Assembly (NCBI RefSeq): GCF_900142415.1 | Contig: NZ_FRAU01000002.1 | Coordinates: 1-64,000 of the forward strand | Direction: 5' to 3' | Source of the DNA: Rhodothermus profundi | GTDB taxonomy: Bacteria > Bacteroidota > Rhodothermia > Rhodothermales > Rhodothermaceae | DNA length: 64,000 nucleotides | In this document: positions 1 to 64,000 of the stretch, one piece after another | How the letters are laid out: the number at the start of each line of letters is the position of its first letter | Numbering within the stretch: the first letter of the stretch is position 1 | Translations under genes and position numbers: made by a program | The notes under the pieces: generated by a model | Seen by the model: the letters and a program-made list of their open reading frames with translations, nothing else | Database searches by the model: none | What the model was told of the DNA's origin: nothing

Positions 1-18
1 GTTTTCTCCAATAGATAT

Positions 19-420
19 GTGCTTCGCATTACTCTGGTATTTATTCTCATTGCAGGAATCTATGGAATGCTTAATGGTTTATTGTATGAGGATAGAAGAG
101 ATATTATGCATATTCTAATCCGTCCATTATACACAGCAAGAATCGTTTCTTTCTTTATATCATTTGAATTATTAATTATAGCTGCACTTACAAAAAAGAT
201 TGATTTAGCTTTAAATTCAAACAAAGATGTTTTATTCTGGTCTACCATAACCACTTATTATTTTTGGAGTATTTTGTTTTTTATTATTCGAATCACACAT
301 ATATTGTCTGCAGATTATACAATTATATCAATTACACTTTTTGCCATAATATTTATTATGTTTTTCTTGGCATTTTGTCTTGTTTATCGAATACAAAAAC
401 GGATGGAATCAGCACATTAA
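19..420 (+). CDS. hypothetical multi-pass membrane protein (start may lie before the window)
   Basis: This 133-residue protein is almost entirely hydrophobic, with about four predicted membrane segments near residues 3-20, 40-57, 74-92 and 102-123. The frame is open to the first base of the window, so the GTG at 19 is only the first visible start and the true start may be upstream. Base composition is strikingly AT-rich compared with the GC-rich DNA from 1398 onward, which suggests recent acquisition or relaxed selection. I do not recognise a family. It is followed after about 40 bases by a Gly/Cys-rich small protein in the same frame and then by another AT-rich membrane protein, so the three may form one cassette. 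Confidence 0.5.
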   Translation: MLRITLVFILIAGIYGMLNGLLYEDRRDIMHILIRPLYTARIVSFFISFELLIIAALTKKIDLALNSNKDVLFWSTITTYYFWSILFFIIRITHILSADYTIISITLFAIIFIMFFLAFCLVYRIQKRMESAH

Positions 421-462
421 AAGAGCCTGAGGTGCAGTGCATGGGTAGAGGCGTTTGGGTCG

Positions 463-876
463 GTGGTTCGGGCGTTATTGAACGAGGCGGGTTGTAGCGG
501 GGGCATGGCGTGTTGGGGTATGCTGGGTGGAAGCGGTTGGCTTCGGCTGGCGCAGCAGAATGCGACGTGTGAGCTCAACAGCATGCCGCAGATTGGAGAT
601 GATCGGACCGTGGAAGGGGCGCTCGAGAGCATGCTTGAGGGAGCTGTAGAGGGTTGCGGTATTGGAGCGGCACTTTTGAGTGGACTTACAGGTCCTGTTG
701 CGGGCTGTCTCATTGGTATTGCGCCGGGAATGTCACTGGGCGTTGTGCTCTGGCTTTTAGATACTGCAAACGAGTACCGGGTAGACTTTAGCCGTTGGTG
801 TCGCGAAAATTATACTAATTGTAGGGGAAATGAATATTACGCTCGTGCCTGCCAGGATTTGATAGAGATCCAATAA
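463..876 (+). CDS. small Gly- and Cys-rich hydrophobic protein, unknown function
   Basis: The protein has 137 residues from the GTG at 463; an in-frame ATG at 505 is an alternative start. Residues 58-98 form a glycine-rich hydrophobic stretch of glycine-zipper type (GCGIGAALLSG, then GCLIGIAPG), long enough for a membrane hairpin. There are eight cysteines, three of them in a short polar C-terminal tail (residues 113, 120, 130). Such a Gly-rich hydrophobic core resembles class II bacteriocin or glycine-zipper membrane peptides, but no clear double-glycine leader motif is visible, so the comparison is only suggestive. Its stop is separated by one base from the ATG of the next membrane protein, indicating co-translation. 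It is more GC-rich than both neighbours. No family recognised. Confidence 0.45.
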   Translation: MVRALLNEAGCSGGMACWGMLGGSGWLRLAQQNATCELNSMPQIGDDRTVEGALESMLEGAVEGCGIGAALLSGLTGPVAGCLIGIAPGMSLGVVLWLLDTANEYRVDFSRWCRENYTNCRGNEYYARACQDLIEIQ

Positions 877-877
877 A

Positions 878-1345
878 ATGGAGAAACAAGCTATGATCAG
901 AGTAAAACAGAACATTGTTGAGGTACCACCTTCTTGGTTTATTTCTGCATGGATTAAGATGATTTTGATTTTGACTTTGATAAGAACAATGTTTTCCTAC
1001 CTGTCGGAAGGGATAGATCTATCTGAGATTATCAGAGTAATTTTTTCTTCCATAGAAACATCAACTTTTCTGCTCATTGGCTTTTTAGCGGTAAAGGCTT
1101 ATTTAGAAGCACTTTGGAAAGAGATAAAAAGAGAAAGAGCGGTCTATGTATACCCTCATCTTTTATTTATTACATTTATGATTCTAATTGCGTTATTTTA
1201 TCTAATATTTGGAGATCTGGAGAACATCGCTGAAGTAGTTAAGATTGGAGAAGATCTTATTCTTTTGACAATCGCTTTCGCTATATTGTCAGGGTCATCT
1301 TATATGATTGTTTATCTTTTATGGAAGGGGGTAAGCAAGGAGTAA
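878..1345 (+). CDS. hypothetical four-helix membrane protein
   Basis: The ATG lies one base after the stop of the preceding Gly/Cys-rich gene, so the two are probably translated together. The 155-residue product has about four membrane segments near residues 20-40, 57-72, 92-110 and 127-148, with charged cytoplasmic loops (KEIKRERA between helices 2 and 3). Composition is AT-rich, like the gene at 19-420. The size and topology would fit a small immunity or integral helper protein for its neighbour, but that is inference from context only. No family recognised. About 50 bases of unremarkable sequence separate it from the converging coaBC gene. Confidence 0.5.
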   Translation: MEKQAMIRVKQNIVEVPPSWFISAWIKMILILTLIRTMFSYLSEGIDLSEIIRVIFSSIETSTFLLIGFLAVKAYLEALWKEIKRERAVYVYPHLLFITFMILIALFYLIFGDLENIAEVVKIGEDLILLTIAFAILSGSSYMIVYLLWKGVSKE

Positions 1346-1397
1346 CATAATTTCCTGTTTCGACGGGGCTGGTGCAAAAGATGTGAGCTGGTGTGCG

Positions 1398-2654
1398 TCA
1401 GACAGATTGGGTGGCGGCTTTTTCGGCATTCGAGTCGGCATACCGGGTCAGCACGCGGTCCAGCAGGACTTCGGCGGCTTCGTCTTTGGGCAAGAGCGGC
1501 AGTTCTTCCTGGTGGCCGCTTCGATGGAGTAGCGTCAGACGATTGGTGCCGGTGCCAAAGCCGGCGCCGGGCTCATTCAGGCGATTCAGGGCGATCCAGT
1601 CCAGGTTTTTGTGGCGGAGTTTGTTGCGGGCATTGGCCAGGGCATTGTCGGTTTCCAGAGCGAAGCCCACGAGCACCTGATCGGGGCGGCGGCGACGGCC
1701 CAGCTCCGCCAGAATGTCGGGCGTGCGGCGCAGCCGCAGCACCAGTTCGTCGTCGGTTTTTTTAAGCTTGGATGGGGCGGTTTCCACCGGCGTATAGTCG
1801 GCCACGGCGGCAGCCATAAAGATAAAGTCGGCCGTCGGGGCGTGCTGGAGCGTGGCCTCATACATTTCCTGCGCCGAGGTAACGTCGATGCGCGTGACGC
1901 CGGGGGGGGTGGGGAGCCATGTAGGGCCACTGATGAGCGTCACCTGGGCTCCCCGTCGAGCAGCCGCCCGAGCCAGCGCAAAGCCCATCGTACCGGTGGC
2001 GGGATTCGTCAGGCAGCGCACGGGATCGATCATCTCCCGGGTGGGACCGGCCGTGACCAGCACATGCTTGCCTGTCAGGGAAGCCTGTCGTCGAAGCAGG
2101 GCCGCGATGTGGGCGACGATGCGCTCGGGATCGGGCAGGCGGCCGTCGCCTACCAGGCCGCTGGCCAGCGCTCCAAATTCGGGCGGCAGAATCTCGTAGC
2201 CATAGCGGCGCAGTTGCTCCAGATTTTGCTGAGTAGCGGGGTGGTGGTACATGTCATGGTCCATAGCCGGGCAGAGCAGCACCGGGCACCGCGCCGAAAG
2301 CAACGTGGCGCTCAGCATTGTGTCACAGAATCCGTGGGCCAGCCGGGCCAGAGTCTGGGCTGTAGCCGGAGCGACGATGGCCAGGTCGGCCCAGCGGCCC
2401 AGGTGCACGTGTTTGGTCCAGGAGCCGGGTTCGTTTTCTGGAAAAAGATCGATGAGCACTTCGCGTTCGGAGAGGGTGCCGAGCGTCAGCGGCGTGATGA
2501 ACCGGGTAGCATCGGGGGTCATGATAATCTGCACTTCGGCACCGGCTTTTTTGAGGAGCCGGACCAGCTCGGCCGCTTTATAGGCCGCAATGCTTCCGGT
2601 CACGCCCAGTAGCAGGTGGCGGCTTTCGAGCGAAACGTGGGTCTCCAGGGCCAT
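1398..2654 (-). CDS. coaBC: bifunctional phosphopantothenoylcysteine decarboxylase / phosphopantothenate-cysteine ligase
   Basis: CoaBC makes 4'-phosphopantetheine for coenzyme A in two cytosolic steps: CTP-dependent ligation of cysteine to phosphopantothenate (CoaB), then FMN-dependent decarboxylation (CoaC). The 418 residues match the usual bifunctional length. The flavoprotein half starts at about residue 13 (LLLGVTGSIAAYKAAEL), contains the catalytic-type His in TKHVHLGRWAD and a PAMDHDMY substrate clamp. The CoaB half starts near residue 193 (VLVTAGPTREMIDPVR) with the dimer/nucleotide motif TNPATGTMGFALA. It lies 12 bases downstream of gmk in a minus-strand run yicC-gmk-coaBC, where rpoZ often sits in other bacteria; no rpoZ-like gene is visible here. 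Confidence 0.95.
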   Translation of the reverse strand: MALETHVSLESRHLLLGVTGSIAAYKAAELVRLLKKAGAEVQIIMTPDATRFITPLTLGTLSEREVLIDLFPENEPGSWTKHVHLGRWADLAIVAPATAQTLARLAHGFCDTMLSATLLSARCPVLLCPAMDHDMYHHPATQQNLEQLRRYGYEILPPEFGALASGLVGDGRLPDPERIVAHIAALLRRQASLTGKHVLVTAGPTREMIDPVRCLTNPATGTMGFALARAAARRGAQVTLISGPTWLPTPPGVTRIDVTSAQEMYEATLQHAPTADFIFMAAAVADYTPVETAPSKLKKTDDELVLRLRRTPDILAELGRRRRPDQVLVGFALETDNALANARNKLRHKNLDWIALNRLNEPGAGFGTGTNRLTLLHRSGHQEELPLLPKDEAAEVLLDRVLTRYADSNAEKAATQSV

Positions 2655-2666
2655 GGGAATGGGGGG

Positions 2667-3236
2667 TTAGGGCCGTTCGAGAAACGAGCGCACCAGATGG
2701 AGGGTTTCGGTTGCGGCGCGTTCCAGGTCGTCATTGACGACCACGGCGTCGAAGCGGTCGGCCAGCGCAAGCTCCATGCGGGCGCGTTCCAGCCGCTGGC
2801 GCAGCGTGGTTTCGTCTTCGGTGCCTCGGTTGCGCAGGCGTTCGGCCAGCGTTTCCAGGGAAGGAGGCCGCACGAAGATGGCGAAGGCTTCGTCGCCAAA
2901 CTGCTGCTTGACGCGCAGCGCCCCTTTGACGTCAATGTCGAGCAGCACCGGATGGGTGCGGCTGGCCGTCTCGATTTCTCGGCGGAGGGTGCCGTAAAAA
3001 CGGCCAGGATATACTTCTTCGTACTCGATCAGCGCATCCTGTTCGATCAGCTTGCGGAAAGCCTCCTCAGACAGAAAGTAGTAATCGATGCCATGTCGCT
3101 CGCCGGGTCGGGGCGGGCGGGTCGTAGCCGACACGGAGAAGCGAAGCTGGGGCAGCGCTTCCTGCAGGCGACGGGCCAGCGTGGTTTTGCCGGCCCCGCT
3201 GGGTGCGGTCAGGATGACGATTCGGGGTTCCGGCAT
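2667..3236 (-). CDS. gmk: guanylate kinase
   Basis: Guanylate kinase phosphorylates GMP to GDP with ATP in the cytosol. The 189 residues have the normal family length. The P-loop APSGAGKTT is at residues 11-19, the GMP-binding segment SATTRPPRPGE with the following DYYFLS motif is near 37-55, and VLLDIDVKGALRVK (about 97-110) is the conserved central strand. It sits three bases after the yicC stop and 12 bases before coaBC, in the common yicC-gmk order, and is probably one transcriptional unit with both. Confidence 0.96.
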   Translation of the reverse strand: MPEPRIVILTAPSGAGKTTLARRLQEALPQLRFSVSATTRPPRPGERHGIDYYFLSEEAFRKLIEQDALIEYEEVYPGRFYGTLRREIETASRTHPVLLDIDVKGALRVKQQFGDEAFAIFVRPPSLETLAERLRNRGTEDETTLRQRLERARMELALADRFDAVVVNDDLERAATETLHLVRSFLERP

Positions 3237-3239
3237 GGG

Positions 3240-4118
3240 CTACTCAATGTTCTGAATCTGCTCGCGGATTTTTTCGACTTCTTCTTTGATCTGGACAGCC
3301 AGCAGCGCGATGGTGGCGTCGTTGGCTTTAGCGCTGATGGTGTTGGCCTCCCGGTGCAGCTCCTGGGTCAGAAAGTTCAGACGCCGGCCGCTGGGTTCCT
3401 GGGCCTGAAGGGCTTCGCGGAAATGTTGCAGGTGAGCCCGTAGACGGACACATTCTTCGGTGATGTCGAGTCGGTCGGCCAGCAGCACGATTTCGAGTTC
3501 GAGCCGATCCGGGTCGATCTGGTCATCCCGAAGCAGCTCCTGCACGCGGGCGCGCAGTTTTTCGCGGGCTTCGACCAGACGTTGGGGAGCGCGGGCTTCG
3601 ATGGCTTCCAGGTGGCGGGCGATGGTTTCCAGGCGGGCTTCCAGATCGGCCTGGAGCAAAGCTCCTTCCTGGCGACGCGTAGCCTGCAGGGCTTCAATAG
3701 CTTGCTGAAGCGCTGTCATGAGTACCTGGCGAATGCGGTCGTCCTCTTCGGGCAGGTCTGGCTTTTCAAACAGATCGGGTAGCGCCAGCAGGTGTTCGAG
3801 ACGAATGGGATCGTGCAGGCCGGTTTCTGCGCGCAACGCCTCCAATTGGGTCAGATACTGCCGGGCGACCTGGAGGTTCAGGCGGGGAAGCAGGCCTGCT
3901 TCCGGAGGCAATCTCAGATCGACCTGTGCCGTGATGCGGCCGCGGCTGAAGGCCTGGCGAATAGCGGCCAGAACGTCGGGTTCGTAGAGCGTGGCAAGAC
4001 GCGGGAGACGTACTGAGACGTCCAGATAGCGGTTGTTGACCGAGCGTAGCTCGACGGTGGCGCTGAAGCCATCCTGTTCCGCCTGGCCGCGCCCGAAGCC
4101 CGTCATACTGGTGATCAT
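3240..4118 (-). CDS. yicC: YicC family endoribonuclease-like protein
   Basis: YicC/YloC proteins are conserved stress-associated proteins; E. coli YicC has been described as an endoribonuclease. I place the start at the ATG at 4118 (MITSMTGFGRG), because the frame upstream runs through the tRNA-Ser gene and family members begin with this SMTxFGR motif. The resulting 292 residues match the family length. The N-terminal YicC domain holds the SMTGFGRG and VELRSVNNRYLDVSVRLP motifs (residues 4-45); the C-terminal DUF1732 part ends with the typical FLTQELHREANTISAKAND and KEEVEKIREQIQNIE. It is followed after three bases by gmk. Confidence 0.93.
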   Translation of the reverse strand: MITSMTGFGRGQAEQDGFSATVELRSVNNRYLDVSVRLPRLATLYEPDVLAAIRQAFSRGRITAQVDLRLPPEAGLLPRLNLQVARQYLTQLEALRAETGLHDPIRLEHLLALPDLFEKPDLPEEDDRIRQVLMTALQQAIEALQATRRQEGALLQADLEARLETIARHLEAIEARAPQRLVEAREKLRARVQELLRDDQIDPDRLELEIVLLADRLDITEECVRLRAHLQHFREALQAQEPSGRRLNFLTQELHREANTISAKANDATIALLAVQIKEEVEKIREQIQNIE

Positions 4119-4198
4119 AGCAGCAAAGGTCGATTGCGTTTCATGCGTTTCAAAGAAAAAAGCCGGATTGCCTTGCGTGATGGGCAACCCGGCCTGCG

Positions 4199-4289
<91 letters not shown>

Positions 4290-4340
4290 GCAAGCGTTTT
4301 ACTTTATGGCCTCGGTCGGCCGGGAGTTCCGGGCCAACCG

Positions 4341-4919
4341 TCAGACTTCCATGATTTCGGCTTCCTTACGCTCCAGCAGTTGATTGACTTTTCCAATGTA
4401 GGTATCGGTTAGCTTTTGCAGTTCTTCTTCCGCCGTGTGGCACAGGTCTTCGGGCAGGTGCTCTTCTTCTTTGGCTTTCTTGATGTGATCTTTGGCGTGG
4501 CGTCGGATATTTCGAATGGCCACCCGGGCTTCTTCAGCTCGAATTCGGGCAGCACGGACCAGTTCTTTGCGCCGCTCTTCAGAGAGGGGGGGAATGGGAA
4601 TGCGGATGATGTTGCCGTCGTTCGAGGGGTTCAGGCCCAGGTTTGCATTGATAATAGCTCGTTCGATAGCACCCAGTGCCGAGCGATCCCAGGGTTGCAC
4701 AATGAGCAAGTCAGGCTGGGGGGCCGTAATGCTGGCCAGTTGCAGTAGCGGCGTCATTGTGCCGTAGTACTCGACGCGTACGTCTTCGAGCATGGCCGGC
4801 GAGGCGCGTCCGGCCCGGAGAGCGGCCAGCTCCGTGCGCAGATGCGCGAGCGATTTTTCCATATGCTCGCGCGCGTCGTCCAGAATCAGTTGCAGGTGTT
4901 CGTTTGGTATGGCCACCAT
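4341..4919 (-). CDS. frr: ribosome recycling factor
   Basis: RRF splits post-termination ribosomes together with EF-G so that subunits can be reused. The 192 residues fit the family (about 185). Signatures include LRAGRASPAMLEDVRVEYYG near residues 34-53, the TPLLQLASI strand and the long C-terminal helix RNIRRHAKDHIKKAKEEE (about 137-155). It follows pyrH by 28 bases on the same strand, the classical pyrH-frr order, and is probably co-transcribed with it. Confidence 0.97.
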   Translation of the reverse strand: MVAIPNEHLQLILDDAREHMEKSLAHLRTELAALRAGRASPAMLEDVRVEYYGTMTPLLQLASITAPQPDLLIVQPWDRSALGAIERAIINANLGLNPSNDGNIIRIPIPPLSEERRKELVRAARIRAEEARVAIRNIRRHAKDHIKKAKEEEHLPEDLCHTAEEELQKLTDTYIGKVNQLLERKEAEIMEV

Positions 4920-4947
4920 GGTACCGCTCTCGGGTTGGTTGTCGCGA

Positions 4948-5733
4948 TTAAGTGGGAGCTGTTTCGGTCAGCGAAGGCGGGGTTTCAGTCCAGTAGACCA
5001 GCGTACCGACCGGCTCGCCGCAGACCACGCGTAGCAGGTTGCCAGGTTTGTTCATGTTAAACACGATAATGGGGAGCCCTGCTTCCCGGCATAGCGTGAA
5101 AGCCGTCATATCCATCACGCGGAGATCCCGCTGGATTACTTCCCGTCCATGGATGGAAGTAAACAGGCGGGCGTTGGGGTCGCGTTCCGGGTCTGCCGAA
5201 TAGACGCCATCGACCCGGGTGCCCTTGAGCAGCACATCCGCCTCGATTTCCAGCGCGCGGAGGGCGGCCGCCGTATCGGTGGTGAAGTACGGGTTGCCTG
5301 TGCCGGCTCCAAAGATAACCACCCGGCCTTTTTCCAGGTGCCGGATAGCCCGGCGGCGGATAAACGGCTCTGCGATTTGCTCCATCTTGATGCTGGATTG
5401 CAGGCGCGTGTCGAGGCCGGCCTGTTCCAGGGCATCCTGCAGCGCCATGGCATTGATCATGGTGGCCAGCATGCCCATGTAGTCGGCATGGGCGCGTTTC
5501 ATTCCACGCGAGGCGTTCTGCACCCCCCGAAAGATATTGCCACCACCGATCACAATGCCTACGGAGACGCCCAGGGCAACTACCTGGCGGATTTCCTGCG
5601 CGTAGGTTTCCAACACGTGCCAGTCGATGCCGTAGGGTTTCTGGCCCATCAGGGCCTCGCCGCTCAATTTGAGCAGAATGCGCCGGTAGCGGGGGCGCCG
5701 TCCATTATTCGATGTGTCCGATTCGCCTGCCAT
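4948..5733 (-). CDS. pyrH: UMP kinase
   Basis: UMP kinase converts UMP to UDP in pyrimidine nucleotide synthesis and belongs to the amino acid kinase fold. The 261 residues are slightly long because of a polar N-terminal extension of about 16 residues ([10 protein letters not shown] precedes the catalytic [10 protein letters not shown] at about 22-31). Other signatures are [13 protein letters not shown] (about 58-70), the [20 protein letters not shown] substrate loop and [16 protein letters not shown] hairpin terminator separates it from tsf upstream, so pyrH-frr probably has its own promoter in 5734-5820. Confidence 0.96.
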
Positions 5734-5819
5734 GATTCGGAGGGTCTTGCTTGTGAAAAGTAGGCCCTTTCAGGCAGGGTTTCAACGCCCTAATGGAAGA
5801 AAAGGAGCCGTCCGGTTAC

Positions 5820-5850
5820 AAAAAAGCCCGAACCGTAAGGCTCGGGCTTG
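5820..5850 (-). terminator. Rho-independent terminator after tsf
   Basis: On the minus strand, 16 bases after the tsf stop, an 8-bp stem (5842-5849 with 5824-5831, AAGCCCGA/TCGGGCTT) with a 10-base loop is followed by a T run. This is a good intrinsic terminator and separates rpsB-tsf from pyrH-frr. Confidence 0.85.
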
Positions 5851-5865
5851 CCGTGCTGCTACGTA

Positions 5866-6696
5866 TTATTCGCCCAGGGCATACCGAATGAAGCACCGCA
5901 CGTCAATGCCGGCCTGCTGGAGACGTTCCTGCACCGTGATAGCCGCATCCTTGATGAAGGCCTGCTCCAGCAGCACATGATCTTTATAGAAGCGCTCCAG
6001 CTTGCCCTGGGCAATGCGGTCGATAATATGATCCGGTTTCCCCTCACTGCGGGCGGCCTCACGGGCGATTTCCAGCTCTTTCTGGCGCACTTCCTCGGGC
6101 ACTTCTTCGCGGCGCACCGCAATGGGGTTCATGGCCGCCACCTGCATGGCCACGTCCCGGCCGGCTGTTTCGAGCTGACCATCCCCGACAACTTCGACCA
6201 GCACAGCCAGCCGGGAGCCCGGGTGAACGTAGGAAATGATCTGGCCGCTGTCGGTCGTCAGCACCTCAAAACGTCGGATGACAATTTTTTCGCCAATTTT
6301 GCCGGTCAGGTCAATAAGGGCTTCTTCGACGGTGCGCCCGTCGGGTAGCTTCAGCTTCAGCAGCGTTTCCAGATCTGCCGGTTGGACGTCCAGAATCAAT
6401 TGGGCTACCTGCTTCGCAAACGAGGCAAATTCCTCGTTGCGAGCTACGAAATCGGTTTCGCAGTTGACCTCCACGATGGCCCCAGCGCGGCCGTCTTCCC
6501 GGACGGCGGTAATAACAAGACCTTCTTTGGCTTCGCGGTGTGCGCGTTTGGCGGCAACTTTCTGCCCTTTTTTGCGCAGGATTTCAATCGCGGCCTCGAA
6601 GTCGCCGCCCGCTTCTTCCAGCGCCCGTTTACAGTCCATCATCCCGACTCCGGTCATTTCCCGGAGTCGTTTTACATCCTGAGCAGAGATGGCCAT
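5866..6696 (-). CDS. tsf: translation elongation factor Ts
   Basis: EF-Ts exchanges GDP on EF-Tu. The 276 residues show the N-terminal UBA-like domain ([21 protein letters not shown], residues 8-28) and the EF-Tu-contacting TDFVARN motif at 81-87, followed by the core domains with [14 protein letters not shown]. It starts 29 bases after the rpsB stop, the conserved rpsB-tsf pair, and ends at a clear intrinsic terminator. Confidence 0.97.
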
Positions 6697-6725
6697 GGTT
6701 TATGTCGATCTTTTATGTTCAGTAA

Positions 6726-7625
6726 TCAGGAGCCCTTTTTGCGACGTCTGCTGCGTGTTTCCTTGGTTTCTGCATCGGCCGTCCGCTTTTCTCGCGCGGC
6801 CTTACGGGCCGCCTCTTCCTGTTCACGCTGTTTGATGCCTTCCGTGATGGCGTTGGCGATCACCGAGGTGATCAGCTCAATAGAGCGGACGGCGTCGTCG
6901 TTGGCCGGGATCGGGTAGTCGATCAGTTCTGGGTCGGCGTTGGTATCGACGATTGCAATAATAGGAATGCCCAGCTTGCGCGCTTCACTGACGGCGATAT
7001 GCTCGCGCACCACATCGACAATGAACAGCGCGCCTGGGAGCTTTGCCATCTGCGCAATACCGCCGAGCGTTCGCTCCAGCTTTTCTCGCTCGCGGCGTTT
7101 CATCAGCCGCTCTTTTTTCTTGAGCTGGTCCAGAATGCCCTCTTCTTCCATTCGGGCCAGCTCCTCCATGCGGCGAATGCTCAGGCGGATGGTCTGGAAA
7201 TTGGTCAGCGTCCCGCCCAGCCAGCGTTCGACGACGTAGGGTTGCCCGCAGGCCTCCGCGTATTTGCGGACGATGTCGCGCGCCTGCTTCTTAGTGCCGA
7301 CAAACAGGATCTTTTTGCCCTGCCGGGCAAAGCGGGAAGCTGCAGCAGCCGCGCGGTCGAGGAGCTGCTGCGTCTGCACCAGGTCAATGATGTGGATTCC
7401 GTTGCGCTCCATGAAAATAAAGGGGCGCATCTTAGGGTTCCACCGACTGGTCAGGTGGCCAAAATGGGCCCCTGCCTTGAGCAGCTCCTCGATAGAGACG
7501 CGGTGTGCGGGTTGGGTTTCGGTGGAGGCCGGCGTTTCGGCCGGGACTTCGGAGGCTTCAGCGGTTGTTTCGCTGGCCGTCGATGCTTCGGTTTCAGAAA
7601 CCGGCTGCGTTTCGTGTTCACTCAT
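6726..7625 (-). CDS. rpsB: 30S ribosomal protein S2 with long acidic N-terminal tail
   Basis: S2 binds the 30S head/body junction and helps recruit S1. The conserved core begins at about residue 44 ([23 protein letters not shown]) and includes [19 protein letters not shown] and [14 protein letters not shown]. At 299 residues it is longer than usual (about 240-260). The extra length is an acidic Glu/Thr/Ser/Ala/Pro-rich N-terminal tail of about 42 residues and a basic C-terminal tail ending in RSRRRKKGS. The start follows a structured leader at 7648-7711. It is the first gene of rpsB-tsf. Confidence 0.96.
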
Positions 7626-7647
7626 GGCTGGATTCGGGTTAGGCCGC

Positions 7648-7711
7648 TACCTCCGTCTTCTGTCCGGCTTAGCCGCCTTGCGGCGACCACCCGACCGGAC
7701 ATCGGGAGGTA
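7648..7711 (-). promoter_or_regulatory. structured RNA leader of rpsB (candidate autoregulatory element)
   Basis: Three nested helices can be drawn in the minus-strand transcript ahead of rpsB: an outer 7-bp helix TACCTCC/GGAGGTA (7705-7711 with 7648-7654), a middle 6-bp helix GTCCGG/CCGGAC (7695-7700 with 7662-7667) and an inner 5-bp hairpin GCCGC/GCGGC (7680-7684 with 7672-7676). The outer helix sequesters GGAGG, the only strong Shine-Dalgarno-like sequence before the start codon, although it lies about 22 bases from the ATG. Ribosomal protein genes are often autoregulated by such leaders; that this one binds S2 is inference. Confidence 0.5.
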
Positions 7712-7739
7712 TGGGTGATGGAACGTATAATGAAACGTA

Positions 7740-8144
7740 TTACCGCTTCGAGAACTGGAACCGTTTGCGGGCTTTCGGCTGGCCGTACTTCTTGCGCTCG
7801 ACCATCCGCGGGTCCCGCGTCAGGTAGCCAGCATCACGCAGCGGCTTGCGAAATTCTGGATTATAGGCAACAAGCGCCCGGGCAATGCCGTGGCGGATCG
7901 CCTCCGCCTGTCCGGTCAGGCCGCCGCCCTTCACGTTAACGAGCACGTCAAATTGTCCCATCGTTCCCGTCACTTCAAAGGGCGCCAGGATCACTTTGCG
8001 GCGCCACTCCAGCGGGAAGTATTCTTCAAAGGGGCGGCGGTTCACGGTGATCTGACCGCTGCCTGGACGCAAGTAAACCCGCGCAACGGCCGTCTTTCGG
8101 CGACCAACCGCAATCCACTGGGTTAAGGTTGCTGTAGCCATCAT
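7740..8144 (-). CDS. rpsI: 30S ribosomal protein S9
   Basis: S9 is a 30S head protein whose C-terminal tail reaches the P-site tRNA. The 134 residues show the conserved [16 protein letters not shown] near the N-terminus, [21 protein letters not shown] in the centre, and the basic C-terminus [17 protein letters not shown]. The second codon is also ATG (8141), which may be the true start. It follows rplM by 17 bases in the conserved rplM-rpsI pair. Confidence 0.97.
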
Positions 8145-8161
8145 GCGCGCACAGGCCTCAA

Positions 8162-8605
8162 TTACAACGTGAGTTCAATAGGTTTCTGGGCTCCATGGGG
8201 GTGGGAAGGACCGGCGTACACCTTCAGTTTGCGCAGCATGCGCCGCCCGAGCGGTCCTTTGGGGAGCATGCCCTTGACCGCATGCTCAATCAGAAATTCC
8301 GGGCGACGCTTGCGCATGTCGGCCGGCGTGCGCAAACGCACGCCACCGGGATACCCAGAGTGGTGGAAGTACTGTTTCTGCAATTCCTTTTTACCGGTCA
8401 GGCGCACCTTCTCGGCATTAATGACAATCACGAAGTCCCCCATGTCCACGTGCGGCGTGTATGTGGGCTTATGCTTGCCTCGCAGGATGGTAGCAATCCG
8501 CGAAGCCAACCGGCCCAGCACCTGACCTTCGGCATCAATTATGTACCAGGTGCGCCTGACTTCTCCAGGCTTGGCGCTGTACGTTTTGTAGCTGTTGACA
8601 TCCAT
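8162..8605 (-). CDS. rplM: 50S ribosomal protein L13
   Basis: L13 is an early-assembly 50S protein. I chose the ATG at 8605 ([20 protein letters not shown]), giving 147 residues like other L13 proteins. The longer frame starting at 8680 would read through a terminator-like hairpin and adds no conserved sequence. Signatures are [37 protein letters not shown] and the C-terminal [21 protein letters not shown]. It is the first gene of rplM-rpsI and is preceded by a hairpin plus T run at 8626-8654. Confidence 0.96.
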
Positions 8606-8625
8606 GGCGCTTTCGGGCAAAAGCC

Positions 8626-8654
8626 AATAAAAACGTCCGGTTTTTCCCGGACGT
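8626..8654 (-). promoter_or_regulatory. terminator-like hairpin in the rplM leader (candidate attenuator)
   Basis: On the minus strand an 8-bp perfect stem ACGTCCGG/CCGGACGT (8647-8654 with 8633-8640) with a six-base loop is followed directly by TTTTTATT. It ends about 20 bases before the rplM ATG, so it lies inside the leader and not after an upstream gene; the neighbouring gene upstream is divergent. Intrinsic-terminator geometry at this position suggests attenuation or r-protein feedback on rplM-rpsI. No competing antiterminator could be assigned with certainty. Confidence 0.55.
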
Positions 8655-8791
8655 CTATGCTCAAGAAACGTAGCCGCCAAATTTAGGGTTTCAGAGCGCG
8701 TGTGTCAAGTAGCGTGCTTGTGCCTCAAGGCACGGCCTCTCACGCCTATGGAGCCAAATGGTTTTGGGGGGTAATGATTCTTCCTTTATTC

Positions 8792-8820
8792 TTGACGGAA
8801 CAATGCTTAGCTTTTACATA
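8792..8820 (+). promoter_or_regulatory. sigma-70-like promoter of the ECF sigma factor gene
   Basis: TTGACG (8792-8797) and TACATA (8815-8820) are separated by 17 bases and lie 20 bases before the ATG at 8841. This is close to the housekeeping consensus and would give a very short leader. Confidence 0.5.
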
Positions 8821-8840
8821 GAGCAGGCAGCAAGGTTAAG

Positions 8841-9473
8841 ATGGCCGTCTATTCTGACTTAGGGGGGCTGGATGCGCTGGCGGCACGGTTGCCCTTTCAT
8901 ATAGACGATCAAGCCGCAGTGCTGGCCCTGTATGAGCGCTGGCGGGCGTTTCGTCAGGCGGCGGATTATGCGCAGTTAGAGCTGTGGCTTTACTGTTTTG
9001 TAGGGCGATACTTTTTTATCCGAGCGATCCGGGAGCCTCATCTATCGGAGGTAGAGCTGGAGCAGCTTATTGGTGACACGTTTTTGCGGCTTCGCAGCCA
9101 GCTCGACTCGGTGCGTGAGCCGGAGCGTTTTGTGAGTTGGGTAGGGACGTCGTGCCGCAACGCTTTTTTGAATTACCTGCGGAGCGTGCGGCGACGGCCC
9201 CAGCCTATGCCAGACGATTCGCCTTTTGAGGAACCGGAAGTAGAAGCGCATCTGGAACGCCACGATCTGGCGCGGCTGCTCCCGCTGGTTGCAGCCGCTA
9301 TTGAGCGCCTTCCCGAATTTTTGCGTGAGGTGGCCCGTCTGGCTTTGCTGCAAGGGCTTTCTTACACCGAGATCAGCCAGCGACTCAACAGATCGCCAGG
9401 TACGGTGCGGGTGTATCTGAGCCGGGCTTTTCGACGCCTGCGAGAAGATCCGAGGTTACAAGAGTTTCTTTAG
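8841..9473 (+). CDS. sigma-70 family (ECF-like) RNA polymerase sigma factor
   Basis: The 210-residue protein has the two-domain layout of an ECF sigma factor. Region 2 spans about residues 45-115 (LEQLIGDTFLRLRSQLDSV and RFVSWVGTSCRNAFLNYLRS, the latter in the -10-recognition area). Region 4 is near 150-205 with the helix-turn-helix GLSYTEISQRLNRSPGTVRVYLSRAFRRLRE. An N-terminal extension of about 40 residues precedes region 2. It is followed after 74 bases by a membrane protein with a cytoplasmic N-terminal half, the expected place for an anti-sigma factor. Its targets cannot be read from the sequence. Confidence 0.88.
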   Translation: MAVYSDLGGLDALAARLPFHIDDQAAVLALYERWRAFRQAADYAQLELWLYCFVGRYFFIRAIREPHLSEVELEQLIGDTFLRLRSQLDSVREPERFVSWVGTSCRNAFLNYLRSVRRRPQPMPDDSPFEEPEVEAHLERHDLARLLPLVAAAIERLPEFLREVARLALLQGLSYTEISQRLNRSPGTVRVYLSRAFRRLREDPRLQEFL

Positions 9474-9547
9474 AATTGCAGAGGTAACAAAACACTCCTT
9501 TTGGGTTCTTAATAATAAAAAGCAGAGAACCAGCATCATTTAGGGGA

Positions 9548-10546
9548 ATGAACCAGACCTTAGGGGATAAAATTTTGCGTTTTCCGTGGCTTTCTGCGGA
9601 GGAGCAGCAACAGGTGCTCGAGGAAGCGCGTCGCGCTCCCGAATGGAGGGAGTTGCTAGACGCTGTGCAATCCATTGCACCGCTTCTGCAATCGGTGCGT
9701 GTTACGCCGGAGGATCCCATGTCAAAAGAATTATTGGCGTTCTATCTGATTACCCGTCGACTGTCTCCGCACCCGCTTCCTTCAGCGCTGGCCACCTTTT
9801 TTGCGCAGCTAGAGGCGCAACTTGAGGCCGACGCCGCCCTTCGCCAGCGCTGTGAGGAAGTCGCCCAACAGGTAGAAGCGCTTGCCCGCACGTTCGATGC
9901 CCGGGTGCACTTTGAACAGCTTACCGGACGTACGTTGTCAGAAGAAGCCTCAGTGGAGGCGGTTGAGGAGGCCACCGGCGCACGCGTTTTGCGCCCGCCA
10001 GCGTCAAGGTGCACCGGAGCAGGAGACCGGTCAGCTCGGCCATTGCGGCGCCAGACTATCTGGCGCTGGGTGGAGCGCGGCGCCTTTGTCGTCGTGGTGC
10101 TCTCGGTGATCTATGGAGGGCTGTTCTGGTGGAGCCGGGTCTCTCGCTCTGAGCTGGAGCAGCTAGGGTTTATCGCGCCGGCACACCTTGCCGTGGAGCA
10201 CTACCGGGGCGAGGCGCTTTCGGCCCAGACAGAAACCTATCAGGAGGCACTTCAGCAGATCCGGGCAGCCTACTCTTCTTTTCTGGGACTGTTTCCCCGC
10301 TACGACGCAGCACGGTTAGCCCGCGCTGAGTCGTTGCTGGTAGCCGTTGTGGAAGCTGAGCCGCCCTCTTCACCCCTTCGCCAGGAAGCACACTTTCTGT
10401 TGGCCAAGGTTCGCATGCTCCAGCATAACGTAGAGGGGGCACGCGAAGTGCTGCAAAAGATAGCTGCCGCTGAAGGACCGTATACCGAAGAGGCTCAGCG
10501 TCTGCTGACGCGTCTTCAGTGTCTGGAGACGCCGGCTCGTTGCTAG
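9548..10546 (+). CDS. single-pass membrane protein with extracytoplasmic TPR-like domain, possible anti-sigma partner
   Basis: The 332-residue protein has a polar, helical N-terminal half (about 1-170), one membrane helix at about 178-196 (GAFVVVVLSVIYGGLFWW) and a C-terminal half of helical repeats (EALQQIRAAYSSF, ARLARAESLLVAVV, EAHFLLAKVRMLQ, AREVLQKIAAAEG) resembling TPRs. There is no zinc-finger anti-sigma motif (HxxxCxxC). Its position directly after an ECF-like sigma gene, and a topology placing the N-terminal part in the cytoplasm, suggest a sigma-regulating role, but this is inference from context. It ends two bases before the convergent dnaN stop. Confidence 0.6.
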   Translation: MNQTLGDKILRFPWLSAEEQQQVLEEARRAPEWRELLDAVQSIAPLLQSVRVTPEDPMSKELLAFYLITRRLSPHPLPSALATFFAQLEAQLEADAALRQRCEEVAQQVEALARTFDARVHFEQLTGRTLSEEASVEAVEEATGARVLRPPASRCTGAGDRSARPLRRQTIWRWVERGAFVVVVLSVIYGGLFWWSRVSRSELEQLGFIAPAHLAVEHYRGEALSAQTETYQEALQQIRAAYSSFLGLFPRYDAARLARAESLLVAVVEAEPPSSPLRQEAHFLLAKVRMLQHNVEGAREVLQKIAAAEGPYTEEAQRLLTRLQCLETPARC

Positions 10547-10548
10547 AA

Positions 10549-11688
10549 TCAGGCATAGGTGTTCAACATCACCGGCATAATCAGCATAAGCAGGTCTTCT
10601 CCTTCTGCCTGTTCGTGCGGCATGACTACACCGGCGCGATTGGGCGAGCTGAACTCCAGCACTACCTCGTCGGAGTCCACATTGCCCAATACCTCTGTCA
10701 GATAGCCTGCGTTGAAGCCGATCACCATCGGTTCCCCATCGTAAGCGCAGGGCACGCGCTCATACGCCTCACTGGCCCGTTCGATATCTTCCGCGGCAAT
10801 TTCCACATGATCCGGCTCCAGCGTCAGCCGCACCTGGTTGGTGGTGCTGGAGGCATAAAGGCCTACGCGTTTAACAGCCGACAGAAAGGCGTCACGGTCT
10901 ACTACCAGACGTCGGTCATTTTCAACCGGAATGACGGCTTCGTAATTGGGATACACTTCGTCGATCAATCGGCTAATGATGCGGGCAGGACCCATCTCAA
11001 AGGCGACGTGGCGCTCGTCCACGCGAATTGTGCAGGTGCCATCGAGCTGCGCAGCCAGCTTGGCTACCAGTGCCGTAGCCTTTTCCGGAACGATGAACTC
11101 CAGAGGCGTTTCGCTGACAAGCTCGCGCAACCGAAGCCGGACCAGCCGGTGGCCGTCGGTGGCAACAACCCGTCCTTCTTCGGGCAGCACCTGGAAGAAG
11201 ATGCCCATCATAGCCGGGCGCAAGGTATCCTTGCTGACGGCAAAGGCTGTCTTCTGAATGGCGCGGCGCAGCAGCGCCGCATCGACAGGCAGGCTGTGGG
11301 CCTCTGCCAGTTCTGGGAGCGCAGGATAGTCGGCCCCATCAAAGCCAACCATCTTGTAGTGCCCCTGGTCGGTAGTCAGCGTTACGTTGAACGATTCGTC
11401 GGCGCTGAACTGGACCGGCAAATCAGGCAGCGCCCGAAGCGTCTCCAGCAGACGCCGGGCCGGAACGGCCACACGACGCGCCCCCTCCTTTCCGTTTTGA
11501 AGCTCTAGCTGGATCGGAAGGCGCTCGACAATGGAGATCTCCAGGTCGGTTGCGCTCAGGCGCAGCGCCTGGTCTTCCGCCTCAAATAAGATGCACTCCA
11601 AGATAGGCATGGTGGCCTTGGAAGGGACAACGCCCGCAACGGCCGTAAGAGCTTTCAGCAGGTCCGTGCTCGATACGGTAAAACGCAT
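10549..11688 (-). CDS. dnaN: DNA polymerase III beta subunit (sliding clamp)
   Basis: The beta clamp encircles DNA and tethers polymerase III. The 379 residues match the family. Three clamp domains are recognisable, starting MRFTVSSTDLLKALTAVAGVVPSKATMPILEC, with FAVSKDTLRPAMMGIFF in the centre and the C-terminal VLMPVML-type ending (LLMLIMPVMLNTYA). It follows dnaA by 59 bases on the same strand, the conserved dnaA-dnaN order next to the origin. It converges tail to tail with the membrane TPR-like gene and no terminator is visible between them. Confidence 0.97.
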   Translation of the reverse strand: MRFTVSSTDLLKALTAVAGVVPSKATMPILECILFEAEDQALRLSATDLEISIVERLPIQLELQNGKEGARRVAVPARRLLETLRALPDLPVQFSADESFNVTLTTDQGHYKMVGFDGADYPALPELAEAHSLPVDAALLRRAIQKTAFAVSKDTLRPAMMGIFFQVLPEEGRVVATDGHRLVRLRLRELVSETPLEFIVPEKATALVAKLAAQLDGTCTIRVDERHVAFEMGPARIISRLIDEVYPNYEAVIPVENDRRLVVDRDAFLSAVKRVGLYASSTTNQVRLTLEPDHVEIAAEDIERASEAYERVPCAYDGEPMVIGFNAGYLTEVLGNVDSDEVVLEFSSPNRAGVVMPHEQAEGEDLLMLIMPVMLNTYA

Positions 11689-11747
11689 GGCTTCCTTTCA
11701 ACCGGATTGTCAGGGGAGTGCTGGAATATAGGAAAGATAGCGATGCT

Positions 11748-13250
11748 TCAGCGACTGTAAAGCGAAATTTTGTGCCGGAGCTCTTCTATTATTTCCCGAA
11801 ACTTTGGATCGGTTTCCATCAGGTTCTCCACGCTCTGGCAGGCATGAATGACTGTGGAATGGTCGCGCCCGCCAAAGTGCAGTCCGATAGACTTCAGGGA
11901 GTGCTGCGTGAACTGCTTGCAGAAGTACATCGCTACCTGGCGCGCCTGGACGATTTCACGCTTCCGGGTTTTGGAACGGACCAGATCAGGGTCCACGTCG
12001 AAGTATTCGCAGACGATTTGCTGAATCTGTTCGATGGTCAGCGTTACCCGATTTTCTTTGATCAAGTCGCGCAGCGCTTCGCGCGCAAGCGCCAGATCAA
12101 TTTCTCGGCGATGGTAGGCTGCATGGGCTACCAGTCGGAGCAGGGCGCCTTCCAGTTCCCGGAAGTTGCTTTTAACGTGATGGGCAATGAACTCAATGAC
12201 ATCGTCGCTCAGGGCAATACCTTCATCTTCAGCTTTGCGACGTAGAATAGCTATGCGCGTTTCCAGATCTGGTGGTTGAACGTCCGCCATCAATCCCCAC
12301 TGAAAGCGAGACAGCAGCCGCTCTTCGATCCCCGGAATATCTCGGGGCGGACGGTCGGCGGAGAGGACAATCTGCTTGCCGCCCTGATGCAGCGCATTGA
12401 AAATGTGAAAGAATTCTTCCTGCGTTTTTTCTTTGCCGCCGAAGAACTGAATATCGTCGACAATCAGCAGATCAATGTGTCGGTAAAAAAGCGAGAACTC
12501 ATTGATGCGGTTGTGCTGGATGGCCTGCACAAACTCGTTGGTAAACTGCTCGCTGGAGACGTACCGGATGGTTTCAGCCGTGTGGTGCTGGCGGGCGTAG
12601 TTGCCAATGGCCTGAATCAGGTGCGTTTTCCCCAGCCCGACGCCTCCATAGACCAGAAATGGATTGAAGCTCGTGGCACCTGGCTGTTGGGCAATGGCCA
12701 GCGCCGCGCTACGGGCCAGACGGTTGCAGTCTCCTTCGATGAAGCGTTCGAAGGTATACTTTGGATCTAACTGGCTGTCAACCTGGATTTTGCGAATAAT
12801 CCCGGGAATGGCAAACGGATTGGCCGGTACCGGCGGTTCCTGTTCGGTGTTTTCTACAGAAGACTCGGAAGCCGGAGGAGGGGTGGCCGTCGGGCGCGGG
12901 CGCGGAGGCGGGGGGGGCGCTGTCTCCGGAGGATGTGCGGGCATCTTAACGGAGAGGCCTTCAAAGCCACTCTGCGGATCTTCTTTCTCAATAACAATCT
13001 TATAGAAAAGCCGACCCTTCGGGCCCAGGACTTTTGTGATGGTTTTCCGCAGCAGGCTATAGTAGTGCTCTTCCAGCCACTCGTAGTAGAAGCGGCTTGG
13101 CAGTTCAACGGTCAACTTGACCTGATCCTCTTCTTCGGTCAGGCTGACCGGCTTGATCGGCTCAAACCAGGTTTTATAACTCTGTCGATTGACGTTGTCC
13201 CGGATGATCTCAAGACAGGCCTGCCAGACCGCCTCCGGTGTTCGTTCCAT
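11748..13250 (-). CDS. dnaA: chromosomal replication initiator DnaA
   Basis: DnaA binds DnaA boxes at oriC and opens the duplex. The ATG at 13250 (MERTPEAVWQACLEII) is preferred over the in-frame codon at 13322, because family members begin here and the extension is Pro-rich and unconserved; this gives 500 residues. Domain I (DnaB/HolB-interaction) covers about 1-90, and domain II is a long Pro/Thr/Glu-rich linker (about 110-150). The AAA+ domain follows with Walker A GGVGLGKTH and Walker B LLIVDDIQFF, and the C-terminal domain carries the DnaA signature FGGRDHSTVIHACQ. The origin lies immediately upstream at 13310-13560. Confidence 0.97.
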   Translation of the reverse strand: MERTPEAVWQACLEIIRDNVNRQSYKTWFEPIKPVSLTEEEDQVKLTVELPSRFYYEWLEEHYYSLLRKTITKVLGPKGRLFYKIVIEKEDPQSGFEGLSVKMPAHPPETAPPPPPRPRPTATPPPASESSVENTEQEPPVPANPFAIPGIIRKIQVDSQLDPKYTFERFIEGDCNRLARSAALAIAQQPGATSFNPFLVYGGVGLGKTHLIQAIGNYARQHHTAETIRYVSSEQFTNEFVQAIQHNRINEFSLFYRHIDLLIVDDIQFFGGKEKTQEEFFHIFNALHQGGKQIVLSADRPPRDIPGIEERLLSRFQWGLMADVQPPDLETRIAILRRKAEDEGIALSDDVIEFIAHHVKSNFRELEGALLRLVAHAAYHRREIDLALAREALRDLIKENRVTLTIEQIQQIVCEYFDVDPDLVRSKTRKREIVQARQVAMYFCKQFTQHSLKSIGLHFGGRDHSTVIHACQSVENLMETDPKFREIIEELRHKISLYSR

Positions 13251-13314
13251 AATGGGTTGTCGGCGTTTCGGTGGCCGGGTTGGTGCAGGCGGGTTGGGGA
13301 TACGTCCGCCGAAA

Positions 13315-13334
13315 TTATGCACAGGTTATGCACA
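13315..13334 (+). repeat. DnaA-box pair 1 (TTATGCACA x2, 11-bp period)
   Basis: Two identical 9-mers TTATGCACA start at 13315 and 13326, separated by GG. Each differs from the consensus TTATCCACA at one position. Confidence 0.7.
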
Positions 13335-13388
13335 ACCCGTGCATTCCACGTCGATTAAACAGCAGGGTTCAGGTCAGACACCTCGCTG

Positions 13389-13408
13389 TTTTCCACAGGT
13401 TATCCACA
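13389..13408 (+). repeat. DnaA-box pair 2 (TTTTCCACA-GG-TTATCCACA)
   Basis: A weak box at 13389 and a perfect consensus box at 13400 lie 11 bp apart. The whole 20-mer recurs exactly at 13539-13558. Confidence 0.8.
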
Positions 13409-13465
13409 AAGCGCTTTTTGTGTAAAGCTATAATTTTCAATTGTTTGTTGTTTTATCTTTTGGTT

Positions 13466-13500
13466 AAAATGCACAGAGTGCACCCCTGTCGGTGCATTTT
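13466..13500. repeat. 9-bp inverted repeat within the origin
   Basis: AAAATGCAC (13466-13474) and GTGCATTTT (13492-13500) are perfect inverted repeats with a 17-base spacer, at the edge of the AT-rich tract between DnaA-box pairs 2 and 3. The role is unknown. Confidence 0.55.
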
Positions 13501-13538
13501 GGTGCGCGAAGCAAGGCGTCGGGGAGCCAGGGTGAAGG

Positions 13539-13558
13539 TTTTCCACAGGTTATCCACA
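13539..13558 (+). repeat. DnaA-box pair 3 (exact copy of pair 2)
   Basis: This is an identical 20-mer to 13389-13408, placed exactly 150 bp downstream of it, on the far side of the AT-rich tract. Confidence 0.8.
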
Positions 13559-13763
13559 CTTCCGGTGGGTATCAGGGCTCGCCCGTTACCACAACGAAAA
13601 CTCCGCTCAAATGCTACGGCATGTTGCGCTGAACTTCAAGATGTCCGGGACATTTTCACGATGCTGAACCTTTCTGTCTAGGGTCTGAAAATCTTGAACC
13701 CTGTCCTCGCTTTCGAGTTGGTGGACAAAAACGAAGATCGCCTAAAACCGAACGCGAGCAGCC

Positions 13764-13940
13764 ATGCGGGAGTGTCCTGCCTGTGCGTTGCCGGTAGCAG
13801 ACGAAAAGGCCTCGGTCTGCCCCTATTGTGGCTATGAGTTCCCGACAGCTGCTCCCGGACAGCGGGTCGTGGCCTGGCTTATGATCTTGCTGCTGCTGAG
13901 CTCCGGGCTCTATGCGCTACTGGCCTGGCTCCTTCGGTGA
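13764..13940 (+). CDS. 58-residue zinc-ribbon membrane protein
   Basis: The ATG at 13764 opens a 58-codon frame. The first 25 residues carry two Cys pairs, ECPACA and CPYCGY, forming a compact zinc ribbon. Residues 35-56 are a single hydrophobic helix (VVAWLMILLLLSSGLYALLAWLL) ending in Arg. This zinc-ribbon plus one-helix layout is seen in many small bacterial membrane proteins of unknown role. It is the first gene of the plus-strand run leading to yceD-rpmF-plsX-fab, 204 bases after the last DnaA box. Confidence 0.6.
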   Translation: MRECPACALPVADEKASVCPYCGYEFPTAAPGQRVVAWLMILLLLSSGLYALLAWLLR

Positions 13941-14003
13941 GAAGCGGCAAAGCCGGAACTCCCTCGGGCTCGTCTCGTTGATTTGCGGCTGTTGCCAGGA
14001 CGA

Positions 14004-14510
14004 ATGGGAGCCGAACGGAGCATGGTGCGGATTGAACTAGCCGCCCTGCGCGAAGGATTTCAGCGGCTGGAGCTGACGCCCTCGGCGGAGGCGCTGGACC
14101 TGGACCCTCAAGTGTTTGAGGATATTCGCGTAGAGCTACAGCTTACCTACGAAGACGGTCGGCTGCTGGTGCAGCTCTGGGCAGGGGCTACAGCCACGCT
14201 GGAGTGCGACCGCACCCTGGAGCTGTTCAAGCAGTCCATTGAAGGCGCTTACTCACTATTCTATGCGCCTCCCGGGGCAACGGTGCGGCGAGATGATGTG
14301 GAGGAATTTCGCGAGCTGCGCGCCTCGGATCGGTTCGTGGATCTGACCGACGTGGTGCGGGATACGCTGCTGCTGGCGATTCCCATGCGTAAGGTAAAAC
14401 CAGGCGCTGAATCCATACCGATTCCTACCCAGTTTGGCGCGCCGGCAGCGCCCGAAGATGCTCCCGTAGATCCTCGCTGGGAAGCTCTGAGAAAACTCCG
14501 AAATCTTTGA
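14004..14510 (+). CDS. yceD: YceD / DUF177 family protein
   Basis: YceD proteins are encoded upstream of rpmF in many bacteria and have been linked to 23S rRNA accumulation. The C-terminal signature DPRWEALRKLRNL and the rDRFVDLTDVVRDTLLLAIPM segment identify the family. The usual Cys pairs are reduced here (only LECDRTLEL is seen). Start codons at 14004 (MGAERS) and 14022 (MVRIELAAL) are both possible; the family homology begins at the latter. It is followed by rpmF after 24 bases, the conserved order yceD-rpmF-plsX-fabH. Confidence 0.85.
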   Translation: MGAERSMVRIELAALREGFQRLELTPSAEALDLDPQVFEDIRVELQLTYEDGRLLVQLWAGATATLECDRTLELFKQSIEGAYSLFYAPPGATVRRDDVEEFRELRASDRFVDLTDVVRDTLLLAIPMRKVKPGAESIPIPTQFGAPAAPEDAPVDPRWEALRKLRNL

Positions 14511-14534
14511 AAACCCAAACCATTCGTTTGCGTC

Positions 14535-14732
14535 ATGGCTAACCCGAAACGGAGACATTCAAAGTCGCGCACGCGGAAACGTCGGGCTGTCTATTATCGG
14601 CGGTTGGTGGAGGCGCCCTTGCCGCTCATGGAGTGCCCCAACTGTGGCAACATGAAATTGCGGCACCACGCCTGCCCTTCGTGTGGCTACTACCGGGGGC
14701 GCAAAGTGGTCGATGTGGAGGAGTTTGCCTGA
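14535..14732 (+). CDS. rpmF: 50S ribosomal protein L32
   Basis: This 65-residue protein begins MANPKRRHSKSRTRKRRA, typical of L32, and carries a zinc-binding set CPNCG ... CPSCGYYRGRKVV in its second half (C-x2-C with a second pair). It lies between yceD and plsX as in many bacteria. An intrinsic terminator directly follows. Confidence 0.96.
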   Translation: MANPKRRHSKSRTRKRRAVYYRRLVEAPLPLMECPNCGNMKLRHHACPSCGYYRGRKVVDVEEFA

Positions 14733-14740
14733 ACCAGAAG

Positions 14741-14781
14741 GGCCGCCCGGGGAGATTTTCGGGCGGCCGCTTGTTTTTTTC
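14741..14781 (+). terminator. Rho-independent terminator after rpmF
   Basis: A 9-bp stem GGCCGCCCG/CGGGCGGCC (14741-14749 with 14760-14768) with a 10-base loop is followed by CGC and a T-rich run (14771-14781). It probably gives partial termination between rpmF and plsX. Confidence 0.85.
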
Positions 14782-14838
14782 CTTTCTCAAGACGTAGACT
14801 TCCTGTAGTGCCTTAAAGAAAGCCGGCAATTAGCGCTC

Positions 14839-15846
14839 ATGGCCCTACGCGTTGCCGTCGATGCGATGGGAGGCGACGCCGCGCCTGCGGTGGTCGTGGA
14901 AGGGGCGCTGCAAGCGCTTGATGCAGCGCCCGAGCGTCTGGAAGTGCAACTCTACGGTCCCCGGGCTATCGTGGAGGCCGAACTGGAAAAGCGCCGGGCA
15001 CTGGGACGGGAAGGCTTGCTGCTCAGCGATGCGCCGGATGTTATTGGCATGGCCGAGTCGCCTGCGACGGCTGTTAAAACCAAATTGCGCTCTTCGATTC
15101 ATTTAGGATTACAGGCAGTTGCCCGGGGCGAGGCAGATGCCTTCGCCAGCGCCGGAAACACTGGGGCCGTTATGGCGGCTGCGCTTTTCATTCTCGGACG
15201 ACTGCCTGAAGTAGCCCGCCCCTCGGTGGTCGGCTTTTTCCCTACGACACGCGGGCGCTGTCTGGTGCTCGACATCGGGACAAACGTTGACTGCAAGCCA
15301 GAGCATCTGTTGCAATTTGCCCGAATGGGCGTAGTATTCGTCGAGCGAGTCTGGCAGGTCGAGCGGCCAGTTGTCGGACTGTTGAACGTTGGCGAGGAGC
15401 CAGGCAAGGGCAACGCGCTTACCAAGGCAGCCTATGAACTGCTGCAGGCGGCGCCCGATCTGAACTTTCGGGGTAATGTAGAAGGCCGGGACCTGATGCA
15501 CCACGCGGCCGATGTGGTTGTGTGTGACGGCTTTGTGGGCAATGTGATGTTGAAGGTGGGTGAAAGTATGGTAACGGCTTTTGTAGAAATGCTGCGCCAG
15601 GAAATGCAGGCGCGGGGCATAGATGCCGTCCAGCAGCGACAGGTCCTGGGATTACTTCGGGGCGTGCTGCGCCGATTTGATTACGAAGAGTACGGTGGAG
15701 CGCCTCTGCTGGGAGTCAATGGGGCGGTCGTGATCGGGCATGGCAGTTCTTCGGCCCGGGCGATAGCCCGCATGATTCTGGCTGCGGCCGAACTGGTTGA
15801 GCAGGACGTTGTACGCTCCATTGCCGAGGCCTTTCATCCCGCCTGA
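14839..15846 (+). CDS. plsX: phosphate acyltransferase PlsX
   Basis: PlsX makes acyl-phosphate from acyl-ACP for phosphatidic acid synthesis. The 335 residues show the N-terminal VAVDAMGGDAAPAVVVEGAL, then SAGNTGAVMAAALFILGRLPEVARP and FVGNVMLKVGESM. It is the first gene of plsX-fabH-fabD-fabG, with 24 bases to fabH, linking phospholipid and fatty acid synthesis. Confidence 0.96.
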   Translation: MALRVAVDAMGGDAAPAVVVEGALQALDAAPERLEVQLYGPRAIVEAELEKRRALGREGLLLSDAPDVIGMAESPATAVKTKLRSSIHLGLQAVARGEADAFASAGNTGAVMAAALFILGRLPEVARPSVVGFFPTTRGRCLVLDIGTNVDCKPEHLLQFARMGVVFVERVWQVERPVVGLLNVGEEPGKGNALTKAAYELLQAAPDLNFRGNVEGRDLMHHAADVVVCDGFVGNVMLKVGESMVTAFVEMLRQEMQARGIDAVQQRQVLGLLRGVLRRFDYEEYGGAPLLGVNGAVVIGHGSSSARAIARMILAAAELVEQDVVRSIAEAFHPA

Positions 15847-15870
15847 AATCAGAAGCAACGTGTAATAACG

Positions 15871-16911
15871 ATGCCGTATGCAGCCATTACCGCTGTTGGC
15901 CATTTCCTGCCGGAAGATCGGCTGACCAATGCCGACTTGGAGCAAATGGTTGACACAAGCGACGAATGGATCCGCGCGCGTACCGGAATCCGGGAACGGC
16001 GTATCCTGCGGGATCCCACAAAGGCCACTTCCTACATGGCAACAGCGGCAGCCCGCGAGTGCCTGCAAAAGCGGGGGATGGATCCAGAAGAGGTTGAGTT
16101 GATCATCGTGGCGACCGTCACGCCCGACATGTTCTTCCCGGCAACGGCCTGTCTGGTGCAGGCCAACCTGGGCGCACGAAACGCCTGGGGGTTCGATTTT
16201 TCGGCCGCGTGTAGTGGGTTTCTGTTCGCCCTGTCGACAGCCGCTCGTTTTATCGAAAGTGGAAAGCATGAGCGGGTATTGGTGATCGGGGCCGACAAGA
16301 TGAGTACAATCACCGATTATACGGACCGCAACAACTGTATTCTGTTTGGCGATGCTGCTGCTGCAGTGCTGCTGGAGCCTGACCCCGAGTGTGGCCTGAT
16401 CGATTCGGTCGAATATTGCGACGGCCGAAACTGGGAATTGCTCTGCATGCTGGGAGGCGGTAGCTTAAATCCGCCTACTCATGAGACGGTGGACCGAAAG
16501 ATGCATTATCTCCATCAGGAGGGACGGTCGGTCTTCAAGCTGGCCGTCGAAGGCATGGCGCAGGTGGCCGTCGAAATTATGCAGCGCAATAACCTGACGG
16601 CCGACGACGTCCGCTATCTGGTGCCCCACCAGGCTAACTTCCGCATCATTGATGCAACAGCCCGCCGCATGGGCCTTTCGGCCGATAAGGTTATGGTCAA
16701 CATCGACCGCTATGGCAACACGACCGCAGCTACTATTCCGCTCTGCTTGTATGACTGGGAGCGGCAATTGCGGCGCGGCGACAATCTGATCCTGGCTGCT
16801 TTCGGCGGCGGCTTTACCTGGGGCGCCATCTATTTGAAATGGGCCTATGACGGGGATCAGGTGGCAGTAGCCGCTGAGACCACCACGGAAACATCTGTCG
16901 TAAACGCTTGA
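15871..16911 (+). CDS. fabH: beta-ketoacyl-ACP synthase III
   Basis: FabH condenses acetyl-CoA (or a branched primer) with malonyl-ACP to start fatty acid synthesis. The 346 residues carry the Cys-His-Asn triad: Cys114 in [10 protein letters not shown], His in VPHQANFRI and Asn in [11 protein letters not shown]. The [13 protein letters not shown] motif is also typical. The C-terminus has an extra tail of about 15 residues rich in Thr/Glu/Val. Its stop lies a few bases before the fabD start, so the two are translationally close. Confidence 0.96.
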
Positions 16912-16916
16912 GCGCA

Positions 16917-17876
16917 ATGGCACAGGCCTGGCTGTTCCCCGGACAGGGATCCCAGCGGGTGGGGATGGCGCAAGACCTGCTGGAGCGGTTCCCAGAAGCA
17001 CGGGCACGTCTGGAAGCGGCCGATCGGTTGCTGGGGTTTTCGTTGACGGCGTACATGTTTGGCGCGCGCGCAGAGGATCCCCAGGCGGCTACAGCAGCGC
17101 TGGCGCAGACAGATATCACGCAGCCCGCGCTTTTTGTGCATAGCCTGGCTGCTGTGGCCGTCCTTGAGGCGGCCGGTCAGCGTCCCGAGGCAGTAGCCGG
17201 CCACAGCCTGGGCGAGTACAGCGCTCTGGCAGCGGCTGGCGTCCTGTCGTTTGAAGACGGATTGCGACTGGTGCGCTTGCGGGGACAGCTCATGGCTGAA
17301 GCGGGCCGAAAGCAGCCCGGCACCATGGCGGCCATTCTGGGACTGGACGATGAGGAGGTCGAAGCCGTGTGCCGTGATGTAGAGGCCGAAGGAGGCGGCC
17401 TGGTGCAGCCGGCTAACTACAATGCGCCGGGCCAGGTAGTTATCTCAGGCGAGGTGGCGGCGGTCGAACGCGCAGCCGAGAAGGCGCGGGCGCGAGGGGC
17501 TCGGCGGGTCGTGATGCTGCCGGTCAGCGGGGCCTTTCACTCTCCACTCATGGAGGAGGCCAGCCGACGGCTGGCCGAGGCGATTGCTAAAGTGCCAATG
17601 CAGGCGCCGCGTTGTCCTGTCTACTTGAACGTAACGGCAGCAGCTACTACCGATCCCGAAGAGATTCGCGCCCGGCTTGCTGAGCAAATGCTGGCACCGG
17701 TACGGTTTACGCAAATCCTGCATCGCATGCAGGCGGACGGCATCACGGCATTTCTGGAGGTCGGGCCCGGCAATGTGCTGACAGGCCTGGTGCGACGCAC
17801 ACTGGGACGCAACGTGCAGGTAGGCACTGCGGGAACGGCCGAGGAACTGGAAACCCTGCTGCAGCAAACATCTTGA
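16917..17876 (+). CDS. fabD: malonyl-CoA:ACP transacylase
   Basis: FabD loads malonyl groups onto ACP. I chose ATG 16917 (MAQAWLFPGQGSQ), where family homology begins; a TTG at 16908 would overlap the fabH stop. The nucleophile is Ser97 in GHSLGEYSAL, followed by the Arg in VRLRGQLMAEA and the catalytic His in GAFHSPLMEEA. Its 319 residues are normal length. It sits between fabH and fabG, with 3 bases to fabG. Confidence 0.96.
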   Translation: MAQAWLFPGQGSQRVGMAQDLLERFPEARARLEAADRLLGFSLTAYMFGARAEDPQAATAALAQTDITQPALFVHSLAAVAVLEAAGQRPEAVAGHSLGEYSALAAAGVLSFEDGLRLVRLRGQLMAEAGRKQPGTMAAILGLDDEEVEAVCRDVEAEGGGLVQPANYNAPGQVVISGEVAAVERAAEKARARGARRVVMLPVSGAFHSPLMEEASRRLAEAIAKVPMQAPRCPVYLNVTAAATTDPEEIRARLAEQMLAPVRFTQILHRMQADGITAFLEVGPGNVLTGLVRRTLGRNVQVGTAGTAEELETLLQQTS

Positions 17877-17879
17877 GCT

Positions 17880-18629
17880 ATGACATTTGACTTTTCCGGG
17901 CAATCCGTGCTGGTTACGGGCGGCACGCGCGGCATTGGCCGTGCTATCGTGGAGGCTTTTGCGCAGGCAGGAGCGCGCGTTGCTTTCACCTATCGCAGCG
18001 CCGGGCACGTAGCGGAGGCGCTTAGAGCACAGCTTGCGCAAAACGGTACCGACGTGCTGGATTTCCAGGCCGACGCTGCCGACTTTGAGGCCGCTGGACG
18101 CGTGGTGGCCGCTGTGCTGGAGGCATGGGGCCGAATTGATGTGCTTGTAAACAACGCAGGCATCACGCGCGACAACCTCCTGCTCCGCATGAGTGAGGCC
18201 GATTGGGATGCGGTGCTGGCAGCTAACCTGAAAAGCGTGTTCAACTTCTGCAAGCAGGTCTACCGCCCCATGATGCGCCAGCGTAGCGGCCGCATCATCA
18301 ACATCTCATCCGTAGTCGGCGTTGTCGGTAATCCTGGCCAGACGAACTATGCAGCTTCTAAAGCGGGCATTATAGGCTTTTCGAAAAGTCTGGCGCGGGA
18401 GCTCGGGAGTCGGGGCATTACGGTGAACGTGGTGGCGCCCGGCTATATTGAGACCGATATGACGGCTGCTCTGCCCGAGCAGGCCCGGGAGGCTATGCTG
18501 CGCAGTATTCCACTGGGGCGGCCGGGCACACCTGAAGATGTGGCGCAGGCCGTGCTGTTTCTGGCCTCGCCAGCCGCCCGCTACATTACGGGACAGGTGC
18601 TGCACGTGGACGGCGGAATGGCCATGTAA
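17880..18629 (+). CDS. fabG: 3-oxoacyl-ACP reductase
   Basis: FabG is the NADPH-dependent short-chain dehydrogenase that reduces beta-ketoacyl-ACP. The 249 residues show the Rossmann motif TGGTRGIG (13-20), NNAG at 91-94, catalytic Ser143/144 (NISSVVG), Tyr157 and Lys161 (YAASK), and the C-terminal GQVLHVDGGMAM. It ends the plsX-fabH-fabD-fabG run; acpP and fabF do not follow. Confidence 0.96.
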   Translation: MTFDFSGQSVLVTGGTRGIGRAIVEAFAQAGARVAFTYRSAGHVAEALRAQLAQNGTDVLDFQADAADFEAAGRVVAAVLEAWGRIDVLVNNAGITRDNLLLRMSEADWDAVLAANLKSVFNFCKQVYRPMMRQRSGRIINISSVVGVVGNPGQTNYAASKAGIIGFSKSLARELGSRGITVNVVAPGYIETDMTAALPEQAREAMLRSIPLGRPGTPEDVAQAVLFLASPAARYITGQVLHVDGGMAM

Positions 18630-18673
18630 ACGGTACCGGATCGAACCGGCACCCTTCGGCGTTGGGAACACAA

Positions 18674-18703
18674 CGGCGGCCTCGGGCCGCCGCATCTGTT
18701 TTG
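18674..18703 (+). terminator. hairpin terminator after fabG
   Basis: An 8-bp GC stem CGGCGGCC/GGCCGCCG (18674-18681 with 18685-18692) has a three-base loop and is followed by CATCTGTTTTGTT. The T run is interrupted, so termination may be partial. Confidence 0.55.
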
Positions 18704-18722
18704 TTCATTATGGACCAGGAAA

Positions 18723-20237
18723 ATGGCCGAAGAACCGGTTCGCTCGTCTTACACCACGGTTATCGACTTAACCCGACGCGCCCAGCAGAAAAAGCAAGAA
18801 GCTGCTGCGCGGGCAAGGGAGGAACCACTACCCGAAGTCTCGCTGGCGGAATTGCCGGAGCGGATGCAGCAGGCTGCTCGGGCGATGGGGTGGACCGAAC
18901 TGATGCCGGTGCAGCGCCGAACGCTTCCCTTTCTGCTGGCGGGACGCGATGTGATTGTTCAGTCACAGACCGGTTCCGGCAAGACAGGCGCTTTTCTACT
19001 GCCCTTATTTGAACGGCTGGATGTTGCTCTGGCGCAGGTGCAGGCGCTGATCCTGACGCCGACGCGCGAACTGGCCAGGCAGATTTTTGAAACCTTCGAG
19101 CGGATGAAGGCGGGCGTGCAGGAGGCCCAATCGCTTCGTGCCGTGCCTGTCTATGGGGGCGTGCGGTATGGGCCTCAGCTTAAAGCGCTGGCGCAGGGGG
19201 CCCAGGTGGTGGTCGGCACGCCCGGACGCGTGCTGGATCTCATCGAGCAGGGAGCGATCCGACTAGCGGCTTTGAAGGTGCTTGTCTTCGATGAAGCTGA
19301 TGAAATGCTTTCGATGGGATTTTATCCGGCTATGCGTCAGCTCAAGCGGTACCTGCCGCCCACGCGCAGCACCTCAATGTTCAGCGCCACCATCCCCCCG
19401 CGCGTACAGGCGCTGGCGCGCGAGTTTCTAAAAGAGCCTGCTTTTGTCTCGCTCAGCGCAGACCAGATCACGGCCGAGACCATCGAACATCGCTATTTTA
19501 TTGTGCCGCCCATGGCAAAGGACCGGGCACTTGTGCAACTTATTGAACTGGAAAATCCAGAATCGGCGATCATTTTTGCCAATACGAAGCGGGACGTCGA
19601 GTATCTGGGGCAGTTTCTCAAGAACTACGGCTACAACGCAGATGCCATTACAGGCGATCTGCCCCAGAAACAGCGAGAGCGCATCATGGATCAGCTCCGG
19701 AAAGGAAAGCTTCGGCTCCTGATAGCCACGGACGTGGCGGCACGCGGCATTGATATTTCGGATCTGAGTCATGTATTCATGTACGACGTCCCGCAGGACC
19801 CGGAGTATTACGTGCACCGGTCGGGCCGCACAGGGCGAGTAGGAAAGACAGGCATCACGATTGTGCTGGTAACGCCGCTGGAAGAAGCACGGCTTCAGGC
19901 CATTGCGCGCCAGTACGACATTCCACTCGAAAGGAGAACGTTGCCGACTCCTGAGACTGTGGCAGAACGGGTGGCCGAACGCGCCGTTGCCCTGTTAGAA
20001 GATCGCTACCGGGAAAGAACCAGTCTGGACCGAGAACGGCTGGCGCGTTTTGTCCCGCTCGTTACTCAGTTGGCCCAGGAAGAACCTGAGCTGTTGGCTA
20101 TGCTGGTTGATGAGTTATATGTGCAGGAGGGGTACCGTGCAGGCGTTCGCCCTCAGCCGGAACTCATGCAGGCTGCGAGGGAAAAAGACACCACGTTTCA
20201 GAAAAAGCGCCGGCGTTCCCGGCGAAAAAAGTCATGA
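18723..20237 (+). CDS. DEAD-box ATP-dependent RNA helicase
   Basis: The 504-residue protein has both RecA-like domains of a DEAD-box helicase: Walker A QTGSGKT (82-88), PTRELA, TPGRVLDL, DEAD at 190-193, a SAT motif (MFSATIPP), and in domain 2 VAARGIDIS and HRSGRTGRVGK. The Q motif is atypical (WTELMPVQRRTLP). An N-terminal extension of about 40 residues is rich in Ala/Gln/Glu, and the C-terminal tail is strongly basic (KKRRRSRRKKS), likely RNA-binding. It overlaps the next gene by four bases (ATGA). Confidence 0.93.
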   Translation: MAEEPVRSSYTTVIDLTRRAQQKKQEAAARAREEPLPEVSLAELPERMQQAARAMGWTELMPVQRRTLPFLLAGRDVIVQSQTGSGKTGAFLLPLFERLDVALAQVQALILTPTRELARQIFETFERMKAGVQEAQSLRAVPVYGGVRYGPQLKALAQGAQVVVGTPGRVLDLIEQGAIRLAALKVLVFDEADEMLSMGFYPAMRQLKRYLPPTRSTSMFSATIPPRVQALAREFLKEPAFVSLSADQITAETIEHRYFIVPPMAKDRALVQLIELENPESAIIFANTKRDVEYLGQFLKNYGYNADAITGDLPQKQRERIMDQLRKGKLRLLIATDVAARGIDISDLSHVFMYDVPQDPEYYVHRSGRTGRVGKTGITIVLVTPLEEARLQAIARQYDIPLERRTLPTPETVAERVAERAVALLEDRYRERTSLDRERLARFVPLVTQLAQEEPELLAMLVDELYVQEGYRAGVRPQPELMQAAREKDTTFQKKRRRSRRKKS

Positions 20238-21136
20238 AGCGTTGTATTCTTTTCATCACGGGTTTCCTGTTCGTCGCAGGAATAGCAGCGGCGCAGACGC
20301 AAGAGGCTGAGCCCGGACTGTTTACCGCCGATGGTCAACCGGTTTCATGGGATCGGTTGCTGGAAGCGGCTGGCGCTGTCGAGGTAGTTTTCCTGGGCGA
20401 ACAGCATGACGATACGGTGGCGCATCGGCGGCAACTGCGCGTGCTTGAGGCGCTTCAAGAACGCTATGGCCAGCAGCGGCCGCTAGTGCTTTCCCTGGAG
20501 ATGTTTGAGCGCGACGTGCAGCTCGTGCTGGACGAATACCGACAAGGGCTGATCCCGGAGACGCAGTTTTTAAATGCAGCCCGACCCTGGCCAAACTATA
20601 AGCGGGACTATCGGCCGCTGGTGGAGTTTGCCCGAGCGCACGGATGGGTAATCCTGGCAGCCAATGCGCCCCGCCGCTACGTGAACCGCGTGCGCCGTCT
20701 GGGACGTGAGGCGCTGGAAGCTCTCTCGCCGCAGGCACGGGGCTATCTGCCACCGCTGCCTTATCCTGAGCCGTCGGATTTGTATCGGCGCCGCTTTGTG
20801 GCCTTGATGCGGGGCGTTTCGCATGGCAGCATGCAGGTTGACGTAGAACACTTGCTCCAGGCTCAGGCGCTCTGGGATGCTACGATGGCCTATTCGCTGG
20901 CCGAGCATCTCATGCGACAGCCCGAGGCACTTATCGTGCACGTAACAGGAGCCTTTCATGTCGAAGGGCGAATGGGTACGCCCGAAATGTTGCAGCGCTA
21001 CCGACCGGGTACGCGGATGCTGGTGGTCGTGCTTCGGCCCGCTGCCGATCCCTTGCGCTTTGATCCGGCCCAACATATGGGGCTGGGTGACTTTATCTGG
21101 CTGACGCCGGCTCCAAAGAGCTCGGCTCGCCCGTAA
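20234..21136 (+). CDS. ChaN/Tiki-fold family putative (haem-binding) exported protein
   Basis: The product starts with a signal peptide (MKRCILFITGFLFVAGIAAAQ, cleavage near residue 21). The mature part has the ChaN/DUF399 pattern: VVFLGEQHDDTVAHRRQLRVLEAL near residues 46-70, LSLEMFERDVQ (about 89-99) and HVTGAFHVEGRMGTPEML near 237-254, with conserved Glu and His that may bind metal or haem. ChaN is an iron-regulated haem-binding lipoprotein in Campylobacter; no lipobox is obvious here. It overlaps the helicase gene by four bases, so it is translationally coupled, although the functional link is unclear. Confidence 0.75.
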   Translation: MKRCILFITGFLFVAGIAAAQTQEAEPGLFTADGQPVSWDRLLEAAGAVEVVFLGEQHDDTVAHRRQLRVLEALQERYGQQRPLVLSLEMFERDVQLVLDEYRQGLIPETQFLNAARPWPNYKRDYRPLVEFARAHGWVILAANAPRRYVNRVRRLGREALEALSPQARGYLPPLPYPEPSDLYRRRFVALMRGVSHGSMQVDVEHLLQAQALWDATMAYSLAEHLMRQPEALIVHVTGAFHVEGRMGTPEMLQRYRPGTRMLVVVLRPAADPLRFDPAQHMGLGDFIWLTPAPKSSARP

Positions 21137-21235
21137 CTTGGCAGGTAGCAGGGATCCTGACGCTGCGTACTATCCCTCATGGCGTGCAGCGCAGGATGCA
21201 GAGGGCAGTTAAAGCAAGCAGGTCTGCGGCGCAGA

Positions 21236-21271
21236 GAACTACTGCAGCCAAATGAACTACTGCAGCCAAAT
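21236..21271 (+). repeat. tandem 18-bp direct repeat
   Basis: Two perfect tandem copies of the 18-mer GAACTACTGCAGCCAAAT start at 21236 and 21254; each contains the palindrome CTGCAG. They lie 28 bases before the ATG of the amidotransferase gene, just upstream of its Shine-Dalgarno sequence AAAGGAGG. Confidence 0.7.
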
Positions 21272-21298
21272 GTTTGACTGTAAAAGGAGGCTTAAGGG

Positions 21299-22009
21299 AT
21301 GCATCTGCACGTACTGCAACACGTTCCCTTTGAAGGACCTGCGCACATTGCCCATTGGGCGCAGCAGCGGGGGCATCGCCTGTCGTTTACGCGCTTCTAC
21401 GCAGATGAAACGCTGCCTGCCCCAGAGGCGGTCGAAGGCGTAGTGGTGATGGGAGGACCGATGGGCGTGTATGAGGAGGATCGGTATCCGTGGCTTCGTG
21501 ATGAAAAGGCATTTTTGCAGGCTGTACTTCAGGCCGGCCGACCGGTGGTAGGGGTATGCCTGGGAGCGCAACTGCTAGCTGAAGTGCTGGGCGGGCGCGT
21601 CTATCCCGGACCGCAACCTGAGATCGGGTGGTTTCCGGTGCGGCTTACGCCGCAGGGGCGCCGCCATCGGCTGATGAGAGAGGTGCCTGATGAGCTTATC
21701 GTGTTTCACTGGCACGGCGATACGTTCGAGCTACCACCGGGTGCCGTGCACCTTATGGAAAGCGCGGCCTGTGCGCACCAGGCCTTTGTCTGGAACGACC
21801 AGGCGCTCGGGCTCCAGTTTCATCTGGAAATGACGCCAGCAAGCGTGCGTGCGCTCGTGCAGGCCGGGCAGGCAGAGCTCGAAGCGGCCCGGAGTCGCTC
21901 GGCTTTTGTGCAAACGCCGGAGGAGCTCCTGCAGCACCCGGCCGAAGCGTACCGACCACTGCACGAAGTGCTGGAACGGCTGCTCGACCGGGTGCTGGGA
22001 GCTCAGTAG
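21299..22009 (+). CDS. class I glutamine amidotransferase (GMP synthase-like)
   Basis: The 236-residue protein is a stand-alone GATase1 domain. The nucleophile is Cys87 in GVCLGAQLLAEVLGG, and the His/Glu of the triad are in LQFHLEM (175 and 177). The oxyanion-type GGPMG is at 52-56. Such proteins (YfeJ-like, GuaA-N-like) occur without a known synthetase partner, and the ammonia acceptor is unknown. A strong Shine-Dalgarno AAAGGAGG precedes the ATG. The last seven bases overlap the convergent hexosaminidase gene. Confidence 0.85.
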   Translation: MHLHVLQHVPFEGPAHIAHWAQQRGHRLSFTRFYADETLPAPEAVEGVVVMGGPMGVYEEDRYPWLRDEKAFLQAVLQAGRPVVGVCLGAQLLAEVLGGRVYPGPQPEIGWFPVRLTPQGRRHRLMREVPDELIVFHWHGDTFELPPGAVHLMESAACAHQAFVWNDQALGLQFHLEMTPASVRALVQAGQAELEAARSRSAFVQTPEELLQHPAEAYRPLHEVLERLLDRVLGAQ

Positions 22010-24597
22010 ACGAGGCGTGTCGTGCGGCTTCCGCGGCCGGTTGTGTCGAAAGTGCGCAGGCGAACTTCGCCGTGGCCTTTAAGGAGTACCGGTCCGGTAT
22101 ATAGCGGAGAAGTTGCTGTGGGATCACTTCCGTCCAGCGTGTAGCGAATCGTCAGGCCTGGAAGCGCAGCGTTGGCCTTTAGATATCCATTTTCAATCAC
22201 GGCCCCCGGAGGAGGCAGGCGGTAAGGCACAGTGCCCTGATATAGCGCATCCAGGCGAGGCAGCTCGCGCTGCCCCAGTCGGTTCGCAAATTCATTCCAG
22301 GCGTTCTGCAACGCTCGCTGTCGGGGTTCTGGATCGGCTATCTGACTCCAGGCCGGACGTTTGGCCCAAGCGCGTTCGGCCAGCGCGAGCATTCGGGGCA
22401 CAGCCATGTAGAAGACGCGGGCTGGTGTGCGGAGCGTCTCGCCCCAGAGTTGCCCCTGCAGGCCTACAATGTGGGATTGGCCCTGGAGCGTCAGACGTTC
22501 GTGACGGGCAAACGCTTCAGGGGGTAAGGGGCGGCCGAGCCAGTGTTGGATTGGCCCCTGAAACAGGTGGAAAGGCTCCATCCGATAGGGGGCGTCTGTG
22601 CTCACGAACCCGGCCCAGTAGAGACCGCCTTCTTCAGGATGCTTGGAATAAGCCAGATCAAAATAGAGGTTGGAGGCCAGCGAAAGCACCACATCATAGC
22701 CCGCGTTGGCGAGTCGGTAAGCGTGATCTTCGGCCCCACTGCCCCAGATGTTGTTCCAGGCATAGATCAGAAAACCTCGATCGCGAAAGCGCGGATGGGG
22801 GCGGTGCACGCGCCGACCGTTTTCGTCGACGGCCGTTAGCCCGACTTCTTCCCAGCCGGCCAGACGCAATCCTTTGCGGGTGAGCATCTGGTGGAGACGT
22901 TCCAGAAAGTAGTCCTGCAGTGCGGCTGGATCTTCGATGTTTTCGGCCTGCATCAGAGCCTGGCAGGCAGGGGAGCCGGTCCAGACGCCGCGGGGCACCT
23001 CGTCGCCGCCTGTATGCACCACGCGGAGCGGAGCGCCTGCCTCCTGGTAGAGCTGTTGTAGCTCGCTGATTACCTTTTCTAGGAAACGGTAGGTAGACGG
23101 CAGGCAGACATTGATTACGTTATCGTTCCACCCCTGCACAGAGCGATAAGTAGAAGTGTCGGCCGGGTCGACCAGTCGGTAGGCAGCTGCTTCGGATTCA
23201 GGGCGGCCTGCTTCCTTTAGCCGCGCGTAGCGTGCTTCCATGGCTTTAATGGCTGCGCGGGCGTGGCCGGGCACGTCGATTTCCGGGATGACTTCGATAT
23301 GCCGGCTGGTGGCGTAGCGCAAGATTTCGAGGAAGTCTTCTCGGCTATAGAAGCCGCTTCCCGGGGGCTGGCCGGCAACAGGTCCAGAGCCGTGCGAGGG
23401 TACCAGGCAATCCTGTTCCGTTTCAGTATGGCCGCGGCAGCCACCTATTTCGGTTAGCTCTGGCAGGCCCCTGATTTCCAGGCGCCAGCCCTCATCGTCG
23501 GTCAGATGGAAGTGAAAACGATTCAGCTTGTAGAGCGCCATCAGATCGAGAAGCCGAAGCACCACCTCTTTAGGTTGAAAGTTACGGGCCACATCAAGAT
23601 GCAGACCGCGGTAGCTAAACCGAGGGGCGTCGCGGATTTCCAGAGCAGGAATTGGGATGGTATCAGCAGATTGTCTGTAGAAGACCGGATCGATGAGCTG
23701 GCGCAGCGTCTGGATGCCGTAGAAGACGCCGGCCGCATCGGCACCGGTAATCGTGATGCCGGTGTTGGGGTCTACTTTCAAATGGTAGGCCTCAGCATGG
23801 GTGGACCCCTCCGGTAGTAGCACGGCGCCAAGGCGTAGACGGATCGTAGCGGTTGAGAAGCCGCCTTCCTCTAAACGAAGTCGCGTGCCCAGCAGCGGTG
23901 CTAGTGCATCGGCCAGGAAGGTGGCTTCTTGGATCAGTGTCGGCTCGTAGGCAATGGTTGCTGAGCGATCGAGCGTCCAGTGTCCTGGCTGGTGCACCAG
24001 AAGGCGGGGGGTAGGGACGACGGGAATCAGGCTGTCTGGGGGCAGCAGGTGAAGTGAAGCGTTCTGGTAATAGCGCCAGGCCGGTGTGGGTACGGGAACG
24101 CGGTCCGCAGGATGTCGCCGCGTTTGAAACTCTGACGCAAAGGGAAGCGCGCGCACGTCTCGGACCGATACAGGCGGCAGCGGGGTTCCCGCGGAGTCCC
24201 GAAAGACAAAGTAGAAGCCAGAGGGAGCGTCCATCACTTTAATCAGCGGTCCTCGCGATGCAAACGACAGCGTGCGACGCGCGCCTGGCAGCAGTGGCGT
24301 GAACGCCTCGGTGGGGTCGAGACGGTAGAAGTCTCCGTTGAGGTGCGTAAGCTGCACGGAAGGGGGCGCGCTTTCGGGGAGAATTGGACGCATAAAATTG
24401 AAGTAGAGCGTCCAACCTGAAGCGGGGAGCGCTACGGTGTCTTGGTTGACCAGCGTTAGTTCCCACAGGGCCTGGCCATTGTCTTGATTGGTCAGCACGC
24501 TCCAGTAGATGGTAAAGCGTGAGGGATGCTGAGCGAGCACCAGCGCGGGCAGTAGGCCAGTCAGCAGCAGACTCCGAAGGATATCCATGGGGCCCAT
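22003..24597 (-). CDS. beta-N-acetylhexosaminidase, GH20 family, exported
   Basis: GH20 enzymes release terminal GlcNAc/GalNAc from chitooligosaccharides and glycans by substrate-assisted catalysis. The 864-residue protein has a signal peptide (LLLTGLLPALVLAQ); ATG 24588 is an alternative start. A CHB_HEX-like carbohydrate-binding domain (about 27-160) is followed by a GH20b domain (about 195-325), then the TIM barrel beginning RGLHLDVARNF (331-341). The catalytic pair is Asp532-Glu533 in HTGGDEVPRGVW. A chitobiase C-terminal-type domain (TIRYTLDGSDPTATSPLYTGP) ends the protein. It lies downstream of susC-susD in the amino-sugar locus, behind an intrinsic terminator. Confidence 0.93.
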   Translation of the reverse strand: MGPMDILRSLLLTGLLPALVLAQHPSRFTIYWSVLTNQDNGQALWELTLVNQDTVALPASGWTLYFNFMRPILPESAPPSVQLTHLNGDFYRLDPTEAFTPLLPGARRTLSFASRGPLIKVMDAPSGFYFVFRDSAGTPLPPVSVRDVRALPFASEFQTRRHPADRVPVPTPAWRYYQNASLHLLPPDSLIPVVPTPRLLVHQPGHWTLDRSATIAYEPTLIQEATFLADALAPLLGTRLRLEEGGFSTATIRLRLGAVLLPEGSTHAEAYHLKVDPNTGITITGADAAGVFYGIQTLRQLIDPVFYRQSADTIPIPALEIRDAPRFSYRGLHLDVARNFQPKEVVLRLLDLMALYKLNRFHFHLTDDEGWRLEIRGLPELTEIGGCRGHTETEQDCLVPSHGSGPVAGQPPGSGFYSREDFLEILRYATSRHIEVIPEIDVPGHARAAIKAMEARYARLKEAGRPESEAAAYRLVDPADTSTYRSVQGWNDNVINVCLPSTYRFLEKVISELQQLYQEAGAPLRVVHTGGDEVPRGVWTGSPACQALMQAENIEDPAALQDYFLERLHQMLTRKGLRLAGWEEVGLTAVDENGRRVHRPHPRFRDRGFLIYAWNNIWGSGAEDHAYRLANAGYDVVLSLASNLYFDLAYSKHPEEGGLYWAGFVSTDAPYRMEPFHLFQGPIQHWLGRPLPPEAFARHERLTLQGQSHIVGLQGQLWGETLRTPARVFYMAVPRMLALAERAWAKRPAWSQIADPEPRQRALQNAWNEFANRLGQRELPRLDALYQGTVPYRLPPPGAVIENGYLKANAALPGLTIRYTLDGSDPTATSPLYTGPVLLKGHGEVRLRTFDTTGRGSRTTRLVY

Positions 24598-24667
24598 TCA
24601 TGCGTTATGGGTTACAGAAAGAAACATCGTCTAACAGAAAAAAGCTGCGGGCTATTGGATGGAAGCG

Positions 24668-24702
24668 TAAAAAGGCCCGCCGCTCAGCGCGTGCGGGCCT
24701 TT
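24668..24702 (-). terminator. Rho-independent terminator after susD
   Basis: On the minus strand a 10-bp stem AAAGGCCCGC/GCGGGCCTTT (24693-24702 with 24671-24680) is followed by a T run, 20 bases after the susD stop. It separates susCD from the hexosaminidase gene. Confidence 0.85.
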
Positions 24703-24721
24703 GGGGCCGGCCGGGGGAGGG

Positions 24722-26347
24722 TTACGGTCGATCCCACCAGACGGGCACAGCCATGTCGCTAGGGTCGCCCCGGAGTCCCTGGCGACTGAGGGCCTCCTGA
24801 TAGTTAGCAGCATTCAGGACGCCTTCGACGACGGGGTACGTCAGTCGCCGGGGAATCTGCCCATTGGTTACGTTGCCCGGATACGGGTTGGGATCATCAA
24901 CAGGGGCCGGCTCCAGTACCGGATAGCCGCTGCGGCGCCAGTTGGCCCAGGCCTCGATGCCGTCGAGAAACGTAGCGGCCCAGTATTGTTCATTGATCTG
25001 CTGCAGCGCCTCGTTGGGATCACTGCTGAGCGGGTTGGCTGCCAGGTAGGCATCGATGGCGGCGTCGCTGATGTCGGCGGCGCCCCCTGCATCATAGAGC
25101 GACAGTTGTTTCATGGCAGCTCGGACGCCTTCGGCATACAATGCTGCGGCATTTTCGCTGGTCCAGCCGCGGACCGCCGCCTCAGCCCGCAGCAGGGCTG
25201 TCTGCGCATAAGTCACAAAGAAGATAGGGTCGTCCAGGTCAGTCAGCAGGGGATTGACCCGCGAATAGTCCTCCAGCTTGCCGGTCCAGCTCGGATGGTT
25301 CTGGATTGTGTTGGCGTCGTAGCCGCTGGGCATTCCTTTCTGGACGGCCGGATCGGTAATGACCTGGCCATCTTTGATCACTGCCCCGATAATGGGGAGC
25401 CGCGGGTCGTTATGGGCCTTCATCCAGTCGACGAACGTCTGGGCCAGCTTGGCATTGTCGACAGAGAGCACCTCGCTGTTGGCGTTTGTGTTGAGCCCTG
25501 CCGGACCACCCCAGGGACCGGTCTGATGCTGGATGTAAGCGATGTCGTCATTGCTTTCCATCACGCCCCCGTTAAGGGCCTTGAGTGCCCATTGCTGGGC
25601 AGTGGAGGGATCGACCTTCACCAGCCGCATGGCCAGCCGCAGCATAAGCGAGTGGGCGAGCTTCTTCCATTTGGTAATGTCGCCGCCGTAGAACAGGTCA
25701 GCGCTTCCGTAGGTGGGCTGGTTGGGATCGAACTGGGCAACAGCTTCTTCCAGTTCTTTCAGCATGTCCATGTAGATTTCCTGCTGTGGGTCGTAACGGG
25801 GCGTGTAGTTTCCTTCTAAGAAGCCTTTGCCCGCTTCGAAGTAAGGTGTGTCGCCGTAGGTGTCGGTGACGCGATGGTAAATGTAGACCCGCAGAATACG
25901 GGTGGCTGCAATCTTGTTGTCTACCGGTTCACCTTCTTCTTTCATTTGGCGGAGGCGGGCCAGCAGATCTTCGAGGTTTTTAACGTCGGCGCGCCAGGTT
26001 ACGCCCAGGGCGCCGCCGTAGGTTTTGCGCCAGAAGGAGGTGGCCCAGTCTTCATTGAAGGTGTATTTGTCGCCGGCCCACCAGGTCTGAGTCAGATGTT
26101 GGACGATCCCGGAGGCGTAAATCAGGTTAACCCGCCAGGTTTCGTAGCGCGTTCCGGCAGCGGATAACTGGAGGGTTGTGAACTGCATGCCGGGGTCGAT
26201 GGTGGAAGCCTGCGTGGGATCGACGTTCATGTTGCCGAAGTCGCTCAGCGCATCGCACGAGGCAACGAGCGCGGCAACGAGCAGGAAAAGCAGGCTTTCC
26301 TGCCATCTCAGCAGGCGCGTGCGGTTCATGGCTTTATTGCGATACAT
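24722..26347 (-). CDS. SusD/RagB family outer-membrane nutrient-binding lipoprotein
   Basis: SusD-like lipoproteins lid the TonB-dependent SusC channel and bind oligosaccharide at the cell surface. The 541-residue product has a lipoprotein signal with lipobox LVASC near residue 30; ATG 26329 (MNRTRLLRW) is the likelier start. The mature region has SusD helical-repeat features (YDPQQEIYMDMLKELEEAVAQFDP, KWKKLAHSLMLRLAMRLVKVDP) of the SusD-2-like branch. It directly follows susC, and its likely substrate is a GlcNAc-containing oligosaccharide, judged from neighbouring genes. Confidence 0.93.
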   Translation of the reverse strand: MYRNKAMNRTRLLRWQESLLFLLVAALVASCDALSDFGNMNVDPTQASTIDPGMQFTTLQLSAAGTRYETWRVNLIYASGIVQHLTQTWWAGDKYTFNEDWATSFWRKTYGGALGVTWRADVKNLEDLLARLRQMKEEGEPVDNKIAATRILRVYIYHRVTDTYGDTPYFEAGKGFLEGNYTPRYDPQQEIYMDMLKELEEAVAQFDPNQPTYGSADLFYGGDITKWKKLAHSLMLRLAMRLVKVDPSTAQQWALKALNGGVMESNDDIAYIQHQTGPWGGPAGLNTNANSEVLSVDNAKLAQTFVDWMKAHNDPRLPIIGAVIKDGQVITDPAVQKGMPSGYDANTIQNHPSWTGKLEDYSRVNPLLTDLDDPIFFVTYAQTALLRAEAAVRGWTSENAAALYAEGVRAAMKQLSLYDAGGAADISDAAIDAYLAANPLSSDPNEALQQINEQYWAATFLDGIEAWANWRRSGYPVLEPAPVDDPNPYPGNVTNGQIPRRLTYPVVEGVLNAANYQEALSRQGLRGDPSDMAVPVWWDRP

Positions 26348-26371
26348 GGTTTGCTCTACCGGTTGGTGAAC

Positions 26372-29300
26372 TTAGAAGCGGACGTTGATGCTGAGACCCA
26401 GGCTGCGCGTTTGCGGCACGCCAGCCAGTTCCAGTCCCTGGGCATTGCCGTTGTTGTAGCTGGATTCCGGGTCCACGTTGGGAACCGTGTTGTAGAGGTA
26501 GGCCAGGTTGCGGCCTACAAGGGCAATGGTTACGGCGCGCATGGGCGTGCGCACCAGCCAGCGGTCAGGGAGGCGGTACGCGACGCGGAGTTCGCGCAGT
26601 TTGATGAAGTTGGCGTCGTAGACGAACTCCTCAGCGATCTGACTGCCGATGCGGCCGTAGTAGGCTTCGGGCAATACCTTTACATTGTTAGGCTGGCCGC
26701 TCTGGTTAACGCCTTTTCCGACCATGCAGCCGGTTACCGGGTAGCCGGCTGCATCGCATTCGGCCCGCCCCTTCAGCGTGTTTTTATGCAGGCCATAGAT
26801 GTAAGCGTAGGCGTTGGTCCCTGAGAAGAGTTGGCCTCCCCATTTTGCGTCGAGGAGGATGCTGACGGTCAGGTTCTTATAGCCCACCTCGGAGGAGAGC
26901 GCTGCGGTCCAGTCGGGCGTGCCCCGGCCCAGCACGACCCGTTCGGGGTCACGCATGGGCAGTCCGCTGTCGTCGTGCACGATGCGTCCCTGGTCGTCGC
27001 GCAGGTAGCGGTAGCCCCAGATCGTGCCGTAGGGTTTGCCCACTTCGGCTGTAATCCAGGCGGTCTGCAACCGGCTCTGGTCCAGCACCAGTACGGTTTG
27101 ATCGCCGGCCAGGGAGAGCACCTTGCTGAGATTCCGGGCGTAGTTGAAGCTTACGTTCCAGAAGAGCTGGGGCGTGCGAATGGGCGAGCCCGTAATCAGC
27201 AGTTCAATGCCCTGGTTTTGCAGGGCTCCGGCGTTGATGACGCGTTCGCCAAAGCCTGACGCCTCAGAGATGGTGGTAGAAAGGATCTGATCCGTGGTCT
27301 TGCGGCGATACCAGGTCAGATCCAGTCCTAGCCGGCGATCCAGAAACTCCAGATTGATGCCCAGTTCTGTTTCCGTAGTTGTGGTCGGCTTCAGGTTAGA
27401 AAGCGGAATGGAGTTTTGCGCAATAAAGCCCAGCGGTTGTCCCTGGTGGGTTGCGTCGGCGATTCGATAGGTCAGGTTAAGCATATACGGGTCGGTGTCA
27501 CTTCCCACCTGGGCCCAGGCTGCGCGCAGTTTTCCGAAGCTCAGCCAGGCGGGCACGGGCAGCACATCGCTGAAGACGAAACTGGCGCTCACCGAAGGAT
27601 AAAAGTACCCGTTTCTGTCGGGGGGTAGTGTAGAGGACCAGTCGTTGCGGGCGGTCAGGTTCAGAAACAGATAGTCCTTGTAGGAGAATTCAGCCGCTGC
27701 GTAGAGCGAGTTGATTTGCTTTTCCTCGAAGTCGTATCGCGGTGCCAGGTCTTTCGTGTTGGCAATTGTGACCAGACCGGGTAGCTTAAACCGAGCGCCA
27801 TAGACGCCCACCTGTTCTACCTGGCGCCAGCGGACGCTTCCGCCTGCGTAGGCATTTACGCTCAGGGATGGCGTAAGCGGATACTGAGCTTTCAGCAGCA
27901 GGTCCGTATTGCTTTCCAGCACGCGCCATTCATTTTCCGACATGTCGCCGTCTGGTCGGTAGGCCGTTCCCCACGGCGTGACGGTGCGACGACGGAGCGT
28001 GTACCAGTCCAGGCCGGTGCGGCCTTGCAGGGTCAGCCAGTCGGTAAGGCGAAATTGCAGGTCGATGGTACCGATCAGGCGGTCTTTGTCGTCGTCGGCC
28101 TGGAATCGATTGACAACCCACCAGGGGTTGGTTGTATAGACGTCGCTGACGAGTTGTAATTCGCGTCCTTCGTCTGTGTAGCCGGGCTTAAGCGTTCGAG
28201 GATCAACGTTAGGGGGCAGGAAGGCAATGGAGAAGTTGGGATTGCCCGGACGGTCGGAGAGGTTCGTGCGGTCGTCAGCCAACTCATTGATGTAATTGGC
28301 CTTTACGTCGGCGGTCAGGCGGCCGAACGTAGCGGTGCCGCGCAAGGTCAGCGACGTGCGCTGCAGTCCCGAGCCCGGCACAATGCTCTGGGCATTGAAC
28401 TGCGTGACCGAGAAGTAGACGGACGCGTTTTCGCTTCCGCCATAAAGCGTCAGCGTGTTGCGGGCCGAGAGGCCGGTGCGGTAGAAGTCTTCCAGCCGCC
28501 GATTGACGGCTTTGTAGGGCCGTGCTACGCCGTCGAACTGAATAACGGGCGAACCATCCAGTTTGGCCCCCCAGCTCGACAGGCCGGTCTGGAGCGCTTC
28601 TTCCTGCGTGGCGGGCTTTTGACCTCGCTGCCCCTGACCGTACACGTTCTGGTAGTCGGCAAAGCCTACCAGGGCTTCTTCGGCCGTAAACGTGGAGCTG
28701 AACTCAACATTCAGGCCGCGTCGCCCTTTGCCCGAGCGCGTGTTGATCAGGATGACCCCGTTGCGGGCGCGTGTGCCGTAAAGCGCGGCAGCCGCTGCCC
28801 CCTTAAGTACCGAGATGCTTTCGATGTCTTCGGGATTCAGGCTGGAGATGCCATCACCGCCGTCGAAGCCACCCCACATGCCGGCCGATCCGATGGTTGA
28901 GTTATCGATGGGCACGCCGTCAACGACAATCAAGGGCTGGTTGTCGCCGGTGAGTGAAGAGACGCCGCGAATCACAATCCGCGTTGACGATCCGGGGCCT
29001 CCGGCTGTTGGACTGATCTGGAGGCCAGCCACCTTGCCCTGAAGCAGGTTTCCGAAATTGGTTTCGGTGCCCACTACCAGGTCCTGGGCATTTACCTGGC
29101 TGACGGCATAGCCTACGGCTCGCGCTTCGCGCTCGATGCCCAGGGCAGTTACCACGACTTCGCCCAGTTGGGCCACTGTCGGCTGGAGCAGCACTTCAAG
29201 GTACGAGCGCCCGTTCAGAGGGATATCTACAGTTTCATAGCCCACAAACGAGAATCGGAGTGTGGCCTGGGGGCTACCGACCACCAGCACGAAGTTGCCA

Positions 29301-29488
29301 TCGGCGTCGGTAGTGGTCCCGTTCATGGTGCCCACCTCCAGAATGTTGACTCCTGGCAGGGGGCTGTTGTCGTCGGCTGAGCGCACGACGCCGCGCACCT
29401 CAAACTGGGCGTGGGCTGCTGAAGCGCTCAGCAGCAGCACGCTCAGCAGCAACAGACGTCTGCGGAATCCGTGGTAGTGGTTCTTCAT
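26372..29488 (-). CDS. SusC/RagA family TonB-dependent outer-membrane receptor
   Basis: This 1038-residue outer-membrane transporter has a signal peptide (about 1-27), a carboxypeptidase-D regulatory-like domain (FEVRGVVRSADDNSPLPGVNILEVGT, about 29-110), a TonB plug (VTALGIEREARAVGYAVSQVNAQDL to GVILINTRSGKGRRG, about 113-250) and a barrel ending in SLGLSINVRF. It is the first gene of susC-susD. The promoter at 29551-29579 and two ACCGGT/ATCGGT-type palindromes just upstream suggest control by the locus regulator. Confidence 0.95.
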   Translation of the reverse strand: MKNHYHGFRRRLLLLSVLLLSASAAHAQFEVRGVVRSADDNSPLPGVNILEVGTMNGTTTDADGNFVLVVGSPQATLRFSFVGYETVDIPLNGRSYLEVLLQPTVAQLGEVVVTALGIEREARAVGYAVSQVNAQDLVVGTETNFGNLLQGKVAGLQISPTAGGPGSSTRIVIRGVSSLTGDNQPLIVVDGVPIDNSTIGSAGMWGGFDGGDGISSLNPEDIESISVLKGAAAAALYGTRARNGVILINTRSGKGRRGLNVEFSSTFTAEEALVGFADYQNVYGQGQRGQKPATQEEALQTGLSSWGAKLDGSPVIQFDGVARPYKAVNRRLEDFYRTGLSARNTLTLYGGSENASVYFSVTQFNAQSIVPGSGLQRTSLTLRGTATFGRLTADVKANYINELADDRTNLSDRPGNPNFSIAFLPPNVDPRTLKPGYTDEGRELQLVSDVYTTNPWWVVNRFQADDDKDRLIGTIDLQFRLTDWLTLQGRTGLDWYTLRRRTVTPWGTAYRPDGDMSENEWRVLESNTDLLLKAQYPLTPSLSVNAYAGGSVRWRQVEQVGVYGARFKLPGLVTIANTKDLAPRYDFEEKQINSLYAAAEFSYKDYLFLNLTARNDWSSTLPPDRNGYFYPSVSASFVFSDVLPVPAWLSFGKLRAAWAQVGSDTDPYMLNLTYRIADATHQGQPLGFIAQNSIPLSNLKPTTTTETELGINLEFLDRRLGLDLTWYRRKTTDQILSTTISEASGFGERVINAGALQNQGIELLITGSPIRTPQLFWNVSFNYARNLSKVLSLAGDQTVLVLDQSRLQTAWITAEVGKPYGTIWGYRYLRDDQGRIVHDDSGLPMRDPERVVLGRGTPDWTAALSSEVGYKNLTVSILLDAKWGGQLFSGTNAYAYIYGLHKNTLKGRAECDAAGYPVTGCMVGKGVNQSGQPNNVKVLPEAYYGRIGSQIAEEFVYDANFIKLRELRVAYRLPDRWLVRTPMRAVTIALVGRNLAYLYNTVPNVDPESSYNNGNAQGLELAGVPQTRSLGLSINVRF

Positions 29489-29550
29489 GGCTTCTGACAG
29501 ATGGTTTAGAAAAAGCCCGGCATGTTTGCGTGCGTCTTGATGCAGTTTTC

Positions 29551-29579
29551 ATGATAGAGCGGGGCCTGTCGGTCGGCAA
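29551..29579 (-). promoter_or_regulatory. promoter of susC-susD
   Basis: On the minus strand TTGCCG (29579-29574) and TATCAT (29556-29551) are separated by 17 bases, about 63 bases before the susC ATG. An operator-like palindrome is centred 50.5 bp from the distal end of the -10. Confidence 0.55.
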
Positions 29580-29594
29580 GGCAGCCCTTCATTT

Positions 29595-29608
29595 TGGGAT
29601 CGGTCCCA
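29595..29608. promoter_or_regulatory. operator-like palindrome 1 (susC / sugar kinase region)
   Basis: TGGGATCGGTCCCA, preceded by CATTT, is a pseudopalindrome with TGGGA/TCCCA arms and a central CG, as in LacI-family operators. It is the exact reverse complement of the site at 29628-29641 and related to the palindrome at 34935-34960. Confidence 0.65.
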
Positions 29609-29627
29609 GAGCAGAGGGGCCTCATTT

Positions 29628-29641
29628 TGGGACCGATCCCA
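29628..29641. promoter_or_regulatory. operator-like palindrome 2 (susC / sugar kinase region)
   Basis: TGGGACCGATCCCA, also preceded by CATTT, is centred 33 bp (about three helical turns) from palindrome 1 and is its exact reverse complement. It sits between the divergent susC and kinase genes. Confidence 0.65.
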
Positions 29642-29793
29642 CATTGCGCCAAAAGGGAGTCCACGTGTTACTTGGCCTGGCAAGCTTTTCAATCTTCCTT
29701 TTTGATGAATTCGTTAATTGTCGGGTGCCGGCCTGGAAGCGAGGAGAGGGGTTTGGAGGTAAAAGGCGCCGGCTGATGCTAAGCGCTTAAAAC

Positions 29794-30747
29794 ATGGACC
29801 ATTCCGTGCAGTCTTTGCTGATTGGTCTGGATGTGGGTGGCTCGTCAACCGAGCTGCTTGCGGTGGAGCACCATCCTCAGCGTTCACCTGTTCGGCTGGT
29901 GGGGCCAGGGGCTAATCTGCAGCGGGTTGGTTTTGAGCAGACCGTGGCCGTTTTGCAGGAAGTAATTGAGCGGGCCCTGCGTCATTTCCCCGAAGCGTCG
30001 GTGCTTTCGGTGTGTGCCGGGATTGCAGGCTGCGGCCGTCCGAAAGACCAGGAATTGCTGGCCCGCCGGTTGCAGCAGGTGCTTGGCGATGGGGGACGGT
30101 CTGTTCAGGTGCGGGTGGTGCATGATGCTGAGATTGCGCTGGAAGCCGCTTTCAAGGGCGACAGTGGGGTCGTGGTCGTGGCGGGCACGGGATCGGTCAT
30201 TCTGGCCCGTACGCGTCAGGGACAGATTGAAGTGGTCGGAGGCTGGGGATACCTGCTGGGGGATGAGGGAAGCGGCTTTGCGATTGCTCGGGCAGGGCTG
30301 CAAGCAGTAACCCATGCGATGGATGGAGGGCCGCCCACGCGCCTGCGTGAGCTGCTGGCTGAGCGGTTTTTGCTCAGCGAGCGCGACGCACTTATTCACC
30401 GCGTCTATCAGGAGCACTGGCCTTTGCAGGAGTTTGCGCCGGTCGTGCTGGAAGCTGCGCGCGACGGCGATCCGATTGCGCAGCAGATTGTGGAAGATCA
30501 AGTGGCGCGCCTGGTAGAACAGGTAAGCTGGCTGCTGGGCCGGTTGAAGGGCGAAGTGGCTCCCCGTATGGCACTGGCCGGAGGGTTGATGAACGAACCG
30601 TTTTATGTGAGCTGTTTGCGCGAGCAGTTGGTTCGGCGGTGGCCTGGCTGGTCTATTGAAGTGCAGCAGCAGCGACCCGTCGAAGGCGCCCTGCGCCTGG
30701 CGCGACGCCTGCTGAAGGCCAATGTTGGATCAGAGTGCGACGATTAA
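29794..30747 (+). CDS. BadF/BadG-type sugar kinase (N-acetylglucosamine kinase-like)
   Basis: The 317-residue protein belongs to the ASKHA family branch that includes eukaryotic-type GlcNAc kinase. The phosphate-1 loop is GLDVGGSSTELLAVE (residues 10-24), phosphate-2 is VVVAGTGSVILAR (about 127-139), and GGWGYLLGDEGSGFAIAR (about 150-167) plus ALAGGLMNEPF near the C-terminus complete the fold. In an amino-sugar locus with GH20 and NagB it most likely makes GlcNAc-6-phosphate in the cytosol. It is divergent from susC across a region with two operator-like sites; a TAAGCGCTTA palindrome (29780-29789) lies just before the ATG. It overlaps the next, convergent gene by four bases. Confidence 0.85.
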   Translation: MDHSVQSLLIGLDVGGSSTELLAVEHHPQRSPVRLVGPGANLQRVGFEQTVAVLQEVIERALRHFPEASVLSVCAGIAGCGRPKDQELLARRLQQVLGDGGRSVQVRVVHDAEIALEAAFKGDSGVVVVAGTGSVILARTRQGQIEVVGGWGYLLGDEGSGFAIARAGLQAVTHAMDGGPPTRLRELLAERFLLSERDALIHRVYQEHWPLQEFAPVVLEAARDGDPIAQQIVEDQVARLVEQVSWLLGRLKGEVAPRMALAGGLMNEPFYVSCLREQLVRRWPGWSIEVQQQRPVEGALRLARRLLKANVGSECDD

Positions 30748-31817
30748 GTCCGCAGGCGCGCTTTCAATACCTTCCAGTGGGCGTCCGTCAGCGATTCGAC
30801 ATTGAACAGCGAGACGCCTGCGGCGCCTCCTGCCAGGGCATAATCGATGGCTTGATCCAGTTCTGCAGGCGTGAGGGCCGGTATAAAAAGCCCGCTGTAG
30901 AGTGGTATGCGACCATCCAGCGCTTTGACGCCCTCTCGGGTGGCCGTTTCAATCCAGGCGACCGGTTTGTCGTAGAAGTTGTGGTAAATCATGGGCATAA
31001 CTGCATCGAGAGGCCAGCGAGGCCAATCCTGACGGACCAGCGTGCGGGCGATCTCCGGGGTAGGGAAGACTGCGGCTGTGAGGGGTTTACCGCGCGCATG
31101 AACGCGCGCTGCAATCTGCCGCACAACTGTGGTGATCTGGTCATACCGAAACTGTCGCCATGCCGCATGGGTCGAAGGATCTTCTAGTTGGAGCGGATCC
31201 AGGCCGGTCTGCGCCTTAAACTGTGATCGGCATTCGGGGTGGTAGCCATAGTCGAAGGGAGGATATTCCCGATCCTGCACCAGGCCGTATTTCGGCTGGA
31301 GCGTGATGGGCAGGATGACGTCAGGGAAGCGGATGTAGTCCAGATGCAGGCCGGCCAGTCCCTCAATCTGCGCCATGCGGTCGTAATAGTTGGCCAGATA
31401 AGTGCGCACGCCTGGGACGCAGGGCGAAAGAAACCGGTAGTAGTCCACGTAGGGCGGTTGCTGCGCAGTCGAGACACCTTCGCGGTTGACCGCATACCAG
31501 TCCGGGTGGTCTTCGAGCAGTTCGGCCCGCATCATGGTAGGGATCCAGGCGTGTAGCTCAAGTCCTTCCGCCTGAGCGAGGGGGATCAGACGTTCATAGA
31601 AGGCAGGCCCTTCTGCGCGGTTTTCATGCAGCAGCAGGGCGTCGATGCCGCTGGCTCTCAGACGGGCAAAGGTGCGGCGGGCCGCTTCCTCGCTGCCCAC
31701 GTTGGCGCCCATCCAGGCCCAGTGTTTGCGGCGCGAAGCGGAGGGGCTCGGGCGGCATCCGGTCACAAAAGCCGCCAGTCCGAGCCCTGTCAGCCGGAGA
31801 AATTCCTTGCGCGTCAT
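30744..31817 (-). CDS. GHL10-type (DUF187-like) putative glycoside hydrolase lipoprotein
   Basis: The N-terminus MTRKEFLRLTGLGLAAFVTGC is a lipoprotein signal (Cys at 21) with a basic start. The mature 337 residues show the pattern of family-10-like glycosidases (GHL10): a TIM barrel with ARLRASGIDALLLHENR, GLELHAWIPTMMRAELLEDHPDWYAVNREG, GLAGLHLDYIRFPD (Asp in a strand end) and AVMPMIYHNFYDKP. Substrate specificity is unknown; related proteins act on or near peptidoglycan/chitin-type glycans. It overlaps the upstream CBM9-like gene by four bases and converges with the kinase gene. Confidence 0.8.
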   Translation of the reverse strand: MTRKEFLRLTGLGLAAFVTGCRPSPSASRRKHWAWMGANVGSEEAARRTFARLRASGIDALLLHENRAEGPAFYERLIPLAQAEGLELHAWIPTMMRAELLEDHPDWYAVNREGVSTAQQPPYVDYYRFLSPCVPGVRTYLANYYDRMAQIEGLAGLHLDYIRFPDVILPITLQPKYGLVQDREYPPFDYGYHPECRSQFKAQTGLDPLQLEDPSTHAAWRQFRYDQITTVVRQIAARVHARGKPLTAAVFPTPEIARTLVRQDWPRWPLDAVMPMIYHNFYDKPVAWIETATREGVKALDGRIPLYSGLFIPALTPAELDQAIDYALAGGAAGVSLFNVESLTDAHWKVLKARLRT

Positions 31818-32953
31818 GGGTTATCGGGGAAGGTTTTCCAGATGCGTCCATCTTCGCGAATATGCAGGCGCGTGCCGTCGGGGAGGCGGGCCGTAATCTC
31901 GTAAAGGCTTTCTGTGGTCTGGAGGGTAAGGTGGTAGCGGCGGCGCCAGTTGGCCGGGACGTTCAGCTCATCAAACGTCCGGGCGTAACGACCATGCTGC
32001 TCCCGGAATAGACGCTGGCGGTAGTAGAGCTGGCGGAGTTGCCAGCGCAGTGGCTCCTCAGGGGCCGGTTGGAAGGGTTCCGTGCCCTCTCCCGCTACTA
32101 TGGCCGAGAACTGCACATAGCCCCAGCGTTCGGGCAGGTGCATATTGATGACGCCCTGCGGCGACCAGACCCAGTTTGACTCGGGCAAAAGACGGCCGGT
32201 CGCCGGGTCGCGGCGCTTCCGGTAGCGGCCTTCGATTACCTCCAGTGGCCACTGGACGCGCGAGAAGTTCATGCGCCACTGTTCGCCTGGACGGGGAGGA
32301 CGTCCTTCTGGGGCAGCTTCTGCAAGAACCGTCCAGGGTAAGGCCAGCTCGACGGTCCAGCCACGGTCGATGTCGGACGGATCATTCAGCGTTCCGTCGA
32401 GGGCCACAGCCGCCTTGAGATCTCGGATGTCCCAGGCGTTCAGCGCCGGGCCTCCATCTCGATACGGTTTGAGCAGAAGCAGGTCCCATACGGTTCCCAG
32501 CGCATTAATTTCCAGCTCGTAATAGGTGTGCGTGTCGCTGTCGGGGTCAATAAATACTTCAAAGTCATTGTCATAAAAGATGATGGTATCACGCCGGGTG
32601 AGCGTGGCCCACAGGTGCGGTTCTTCCAGTTCGGCGCCGATATACAGGTAGGTGTCGTCCCACAGGAGTTTGATGCGGGTATGGTAGGGGGGAGGTGGCC
32701 GGTGCGGGCCTTCGATGTCAACAAACGGCTCGCTCCAGGGGGCGGCCTGCCAGGCGGGTTCGTCGAGGCGACCGTCGATGCGGAGCGGGTGGTCGCTGCG
32801 GTAGCAGACGTAGGTGCGAGGAGCGAATGGAAGCAGAGAATCCGGAGCCATGACCGGCTGCCCGACCGCCAAAGCAGCATCCAGAAGCAGCCGGAGGAAG
32901 CCCAGACAGACGGTCAGCCAGCCGGTCTGGCTCCAGAACTCAGGGCATTTCAT
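31814..32953 (-). CDS. exported CBM9-like carbohydrate-binding protein
   Basis: The 379-residue protein has an N-terminal hydrophobic segment (TVCLGFLRLLLDAALAVGQ) acting as signal peptide, then a DOMON/CBM9-like domain: PLRIDGRLDEPAWQAAPWSEPFVDI (about 56-80), TRIKLLWDDTYLYIGAELEEP, FYDNDFEVFIDPDSDTHTYYELEINALGTVWDLLL and GWTVELALPWTVLAEA. The C-terminal part has an aromatic/Arg-rich tail (about 285-379) with no recognised domain. It is the middle of a minus-strand series: nagB stops 14 bases inside it, and it overlaps the GHL10 gene by four bases. The arrangement suggests a single transcript nagB-CBM9-GHL10. Confidence 0.8.
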   Translation of the reverse strand: MKCPEFWSQTGWLTVCLGFLRLLLDAALAVGQPVMAPDSLLPFAPRTYVCYRSDHPLRIDGRLDEPAWQAAPWSEPFVDIEGPHRPPPPYHTRIKLLWDDTYLYIGAELEEPHLWATLTRRDTIIFYDNDFEVFIDPDSDTHTYYELEINALGTVWDLLLLKPYRDGGPALNAWDIRDLKAAVALDGTLNDPSDIDRGWTVELALPWTVLAEAAPEGRPPRPGEQWRMNFSRVQWPLEVIEGRYRKRRDPATGRLLPESNWVWSPQGVINMHLPERWGYVQFSAIVAGEGTEPFQPAPEEPLRWQLRQLYYRQRLFREQHGRYARTFDELNVPANWRRRYHLTLQTTESLYEITARLPDGTRLHIREDGRIWKTFPDNP

Positions 32954-34865
32954 AGCAGGTCACGAAGGCTTCGGCCGCGTAGAATTCAGGCAGGCCGAGG
33001 CGGTTTAGCGTTTCGGCAGTACCCCGGTTACGGTCACGGGCGCGTTGCCAGAATTCCCGGTCGTCGTAGGCGCCCGGAAACATAGCTCGATCTTTCTGGC
33101 TTTCGTGTTTGAAGATGGCCTCGATCTTGCGATCAAGGTCTGCTTTGGACATCGGGAGAAACACATCGGCCTGATGGACTTCCCATTCTTGCCAGGCGCC
33201 CCGGTAGAGCCATACCAGGGGCCACTCGTCGCGTGGGTGGGCTCGGTGGTATCGCTGGAGGGCTTGCTGAATGGCCGTATAGCACATGCGGTGCGTGCCG
33301 TGTGGGTCCGACAGGTCGCCGGCCACAAAGATATGCTGCGGCCGAATTTCTTCGAGCAATTCCTGGACAATGCGGATGTCGGCTTCGCTGATGGGGTCCT
33401 TTCGGACAGTGCCCGTCTTGTAGAAGGGCATGTCCAGGAAGCGGGCATGCTCGGCTGATAAGCCCACCACTTCAATAGCAGCTACGGCTTCGGCATACCG
33501 GATGTGGGCTTTGAGCTTCTGAATCACCTCCAGGTCCACTTCACCCGGCTGTTTACGTGCAAAGAAGTCCAGGATTTCCTGCTGGCGCTGGCGAAAACGT
33601 TGGAGGGCGTTATCTTCCAATCCCAAGATGTCGTGGCTCAATTCGACAAAGCGCAGGTAGCGCCGCACGTCAGCGTCGAAGACGGCTACTGAGCCGTTAG
33701 TCATATAGGCGACGGTAATTTCGTTCTGGTTGGCTACCAGTTTGTCCAGCATGCCGCCCATGGAAATTACGTCGTCGTCCGGGTGAGGGCTAAAGACAAT
33801 GACGCGCTGGTGTTTGAAGAGCTGGTGGGGGTAAACAATCCGCTGGCGCAGGTCTTCAAAAATTTCCAGGCAGAGTGCGTCAACGTCAGGGTAGGCGTGA
33901 ATGAGACTGTGCAGATGATTCCGATAAAAGTCAGCGGCTTCCAGCTTCAGAATGGCCTTGCCGAGTTTTTCGGAAAGCCAGATGATGGCCCGGCGCGCCA
34001 TGGGTTTGTCCCAGACGACTTCCCGTACGAGCCAGGGGGTTTTTTCGCGCGTCAACTCACTGGCAGCGGCACGGTCGAGGTAGAAGGTAGCATTGGGATG
34101 CGTTTGCAGAAAGCTGGCGGGCACCTGCCGGTCGGGGGGCTCCTCGACAGCTCGCCGCACAATGGGCGCTTTGTGCTCGCCGGTAGCCATCAGGATGATT
34201 TCACGGGCTTCCAGAATGGTCCCTATGCCCATGGTAATGGCATGGCGCGGCACGTTTTCTTCCCCGAAGAAATCGCTGGCGGCATCTTTTCGGGTGATTT
34301 CGTCCAGCACCACCAGCCGCGTGCGCGTTTCGGGGCCAGAGCCGGGCTCGTTGAAGCCGATGTGGCCGCTGCGTCCGATGCCCAGCAGCACCAGGTCCAG
34401 GCCACCGGCCCTGCGGATTTCTGCTTCATAGGCCTGACAATGAGCTTCGATTTCTTCTGGCGGCAGATCTCCGCGTGGGATGTGAATATTTTCAGCCGGG
34501 ATGTTGATATGATCAAACAGGTTTTCCCGCATGAACCGGTGATAGCTCTGCAGGCTATCCGGTTGCATGGGATAGTATTCATCAAGGTTGAAGGTAATCA
34601 CATTGGAAAAATCTAGCCCTTCCTGTCGGTGCAGGCGCACCAGCTCCTGGTAGACGCCGATAGGGGTGGAGCCAGTAGGCAGCCCCAGCACCACTGGGCG
34701 CCCTTCAGCCTGGCGTTTGCGAATTAAGGTGGCAATGCGTCGGGCTACTTCGCGAGCAAGCTGGGCCGGATTATCAAAAATGCGCACGGGAACTCGTTCG
34801 CGTTGGGTCCCTTCGCTCGGGCTGGAGACGATGACAGACGGTTGCATCGTTGCGTTCACCGACAT
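32940..34865 (-). CDS. nagB: glucosamine-6-phosphate deaminase fused to a PIG-L deacetylase-like domain
   Basis: The first 300 residues are NagB, converting glucosamine-6-P to fructose-6-P and ammonia: LGLPTGSTPIGVYQEL (60-75), the catalytic Asp95-Glu96 in FNLDEYYPM and GIGRSGHIGFNEPGS (162-177). Residues about 352-560 are a PIG-L/LmbE domain with the zinc motif HPDDDV (361-366), HGTHRM near the end, and AFVTCYEMP as C-terminus. This two-domain form of 641 residues is common in Bacteroidota and lets one protein both deacetylate and deaminate amino sugar phosphates, though the PIG-L substrate is not proven. It is first of the unit nagB-CBM9-GHL10 and is divergent from the GMC gene, with the operator between. 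Confidence 0.92.
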   Translation of the reverse strand: MSVNATMQPSVIVSSPSEGTQRERVPVRIFDNPAQLAREVARRIATLIRKRQAEGRPVVLGLPTGSTPIGVYQELVRLHRQEGLDFSNVITFNLDEYYPMQPDSLQSYHRFMRENLFDHINIPAENIHIPRGDLPPEEIEAHCQAYEAEIRRAGGLDLVLLGIGRSGHIGFNEPGSGPETRTRLVVLDEITRKDAASDFFGEENVPRHAITMGIGTILEAREIILMATGEHKAPIVRRAVEEPPDRQVPASFLQTHPNATFYLDRAAASELTREKTPWLVREVVWDKPMARRAIIWLSEKLGKAILKLEAADFYRNHLHSLIHAYPDVDALCLEIFEDLRQRIVYPHQLFKHQRVIVFSPHPDDDVISMGGMLDKLVANQNEITVAYMTNGSVAVFDADVRRYLRFVELSHDILGLEDNALQRFRQRQQEILDFFARKQPGEVDLEVIQKLKAHIRYAEAVAAIEVVGLSAEHARFLDMPFYKTGTVRKDPISEADIRIVQELLEEIRPQHIFVAGDLSDPHGTHRMCYTAIQQALQRYHRAHPRDEWPLVWLYRGAWQEWEVHQADVFLPMSKADLDRKIEAIFKHESQKDRAMFPGAYDDREFWQRARDRNRGTAETLNRLGLPEFYAAEAFVTCYEMP

Positions 34866-34896
34866 CGTTCTGACGGCTCATTTGGTTGCCCTTTCA

Positions 34897-34926
34897 ATGA
34901 TCCGGCGCTAAAGCCGCCGTGCGCAA
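34897..34926 (-). promoter_or_regulatory. promoter of nagB
   Basis: On the minus strand TTGCGC (34926-34921) and GATCAT (34902-34897) are separated by 18 bases, about 30 bases before the ATG. The palindrome at 34935-34960 is centred 50.5 bp from the distal end of this -10, the same distance as for susC. Confidence 0.45.
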
Positions 34927-34934
34927 GGGGTTTT

Positions 34935-34960
34935 GCATTTGGGGACCGGTTCCAAAATGC
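34935..34960. promoter_or_regulatory. operator-like palindrome 3 (nagB / GMC region)
   Basis: A 26-bp imperfect palindrome with arms GCATTT(T)GG and centre GGACCGGTTCC lies between the two divergent operons. It shares the core TTGGGACCGGT and the flanking ATTT with the two susC-region sites, so all three probably bind the same regulator, plausibly the LacI protein at 37426-38445. Confidence 0.65.
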
Positions 34961-34979
34961 AGGGAGGCAGGATGCGGCC

Positions 34980-35008
34980 TTGAGTCTGAAAGCGCTCTCG
35001 CCTATACT
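34980..35008 (+). promoter_or_regulatory. promoter of the GMC oxidoreductase operon
   Basis: TTGAGT (34980-34985) and TATACT (35003-35008) are exactly 17 bases apart. The spacer contains AAAGCGCTCT, a LacI-family-like half palindrome. The -10 is 60.5 bp from the centre of palindrome 3, one helical turn further than at susC and nagB. Confidence 0.6.
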
Positions 35009-35054
35009 TCACAGAGCGTTAACTGTTTGGCCGAAACGTAGCCGGAGGATGCCC

Positions 35055-36791
35055 ATGCTTCAGGTGCTTAAGCGGGCTCCGGAGTATGACGTGTGCATTG
35101 TGGGTTCAGGAGCGGGCGGGGGCATGGCAGCCTATGTGCTGACCCGGGCCGGTGCCAACGTAGTAATGCTGGAAGCGGGGCCCATGTGGGACGTGGCCCG
35201 GGATGGAGCCATGTTCACGTGGAATTATGAATCGCCGCGGCGCGGGGCATCGACTGTCGAACGGCCGTTCGGAGAATTTGACGCGTGCTACGGAGGCTGG
35301 GAAATCCCGGGCGAGCCCTACCTGAGAGCAGAAGGAACCGACTGGATGTGGTTTCGAGCCCGCATGCTGGGCGGGCGTACTAACCACTGGGGGCGCATCT
35401 CCCTGCGCTTCGGGCCCGACGACTTCAAAGGGAAAAGCCGTGATGGCTACGGCGATGATTGGCCGATCTCGTACGAGGACCTCGCCCCCTACTATGACAA
35501 AGTCGATCGTCTGATTGGCGTTTTTGGCTCGAGAGACAATTTTTACAACGAACCAGATGGCATTTTTCTGCCGCCTCCTAAGCCGCGATGCTACGAGTTG
35601 CTGGTAGCAAGAGCCTGTGAGAAACTGGGAATCCCCGTACTGGCCTCTCGCCTGTCTATTTTAACGCGACCACTCAACGGACGACCGGCTTGCCATTACT
35701 GCTCGCAGTGTAACCGAGGATGCACGGTGCGGGCAAACTTCGCTTCAAGCTACGTGCTACTCCCTCCAGCTCTGGAGACAGGGCGCCTCACGATCATCCC
35801 CAACGCCATGGCCCGAGAGATTCTGGTGGACGAGCACTTGCGCGCTCGCGGGGTCTCCTACGTTGACAAAGAAACCATGCAGGAGCGGCAGGTGCGGGCC
35901 CGCATTGTCGTGCTCGGGGCCAGTGCTTGTGAAACCGCCCGGCTGCTTCTTAACTCGCGCGGCCCTCGTTATGAGAATGGACTGGCAAATTCAAGCGGGT
36001 TGGTGGGCCGCTACCTGATGGACTCGACAGGTACCAGCGTGGCCGGCTTCATCCCTGCACTGGTCAAAAATCTGCCGCACAATGAGGATGGCGTGGGCGG
36101 CATGCATATCTACATTCCCTGGTGGGCCTACAATCAGAAGCTGGACTTTCCGCGCGGGTATCATCTGGAGGTCTGGGGTGGGCGTCGCATGCCAGGCTAT
36201 GGTTTTGGCGCGGGTATTCACCGGCTCAATGGGCGCTTGCCCGGGCCTGATGGCCGGCCGCGCCCCAGAGGAGGGGGAGGGTATGGCCTGCAGCTCAAGG
36301 AAGACTATCGCCAGCTCTATGGTGCCATCGTAGGTTTCTCAGGACGGGGAGAAATGATTGCCCGCTATGAGAACTATTGCACGGTGGATCCAAACGTAGT
36401 GGACCGCTACGGCATTCCGGTTCTTCGGTTTCACGTGAAGTGGAGCGAGGAGGAGATTCGCCAGGTGCGGCATATGCAAGAAACAGCGCGAGAGATCATT
36501 CGGGCCATGGGCGGGGAACCCCTTGATGAGATGCCCGGACCAGAGCGCGGCTATGGCATTACAAAACCCGGAGAAATTATTCATGAGGCTGGCACGACGC
36601 GCATGGGCCACGACCCCAGGACCTCAGTGCTTAATCCGTTCTGCCAGGCGCACGACGTACCGAACCTGTTCGTGGTCGATGCCGGACCGTTCGTGTCGAT
36701 GCCTCATAAAAATCCCACCTGGACGATTCTGGCCCTGGCCTGGCGCACGTCGGAATACATCACTGAACAACGCAAACAGGGCAACCTATGA
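35055..36791 (+). CDS. GMC-family FAD oxidoreductase
   Basis: The product has a GMC-type FAD-binding start, [30 protein letters not shown] (about 15-45), [14 protein letters not shown] (about 110), a Cys-rich [13 protein letters not shown] loop, and the C-terminal ending [27 protein letters not shown] with the active-site His. I place the start at ATG 35055, with GGAGG at 35044-35048 as Shine-Dalgarno (ATG 35049 also possible), giving 578 residues. This is the large-subunit type of sugar/polyol dehydrogenases partnered by gluconate-2-dehydrogenase subunit 3. The partner gene follows with a four-base overlap. The sugar oxidised is unknown; the locus suggests an amino sugar or its derivative. 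Confidence 0.88.
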
Positions 36792-37396
36792 GCGACGTTA
36801 CCCGACGCGATGCGCTCAAGCTGTTGGCACTGATCGCAGCGGCACCGACGTTCAGTTTCGGATGCCGCCCGGAAGAAATGCGGCAGGCGCAGCAGCGACA
36901 GGGCCAGACGCAACCGGGCCCTGACTACCGGCCGCAGTTTTTCACCGAGCACGAGTATCAGACGGTTACAGTACTGGCCGACTGGGTCATTCCAGCCGAC
37001 GAGCGTTCTGGCAGTGCGAGTGATGCGGGCGTGCCGGCCTTTATCGACTTTATTATGAGCGACCCGCTTATTCCGGGATTGGGACAACGGCAGACGGCTA
37101 TCCGAGGCGGTCTGGCCTGGCTTGATTACCAGTGTCTGCAACGCTACGGCAGGCCGTTCATTGCGTGCAGTCAAGAGCAGCAGCAGGAATTGCTTGATTT
37201 GATTGCCTATCCTGAGGTAGCGCCCCCTGAAATGGCCCCGGGCGTAGCCTTTTTCAACAGTTTCCGGGATCTGGTGGCTTCGGGTTTCTGGTCGAGCAAA
37301 ATGGGGATGGAAGATCTGCAATACATGGGCAACACTGCAGTAGCTGAATGGAAAGGTTGCCCGGACGAGGTGCTTGAACATCTGGGGTTGAAATAA
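36788..37396 (+). CDS. gluconate 2-dehydrogenase subunit 3 family protein (Tat-exported)
   Basis: The 202-residue product begins [26 protein letters not shown], a twin-arginine signal ending in a possible lipobox (FSFGC). The rest matches the small subunit that helps export the FAD-containing GMC subunit across the membrane (FTEHEYQTVTVLADWVIPADERSGSASDAGVPAFIDFIMSD). It overlaps the GMC gene by four bases, the usual pairing. With a cytochrome c subunit missing here, the electron acceptor is uncertain. Confidence 0.88.
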   Translation: MSDVTRRDALKLLALIAAAPTFSFGCRPEEMRQAQQRQGQTQPGPDYRPQFFTEHEYQTVTVLADWVIPADERSGSASDAGVPAFIDFIMSDPLIPGLGQRQTAIRGGLAWLDYQCLQRYGRPFIACSQEQQQELLDLIAYPEVAPPEMAPGVAFFNSFRDLVASGFWSSKMGMEDLQYMGNTAVAEWKGCPDEVLEHLGLK

Positions 37397-37425
37397 TCCC
37401 GGGAGACGTCCCGGAGGAGGGGATT

Positions 37426-38445
37426 ATGGAGAAGCTGACGATTGACCAGGTCGCAAGCCTGGCTTGCGTATCCCGTTCGGTAGTGTCGCGCGTGCTCAAT
37501 AATCATCCGAACGTGAGCGAAGAGGCGCGGCGGCGCGTGCTGGAAGTTATTAAAAAGTATAACTATCGTCCCAGTTCGGTCGCGCGGAGCCTGGCAACCC
37601 GACGCACCTACGAAATCTGCATTCTGACGCCGCGTCGGGGGAATGAAGCGCTGGCAAACGGCTTCTGGACATTGCTGCACCTGGGCATTTTTGAGCAGTG
37701 CATCCAGCGCGGCTACTTTGTGTCGCTTTCCATGCTATCGGGGGATGCCGAAGCAGAGCTGGAAGATCGCCTGCTGCACGAGCACAGCTTTGACGGCTTT
37801 GTGCTGCTTACTTCAGAGGTAGCCGAACGCGTCATTGAGTCGTTGCGGGAGCGAGACATTCCCGCGGTGCTGGTCGGGCATGACCGGGCCTATCCAGATA
37901 TTAGCTCGGTCGATGTGGACAACTTTGGTGGAGCGTATCGGGCAGTTCGACATCTGTGTCGGCTGGGACACCGGCGGGTGGCCGCTATTCTGGGCAATCT
38001 AGAGCTGCAAGAGACGCGCGACCGCCAGGCAGGTTATCTGCAGGCGCTGCGAGATGCCCACGCTGAAATGCAGGAGCTGTTAATTGAAATTGGGGACTAC
38101 TCGCAGCGTTCAGGCTATGAGATTATGCGCCGCTGGCTGGAGCGGGGGCCAGACTTTTCGGCCGTTTTCTGCGCCAGCGATACGATGGCTATCGGAGCGC
38201 TGCTGGCGCTTTACGAAGCCGGTGTGCGGGTGCCGGAGCAGATGGCGGTAGTAGGCTTTGACGATCTGCCTGTGTCTCAATACACCTGTCCGCCGTTGAC
38301 CACTGTACGTCAGCCGATTTACGAGAAAGGTCGGTGGGCTGCCAACATTCTTATCGATCAGATCGAAGGCCGCAAACGGCTGGCCGTGCATGCCAATTTG
38401 CAGGCCGAGCTTGTGGTGCGGCGCAGTTGTGGGGCGGTGGCTTAG
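37426..38445 (+). CDS. LacI-family transcriptional regulator
   Basis: The 339-residue protein has an N-terminal LacI helix-turn-helix (LTIDQVASLACVSRSVVSRVLNNHPNVSEEARRRVLEVI, residues 4-42) with the hinge NYRPSSVARSLATRR, then a periplasmic-binding-like effector domain (FDGFVLLTSE, VLVGHDRAYPDISSVDVDN, VFCASDTMAIGALLALYEAGVRVPEQMAVVGFDDLPV). LacI-family operators have a central CG, fitting the TGGGACCGGTCCCA-type sites at 29595, 29628 and 34935. It sits at the end of the GMC operon with its own AGGAGGGG ribosome binding site. The effector is probably an amino sugar phosphate or disaccharide; this is inference. Confidence 0.92.
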   Translation: MEKLTIDQVASLACVSRSVVSRVLNNHPNVSEEARRRVLEVIKKYNYRPSSVARSLATRRTYEICILTPRRGNEALANGFWTLLHLGIFEQCIQRGYFVSLSMLSGDAEAELEDRLLHEHSFDGFVLLTSEVAERVIESLRERDIPAVLVGHDRAYPDISSVDVDNFGGAYRAVRHLCRLGHRRVAAILGNLELQETRDRQAGYLQALRDAHAEMQELLIEIGDYSQRSGYEIMRRWLERGPDFSAVFCASDTMAIGALLALYEAGVRVPEQMAVVGFDDLPVSQYTCPPLTTVRQPIYEKGRWAANILIDQIEGRKRLAVHANLQAELVVRRSCGAVA

Positions 38446-39419
38446 CGCTGCTTCTGCTGCTGGCAGGCTGTCGGGCAGAGCTGCCGACGCCTGACGCGTC
38501 GGCGACAGCGCTTCTGAGACAGTTGCAGCAGGCCTACCAGGCAGGCGAGCGGGCGGCAGCGCTGGCGCTGGCCGATAGCGTGATCCAACAGGCGCCAAGG
38601 TGGCCGGAAGGCTATGTATGGAAAGGGGTATTGCTCCGCGATCTGGGGCAGCTCCGGGCGGCCGAGACTGTGCTGCGCCAGGCGTTGCAGCTGCGTGCCG
38701 ACCATGTGGAAGCCCGGCTTCTGCTGGCACGGGTGATGCAGCAGCAGGGCCAGTTGCACGAGGCGCTCCGGCAGTACCGCCAGGCGCTGCACCAGGCCAG
38801 TGGGGTGCTTCGCGCGGCTGCCTGGGTGCAGCTTGGCCACGTCTATCGCGAACTGGGACAGCTCGACCAGGCCGCGCTCAGCTTTCAGGAAGCCCTGCAA
38901 CTCGACAGTACGCTGGCTGAAGCGTGGGATGGTCTGCGGCATGTGCATGAACTGAAAGGGCAGCTTCCAGAGGCCCTGGCGGCTGCCCGTAAAGCGCAGC
39001 AACAGGCCCCCTACCATCCGGACTATCAGCTTGCCCTCGGAGCCCTGTTGATGCGGATGGGCCAGCCGAGCGCGGCTGCTCGGTGGCTGAAGAACGTGCT
39101 TGCCGCGCGTCCCTGGCAGCCAATTGCCCACTACCATCTGGGCCGCGCGCTGCTTGCTCTGGGCGACACAGTTGCCGGCCAGCAGCACCTGAGGCGGGCG
39201 GATCAGCTCCGCCGGCTAGAGCCGCTTTTGACGCAGGCCGAAGTAGCCGTGGCACAACACGCCGATGCGCTGGCGCTGCTCAAGCTGGCGCGGCGATTAT
39301 TGCAGGAAGGCTTCGCCACGCAGACCCGCCAGGCAGTCGAAGCTGCCCATGCCTTACAACCCCGGCATCCAGCGTTGGAGCAACTCCTCCAGGAAATGAC
39401 ACGTCTGGAAGCACCCTAA
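38427..39419 (+). CDS. TPR-repeat lipoprotein
   Basis: I choose the TTG at 38427, which overlaps the end of the LacI gene, because it starts a compact lipoprotein signal MWGGGLALLLLLAGC with lipobox LLAGC; upstream codons in this frame lie inside LacI. The mature protein is built of about seven to eight TPR-like helix pairs with repeated EALRQYRQALHQASG, AALSFQEALQLDSTLAEAW and ALAAARKAQQQAPYHPDYQLALGALL. It resembles periplasmic or outer-membrane scaffold lipoproteins. Its stop overlaps the convergent mgtE stop by four bases. Confidence 0.75.
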   Translation: MWGGGLALLLLLAGCRAELPTPDASATALLRQLQQAYQAGERAAALALADSVIQQAPRWPEGYVWKGVLLRDLGQLRAAETVLRQALQLRADHVEARLLLARVMQQQGQLHEALRQYRQALHQASGVLRAAAWVQLGHVYRELGQLDQAALSFQEALQLDSTLAEAWDGLRHVHELKGQLPEALAAARKAQQQAPYHPDYQLALGALLMRMGQPSAAARWLKNVLAARPWQPIAHYHLGRALLALGDTVAGQQHLRRADQLRRLEPLLTQAEVAVAQHADALALLKLARRLLQEGFATQTRQAVEAAHALQPRHPALEQLLQEMTRLEAP

Positions 39420-40801
39420 AGCAACGTGCCAGTCAGCAGGAGCCGTGCCGTGCCGAAGTAGATCAACAAGCCTGTCACGTCTACCAACGTGGCCACGAAC
39501 GGCGCCGAAGAGACTGCCGGATCCAGTCCCAGGCGGCGCAGCAGGAACGGCAGCATAGAGCCCACCAGCGTGCCCCAGAGCACCACCCCTACCAGGGCTA
39601 AACCTACCGTAAGGGCAATCGGTAGCCAGTACTCTCCGTACGATCCACTGAGGTGCTGTCCCAGTGCCACCCGCAATACGCCAATAACACCCAGCAGGCC
39701 TCCCAGCGCCAGTCCGGAAAGAAATTCGCGACGAATCACGTGCCACCAGTCGCGCAGCGTGATTTCTCCCACCGCCATGGCACGAATGATCAAGGTGGCC
39801 GCCTGAGAACCGCTGTTGCCGCCGCTGGAGATAATCAATGGGACAAACAGAGCCAGCACTACGGCCCGGGCGATTTCTTCTTCGAAGTGTCCCATGGCCG
39901 TGGTTGTGAACATTTCCCCCAGAAATAGCACCGTCAGCCACCGCGCGCGCTTTTTGACGAGCGTGCCCAGTGAAGCCGTAATGTACGGCTCTTCGAGCGC
40001 TTCCATACCACCGATTTTCTGAATGTCCTCGGTGGCTTCCTCTTCGGCCACATCGAGCACGTCGTCGATAGTGACAATGCCCAGCAGCACGCCTTCGGAA
40101 TCCGTTACAGGCAGCGCCACCCGGTCGTAGTCGCGAAAGACCTGCACCGCCGTTTCTTGATCGTCCGTGGCTTTGAGCGCCACGAAGCGGCCGTCCATGA
40201 GCTCTTCGATCTTTGTGTCTGGATCGGCCAGGAGCAGCTCGCGAATGCGCAGGTCGTCGAGCAACCGCCAGTTATCATCAACGACGTAGATAACGTTGAG
40301 CGTTTCGCTGTCTTTGCCAAAACGACGGATATGCTCAAGGGCCTGCTGGACGGTCCAGTGGGGCCGGACAGCCACGTATTCGGTGGTCATCAGCCGCCCG
40401 ACACTGTCTTCGGGATAACCCAGCAGTTTGATGGCTACCTCGCGCTCTTCGGGCGCGAGCATGTTCAGCAGCCGCTGGGCAACCGGTCCGGGCAGCTCCT
40501 CCAGCAGAGCAGTGCGGTCGTCATCAGAAAGTTCATTGAGTAGCTGGGCCAGCCACTCTTTCTCGCGGGCCAGCGCTTCGATAAGCTCTTCCTGTTTTTC
40601 GGTGCGCAGGTACTCGAAGACTTCCGTGGCCAGATCACGCGGCAGCAGTCGAAAGACGGCTACGTCGTCCGGCGAAGGAAGCTGATCAATGAGTCCGGCA
40701 ATTTCGGGCGGCTCCCACTCGACCAGCACGTCGCGCAACGCGCGCAGGTTGCGCGTGCGAATAAGTTCCTGCACCTCAGGTTGAAGCAACTGGGCCAGCA
40801 T
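39416..40801 (-). CDS. mgtE: magnesium transporter MgtE
   Basis: MgtE is a Mg2+-gated cation channel. The 461 residues show the N domain with superhelical repeats (VAVFRLLPRDLATEVFEYL, about 50-70), two CBS domains (LMTTEYVAVRPHWTVQQALEHIR and DPDTKIEELMDGRFVALKATDD, about 125-250) and five C-terminal membrane helices with the signature PLIISSGGNSGSQAATLIIRAMAVGEI. It is an isolated minus-strand gene. Confidence 0.95.
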   Translation of the reverse strand: MLAQLLQPEVQELIRTRNLRALRDVLVEWEPPEIAGLIDQLPSPDDVAVFRLLPRDLATEVFEYLRTEKQEELIEALAREKEWLAQLLNELSDDDRTALLEELPGPVAQRLLNMLAPEEREVAIKLLGYPEDSVGRLMTTEYVAVRPHWTVQQALEHIRRFGKDSETLNVIYVVDDNWRLLDDLRIRELLLADPDTKIEELMDGRFVALKATDDQETAVQVFRDYDRVALPVTDSEGVLLGIVTIDDVLDVAEEEATEDIQKIGGMEALEEPYITASLGTLVKKRARWLTVLFLGEMFTTTAMGHFEEEIARAVVLALFVPLIISSGGNSGSQAATLIIRAMAVGEITLRDWWHVIRREFLSGLALGGLLGVIGVLRVALGQHLSGSYGEYWLPIALTVGLALVGVVLWGTLVGSMLPFLLRRLGLDPAVSSAPFVATLVDVTGLLIYFGTARLLLTGTLL

Positions 40802-41211
40802 GCGAACCCGCCATTACAATGAGTCGAAGACAAACCCCAAAGTACGGGTACGCAACAGAAGTTTCCACGGGGGCTTTGTAAAAAGGAAAGACGGGTAGCA
40901 AGGCAACCCTGCTTCCATAGCCTCGAGCCCCTCGACACTATCCATGAGGCGCCACCAGCGTTGCGGTGCTGCTTAAATGCCAAGGCCGCTCCCTTCCAGC
41001 AGTATGCTGGATTCCGTAGCTGTGCAGATCGGGTAAGGAGAGATCGGCTTTGATTCTGCAGGTGCCCGACCAAAGAGGAGCCGACCGGCGTCGTGGCTTC
41101 ACATTGGCAGCCTCTATTTTATAGATAGAAATTATTGATTAGACAACATGATAGCCAAAATATATATTGGCAATCGGTCGTATCCGGTAACCTGAATCTG
41201 AGGAGGGCGTC
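40802..41211. other. 410-bp intergenic region between mgtE and Mn-catalase
   Basis: I see no supported gene here; the minus-strand frame 40660-41073 has no recognisable protein content. The last 110 bases turn sharply AT-rich and probably hold the Mn-catalase promoter. A CTATTTTATAG palindrome lies at 41114-41124. A Shine-Dalgarno AGGAGG precedes the catalase ATG by a few bases. Confidence 0.5.
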
Positions 41212-42102
41212 ATGATTCTCAGAATTGACAAATTGCAGATTGAACTGCCTATGCCTGAGGAGCCGGATCCCGATTCGGCTGCTGTAGTGCAGGAACTGTT
41301 AGGGGGGCGTTTCGGGGAGATGTCTACGCTGATGAATTACACGTTTCAGTCTTTCAATTTTCGAGGCAAAAAAGAGCTAAAGCCGTTTTATGACCTGATT
41401 GCGAACATCGGGGCTGAGGAGTACGGTCATGTAGAACTGGTAGCTGCTACGGTCAACGCGCTGCTTAATGGGGCTTCGCGCAAGGAGGATCCGAGTCAGA
41501 CCCCGTTGGCGTCAGGGTTGAAGGGGCGCAACCCCCATCACTTCATTGTGACGGGCCAGGGCGCTCTGGTGGCCAACTCCATGAACGCTCCCTGGCAGGG
41601 CGACTACGTGTTCAACAGCGGGGATCTGGTGCTGGATTTGCTCCACAATTTCTTCCTGGAGTGTGGTGCGCGGCTGCACAAGATTCGCGTTTATGAGATG
41701 ACCAGCAATCCGGTAGCTCGTGAGATGATTGGCTACCTGCTGGTGCGTGGCGGTGTGCATGCGACAGCCTACGCCAGAGCTCTTGAATTGCTGACCGGGG
41801 TCGATGTGACCCGAATGCTGCCTATTCCGAAGATTGAGAATCGTCGTTTTCCGGAGGCGCGGAAATACGAGGAGGCCGGGCAGCACCGCAAGCTATATCG
41901 TTTCAGTCTGGAGGACTACAGAGATATTGCTAAGATCTGGAAAGGAGTGCATCCGCAGGATGGGCAGCCGTTAGAGGTGGTGGATGGGCCGCCGCCAGGA
42001 GGTCCTCAGCTTGATCTGGACGAAGCCCCGGAGGCATCGATTCCGGGATTTGCTCCGGAGGAACTGCATGAAGTGGCGCAGCGGTTGTTAAAAGAGCTGT
42101 AA
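41212..42102 (+). CDS. manganese catalase
   Basis: Mn-catalases break down H2O2 with a dinuclear manganese site. The 296-residue protein carries the ligand set: Glu in GEMSTLMNYTFQ (about 36), Glu and His in AEEYGHVE (about 70 and 73), Glu in LECGARLHKI (about 150) and His in RGGVHATAYARALELL (about 183). The C-terminal part is shortened and rich in Pro. In this neighbourhood an OxyR gene with both redox cysteines lies 2.6 kb downstream. It ends in a bidirectional terminator shared with the convergent chemoreceptor gene. Confidence 0.9.
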   Translation: MILRIDKLQIELPMPEEPDPDSAAVVQELLGGRFGEMSTLMNYTFQSFNFRGKKELKPFYDLIANIGAEEYGHVELVAATVNALLNGASRKEDPSQTPLASGLKGRNPHHFIVTGQGALVANSMNAPWQGDYVFNSGDLVLDLLHNFFLECGARLHKIRVYEMTSNPVAREMIGYLLVRGGVHATAYARALELLTGVDVTRMLPIPKIENRRFPEARKYEEAGQHRKLYRFSLEDYRDIAKIWKGVHPQDGQPLEVVDGPPPGGPQLDLDEAPEASIPGFAPEELHEVAQRLLKEL

Positions 42103-42120
42103 TCGGAAATATAGAAAGCA

Positions 42121-42153
42121 AAAAAGCGGCCGGCTGCCTACCGGCCGCTTTTT
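42121..42153. terminator. bidirectional Rho-independent terminator
   Basis: A long symmetric hairpin with A run and T run (AAAAAGCGGCCGG at 42121-42133 and CCGGCCGCTTTTT at 42141-42153, 7-base loop) lies between the convergent Mn-catalase and chemoreceptor genes and works in either direction. Confidence 0.9.
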
Positions 42154-42171
42154 GTTCGGGTTAGGTGTGGC

Positions 42172-43986
42172 TTATGGGAAGGTGGGGGAAGGTGGATGGC
42201 CGTTGGCGCTGGCCTGGAGCGTTTCTGCTGCTTCACCGGTGCGGAATTGCTCCATGAGCCCTTGCAGGCGCTGGGTCAGGTGGGCCAGCTCTTCGGTCGT
42301 CCGGGCAATGGTAGCCACGTTGCGGGCCGCTTCAGCCGCCAGCGACGAGATAGTTTCCACGTTTCGAGAGATTTCTTCGCTGGTGGTTGACTGTTCTTCG
42401 GTGGCTGCGGCAATCTGCGTTACGGTGTCGATAGCCTGATCGACGCCTTCAACGATTCGTTCGAGTGCCTGGCCTGCCTGGTCAGCCAGTCGAATACTTT
42501 CTTCAACTTCTTGCGTACCCCGTTCCATGGCCGCGACGGCCGCCCGCGTATCCGATTGGATCGTTGTGATCATGTCGGCGATCTGGCGCGTAGCCTGCGA
42601 GGTTCGTTCGGCCAGCTTCCGCACCTCGTCGGCGACCACCGCAAAGCCCCGTCCCTGTTCGCCTGCGCGGGCTGCTTCGATGGCCGCGTTCAGCGCCAGC
42701 AGGTTCGTCTGGTCGGCAATTTCGTTAATGACCGAGACGATTTCTCCAATTTCTTCGCTGGAGGCGCCCAGCTTCTGAATCGTCTGGCTAGAGCTTTGGA
42801 CAACGTCGGCCAGTTCACGAATTTTGTGGACAGTCTGTTCGACGATGGTGCGACCGTCTTGCGCCAGCCGTCCGGCCGTTTCCGCCACTTCGGCGGTTTT
42901 GGAAGCATGGCGGGCGCTTTCGATGATGGTGCGCGTCATTTCTTCAATAGCGGCGGCTACATCGTGCGTCTGCGTCGACTGTTGTTGCGAGCCGGCGGCC
43001 AGTTCATCGGTCGCGTTGCTGATCTGCGCGGAGAGCGCAGCGGTTTGCGAGGCAATCTCGCGGGCTTCCTGGATCATCTGCTGCACGCGGCCCAGTGCCT
43101 GGTTGAAGCCCCGGAATAGCCGTCCCAGGTCTCCCTCGTGGTCCTCGGGCAGCCGCACGCGCAGATCGCCGGCTGCGAAGCGGTCCATGGCTTCCAGCAT
43201 CGCTTCTACGCCGCTGCGCAGCGCGGTGCGCTCCGCTTCCAGGGCGGCCATGGTCTGTTCCAGCTCGTTCTGCTGTTTATTCAGGAGGGCTTCCTGCTCT
43301 TGCGACTGTTCTAGCAGCGCCTGGTTCGAGGCGTTAATCGCTTCAATTTCCGCCTGCTGCTGCGCCATGCGCTTGACCTCCGCGATGGTGTTCGCGTAGT
43401 TCTTCAGCAGGAAGGCGACCATGAACACCACCCACCAGGCGTGCTCAGCCACGCGCCAGAGGTCAGCGGTCAGGATGCCAAAGACCGACTGCGGATAATA
43501 GATGCCCCGGAACAGATGGTCGACGGCGACGACCACCGTTGCGATCAGAAAGACCTTCCAGTCGCGATAGCCGGCCAGGATGCCCAGGGAGGCAAACACG
43601 TGGAAGTGCGTTTCGATGCGGCCGCCTGTCAGGTGAATGAGCAGCGCAGAGGTGAGCATCTGGCCGACCGCAATAGCATAGCGCGTTGCAGCGCGGCCTG
43701 GTCGCCGAAAGGCAAGATAAGCGGGCACAAGCATCACCAGGGCGCCCAGGATAACCGCTGCGTACACGTGGAGATGCACCTTACCGGTGTCTCCGATCCA
43801 TGTGCGAGGAGAGACGATCAGCGCCAGCGCAATGCCGGCAATGTACTGGGCTATCAGCAACCAACCGAAAAGTCGGTCGGTCTGCACATAGGTCTGGTGC
43901 TGAAACTGCTGATACAGCTCGCGCGGTCGTTCCGAGAGTTCTTCGGCGCGGTCCAGTTTGCCCCATTGAAACAGCGTGCGCAGCAT
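42172..43986 (-). CDS. methyl-accepting chemotaxis protein with six-helix membrane sensor
   Basis: The 604-residue protein has about six membrane helices (residues about 39-58, 72-93, 104-120, 127-140, 143-160 and 182-195) and no large periplasmic loop, so it likely senses a membrane or small diffusible signal. A coiled coil follows (200-260), then a HAMP domain (about 263-315) and an MCP signalling domain (about 340-580) with the hairpin tip [49 protein letters not shown] redox partner-like RedB gene starts 13 bases beyond it on the same strand, indicating an operon. Confidence 0.93.
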
Positions 43987-43999
43987 GGCTTCCAGAAGG

Positions 44000-44614
44000 C
44001 TAAGGGGTTGTGGTTTGGGTTTCCTGAATCAGACAGCCCCAGACGGCCGTGTGCGCGGCGGTACCGACGCCCTCACGCACCAGATGCAGCACCTGACGGC
44101 GGCCGGGATTAGGGCCTTCGTGGCCGCGTCCGGCCGTAATGCCCCCGTAGAACACGCGGCGACCGTCGGGGCGAAAGAGCACAACCTGTCCGGAGGCCAG
44201 TGCACCGAAGCGTTCCGCCAGCCGTCCGTCCAGGTCGCGGTGTACCGTAGTAAAGGGAATGGTCTGCGCGTAATGCCAGAGATCCGTTTCGATCCAGGCA
44301 GCCGGTTTATGAGCGGGTTGGTAGAAGAAAATGTGGGCCGTCAGATTGCGCCGGGCGCGTGCCATGATATAAGCCAATTCGCGAAGACTGGCGCGGCTGC
44401 AGGAGCAGCGCGGATGCACAAACATGACCAGGGTCATGCGCGTTGAGTCGGGCCCGAACGGCACATCGACCGGCCACACTTCGGGTACATCCCCCACCGG
44501 CGCCGGCCGACTACTGTAGTCGGTAACGATGACCCAGCCTGCGCCGATTAATCCCAGCCAGAGCGCTCCGCCCAGCCACGGAAGCCAGCGACGAAAATGG
44601 ATACAAGGGAGCAC
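44000..44614 (-). CDS. RedB-like membrane-anchored thioredoxin-fold protein
   Basis: The 204-residue protein has one N-terminal membrane helix (about 12-30), then a thioredoxin-like domain with [16 protein letters not shown]; the redox Cys pair is C70-x-C72 (CxC rather than CxxC). The C-terminus contains [14 protein letters not shown] and WGCLIQE, with one more Cys, as in the RedB-type family. It precedes the chemoreceptor with a 13-base gap, so the pair may couple redox state to motility, which is inference. oxyR lies just upstream on the same strand. Confidence 0.65.
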
Positions 44615-44696
44615 GGCGCAGTTCGATCGTTGGTTGATCCGAAGCGCCTGTTGTATCGGCTGGCCTGGAGGGTAGTTAAGTACGTGGTCTCACGTA

Positions 44697-45635
44697 TTAC
44701 GTGAGCAGACGTTGGCCGGTGTAGGTGGGCGGAGGCAGAATTGCGCGGATGCTTTGCTGCAGCACGCTCACGTAGGCGTCCAACAGCCTGCGCTTCAGAT
44801 GGGTCCGGACATAAATCAAGTAAATTGTGCGGTGGGGGACCGGTTCGCGAAAATATCGCACGCGCGCGCGAGCTTCCGGGGACAGATAGTGCGTGGCCAG
44901 TAGGGGAAGCAGGGTGACACCTCCCAGTTGGTCTACCAGCAGCCGAAGTGTTTCCAGATTGCCGCTTTCGAAGCGAAGCTGGGGAACGGGACCGGCCTCT
45001 TCGCGCCGGCTGCATACCTGGAGCACCTGATCCCGAAAGCAATGCCCTTCTTTAAGTAGCCAGATGTCTTCCAGGCGGAGCTGAGCCGGATCAAGTTGTG
45101 AGTTGGCCAGGAGGGGGTGTCCTGCTCCCAGGTACGCGACAAATGGCTCGCGAAAGAGGGCCTTTCGCCGCAGCCCTGGACGATCTTCTTCGGTGGCAAT
45201 CAGACCGGCGTCAATTCGATCGGTAATCAGGGCCTCTAGAATCTGTTCTGTGGTCAATTCGTCAACCTGAACGGTAAGCTCCGGATACTGATCTTGCAGC
45301 AGAGGGGTTACCAGCGGCATGAGGTAAGGAGACAGCGTAGGAATCACGCCCAACTTCAGCGTGCCCTGGACGGTCTCCTGGTTTTCGCGCACCAGTTCGT
45401 ACAGCCGCTCGCATTCCCGTAGAATCACCCGGGCCTGGGCCAGGACGCGCTCTCCGATGGGAGTGGGCAGGATAGGCTTGCGGCTGCGGTCAAAGAGCTG
45501 CACGCCCAGCTCTTCTTCCAGCTTTTGAAGCTGCATGCTCAGCGTTGGCTGGGAGACGTGGCAGTGCTCGGCCGCCCGGCCAAAGTGCCGGTACGTGTCA
45601 ACGGCTACCGCGTAAGCCAACTGAGTAAGCGTCAT
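44697..45635 (-). CDS. oxyR: hydrogen-peroxide-sensing LysR-type regulator OxyR
   Basis: The start is ATG 45635 (MTLTQLAYAVAVDTYRHFG), since the extra 15 residues of the longer frame are unconserved and would lie in the promoter repeats. The HTH spans about 18-42 (HCHVSQPTLSMQLQKLE). The redox pair is Cys199 in LLKEGHCFRDQ and Cys208 in LQVC, the same numbering as E. coli OxyR, so a peroxide-switchable disulfide is likely. The 312 residues are normal length. The neighbourhood (Mn-catalase and RedB-like protein) fits peroxide defence. Confidence 0.92.
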   Translation of the reverse strand: MTLTQLAYAVAVDTYRHFGRAAEHCHVSQPTLSMQLQKLEEELGVQLFDRSRKPILPTPIGERVLAQARVILRECERLYELVRENQETVQGTLKLGVIPTLSPYLMPLVTPLLQDQYPELTVQVDELTTEQILEALITDRIDAGLIATEEDRPGLRRKALFREPFVAYLGAGHPLLANSQLDPAQLRLEDIWLLKEGHCFRDQVLQVCSRREEAGPVPQLRFESGNLETLRLLVDQLGGVTLLPLLATHYLSPEARARVRYFREPVPHRTIYLIYVRTHLKRRLLDAYVSVLQQSIRAILPPPTYTGQRLLT

Positions 45636-45651
45636 GACTGAATACCTTTGG

Positions 45652-45691
45652 TGAAACCATAGAATATAGCTTGAAACCATAGAATATAGCT
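45652..45691 (+). repeat. two perfect tandem 20-bp repeats in the oxyR promoter
   Basis: TGAAACCATAGAATATAGCT occurs twice, head to tail, at 45652-45671 and 45672-45691, immediately upstream of the oxyR start. Each copy holds two ATAG elements 7 bp apart, spaced 13 bp from the next pair, and a TATATT/TATTCT -10-like element on the minus strand. Possible operator or promoter duplication. Confidence 0.75.
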
Positions 45692-45920
45692 TGATTGATC
45701 CGACTGGGAATACGTTGGCAGCTCACCGAGCCGTTGCTGAAAGAGCTGGCCCGGCACTTGTACAACCGACTCCGCCTGTCAGGCTTTCAGGGCTCCGTGC
45801 TGCACGGAAGCAGAGAGCCGTTACATGGGCGGCATGGACTGCTTGGCGGGAGGGCGAACATGGATTTTAGCAGGAGTCTCTGGTGTTTCCGTAAGGTGGA
45901 GGAGCTTCGGGTTTTCTTTA

Positions 45921-46190
45921 ATGATGAATTTTTCTTATACTTTGTCCGAAGCAAACCCTGCAGGCCCGATGCTTTGGATCTACGGACCGGCATTGCTGCT
46001 GGTAGTAGGCGGTTTTGGGGTAGTCGTCTGGCTTATTCGATATGCCAACCGGCAGGCCAACGCCGGGGGCCGAGGATTTCGGCGGCCGGGCGTGCATGGG
46101 TCAACAGGACCGCGTAAAGGAGGACGTCGGGCTCGGCCGCGTCGACCTTCAAGCCGCGACCGGCGTCCTGTGCCGCCTCGCTTCCAGTAG
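45921..46190 (+). CDS. small single-helix membrane protein (uncertain)
   Basis: From the ATG at 45921 (a second ATG follows at once) a 89-residue frame encodes MMNFSYTLSEANPAGP, one membrane helix (LWIYGPALLLVVGGFGVVVWLI) and a basic Gly/Arg/Pro-rich tail. Its last 42 bases overlap the end of the convergent nas gene. The helix is credible but the tail looks like read-through of GC-rich DNA, so the real C-terminus or even the gene is doubtful. No family recognised. The remainder of 45692-45920 holds nothing I can support. Confidence 0.35.
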   Translation: MMNFSYTLSEANPAGPMLWIYGPALLLVVGGFGVVVWLIRYANRQANAGGRGFRRPGVHGSTGPRKGGRRARPRRPSSRDRRPVPPRFQ

Positions 46191-49100
46191 CATTTGCAAT
46201 TCTGGACGGCAGCTTCCGCAGCCTGTGCCCGCGCGCGTGCGGCGGCACAGGTCATCCAGCTCGGTGCATCCTTCGGCTATGGCGCGCTCCAGGTTGCCCC
46301 GTCCCACGTTATAACAACTGCAAACGATCGGTCCTTCGGGAGGCTCGGCTGTTTCGGAGCCCTGCAGGAGGCGGTGGGGAGGAGCGTCTAGCTCCAGGCC
46401 TTCGGCAATCAGCCGTTGAAACTGCGCGAAGGCGCTTCGGTCGCCCAGCAGAATAGCGCCCACAAGTCGGTTATGACGTACCACGACTTTCTGGTAAATG
46501 CGGCGCTTGCGGTCGAGCAGAACGACTTCTTCGTAGGCTGGTGCGTCTGGAGGGACTACCGATTGACCCAGGGCGCACAGGTCAAAATCTGGGATTTTTA
46601 GAATGTTAAAGGGCACCGAACCGGAGTAGCGAGCCCAGACATCGCCTGCAATATGGGCGGCTGCCACGCGCGCTTGCTCTTCGGCTGCGGGGGTGGTACC
46701 GTAAAGCTGGCCGCGGTGTTCGGCTACTTCGCCAATCGCATAGATTGCGGGATCGCTGGTTTGCAGGTGATCGTTGACGCAGACGCCTCGGTGAACGTTG
46801 AGCCCGATTCGGGTGGCCAGCCGCGTTTCCGGGCGCGTTCCTACAGCCACAAGCAGTAGGTCGGCGGTCAGCGTGCGGCCGGTGCGCGTGCGGACGCCTT
46901 CGAAGCAGTCGGTGCCCAGGAAAGTTTCGGGCGCGTCGTTGCAGTAAATGCGAATGCCTCGGGCTTCCAGCTCCTCTCGCAGCAGCGCAGCGGCTGTCTC
47001 GTCAAGCTGGCGGGCCATGAGCCGGTCTGCCAGTTCCAGAATTGTGCAGGTATAGCCAGCTTCATGCAGCGCCGCAGCCACTTCCAGGCCCAGCAGGCCA
47101 CCTCCGAGAATCAGCACGCGCTGGCTGCCAGCGAGCCTGGTGCGGATAGCGTCGGCATCGGCCAGCGTGCGCAGGGTAAACACGTTGGGCCAGGTAATCG
47201 GAATGCCGGGGGGAATGAAGGGGCGACTTCCCGTTGCCAGCACCAGTCGGTCGTAGGGCAGGCTGACGCCATTGCTTCCGTGCACAACGCGGGCCGTGCG
47301 ATCTACGTTGATGACTTCGACTCCCCGGAAGAAGTGAACCCGCAGCGCGTTTAGCTGCGCGTCGGCCAGCGTGCGCAGTTGGGCAACGGTGCGTTGTCCC
47401 GAGAGGTATTCGGGCAGTTGGACCCGGTTGTAGAATCCGTGGGGTTCGCGGCCAAACAGATACAGTTCGTCGGTGTCGTTGTGCTTTCGGTAGGCTTCCA
47501 GAAAAGCGCGTGCTGCAGCGCCTGCTCCGATGATCACGATACGCTGGCGCTGACGTCGGAGCGGGGCCACTTGTACCCGGGCAAACTTGAGGGCAGGTTG
47601 ACGCGAAATTGGATCGATGCGACAGGGAATAAGCACATTGACCCGTCCGTCGGCTGTTTCGGCTTCCTGGCCCCAGTGCATGGGCAGGAAGACGACGCCC
47701 CGTTTGATAGTGGGAGTCAGGTGCACGCGCACCGTCAGTTTTCCGGTGCGGCCGGTAACTTCAGCCAGCGCGCCTTCCGACAGACCACAGGCGGCTGCAT
47801 CGTCTGGATGCATTTCAAGGAAAGGCTCGGGGGCATGCTGGTTAAGGCGGGCTACTTTGCCCGTTTTGGTGCGCGTGTGCCACTGGTCGCGGACGCGGCC
47901 GGTGGTCAGGATGAAGGGAAACTCCGGCGAGGGCGGCTCAGGCGGTGCAGGCTCGGGTACTGGATGCAGGCGCGCGCGTCCCGAGGGTGTGAGGAATCGG
48001 TGGTTGGTAAAAAGGCGCGGTGTACCGGGGTGATCGGGGGCCGGGCAGGGCCATTGGATGGACCGCTCGCGTTGGAGTCGTTCGTAACTGACGCCTGAGA
48101 TGTCTATCGGGGTACCCCGCGTCAGACGGGCATATTCGTTGAAGATTTCTGATTCGTCCTGATAGCTAAACGCGTGTCCCCAACCCATGCGGCGTGCAAA
48201 GTCGCAGAGGATCCAGACGTCTGGTCGGGCTTCGCCGGGAGGGTCTAGGAGCCGGGGCAGGTAGGTAATGCGGCGTTCCGAATTGGTCATAGTCCCCTGC
48301 TTTTCCAGCCAGGAGGCGGCTGGCAGCACGACATCAGCCCATTGCAGCGTAGCGGCCCGTGTGGAAATTTCCTGCACCACCACGAGTTCGGCTCGGGCGA
48401 AGGCTCGTTCAAGTCGGGCGAGTTCCGGTTGGCTGAGTGCCGGGTTGGTGCCGATAATCCAGATGGCCTTCAGGCGTCCCTTTTCGAGGGCATCAATCAT
48501 TTCCGTGGCGGTCAGGCCGGGTCGGTCCGAAAGGGACGGAACACCCCAGAACGCGGCGACTTCGGCCCGGTGGTCAGGATTGTTCAGGTCTCGATGGGCA
48601 GGGAGCAGGTTGGCCATAGCGCCTACTTCTCGACCGCCCATCGCGTTGGGCTGGCCGGTTAGCGAGAATGGCCCCATGCCGGGTCGACCGATCTGGCCCT
48701 TGAGCAGCGACAGATTGATCAGGGCCAGGTTGTTAGCTACGCCTGCTGTGCTCTGGTTCAGGCCCATGGCCCAGAGCGTTAGCAGAGCTGGACTCTGGCC
48801 GATCCATTCGGCCGCCTGCTGAAGATCCTCCAGGGGAACGTCGCAGAGGCGGGCAGCTCGTTCCAGGGAGGCGTTTTTCAGGTGGTTGCAGAGCGCTTCG
48901 AATCCTTCGGTGTGGTTAGTGATGAAATCAAAGTCGACGTACCCGTGGTGAATGAGGTAAGCGGCCAGTGCATTGTAGAGCACGATGTCGGTGCCTGGTC
49001 GAATTTGAAGATGCAGATCGGCGACGGCGGCGCTTTGCGTGCGTCGGGGGTCGACCACAATGAGCCGCACGTCGGGGTTAGCTGCGCGGTGTGCTTCGAT

Positions 49101-49661
49101 GCGACGAAACAGAATGGGGTGGCACCAGGCCGGGTTGGCGCCCGCAATAAGAATGCACTGGCTGTGTTCAATGTCGTCGTAGCAGATGGGTGGTGCGTCG
49201 TCGCCCAGCGTTAGCTTATATCCCGCTACGGCCGAGCTCATGCACAGCCGGGAGTTTGAGTCAATGTTGTGCGTGCCGAGGAAGCCTTTGACCAGCTTGG
49301 TGGCCACATAGTATTCCTCGGTCAGGAGCTGTCCCGACACGTAGAAGCCGATCGCATCGGGCCCATGGCGCTCGATGATTCGGCGAAATGTGGCAGCTAT
49401 GTGGTCGAGCGCCGCGTCCCAGTTGGTGCGGGTCAGGGGAGCGTTGCGATGAGGGCGTACCATCGGGTATAGCAGGCGGTCGTCGTGGTCCAGGGCCACC
49501 TGCAGCAGGTAGCGTCCTTTGCTGCAGAGCTGACCGCGGTTGGCGGGATGATCGGGGTCGCCGCTGAGCGTCAGGTGCCCTTGCCGATCGCGCCGAATTT
49601 CAATGCCGCAACCAACGCCGCAGTAGCAGCAGGTGGTTTTGATAGAAGCAGGGGTTGCCAT
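46149..49661 (-). CDS. assimilatory nitrate reductase catalytic domain fused to NirB-like FAD/BFD module
   Basis: A 1170-residue fusion. Residues 1-700 are a NasA/NapA-type molybdopterin oxidoreductase: N-terminal 4Fe-4S ligands Cys11, 14, 18 and 46 (CYCGVGCG ... NRGQLCSKG) and the C-terminal MoPterin-binding domain (LTTGRVRDQWHTRTKTGKV). Residues about 707-1095 are an FAD/NAD(P)H oxidoreductase (RIVIIGAGAAARAF, LVLATGSRPF, VLILGGGLLGLE, AIYAIGEVAEH), as in NirB/NasB. Residues 1112-1151 are a BFD-type [2Fe-2S] domain (CSCYNV ... CGSC). The protein probably takes electrons from NAD(P)H and reduces nitrate in the cytosol without a separate reductase. It is last in narK-nirA-fld-reductase-nas, six bases after its neighbour. 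Confidence 0.9.
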   Translation of the reverse strand: MATPASIKTTCCYCGVGCGIEIRRDRQGHLTLSGDPDHPANRGQLCSKGRYLLQVALDHDDRLLYPMVRPHRNAPLTRTNWDAALDHIAATFRRIIERHGPDAIGFYVSGQLLTEEYYVATKLVKGFLGTHNIDSNSRLCMSSAVAGYKLTLGDDAPPICYDDIEHSQCILIAGANPAWCHPILFRRIEAHRAANPDVRLIVVDPRRTQSAAVADLHLQIRPGTDIVLYNALAAYLIHHGYVDFDFITNHTEGFEALCNHLKNASLERAARLCDVPLEDLQQAAEWIGQSPALLTLWAMGLNQSTAGVANNLALINLSLLKGQIGRPGMGPFSLTGQPNAMGGREVGAMANLLPAHRDLNNPDHRAEVAAFWGVPSLSDRPGLTATEMIDALEKGRLKAIWIIGTNPALSQPELARLERAFARAELVVVQEISTRAATLQWADVVLPAASWLEKQGTMTNSERRITYLPRLLDPPGEARPDVWILCDFARRMGWGHAFSYQDESEIFNEYARLTRGTPIDISGVSYERLQRERSIQWPCPAPDHPGTPRLFTNHRFLTPSGRARLHPVPEPAPPEPPSPEFPFILTTGRVRDQWHTRTKTGKVARLNQHAPEPFLEMHPDDAAACGLSEGALAEVTGRTGKLTVRVHLTPTIKRGVVFLPMHWGQEAETADGRVNVLIPCRIDPISRQPALKFARVQVAPLRRQRQRIVIIGAGAAARAFLEAYRKHNDTDELYLFGREPHGFYNRVQLPEYLSGQRTVAQLRTLADAQLNALRVHFFRGVEVINVDRTARVVHGSNGVSLPYDRLVLATGSRPFIPPGIPITWPNVFTLRTLADADAIRTRLAGSQRVLILGGGLLGLEVAAALHEAGYTCTILELADRLMARQLDETAAALLREELEARGIRIYCNDAPETFLGTDCFEGVRTRTGRTLTADLLLVAVGTRPETRLATRIGLNVHRGVCVNDHLQTSDPAIYAIGEVAEHRGQLYGTTPAAEEQARVAAAHIAGDVWARYSGSVPFNILKIPDFDLCALGQSVVPPDAPAYEEVVLLDRKRRIYQKVVVRHNRLVGAILLGDRSAFAQFQRLIAEGLELDAPPHRLLQGSETAEPPEGPIVCSCYNVGRGNLERAIAEGCTELDDLCRRTRAGTGCGSCRPELQMLLEARRHRTPVAA

Positions 49662-49667
49662 AGCTCG

Positions 49668-50972
49668 TCAGTACACGTCGCGCTGATAACGACGGGATTT
49701 TTTGAGGTCGGCCAGATAAGCGCGGGCGGCCTCTTCCGAATGGCCGCCTTCCTGTTGGATGATGGTTAGCAGAGCCGCTTCGACGTCGCGCGCCATGCGC
49801 GTTGCGTCGCCACAGACGTACACGCAGGCGCCCTCTTCAAGCCAGGCGTAGAACGTTCGCGCCTGCGCCAGCATGCGGTGTTGGACATAGCATTTTTGCG
49901 CCTGGTCGCGCGAGAAGGCGGTATCGAGCCGCGTGAGCACACCTCGCTTGCACCATCGTTCCAATTCATCGCGATAGAGAAAGTCCGTGGCCCGGTTGCG
50001 TTCACCAAAGAAGAGCCAGTTGGGCCCGCGTGCGCCGGTGACTTCTCGCTCCTCTAAGAAAGCGCGAAACGGCGCGATGCCAGTGCCGGCGCCGATCATG
50101 ATGATCGGCGTATCGGGATCGTCGGGCAGGCGGAAGTTTGGGTTGGAGTGAATAAAGACGGGCACTGGCTGGTCCAGCGCTGCACGTTCGGCCAGAAACG
50201 TCGAGCAGACGCCTTTGCGCAGGCGGCCATGCGCGTTGTAGCGTACAACTCCCACCGTCAGGTGCACGGCTTCGGGATGTACGCGGGGGCTGGACGAGAT
50301 AGAGTACAGGCGGGGAGCCAGGGGCCGTAGCAGCTTGATCAGCGTGGTTGGATCCGGGCGAAAGGCTGGGGCTTCATGCAGCAGGTCAAGCAGGTCGCGC
50401 CCGGCGAGGTAGTCCTGCAGGGCGGCTGAGTCGTCCAGCAGTCTGGGCAGGAGTTCGTGGCTGGGGGCGGCAGCTTCAAGCAGGGGACGGGGCAACGTGC
50501 CTAGCTCATAGTGACGAAGCAGGGCTTCGCGGATGGGCAGTTCGGATCCACTGGAAAGCTGCACCGGCTCCTCGCCTGTGTAGCCAAGCGTTGTGAGCAG
50601 GGCTGCCACAAGCTCCGGATCGTTCTCCGGATATACGCCCAGCGCATCGCCCACCTCATATGAGAGACCGGATCCTTCCAGCGAAAAGATGACGTGACGG
50701 ATGTCTTTGGTCGAGCCTTCGCCGGTGAGTCGTTTGCTCTGGAGCAGGTGAGCAGGAAACGGATGTTTGCGGTCGTAACGCGGCGGTGCAGATGGTTCAG
50801 TGCTCGCCTGGTCATCACCGCCTGGCAGGGATGGCTGGGCCTCCGCCGTTAGCGAGTCAGAGACCCGTTCCAGCGAACGAAGGGCAAGCTGCAGGAAAAA
50901 GTCGTTGAGCCAGGCCCGTTGTTCGGGGGTGAACGGCGCAGTTTCGGGAAGGTACGGCACCTGCATGGCCAT
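49668..50972 (-). CDS. CysJ-type FAD/NADPH reductase domain protein (no flavodoxin domain)
   Basis: This 434-residue protein is the C-terminal half of sulfite reductase flavoprotein. An N-terminal segment MAMQVPYLPETAPFTPEQRAWLNDFF precedes the FAD domain (GDALGVYPENDPELVAALL, RLYSISSSPRVH). The NADPH domain carries GTGIAPFRAFLEER and ends in the diagnostic SRRYQRDVY, whose terminal Tyr covers FAD. The flavodoxin domain is encoded separately just upstream. In this operon it most likely supplies electrons to nitrite reductase rather than sulfite reductase. Confidence 0.88.
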   Translation of the reverse strand: MAMQVPYLPETAPFTPEQRAWLNDFFLQLALRSLERVSDSLTAEAQPSLPGGDDQASTEPSAPPRYDRKHPFPAHLLQSKRLTGEGSTKDIRHVIFSLEGSGLSYEVGDALGVYPENDPELVAALLTTLGYTGEEPVQLSSGSELPIREALLRHYELGTLPRPLLEAAAPSHELLPRLLDDSAALQDYLAGRDLLDLLHEAPAFRPDPTTLIKLLRPLAPRLYSISSSPRVHPEAVHLTVGVVRYNAHGRLRKGVCSTFLAERAALDQPVPVFIHSNPNFRLPDDPDTPIIMIGAGTGIAPFRAFLEEREVTGARGPNWLFFGERNRATDFLYRDELERWCKRGVLTRLDTAFSRDQAQKCYVQHRMLAQARTFYAWLEEGACVYVCGDATRMARDVEAALLTIIQQEGGHSEEAARAYLADLKKSRRYQRDVY

Positions 50973-50973
50973 T

Positions 50974-51594
50974 TCAGGCAGTTTGTTGCAGGGAAGATTC
51001 GGCGGCCGTGGCTGTTTTGAGGGCTTTTAAGATACCCTCGAACCACTGCTCGAAGGGGGCTTCCACGTCCACGTCGCAATCGATGCGGGGATGCAGGCGA
51101 TGGGCCCCCAGGGCGTCAAGACGGGCATCGAACGCCTTACCGGCAGCGCAGAAGTTGGGATAGCTGGAGTCGCCCAGCGCCAGCACGCTAAATTGTACGT
51201 GGCTAAGCGATGGAGCTTGGTCGCTGGACAGAAAATCCCAGAACGTCTGGGCATTGTCGGGCATATCGCCGTCCCCGTACGTGCTGGTGATAACGAGCAG
51301 GAAGCGTTCCTCGGCCAGTCGGGCGGGATCGTAGGCATCCATGCCGACCACCGTGGCTGAGAAGCCCTGCTGGTTTAGCCGACGGCCAGCTTCCTGGGCT
51401 AGCCCTTCGGCAGTCCCGGTCTGAGATCCAAACAGAATGGTTACGGCAGGGCGGGAGGAAGAGGTTGCCGAGGTGGCTGTCGCTTGCTGGACAGGTCGTG
51501 AGGAGAACAGCCCTGCCAGAAACCCGTTGAGCCAGGCCCGTTGGCTGGGCGTAAACGGTGCATTTTCTGGGATGTATGGGACCGTGTCCATCAT
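50974..51594 (-). CDS. flavodoxin-domain protein (CysJ N-terminal half)
   Basis: This 206-residue FMN protein has the flavodoxin phosphate loop FGSQTGTAEGLAQEAGRRL (about 56-74), TYGDGDMPDNA and ALGDSSYPNFCAAGKAFDARL. It begins MMDTVPYIPENAPFTPSQRAWLNGFLAGL, a segment nearly identical to the start of the downstream reductase. It starts four bases inside the nirA end and ends one base before the reductase start, so the two reductase halves are tightly coupled. Confidence 0.88.
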   Translation of the reverse strand: MMDTVPYIPENAPFTPSQRAWLNGFLAGLFSSRPVQQATATSATSSSRPAVTILFGSQTGTAEGLAQEAGRRLNQQGFSATVVGMDAYDPARLAEERFLLVITSTYGDGDMPDNAQTFWDFLSSDQAPSLSHVQFSVLALGDSSYPNFCAAGKAFDARLDALGAHRLHPRIDCDVDVEAPFEQWFEGILKALKTATAAESSLQQTA

Positions 51595-53402
51595 GGCGTC
51601 TGGCTTGGTTTGCTATCCGTGATCAAGGCTTCCAGTGCAGCGGGATCCAGCCGGCGGGTGAAAGCTGCAAACGATTCGTTTTCCTGACGCTGTTGGAGAT
51701 ACGTGTGGAGCAGATGAGCCAGAAGCGGCGGCACCTCTTCAAAGGGCACGCCGCGAGCCACGACGCGTGCCAGTCCCTGGTCTGCCTCCAGGCCTCCGCC
51801 CAAGACAATGTCGTAGCCCTCTACGGTTTCACCCGCGCTGGTTTTCACTTTGACGCCCAGCAGACCGATATCTCCGCAGTAGTGCTGGGCGCATGAGTGC
51901 GGACAGCCGGTCAGGTGAATGTTGAGCGGTTGATCTATATCTATGCCGGCTTCTTCTTCCAGATAGCGCACCAGCGCCAGGGCATGGGCTTTCGTGTTGG
52001 TGCGTGCGTAGGGGCAGCCAGCGTTTCCGGTGCAGGCTACCAGTCCCTGGCGCAGGGACGTGCTTTCGGGCGAGAGCCCGAGCTGGCGCAGGGCGGCGCA
52101 CAGCGGCTCCAGGTTTTCTTCGGCTACTCCGGGAATCAGCAAATTCTGAAAGACCGTTAGCCGCAGCTCGCCGGTGCCGTAGCGTTCGGCCAGGTCGGCC
52201 AGTGCGTGGAGTTGGCTGGCCTGAAGGCGGCCTACCGGTACGTCAATGCCCACGTAGTAATGCCCTTCCGGGCGCTGGGGGTGAATGCCGATATGGGCGC
52301 CCGGTATCCGGGGTGGACGTGGGGCGCAGGATGCTCGTGGAAAGCGGATGAGAGGAAAGGCCAGACGTTCTTGGACGGCTTCCATGAAACGCTCGACGCC
52401 CCAGCGCTCCAGCAGGTACTTTAGCCGCGCCTTTTTGCGGTTTGTGCGGTCACCGTGCTCCAGGTAGACGCGAATAATGGCTGCGGCGGTAGCAATGCAG
52501 GCTTCGGGCGGGACCATGAAGCCCGTATCCTGGGCAAAAGAACCGTGGCCGGTAATGCCTCCCAGTTCGATGCGAAAATAGACGCCAGGGGGAACGTCAT
52601 GTCCTTCCTCGACGCGCACGGCCACAAAGGCCAGATCGTTTGTGTCGGCGGCCGCTGTAATGACCCCGCCGCTGTCGAAGGCTACGTTGAACTTGCGAGG
52701 CAGATTGTACAGGTCGCGGCTGTGCAGGATGTAGTAGTAGAGCGAGCGAACGAGCGGCCGCACGTCATAGAGTTCCTGCAGATCGAAGCCGGTGGTCGGC
52801 GTAGCGGTGATGTTGCGGATATTGTCAGCTCCGGCGCCGCGCGAGGTCAGGCCCAGGTCAGCCAGCGCCATCAGCACATTGGCCGCATCCCGAGCGCCGA
52901 TTTCCCGGATCTGGATGTTAGCGCGGGTGGTGAGGTCCAGGTAGCCGGCGCCGTAGCGTTCGGCCAGGTCGGCCAGGCCGTGTGCCTGGCGACTGGAGAG
53001 GAAGCCGCCCGCAATCCGACAGCGCAGCATGAAGGCATTCTGGGCAGGGGCGACGTAGAAGAGCCCTAGCGCTTTGTAGCGGAAAACGTCGTCTCCTTCT
53101 GGGAATCGACCAGCTGCCGCGTTTTCCAGCACCCGATCCCAGATGTCGAGCGGGTGCTGCGCCAGCTTGATGCGCTCCTGTTTGCACAGACGGTCAACAG
53201 GCGTGCCGTAGAGCGTTTCGGCAGGCGGTGGAGTTGCCAGGTCGCGCACCGCCTGCTCTGGTTCGTGCGTAAGACGGCCGTCGGCGGTCTGCCCTACGAA
53301 GGTCAGTCCGCCGCGTTGCAGCACGCCGGCCATGAAACCTTGCAGGTACTGCTTCTGCTCTTCGCTGAAGGGTAAGTCAGGCATGTGCGGCATGGCTTGC
53401 AT
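51591..53402 (-). CDS. nirA: ferredoxin/flavodoxin-type nitrite reductase (sirohaem, 4Fe-4S)
   Basis: NirA reduces nitrite to ammonium with six electrons. I place the start at ATG 53402 (or 53393), as upstream codons lie in narK; this gives 603 residues. Two ferredoxin-like half domains are each followed by a sirohaem/4Fe-4S domain. The cluster ligands are the Cys in VACTGNAGCPYARTNTK and TGCPHSCAQHYCGDIGLLG. The N-terminal PHMPDLPFSEEQKQYLQGFMAGVL resembles the tag on the two reductase proteins downstream. Distinguishing nitrite from sulfite reductase relies mainly on context: narK and nas are its neighbours. Confidence 0.88.
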   Translation of the reverse strand: MQAMPHMPDLPFSEEQKQYLQGFMAGVLQRGGLTFVGQTADGRLTHEPEQAVRDLATPPPAETLYGTPVDRLCKQERIKLAQHPLDIWDRVLENAAAGRFPEGDDVFRYKALGLFYVAPAQNAFMLRCRIAGGFLSSRQAHGLADLAERYGAGYLDLTTRANIQIREIGARDAANVLMALADLGLTSRGAGADNIRNITATPTTGFDLQELYDVRPLVRSLYYYILHSRDLYNLPRKFNVAFDSGGVITAAADTNDLAFVAVRVEEGHDVPPGVYFRIELGGITGHGSFAQDTGFMVPPEACIATAAAIIRVYLEHGDRTNRKKARLKYLLERWGVERFMEAVQERLAFPLIRFPRASCAPRPPRIPGAHIGIHPQRPEGHYYVGIDVPVGRLQASQLHALADLAERYGTGELRLTVFQNLLIPGVAEENLEPLCAALRQLGLSPESTSLRQGLVACTGNAGCPYARTNTKAHALALVRYLEEEAGIDIDQPLNIHLTGCPHSCAQHYCGDIGLLGVKVKTSAGETVEGYDIVLGGGLEADQGLARVVARGVPFEEVPPLLAHLLHTYLQQRQENESFAAFTRRLDPAALEALITDSKPSQTP

Positions 53403-53415
53403 ACAGGCTGAAAGG

Positions 53416-54726
53416 TTACCGTACCGATGTAGGGGCCAGCAAACGAGCCATTTCTGCCTCCACGGCGCGTTCGTCAGCTTCCGAAAAGCGCACCGCAAAG
53501 GCCAGGAAGGCCATGGCGACGATAAGGAGTCCCAGGAGCAAGAGCGCCTGATTCCAGGGCAGAGCGCCCTTGAAGAGAAAGCCCGCCATGATAGCCCCCG
53601 CATTGCCACCTGCTCCAATGATGCCCGTTACAGAGCCCAGCGCTTTTCGGTTGATAAAGGGCACCACGGCATAGGTGGCTCCTTCTGCCATCTGAACGAA
53701 CAGGCTAAACAACACCAGCGTAACGACAGCCAATGCGAGCAATTGCATTTGCGAGAAAAGGATCAGCGCAAGGCCTTCGCCGAGCGTTGCCAGAAACAGC
53801 CAGCGCACGCGGCCGGCCAGGCCCCAGCGACGACCAAAAAGGTCGCCGACTACGCCCCCCAGCGTTCTCGCAAAAATGTTGGTCAGCCCGAAAAGGGCGG
53901 CAACTGTGCCGGCGGTCTTCAGGTCAAGCGAGAAATAGTCGGCAAAGTAGAGAGCTGCGATGTTGTTGATGGTGAGCTCAATGCCAAAGCAGGCTGCATA
54001 GAGTACAAACAGCACCCAAACGCGATAGTCGCGCGCAGCCTGTCGAAAGCTCCCTCGGCTGGTCAGGCGCGGATGATTCGGAAGGTCTTCAAAGTTACCT
54101 GCCGGGGTATCCTGTGTCAGGAAATAATAGGCGATGCCCGTACCCAGGCAGATCAACCCGGCAACCAGCATGGCGAGCCGCCAGCTCAGGGCTTCTGTGA
54201 AGCCCAGCCCCATAAAACCTGTAAAGACCAGAGGCATGACCATCTGAGTAACGCCACCGCCGAGGTTGCCCCATCCGGCGGTTGTGGCGTTCGCTGTGCC
54301 TACAATGTTCGGGGCGAACATAAGCGACGTGTGATACTGGGTAATCACAAAGCTCGCCCCTATGACCCCTATCACCAGTCGAAAAAGCAGAAAGGCTTCG
54401 TAGGAGTTGGCCAGGCCAATTGCCATTACCGGCAGGCTGCCCAGTATCAAGAGTCCGGCATAGGTGCGACGGGGACCGAATCGGTCGCAGAGCCGGCCAA
54501 TAACCATGCGGGCCAGAACGGTGGCGGCTACAGAGGCAATGATGGTATTTCCTACCTGGGCTGGAGTCAGCCCGAGCTCCTCCCGCACCACTTTCATGAG
54601 CGGTGCAATGCCGAACCAGGCGAAAAAACACACAAAGAAGGCAAACCAGGCCATGTGGAACGCCCGCATCTGCGGGGTCCGGAAGTTGAAAAGCTCAATG
54701 CGGGTAGCTTTCTGAAGAGACTGCAT
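53416..54726 (-). CDS. narK: NarK/NasA-type MFS nitrate transporter
   Basis: The 436-residue protein has twelve membrane helices and the two nitrate signatures of the nitrate/nitrite porter family: GWGNLGGGVTQMVMPLVF after helix 4 and GAGGNAGAIMAGFLF in helix 11. An Arg in each half (VIGRLCDRFGPRRTYAG, RTLGGVVGDLFGRRWGL) also fits. It is the first gene of the nitrate operon; nirA follows after 13 bases. Upstream, 54727-54999 contains several AT-rich palindromes. Confidence 0.93.
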   Translation of the reverse strand: MQSLQKATRIELFNFRTPQMRAFHMAWFAFFVCFFAWFGIAPLMKVVREELGLTPAQVGNTIIASVAATVLARMVIGRLCDRFGPRRTYAGLLILGSLPVMAIGLANSYEAFLLFRLVIGVIGASFVITQYHTSLMFAPNIVGTANATTAGWGNLGGGVTQMVMPLVFTGFMGLGFTEALSWRLAMLVAGLICLGTGIAYYFLTQDTPAGNFEDLPNHPRLTSRGSFRQAARDYRVWVLFVLYAACFGIELTINNIAALYFADYFSLDLKTAGTVAALFGLTNIFARTLGGVVGDLFGRRWGLAGRVRWLFLATLGEGLALILFSQMQLLALAVVTLVLFSLFVQMAEGATYAVVPFINRKALGSVTGIIGAGGNAGAIMAGFLFKGALPWNQALLLLGLLIVAMAFLAFAVRFSEADERAVEAEMARLLAPTSVR

Positions 54727-54754
54727 GGGTGCGATAGGGTTGGTAGCAGAGAAA

Positions 54755-54820
54755 GTTTTATATAAAACGGCCGTTTGTTTAACTTTTTTAAGAGAAGTTG
54801 AAGACTATGTATTAAATACA
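54755..54820. promoter_or_regulatory. palindromes in the narK promoter region
   Basis: GTTTTATATAAAAC (54755-54768) and AAACGGCCGTTT (54765-54776) are perfect palindromes that overlap by four bases. TGTATT-A-AATACA (54808-54820) is an odd palindrome with 6-bp arms. All lie 30-95 bases before the narK start on the minus strand. They may be operators of a nitrogen-status or CRP/FNR-type regulator; the binding protein is unknown. Confidence 0.45.
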
Positions 54821-54979
54821 CAGGAAATGGTAACAATTTGCTTTTCTTGTGTAAACCGGTATCGTGTAAAAATTCTTATAAGAGGAGCGCTTCCGCCCTG
54901 CCTGAAAACAGAACCCCGTGGGAAACCTGGGGACAAAAAGGGGTTTGCCTCAAAGAGAAATTTTTGCTTTTTTGTGTAG

Positions 54980-54989
54980 AAAGCGCTTT
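54980..54989. promoter_or_regulatory. AAAGCGCTTT palindrome before xdhC
   Basis: A perfect 10-bp palindrome with central CG lies 11 bases before the ATG at 55000. The same AAGCGCTT core occurs before the sugar kinase gene (29780-29789) and in part in the GMC promoter spacer (34989-34998). Confidence 0.4.
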
Positions 54990-54999
54990 GGGATAACTC

Positions 55000-56187
55000 A
55001 TGCGCGAGCTACGAGACCTGCTGGAAGAGGCTGAACGGCTGACCGCAGGGAAAACGCCGCATGTGATTGCTACGGTCGTGCGCATTGGGGGCTCTACCTA
55101 TCGCCGACCCGGTGCTCGCATGATCGTGGAAGCAGACGGGACAAACCGAGGCACGATCAGTGGGGGCTGCCTGGAAGGCGAGGTAACCCGTCAGGCCCTT
55201 CAGCTCCTGGCCGATCAGGTGCCTGCGCGCCTGCTTCCTTTTGACCTGGCCGATGACGACTTGATTTACGGGTTTGGTACCGGTTGCGATGGAGTAGCCC
55301 ATGTGCTGCTGGAGCGGGTTCCGGTACCCGGGCGTTGCAACCCACTGGCATTGCTAAGCCAGTGCCTGAAACGTAGGCGACAGGCTGTGCTGGCCACTGT
55401 GATCGAGACAACCGAGGACCCATCGGACTGGCTGGGACGGCACCTGCTGCTTCGGGAAGACGGCCAGACGGAAGGCGACCTGCCGGAAGGTGTCGTGGCC
55501 TCAAAAATCCAGGAGGCAGCTCGTCAGATGCTGGAGCGGCTGCGCGCAGGCCGTGAGGAGCGAGGCTGGACCGTGCAGCGCTATACTGAAGGAGCAACGC
55601 AGATGGAAGTGCTCCTGGAAGCTGTGCAACTCCCCGTGCGCCTGCTCGTCTTCGGTGAAGGGCACGACGTATTTCCAGTGGTGCGTTTTGCCCGGGGACT
55701 GGGCTGGGAGGTGGAAGTTATTGGCCGCCGGCCACCGGCAGAACTCGCCCAACGCTTCCCAGAGGCGGACGTCTGTCGTTTCCTGATGCATCCGGAGCAA
55801 CTCACGCAGCATGTAGCGATTGACCGACGCACGGCCGCGCTGGTTATGAATCATACCTACCTGCGCGACCGCCAGATTCTGGAAACATTGTTGTTTGAAA
55901 GTGCCATCCCGTATATCGGGATGCTGGGGCCCCGGGAACGAACCGAGCGCATGCTAAACGAACTGACCCGCACGCGCGGCGAACGGCTGGAGGCTGAGCG
56001 GCATCGCATTTATGGACCTGTTGGGCTGGATATCGGCACCGAGACGGCTGAAGAGATCGCGCTAGCGGCCCTGGCCGAAATTCAGGCGGTGTTGCATGGC
56101 CGCTCAGCCCGTCCACTTCGGGAGCGTAAGACGCCGATTCACGGCGAACGACCGCCGCTGCCACGGCCGCTCAATGTATCCTCCTGA
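55000..56187 (+). CDS. XdhC/CoxI family molybdenum cofactor maturation protein
   Basis: XdhC-type proteins bind and sulfurate Moco for xanthine dehydrogenase or CO dehydrogenase. The 395-residue protein has the N-terminal XdhC-CoxI domain (TPHVIATVVRIGGSTYRRPGARMIVE, with Cys57 in TISGGCLEGE) and the Rossmann-like C-terminal domain (RLLVFGEGHDVFPVVRFARGLGWEVEVIGR, IPYIGMLGPRERTERML, GLDIGTETAEEIALAALAEIQAVL). It is on the opposite strand to the cox cluster and converges with mocA, with a 17-base tail overlap, but is very likely a partner of it. A second XdhC paralogue lies at 56782-57819. Confidence 0.9.
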   Translation: MRELRDLLEEAERLTAGKTPHVIATVVRIGGSTYRRPGARMIVEADGTNRGTISGGCLEGEVTRQALQLLADQVPARLLPFDLADDDLIYGFGTGCDGVAHVLLERVPVPGRCNPLALLSQCLKRRRQAVLATVIETTEDPSDWLGRHLLLREDGQTEGDLPEGVVASKIQEAARQMLERLRAGREERGWTVQRYTEGATQMEVLLEAVQLPVRLLVFGEGHDVFPVVRFARGLGWEVEVIGRRPPAELAQRFPEADVCRFLMHPEQLTQHVAIDRRTAALVMNHTYLRDRQILETLLFESAIPYIGMLGPRERTERMLNELTRTRGERLEAERHRIYGPVGLDIGTETAEEIALAALAEIQAVLHGRSARPLRERKTPIHGERPPLPRPLNVSS

Positions 56188-56785
56188 GCGCTTCAAAGGC
56201 TTCCGGCGTATCAAGGTCCTGCAAAATGTGGTCGGTAGCCATGGCCACACGCACCACATGCTCAGGATGGCGTTGCACCAGGCCTCGGCAGCCGGTCAGT
56301 CGCTGCTCGGAGAGAATAGCTTTTCGATAGTAGGCCGCAAACAGGACGGGATTGCCGCGTTGTCCGTTGAACTCGGGTACAATGATGCAGGCCGGATCCC
56401 GGACATAAGCGCGCTGGAACGCCTCTATGAGCTGGTCATATTCGGAAGCTTCGATCAGCGGCAGGTCTGACAGGCAAATCATGTAGCCGTGCGCGTCGGC
56501 GGGCGCCGCCGCCACGCCTGCCTGAATGGAAGTGGTCATGCCTTCGGCATAACGTGGGTTGTAGACAAACGCGACCGGCAGATTGGCCAGGGCCTCACGC
56601 ACGGCAGCAGCTTCATAACCCAGCACGACCACCACCGGAGCGGCCTGGCTGTCCAGAATCGTGGTAACCACGTGACGCACCAGGGGTTGGTCTCCAAAAG
56701 GCAGCAAGAGCTTGTTCCGGCCACCCATGCGCCGAGAAGATCCGGCGGCCAGCACAATGGCGACCACGCGACCGGTTGCATTCAT
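56171..56785 (-). CDS. mocA: molybdenum cofactor cytidylyltransferase-like (MocA/MobA family)
   Basis: The 204-residue protein is a nucleotidyltransferase of the MobA-like clade: VVAIVLAAGSSRRMGGRNKLLLPFG (residues 7-31), VVVVLGYEAAAV, EGMTTSIQAGVAAAP, CLSDLPLIEASEYDQLI and RGNPVLFAAYYRKAIL. In CO dehydrogenase the cofactor is molybdopterin cytosine dinucleotide, so MocA-type CTP transfer is expected. The gene overlaps the XdhC-HMA gene by four bases at the end of the cox cluster. Confidence 0.87.
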   Translation of the reverse strand: MNATGRVVAIVLAAGSSRRMGGRNKLLLPFGDQPLVRHVVTTILDSQAAPVVVVLGYEAAAVREALANLPVAFVYNPRYAEGMTTSIQAGVAAAPADAHGYMICLSDLPLIEASEYDQLIEAFQRAYVRDPACIIVPEFNGQRGNPVLFAAYYRKAILSEQRLTGCRGLVQRHPEHVVRVAMATDHILQDLDTPEAFEALRRIH

Positions 56786-57819
56786 GGCTCGGCTACGGTG
56801 TCGGTGCGCAGATGATAGCCGCGGGCTTTGAGAGCTTCGGCCAGGACGCTTAGCGTCACCCGGGCGGGATCATAGGCGACCCGGGCATGGCCGAGCTCCA
56901 CGGCATGCACGACCACGCCAGGGAGGGCCTGGAGCGTTTGTTCGACGGTGTGAAGGCAGTGGGCGCAGCTCATGCCTTCAATGTGCAGGGTAATTTCGAT
57001 CAAGCCTTCAAGGGAGGGCAGCTTGTCTGGAAGCGCCGGGGATGGATTCTGGTGGCGTTCCTGCACGATTTCGGCCAGGATGCTCAGGGCAATTTCTTCC
57101 GGCGTGCGGGCACCGAGATCCAGTCCAGCCGGGGCGCGGACAGCCGCCAGCCGGTCCCGAGGCACGCCTTGTTCGGCCAGCAGCTCGCGCAGGCGCGCTG
57201 CTTTGCGACGGCTGGCCACCAGGGCGACGTACCGGAACGGTTGGGATAGCGCAGCTTTCAGGGCTTCTTCGTCCCTTTCGCCCTGGGTAGCCACGACCGC
57301 AAACGCTCCGGGTTTCAGGGGTAGATTTCTCAAGGAGAACGAAGGCTCGCACTGGTCGGCTTCCGGGAACAGCTCGGAGGATGCCTCAGGATCAGCAACC
57401 AGCACGTGGTAGCGCAGCGTTCGCCCAAGCTGTACCAGGGCCTGGGCGACGGCCGAGTGTCCGAGCACCAGCAGTTGAGGAGGGGGCAGAAGCGGTTCAA
57501 TATACACGTCGAGCGTGCCGCCGCTGTAGCAGGTCATTGCATAGGCGACAATGCCTTCTACTTCAACTTCGGTCGTTTCGGGCGTGATGCGTACCAGGCG
57601 AGGACGCCCGTCGCGCATGGCGCGCAGCGCTTCCCGGATAACGACCGGACGCGTGCACCCACCACCTATCCATCCATGAAGCGTGCCGTCGGGCAAGATC
57701 AACGCCTTGTCTCCGGGCTTTCCGGAGATCGGAGCCTCGTAGCGGACGACGATGGCCAGGGCGCAGGGTTCACCCCGCGCTGTCTGTTCTCGAGCCTGTT
57801 CCAGAATAGGATCAAGCAT
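56782..57819 (-). CDS. XdhC/CoxF-like maturation protein with C-terminal HMA (copper-chaperone-like) domain
   Basis: The start is ATG 57819 (MLDPILEQAREQTARG); it overlaps the coxE end by eight bases. The 345-residue product has an XdhC-CoxI N domain (about 20-90: ALAIVVRYEAPISGKPGDKALIL and Cys55 in GWIGGGCTRP), an XdhC Rossmann domain (about 125-260: LLVLGHSAVAQALVQLG, LDLGARTPEEIALSILAEIVQ), and an additional C-terminal heavy-metal-associated domain (about 277-340). The metal motif is MSCAHC with Cys285 and Cys288, and the ferredoxin-like fold ends ALKARGYHLR. An HMA domain on XdhC is not standard. In a Mo-Cu CO dehydrogenase cluster it suggests delivery of Cu(I). Strong domain call; the function is inference. 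Confidence 0.88.
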   Translation of the reverse strand: MLDPILEQAREQTARGEPCALAIVVRYEAPISGKPGDKALILPDGTLHGWIGGGCTRPVVIREALRAMRDGRPRLVRITPETTEVEVEGIVAYAMTCYSGGTLDVYIEPLLPPPQLLVLGHSAVAQALVQLGRTLRYHVLVADPEASSELFPEADQCEPSFSLRNLPLKPGAFAVVATQGERDEEALKAALSQPFRYVALVASRRKAARLRELLAEQGVPRDRLAAVRAPAGLDLGARTPEEIALSILAEIVQERHQNPSPALPDKLPSLEGLIEITLHIEGMSCAHCLHTVEQTLQALPGVVVHAVELGHARVAYDPARVTLSVLAEALKARGYHLRTDTVAEP

Positions 57820-58975
57820 GACGCAGGTGCTGCTCCAGCCGAAGCAGACTGTCGAGGTTGTGGGCCGGGTGAAATACGTCGAGGTAAGGAAGCGCTGCCT
57901 GCATTCCACGTGCTATGGGCGCATAGCCTTCCATTCCCATCAGCGGGTTCAGCCAGATGATCCGGCGACAGCGGGCGCGGATCGCTTGCAGGGCGTGGGC
58001 CAGCAGCGCAGGGTCGCCGGTGTCGAGGCCATCACTCAGAATCAGCACAAGTGTGCGGCGCGAAAGCAGCCGGCGGCCGTAATGCTCCAGAAACGTCATC
58101 AGGCAGGCGCCAATGCGGGTACCGCTGGACCAGGGCGTGGGCGTCTCGGCCAGTTGACGTAGGCTTTCAGGGAGCGATGGTTGGCGCAGAAGCTCCGTGA
58201 TGCAGATCAGCTCGGTGCTGAAGACGAACGAGTCGATCCGCCGGAAGTGTTGCTGCAGTGCATGGAGAAAACGGAGCAGGAAATAGCTGTAGCGGTCCAT
58301 AGAGCCGCTTACGTCAAGCAGGGCCACCAGGCGGGGGCGGTCTGGACGGCGTTGACGGTAGCGGAGCGTCACTAGCTCGCCTCCTCGGTCCAGGTTACGG
58401 CGGATGGTGCGGCGCAGATCCACGTAGCGGCCTTGCCACGCAGTTTTCTGGCGTCGTGAGAGGCGCACGTGCAGTTGGCGGAAAAGTTGGGCCGCCAGCG
58501 CCTCGAGCTGTTCCTGGTCAGACGCCGGCACCCGGGCAAAATCTACCTGGCGCAAGCGGTGGGCCGTGCTAGCCCCTGCTGTTGTGTTGCCCTCTTCTTC
58601 AGGCGGGGCCGTGGCATGTTGCAGCGTCATGAGCAGCGGAGCGGTCCGTTGTTCTGTAGCGGGAGGGCGAGCGCGTTGCGGGCGCGGGCTGGGCGGTGCG
58701 TTGCCGTCCGGTGAACGGCCCAGCCAGTAGGCATCGAAGAGCGCGTCAAAGCGCTGGTATTCATCGGGCGAGATGCATAGCAGTGCCCGCAGGGCTGCCC
58801 GGAAGCGATTGGGCCGGTGCAGCAGTTCGCTGCGGGCTATCCGTAGCGCATCGAGCGTCTCGGCAACGCCGACGGTGAAGCCGTGCGCTCTCAGGAGCGC
58901 GCAGAAGCGCCGCACAGCCCCTGTGAAATCGGTAGACGCCGCAGGAGCAGGCGGTGTGGCATCTGGAGCAGCCAT
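57812..58975 (-). CDS. coxE: vWA-domain protein CoxE
   Basis: CoxE acts with the CoxD ATPase in maturing CO dehydrogenase. The 387-residue protein has a basic/Pro-rich N-terminal half and a von Willebrand A domain in the C-terminal half with a complete MIDAS motif DVSGSM (LVALLDVSGSMDRYSYF) and later Thr/Asp residues (STELICITELL, LILSDGLDTGD). A MoxR AAA+ protein is encoded three bases upstream, the typical AAA+/vWA pair. Confidence 0.9.
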   Translation of the reverse strand: MAAPDATPPAPAASTDFTGAVRRFCALLRAHGFTVGVAETLDALRIARSELLHRPNRFRAALRALLCISPDEYQRFDALFDAYWLGRSPDGNAPPSPRPQRARPPATEQRTAPLLMTLQHATAPPEEEGNTTAGASTAHRLRQVDFARVPASDQEQLEALAAQLFRQLHVRLSRRQKTAWQGRYVDLRRTIRRNLDRGGELVTLRYRQRRPDRPRLVALLDVSGSMDRYSYFLLRFLHALQQHFRRIDSFVFSTELICITELLRQPSLPESLRQLAETPTPWSSGTRIGACLMTFLEHYGRRLLSRRTLVLILSDGLDTGDPALLAHALQAIRARCRRIIWLNPLMGMEGYAPIARGMQAALPYLDVFHPAHNLDSLLRLEQHLRHA

Positions 58976-58978
58976 GGT

Positions 58979-59872
58979 TCAGGCTTCGAGGGTAGCCAGC
59001 AGATCTTCGAGCGTGTGGTTACGCAGGCGCTCAAGGTCTTCGGCCGATTTGAGCAGGCAGCCCGCGGTGCGCGTCACAACGGTTGTGTTGAGGCGCTGCA
59101 CGCCCAGCGCTACCAGGGCCCGGGCCCAGTCGAGCGTTTCGGCAATGCCGGGAATTTTGTGCAAGCGTTCTTTGCGCAGGGCCTGCACGAAGCGCACTAC
59201 CTGTTGTGCCAGCTCGGTCTCAATATCAGGGAGGCGCTTCTGAATAATGCGCAGTTCTTTGGCTTCGGTAGGATAGTCGAGCCAGTAGTAGAGGCAACGG
59301 CGTTTGAGGGCATCGCTCAGTTCACGCGTGCGGTTAGAGGTGAGGATGACATGCGGGACATGGCGCGCGCGAATGGTGCCCAGCTCCGGAATGGAGATCT
59401 GGAAAGCCGACAGTAGTTCGAGGAGAAACGCCTCAAATTCCTCATCGGCTCGGTCGATCTCATCAATGAGGAGCACTGGCGCTTTTGTTTCGGCCTGAAT
59501 AGCTTTCAGCAGCGGTCGCGCTAGCAGGTAGCTTTCACTGAACAGGTGCTGTTCCCGCTCTTCCAGGGGGATGTCGCTCTGCTCCCAGAGCTTGATGGCC
59601 AGGAGTTGGCGGGGATAGTTCCATTCATAGACGGCTGAATGGACGTCGAGCCCCTCGTAGCATTGCAGGCGGATCAGCTCCGTGTCAAGGTAACCAGCCA
59701 GTGCGTAGGCAATCTCGGTTTTGCCTACGCCTGCGTCGCCCTCCACGAGCAGGGGCCGGCGCAGCGTTAGGACGAGATACAGGACGGTAGCCAGCGCCTC
59801 ATCCGCCACGTACCCCTGCTGCTCCAAACCATCCATCAACCCCGCAATGCGGGCGGCGGCCTCACGGGTCAT
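58979..59872 (-). CDS. coxD: MoxR-type AAA+ ATPase CoxD
   Basis: CoxD is an AAA+ ATPase that drives insertion of sulfur/copper into CO dehydrogenase. The 297 residues include Walker A GDAGVGKT (45-52), Walker B LLIDEIDRADEEF (about 135-147), a sensor-1 VILTSNRTRELS and an arginine-finger-type DALKRRCLYYWLDYP. It overlaps coxG by four bases and is followed by coxE after three bases. Confidence 0.92.
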   Translation of the reverse strand: MTREAAARIAGLMDGLEQQGYVADEALATVLYLVLTLRRPLLVEGDAGVGKTEIAYALAGYLDTELIRLQCYEGLDVHSAVYEWNYPRQLLAIKLWEQSDIPLEEREQHLFSESYLLARPLLKAIQAETKAPVLLIDEIDRADEEFEAFLLELLSAFQISIPELGTIRARHVPHVILTSNRTRELSDALKRRCLYYWLDYPTEAKELRIIQKRLPDIETELAQQVVRFVQALRKERLHKIPGIAETLDWARALVALGVQRLNTTVVTRTAGCLLKSAEDLERLRNHTLEDLLATLEA

Positions 59873-60426
59873 TCTCCTTCTTTTTTCCCAAAGAACCGAC
59901 CGGCAACCGACTTGATGCCTTCCTTGATCAGCGAGCCAGCGCGGAGCGCCTGACCGGCCTCTTCGGGGGCTTCTCCTGCCAGCAGCGATTCAAAACATTC
60001 CGTGAACTGGTCAAAGAGGCGACTGGACACATCCTCAATCAGGCGCGAGCCGAATTGCGCCAGCATCCCGGTTACAGAGATTTCGATTTGATTGGTAATT
60101 TCGGTGGCCCCGTCGTCCAGCGCCCGGGCGCGGCCCCGCATGGTCATGGAAGCGCTCCCCTTGCCTCGCGCATCAAGTCCTCGGCCTACCAGTTCAATGG
60201 TATGCGTCTCGTGATCGAGCGTGTTGATGGTGATTTCTCCTTTGTAACTGGCACTGATGGGGCCTACCTTCAGGCTGACGGTTCCCCGGTAGTGGCGCTC
60301 GTCAATCTGCTCGGTGAGCTGAGCACCAGGCACGCAGGGGACCACCTTGGCCGGATCGCTCAGGTAACTCCAGACCTTCTCCAGCGGCTGATGAACGGTA
60401 AAGGTCTTTTCGATCGTGGTTTTCAT
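59869..60426 (-). CDS. coxG: CO dehydrogenase membrane-anchoring protein CoxG (SRPBCC family)
   Basis: CoxG proteins recruit CO dehydrogenase to the cytoplasmic membrane. The 185 residues form an SRPBCC fold (KTFTVHQPLEKVWSYLSDPAKVVPCVPGAQLTE, near residues 8-40; GKGSASMTMRGRARALDDGATEITNQIEISVTGMLAQFGSRLIEDVSSRLFDQF). A C-terminal amphipathic/basic tail (IKEGIKSVAGRFFGKKEGE) probably contacts the membrane. It follows coxL after 63 bases and overlaps coxD by four. Confidence 0.9.
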   Translation of the reverse strand: MKTTIEKTFTVHQPLEKVWSYLSDPAKVVPCVPGAQLTEQIDERHYRGTVSLKVGPISASYKGEITINTLDHETHTIELVGRGLDARGKGSASMTMRGRARALDDGATEITNQIEISVTGMLAQFGSRLIEDVSSRLFDQFTECFESLLAGEAPEEAGQALRAGSLIKEGIKSVAGRFFGKKEGE

Positions 60427-60489
60427 GGCGCTTTGTAACGGATAGCAGCAGCTTCTGTATCAGACGGCCAGGTCTCCTGAAAGTTCGCT

Positions 60490-62856
60490 TCACACCACCC
60501 CCTTCTCATGGAGGATTTTCCAGACCTTATAGGGCGTAATAGGAATATCAATGTGGGTGACGCCATAGGGCGAGAGGGCATCGACCACCGCGTTGACAAT
60601 GGCGGCCGGGGCCCCGACCGTGGCCGACTCGCCTACGCCTTTGGCGCCCAGCGGATGATGCGGCGAAGGCGTAACGGTACGGGCTGTTTCCCAGCGTGGC
60701 GTTTCGACGGCCGTTGGCAGCAGGTAGTCCATGAACGATCCGCTCAGGATATTGCCTTCTTCATCATAAACCAGCTCCTCCATCATGGCCGGCGCGAAGC
60801 CCATGGTAAGCCCGCCATGAATCTGCCCCTCGACGATCATGGGATTAATCACGTGCCCGCAGTCGTCTACGGCCACAAACCGCCGGATTTTCACCTGTCC
60901 GGTGCCTTTGTCGATATCCACCACGCAGATGTACGAGCCAAAGGGGAAGGTCAAATTGGGCGGGTCATAGTAGTGGACGGCTTCCAGGCCAGCTTCCATG
61001 CCCGGCGGATGGTTGGTGTAGGCCGCCATGGCAATGTCCTGGATGGTCACGGACTTGTCCGGTGCTCCCTTGACGCGGAAGACGCCCGGTTCCCATTCCA
61101 GATCTTCTTCACTGACCTCCAGGAGATAGGCGGCGATTTTTCGGGCTTTCTCGCGCACCTTCCGAGCGGCCATGGCAGCAGCGGCTCCCGCTGTTGGGGT
61201 AGAGCGGCTGGCATACGTGCCCAGTCCGTAAGGAGCGGTATCGGTGTCGCCTTCTTCGATCTGGACGTGCTCGGCCGGGATGCCTAGCTCCTCGGCAATG
61301 ATTTGCGCGTAGGTAGTTTCATGGCCCTGCCCCTGCGACTTGGTTCCAAAGCGCGCAATGGCTTTGCCGGTGGGGTGGATGCGCAGCTCGCAGCTCTCGA
61401 ACATTTTAATGCCGAGGATGTCGAAGTGGCGCGACGGGCCTGCTCCGACAATCTCCGTAAAGCTGCTGATGCCAATGCCCATCAGTTCGCCCCGCGCGCG
61501 CCGCTCGGCCTGTTCGCGCCGCAGCGCTTCGTAGCCGATAAGGTCCATGGCCTTGCGCAGGGCGGCAGGATAGTTGCCACTGTCGTACTCCCAGCCAAGC
61601 GCTGACTTGTAGGGAAATTGGTCCGGCTGAATAAAATTCTTGAAACGGAGTTCGGCTGGATCCATGCCCAGTTTCTGGGCCAGCACGTCTACCAGACGCT
61701 CAATGGTATGAACCGCTTCGGTTACGCGGAACGAGCAGCGGTAGGCAATGCCGCCTGGCGGTTTGTTCGTGTAGACAGCGTCGACCTCGACAAAGGCATG
61801 CTTGATATCGTACGAGCCTGTGCAGATGGAAAACAAACCGGCTGGAAACTTGGAAGGATTAGCAGCGGCATCTGTGTAGCCGTGGTCCGCAAGCGTTTTA
61901 ATCCGAAGCGCCGTGATCTTGCCGTCTTTGGTGGCAGCCAGTTCGGCCGTAATGTGATAATCGCGCGCGAATGAGTCGGCCTGGAGATTTTCAGACCGGT
62001 CTTCGATCCACTTGACCGGCTTACCCAGCAGCACGGAAGCCGCGATCGCGATGACATAGCCGGGATAGATGGGCACCTTGCCGCCGAAGCCTCCTCCGAT
62101 GTCGGGGGCAATAACCCGAATTTTTTCTTCCGACAGACCTACGTGGCCAGCAACCAGAGCAAGGGCCGTGCGCACCACATGCGGCGCCTGGGTGGTCATG
62201 TAAACGGTGAGCTTGCCCTCGACGGGGTCATAGTCGGCCACGCAGCCGCACGTTTCGATGGAGGCTACATGAATGCGTGGGATGTAAAGCTGTTGTTTGA
62301 CTACAACATCCGCTTCCTGAAATGCGCGTTCGGTAGCCTCCCGGTCCCCGATTTCCCAGTGCCAGATGTGATTGTCCGTTTTTCCCTTGTCGGTGCGGAG
62401 CACAGGCGCATCGGGCTCTAGTGCCCGGAACGGATCAATAACCGGCTCCAGGGGCTCATATTCAACTTCGATAGCTTCGACAGCGTCGGCGGCTATGTAA
62501 CGGTCTGTAGCGATGACGGCGGCCACTTCTTGCGCCTGGTACATGACGCGGTCGGTGGGCAGGACCATCTGCGTGTCGCCCATCAGGGTGGGCATCCAGT
62601 GCAGGTTGTATTTTTCCAAGTCTTTGCCCGTAATGACCGCCACAACGCCCTCCATGGCCAGCGCCCGCTCTGCATTGATGTTTTTGATGCGGGCATGGGC
62701 AAAGGGGCTACGGACAATGTCCATGTAGAGCATGCCAGGCAGCTTGATGTCGTCCACGTAGCGCCCTTTACCGAACAGAAAGCGGGCATCTTCCTTACGC
62801 TTCATGCGATGCCCCATGCCGCAGATTGTAGGGGGCGTCCGGACTTCGGTTTCCAT
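60490..62856 (-). CDS. coxL: aerobic CO dehydrogenase large subunit, Mo-Cu form I
   Basis: CoxL oxidises CO to CO2 at a Mo-S-Cu centre. The 788-residue protein has the diagnostic form I loop AYRCSFR at residues 371-377, whose Cys374 binds copper (form II enzymes have AYRGAGR). Other signs are IGGGFGGKVPIYPGYVIA (about 253-270), FGTKSQGQGHETTYAQI and GAKGVGESATVG with the catalytic Glu743 near Mo. It follows coxS by 34 bases; coxG, coxD and coxE follow, the classical cluster. Confidence 0.95.
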   Translation of the reverse strand: METEVRTPPTICGMGHRMKRKEDARFLFGKGRYVDDIKLPGMLYMDIVRSPFAHARIKNINAERALAMEGVVAVITGKDLEKYNLHWMPTLMGDTQMVLPTDRVMYQAQEVAAVIATDRYIAADAVEAIEVEYEPLEPVIDPFRALEPDAPVLRTDKGKTDNHIWHWEIGDREATERAFQEADVVVKQQLYIPRIHVASIETCGCVADYDPVEGKLTVYMTTQAPHVVRTALALVAGHVGLSEEKIRVIAPDIGGGFGGKVPIYPGYVIAIAASVLLGKPVKWIEDRSENLQADSFARDYHITAELAATKDGKITALRIKTLADHGYTDAAANPSKFPAGLFSICTGSYDIKHAFVEVDAVYTNKPPGGIAYRCSFRVTEAVHTIERLVDVLAQKLGMDPAELRFKNFIQPDQFPYKSALGWEYDSGNYPAALRKAMDLIGYEALRREQAERRARGELMGIGISSFTEIVGAGPSRHFDILGIKMFESCELRIHPTGKAIARFGTKSQGQGHETTYAQIIAEELGIPAEHVQIEEGDTDTAPYGLGTYASRSTPTAGAAAAMAARKVREKARKIAAYLLEVSEEDLEWEPGVFRVKGAPDKSVTIQDIAMAAYTNHPPGMEAGLEAVHYYDPPNLTFPFGSYICVVDIDKGTGQVKIRRFVAVDDCGHVINPMIVEGQIHGGLTMGFAPAMMEELVYDEEGNILSGSFMDYLLPTAVETPRWETARTVTPSPHHPLGAKGVGESATVGAPAAIVNAVVDALSPYGVTHIDIPITPYKVWKILHEKGVV

Positions 62857-62890
62857 GGTTGTTCAGCGGTTGGGTGGTTGGCAGGAGGGT

Positions 62891-63394
62891 TCAGGAGCTG
62901 GCCGTGGTCTGCTCGCGCTCGCGCAGTTTGCGCGCCGCATACTGGATGGCCTTTACGATGTTGACGTAGCCGGTGCAGCGGCACAGGTTGCCCGAAATAC
63001 CCCAGCGGATTTCATCTTCGGTGGGGTCGGGGTTTTTAGCCAGCAACTCGGCGGCACGCATGATCATACCCGGGGTGCAATAGCCGCACTGCAGTCCATG
63101 CTCCACATGAAACCCTTCTTGGAGAGGATGCATCTGGCCGTTTTCGGCCATGCCTTCGATGGTCTTGATGGTAGCGCCGTCGGCCTGCACGGTCAGCACC
63201 GTGCAGGATTTGACAGCCCGGCCGTTCATCAGCACGGTGCAGGCGCCGCAGTGCGTCGTGTCGCAGCCAATATGCGTGCCGGTCAGGTTCAGATGCTCTC
63301 GTAGAAAGTGCACCAGCAACAGCCGGGGCTCTACTTCGGCCGTATGCGTTGTGCCGTTGACCGTGAGGGTTACTGTTACGGTTTGCTTTGCCAT
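62891..63394 (-). CDS. coxS: CO dehydrogenase small iron-sulfur subunit
   Basis: CoxS carries two [2Fe-2S] clusters that pass electrons from the Mo-Cu site to FAD. The 167 residues show the plant-type site [21 protein letters not shown] (about 44-64) and the C-terminal site [10 protein letters not shown] ... [13 protein letters not shown]. It sits three bases after coxM and before coxL. Confidence 0.96.
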
Positions 63395-63397
63395 GGC

Positions 63398-64000
63398 TTA
63401 TTGACCTCCCTGGGCTCGCTCAAGGGCTCGACGAAAAGCGCGGCGGGTAAGCTCCCGCACCATTGCGCGTTTATATTCGGCCGAACCGCGCAGGTCCGAC
63501 CGGGGGTTGCAATCTTCTGCGGCCATTTGTGCCGCTTCGTCGATGCGCTCTGGCGTAGGATGCTGACCCTTCAGGTGGGCGCAGGAGCGGGCGGCAAAAA
63601 GGGGCACGTGGGCGACGTTTGTCAGGCCGATTCCTACGTAGCTCAGCGTGCCGTCTTCGGCCAGCGAAAGCTGCACGGCCACGGCCGCTGTGGCATAGTC
63701 GCCCACTTTTCGTTCCAGCTTCTCATAGGCGCCCCCGCTTCGTGGCGGGGCGTCGGGATACGGATGGCCGTGAGGATTTCGTCCGGTTCCAGCGCCGTGG
63801 TGTAGAAGTCCAGGAAGAACTCCCGGGCCGGGATGGTGCGCTCGCCACGTGGCCCGACCACGACAAGCTGTGCGTCATAGGCCATCATGGTGGCGGGGTG
63901 GTCGTTGCCGGGGTCGCCATGGGCCAGGTTGCCACCGACTGTGCCCATGTTGCGCACCTGCGGATCAGCAATCCAGCGCGTCGTCTCGTAGAGGAGCGGG
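63398..64000 (-). CDS. coxM: CO dehydrogenase FAD subunit CoxM, frameshifted and cut by the window end
   Basis: CoxM binds FAD and passes electrons to the respiratory chain. Two frames carry its sequence: 63643-63957 and onward to the window edge (ETTRWIADPQVRNMGTVGGNLAHGDPGNDHPA, ending in RIPTPRHEAGAP), then another frame from about 63740 down to 63398 (GGAYEKLERKVGDYATAAVAVQLSLAEDG to the stop). The break is near a run of five C at 63732-63736; one extra base there would restore a continuous protein. The N-terminus lies beyond the window. It may be a genuine frameshift or a homopolymer sequencing error. It is followed by coxS after three bases. Confidence 0.8.

Follow-up and report, generated by a model that had tools for sequence, protein, structure and literature searches.

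CoxF with a CopZ-like tail: a candidate copper-loading module in the maturation of form I Mo–Cu CO dehydrogenase

It is likely that the 345-residue protein encoded, from an ATG start, at 56782–57819 on the minus strand of the window (a 64,000-nucleotide stretch of Rhodothermus profundi DNA) is CoxF, a maturation factor of form I CO dehydrogenase, with a built-in metallochaperone domain that would bind Cu(I), take it along the route proposed below and hand it over. Mo–Cu CO dehydrogenase consumes atmospheric CO and has a single Cu atom. A Cu-donor role for CoxF is not new, having already been proposed (PMC4240915); what is new is that CoxF, as judged from its sequences, usually bears a C-terminal metal-binding domain. 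In the literature searched, which was mostly without subscription journals, there was no report of an XdhC joined with an HMA or YHS domain, or of a YHS domain with CO dehydrogenase.

The reading frame of the gene is intact in the R. profundi assembly. Pfam and the translation of the open reading frame confirm the domains that had been predicted: an XdhC_CoxI domain at residues 14–78 (57586–57780; 65.9 bits), an XdhC_C Rossmann domain at residues 116–251 (57067–57474; 117.7 bits) and an HMA domain at residues 277–336 (56812–56991; 40.1 bits, cut-off 24.8), the last holding the CxxC metal motif Cys285-Ala-His-Cys288 within MSCAHC (56956–56967). All are encoded on the minus strand, as is a Met95-Thr-Cys97 motif in the XdhC core (57529–57537) that may be an acceptor site. 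The fusion is not a product of chance, since it is conserved over its full length in five other genomes of the genus (82–87%) and in three further Rhodothermales genera (47–57%), with both cysteines kept throughout; MSCxHC is conserved in every HMA-type CoxF compared. Among NCBIfam models, the HMA domain scores best against CopZ (52.2 bits, below the CopZ cut-off of 91; MerP 30, mercury reductase 27), and it shares 32 of 60 residues with the CopZ-like protein encoded in the same genome, a closer match than to the other HMA domains there. By these scores the tail is a CopZ-like domain, not a CopZ protein.

AlphaFold2 models of this HMA form (mean pLDDT 91.1) and of one YHS form of CoxF (mean pLDDT 90.1) both show a folded tail joined to the XdhC core by a linker of low confidence. 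Residues 274–332 of the former are predicted with high confidence to adopt the HMA-type β-α-β-β-α fold, so the domain combines a Pfam score above cut-off and the MxCxxC motif with a ferredoxin-like fold, the last taken from the model. In Foldseek searches, the core of the CoxF models matched the XdhC structures 2we7/2we8, and the HMA-form model matched CopZ (2qif) with a TMt of 0.85. CopZ/Atx1-type Cu(I) chaperones and the HMA domains of Cu-ATPases share the fold and the MxCxxC motif, but these are a free protein or an ATPase domain, whereas here a molybdoenzyme maturation factor carries the HMA domain as its tail.

The gene lies in a form I cox cluster with the minus-strand order coxM-coxS-coxL-coxG-coxD-coxE-coxF-mocA. 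It overlaps coxE (57812–58975, encoding a VWA-domain protein) by 8 bases, and its stop codon is joined by an ATGA overlap to the gene of a MocA-like MCD cytidylyltransferase (56171–56785), both as originally described. The other genes are coxD (58979–59872; AAA+ MoxR-like ATPase), coxG (59869–60426), coxL (60490–62856), coxS (62891–63394; [2Fe-2S] subunit) and coxM (63398–63999; FAD subunit), which continues beyond the end of the window. CoxL is a form I Mo–Cu CO dehydrogenase large subunit, with 1298 bits against TIGR02416 (cut-off 991) and with the form I loop AYxCSFR, here AYRCSFR (61726–61746, minus strand), an active-site loop that includes the Cu-ligand cysteine. In the R. profundi assembly the coxM sequence changes frame once, near 63700–63757; the gene is unbroken in three genomes of the same genus and in Roseithermus. 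The break is either an assembly error or a real lesion, and the enzyme of this strain may therefore not be intact. A separate, divergently transcribed XdhC gene at 55000–56187 (plus strand), also predicted, is confirmed by Pfam to encode a protein without a metal-binding tail, a probable chaperone for MCD or sulfuration. The stretch adjoining the cox genes, at 46149–54726, resembles a nitrate/nitrite assimilation cluster by sequence: it encodes a 1170-residue molybdopterin oxidoreductase fused to a pyridine nucleotide-disulfide/[2Fe-2S] part, a siroheme reductase-like protein (51591–53618), a flavodoxin (50974–51594), a flavin reductase (49668–50972) and an MFS transporter (53416–54726).

On sequence and gene context, the window protein is a CoxF orthologue plus an extra domain, because it is 43% identical over residues 5–257 to CoxF of Oligotropha (Afipia) carboxidovorans OM5 (pHCG3, WP_013913733; found in a search of plasmid records), occupies the same position after coxD and coxE, and falls in the CoxF clade of the tree. 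Its XdhC_CoxI and XdhC_C core and its place beside coxD/coxE and a form I coxL are those of a CoxF. In OM5, too, the coxF gene comes directly after those for the MoxR ATPase (CoxD) and the VWA protein (CoxE), and the two proteins share domains, gene order, form I partner and clade; the OM5 protein, however, ends ~13 residues past the core, with neither HMA nor YHS. A maximum-likelihood tree built from 93 cores places every sampled form I CoxF, that of the window included, in one clade apart from other XdhCs (SH-aLRT 97), and all tailed proteins fall inside this clade. The XdhC of xanthine dehydrogenase (TIGR02964; the 2we7/2we8 family) has the two-domain core fold in common with the window protein, but belongs to a different clade and, in the examples examined, has no metal-binding tail. 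It is hardly credible that the protein is instead a standard XdhC that acts as a chaperone in MCD insertion and sulfuration and whose HMA tail is incidental. The core domains are those of such a chaperone, and XdhC proteins do handle MCD and sulfuration for other enzymes (PMC2997495), but a general XdhC assignment is ruled out by a score of 41 bits against the equivalog TIGR02964 (cut-off 161.6), by the separate clade and by the second, tail-less XdhC next to the gene; moreover, Rhodothermales keep the tail throughout, and comparison with the YHS-bearing relatives points to a replacement, not a loss.

Mutants of coxE and coxF in O. carboxidovorans, described by Pelzmann and co-workers (PMC4240915), make a CO dehydrogenase without Cu in which the Mo sites are partly sulfurated; a requirement of CoxF for Cu insertion is known from this organism only. 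CoxD is needed there for sulfuration. It was proposed in the mutant study that CoxF supplies Cu by way of a suspected CPSHG motif and a phytase motif. Among the orthologues examined, CPSHG occurs in OM5 CoxF only; RHGxR, the proposed phytase motif, is found in one of 16 tail-less and in none of 139 tailed CoxF proteins, and the wider motif MCPxxxxM in eight of the 16 tail-less ones. The only published model of Cu delivery rests on the mutants and on these weak, unconserved motifs. The original prediction had also given the XdhC part of the window protein a role in sulfuration; this is unlikely, because sulfuration in O. carboxidovorans depends on CoxD and the Cu-free coxE/coxF mutants are nevertheless partly sulfurated. 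By analogy with the CoxF/CoxI pair noted in PMC2997495, the second XdhC would be a better candidate for MCD handling than CoxF.

CoxF cores were sought in one genome per species with patterns that leave the tail out of account, and 82 proteins, from the best 80 of 445 loci plus OM5, Thermomicrobium roseum and the window, were scanned for tails. A YHS domain (PF04945) was present in 74 of the 82 and an HMA domain in five, which leaves OM5 CoxF and two ORFs truncated by the ends of their contigs. The set spans Bacteroidota, Acidobacteriota, Verrucomicrobiota, Chloroflexota, Nitrospirota, SAR324, Calditrichia and some Gammaproteobacteria. Further CoxF proteins, from plasmid records, have a YHS tail in the archaeon Natronorubrum, a YHS-like one in Deinococcus and no tail in the actinomycete Nonomuraea and in alphaproteobacteria. 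The YHS-tailed proteins, such as those of T. roseum (WP_143714800) and Natronorubrum bangense (WP_006068000), have an orthologous core in the same type of cluster and carry their tail at the same place, but it is YHS/TRASH-like (PVC...YFCCxxC) where that of the window is HMA; both are annotated only as 'XdhC family protein'. The synteny coxS-L-(G)-D-E-F is identical for the two versions. All nine CoxF proteins in 114 Rhodothermales genomes are of the HMA type, which is confined to that order in everything sampled. The XdhC–HMA architecture picked out at the start is thus real and conserved, but it is not the general form: HMA is, among the genomes sampled, a tail of Rhodothermales only, and YHS is the general one. 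In the Pseudomonadota sample, 14 form I CoxF proteins were tail-less and one had YHS; no stand-alone YHS or HMA gene was found within ~9 kb of tail-less cox loci. In the XdhC core, Cys97 is invariant in CoxF, and Met95 is present in 120 of the 139 tailed proteins and in none of the 16 tail-less ones.

The evidence for an association of the tail with form I coxL comes from a few deep lineages, the counts that follow being clustered by phylogeny and not independent events. Co-occurrence with form I coxL is as strict as predicted among 40 relatives, where the eight genomes with a form I coxL above cut-off are exactly the eight with CoxF-HMA. One genome of the same genus (G001) has neither, by joint loss or because they were never gained. 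An XdhC–HMA without form I coxL, which would have told against the prediction, was found in none of 398 Pseudomonadota, 301 Chloroflexota, 247 Acidobacteriota and 394 genomes of the phylum. For Chloroflexota, with coxL sought within ~9 kb and the loop variants [AS][YF]xCSFR admitted, CoxF beside a form I coxL had YHS in 56 of 56 sampled cases (53 and three fetched as a check). None of ~35 Chloroflexota XdhCs without form I in view had a tail; long ORFs were deliberately fetched for this group, because tail-less controls might otherwise reflect selection by ORF length. Nor does any second XdhC at a cox locus have one. Of Acidobacteriota, another three form I CoxF proteins were examined, two with YHS and one with a CC-rich tail only; other XdhCs of that phylum have no tail, except for one frame-broken CoxF with YHS in the next frame. 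Two tailed CoxF proteins of Chloroflexota (L225, L300) are only apparent exceptions, as their contigs do not extend far enough to include coxL. In 9 of the 32 MAGs whose CoxF lies close to the end of a contig, no form I coxL was found within ~9 kb, which may be due to fragmentation. Nine form I-like CoxL proteins (at L204, L207, L211, L212, L215, L218, L237, L282 and L295) have SYRCSFR or AFRCSFR in place of AYxCSFR and are therefore missed by strict motif searches. Genome G000 also has a form II coxL (AYRGAGR), at G000:C4:99078-101372 (L297), with no XdhC found within ~9 kb. Outside Pseudomonadota, the tail could be used as a sequence marker for form I, that is, true CO-oxidising, clusters.

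The restriction of the tail to a Cu-containing form I partner also bears on the suggestion, which we consider distinctly improbable, that the tail is a docking module for CopZ, CoxE or membrane partners, or binds some other thiophilic metal, and carries no active-site Cu. HMA and YHS domains can bind other metals or partners, and the YHS-like tail of one CoxF, from Deinococcus sp. AJ005 (L320, 8940–10059), has lost its first ligand cysteine; the Cys ligands are, however, essentially invariant in HMA tails and in 115 alignable YHS tails, although the latter had been found by a Cys motif.

The best reading of the tail is that of a swappable, built-in copper-loading domain, which would bind copper and pass it on; the CopZ-like HMA domain on CoxF supports the original idea of a Cu chaperone-like domain dedicated to a cox maturation protein. 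Both YHS and HMA domains are found in Cu-ATPases. Although unrelated to each other, the two metal-binding domains are both familiar from copper transporters and occupy the same position on CoxF, the one maturation factor previously linked to Cu loading. This is strong comparative support for a metallochaperone, and the YHS domain in other phyla probably does the same job, although the presence of HMA or YHS alone is no proof of copper. It is proposed that the HMA domain would load Cu(I) from the cytosolic pool or from CopZ through Cys285 and Cys288. The XdhC part, held by CoxE and drawing on its shared affinity for molybdenum hydroxylases, would dock onto folded apo-CoxMSL in which Mo has already been sulfurated with CoxD. 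Cu(I) would then move to Mo-SH and the cysteine of AYRCSFR, perhaps via Cys97 and Met95 of the XdhC core. The tail cysteines are specific targets for mutation and make the hypothesis of Cu delivery testable.

Against a copper-loading tail stand the tail-less CoxF proteins of most Pseudomonadota and of one actinomycete, the CC-rich tail in Acidobacteriota and the Deinococcus tail short of one ligand. O. carboxidovorans has a functional CoxF without a tail, so the reaction does not require one in every organism. The same functional tail-less protein would suit a tail that acts as a copper sensor or gate, switching on CoxF or the CoxDE machine while the active-site Cu comes from elsewhere, and there is a precedent in an adenylyl cyclase whose Cu-specific activation depends on a mediating YHS domain (PMC4626032). 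We nevertheless regard such a switch as rather unlikely: the CO dehydrogenase of coxE and coxF mutants is Cu-free (PMC4240915), and the exchange of YHS for a CopZ-like transfer domain is better suited to the handling of cargo than to a conserved allosteric switch.

How a copper-loading tail might have come and gone can be considered from the tree, in which HMA is nested among YHS lineages and the tail-less CoxF proteins of Pseudomonadota form one nested clade (SH-aLRT 97–98). In the simplest account, YHS would be the old tail, replaced once by HMA and lost at least once, on a root that is unproven. A separate origin of HMA at one locus (L063) was considered and set aside, as a tree with all HMA tails in one clade is not rejected (AU 0.55). 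We somewhat favour the wider view of CoxF as a modular metallochaperone family for the Mo–Cu site, in which an XdhC-type docking core carries a YHS Cu-loading tail, probably ancestral and reaching archaea; this would have been exchanged in Rhodothermales for a CopZ-derived HMA domain and lost in the majority of Pseudomonadota, whose CoxF would rely on a different source of Cu or on the Cys/Met motif of its core. Some CoxF proteins are more elaborate: two (L064, L114) have two YHS domains in tandem, and others (L098, L135, L137, L138, L321, L326 and L201) have Cys-rich stretches in their linkers or tails, sometimes without YHS, among them SCCSGSK, CSCGCG, ASCCGGG, SSSSCC and FCCM, which are possibly extra metal sites.
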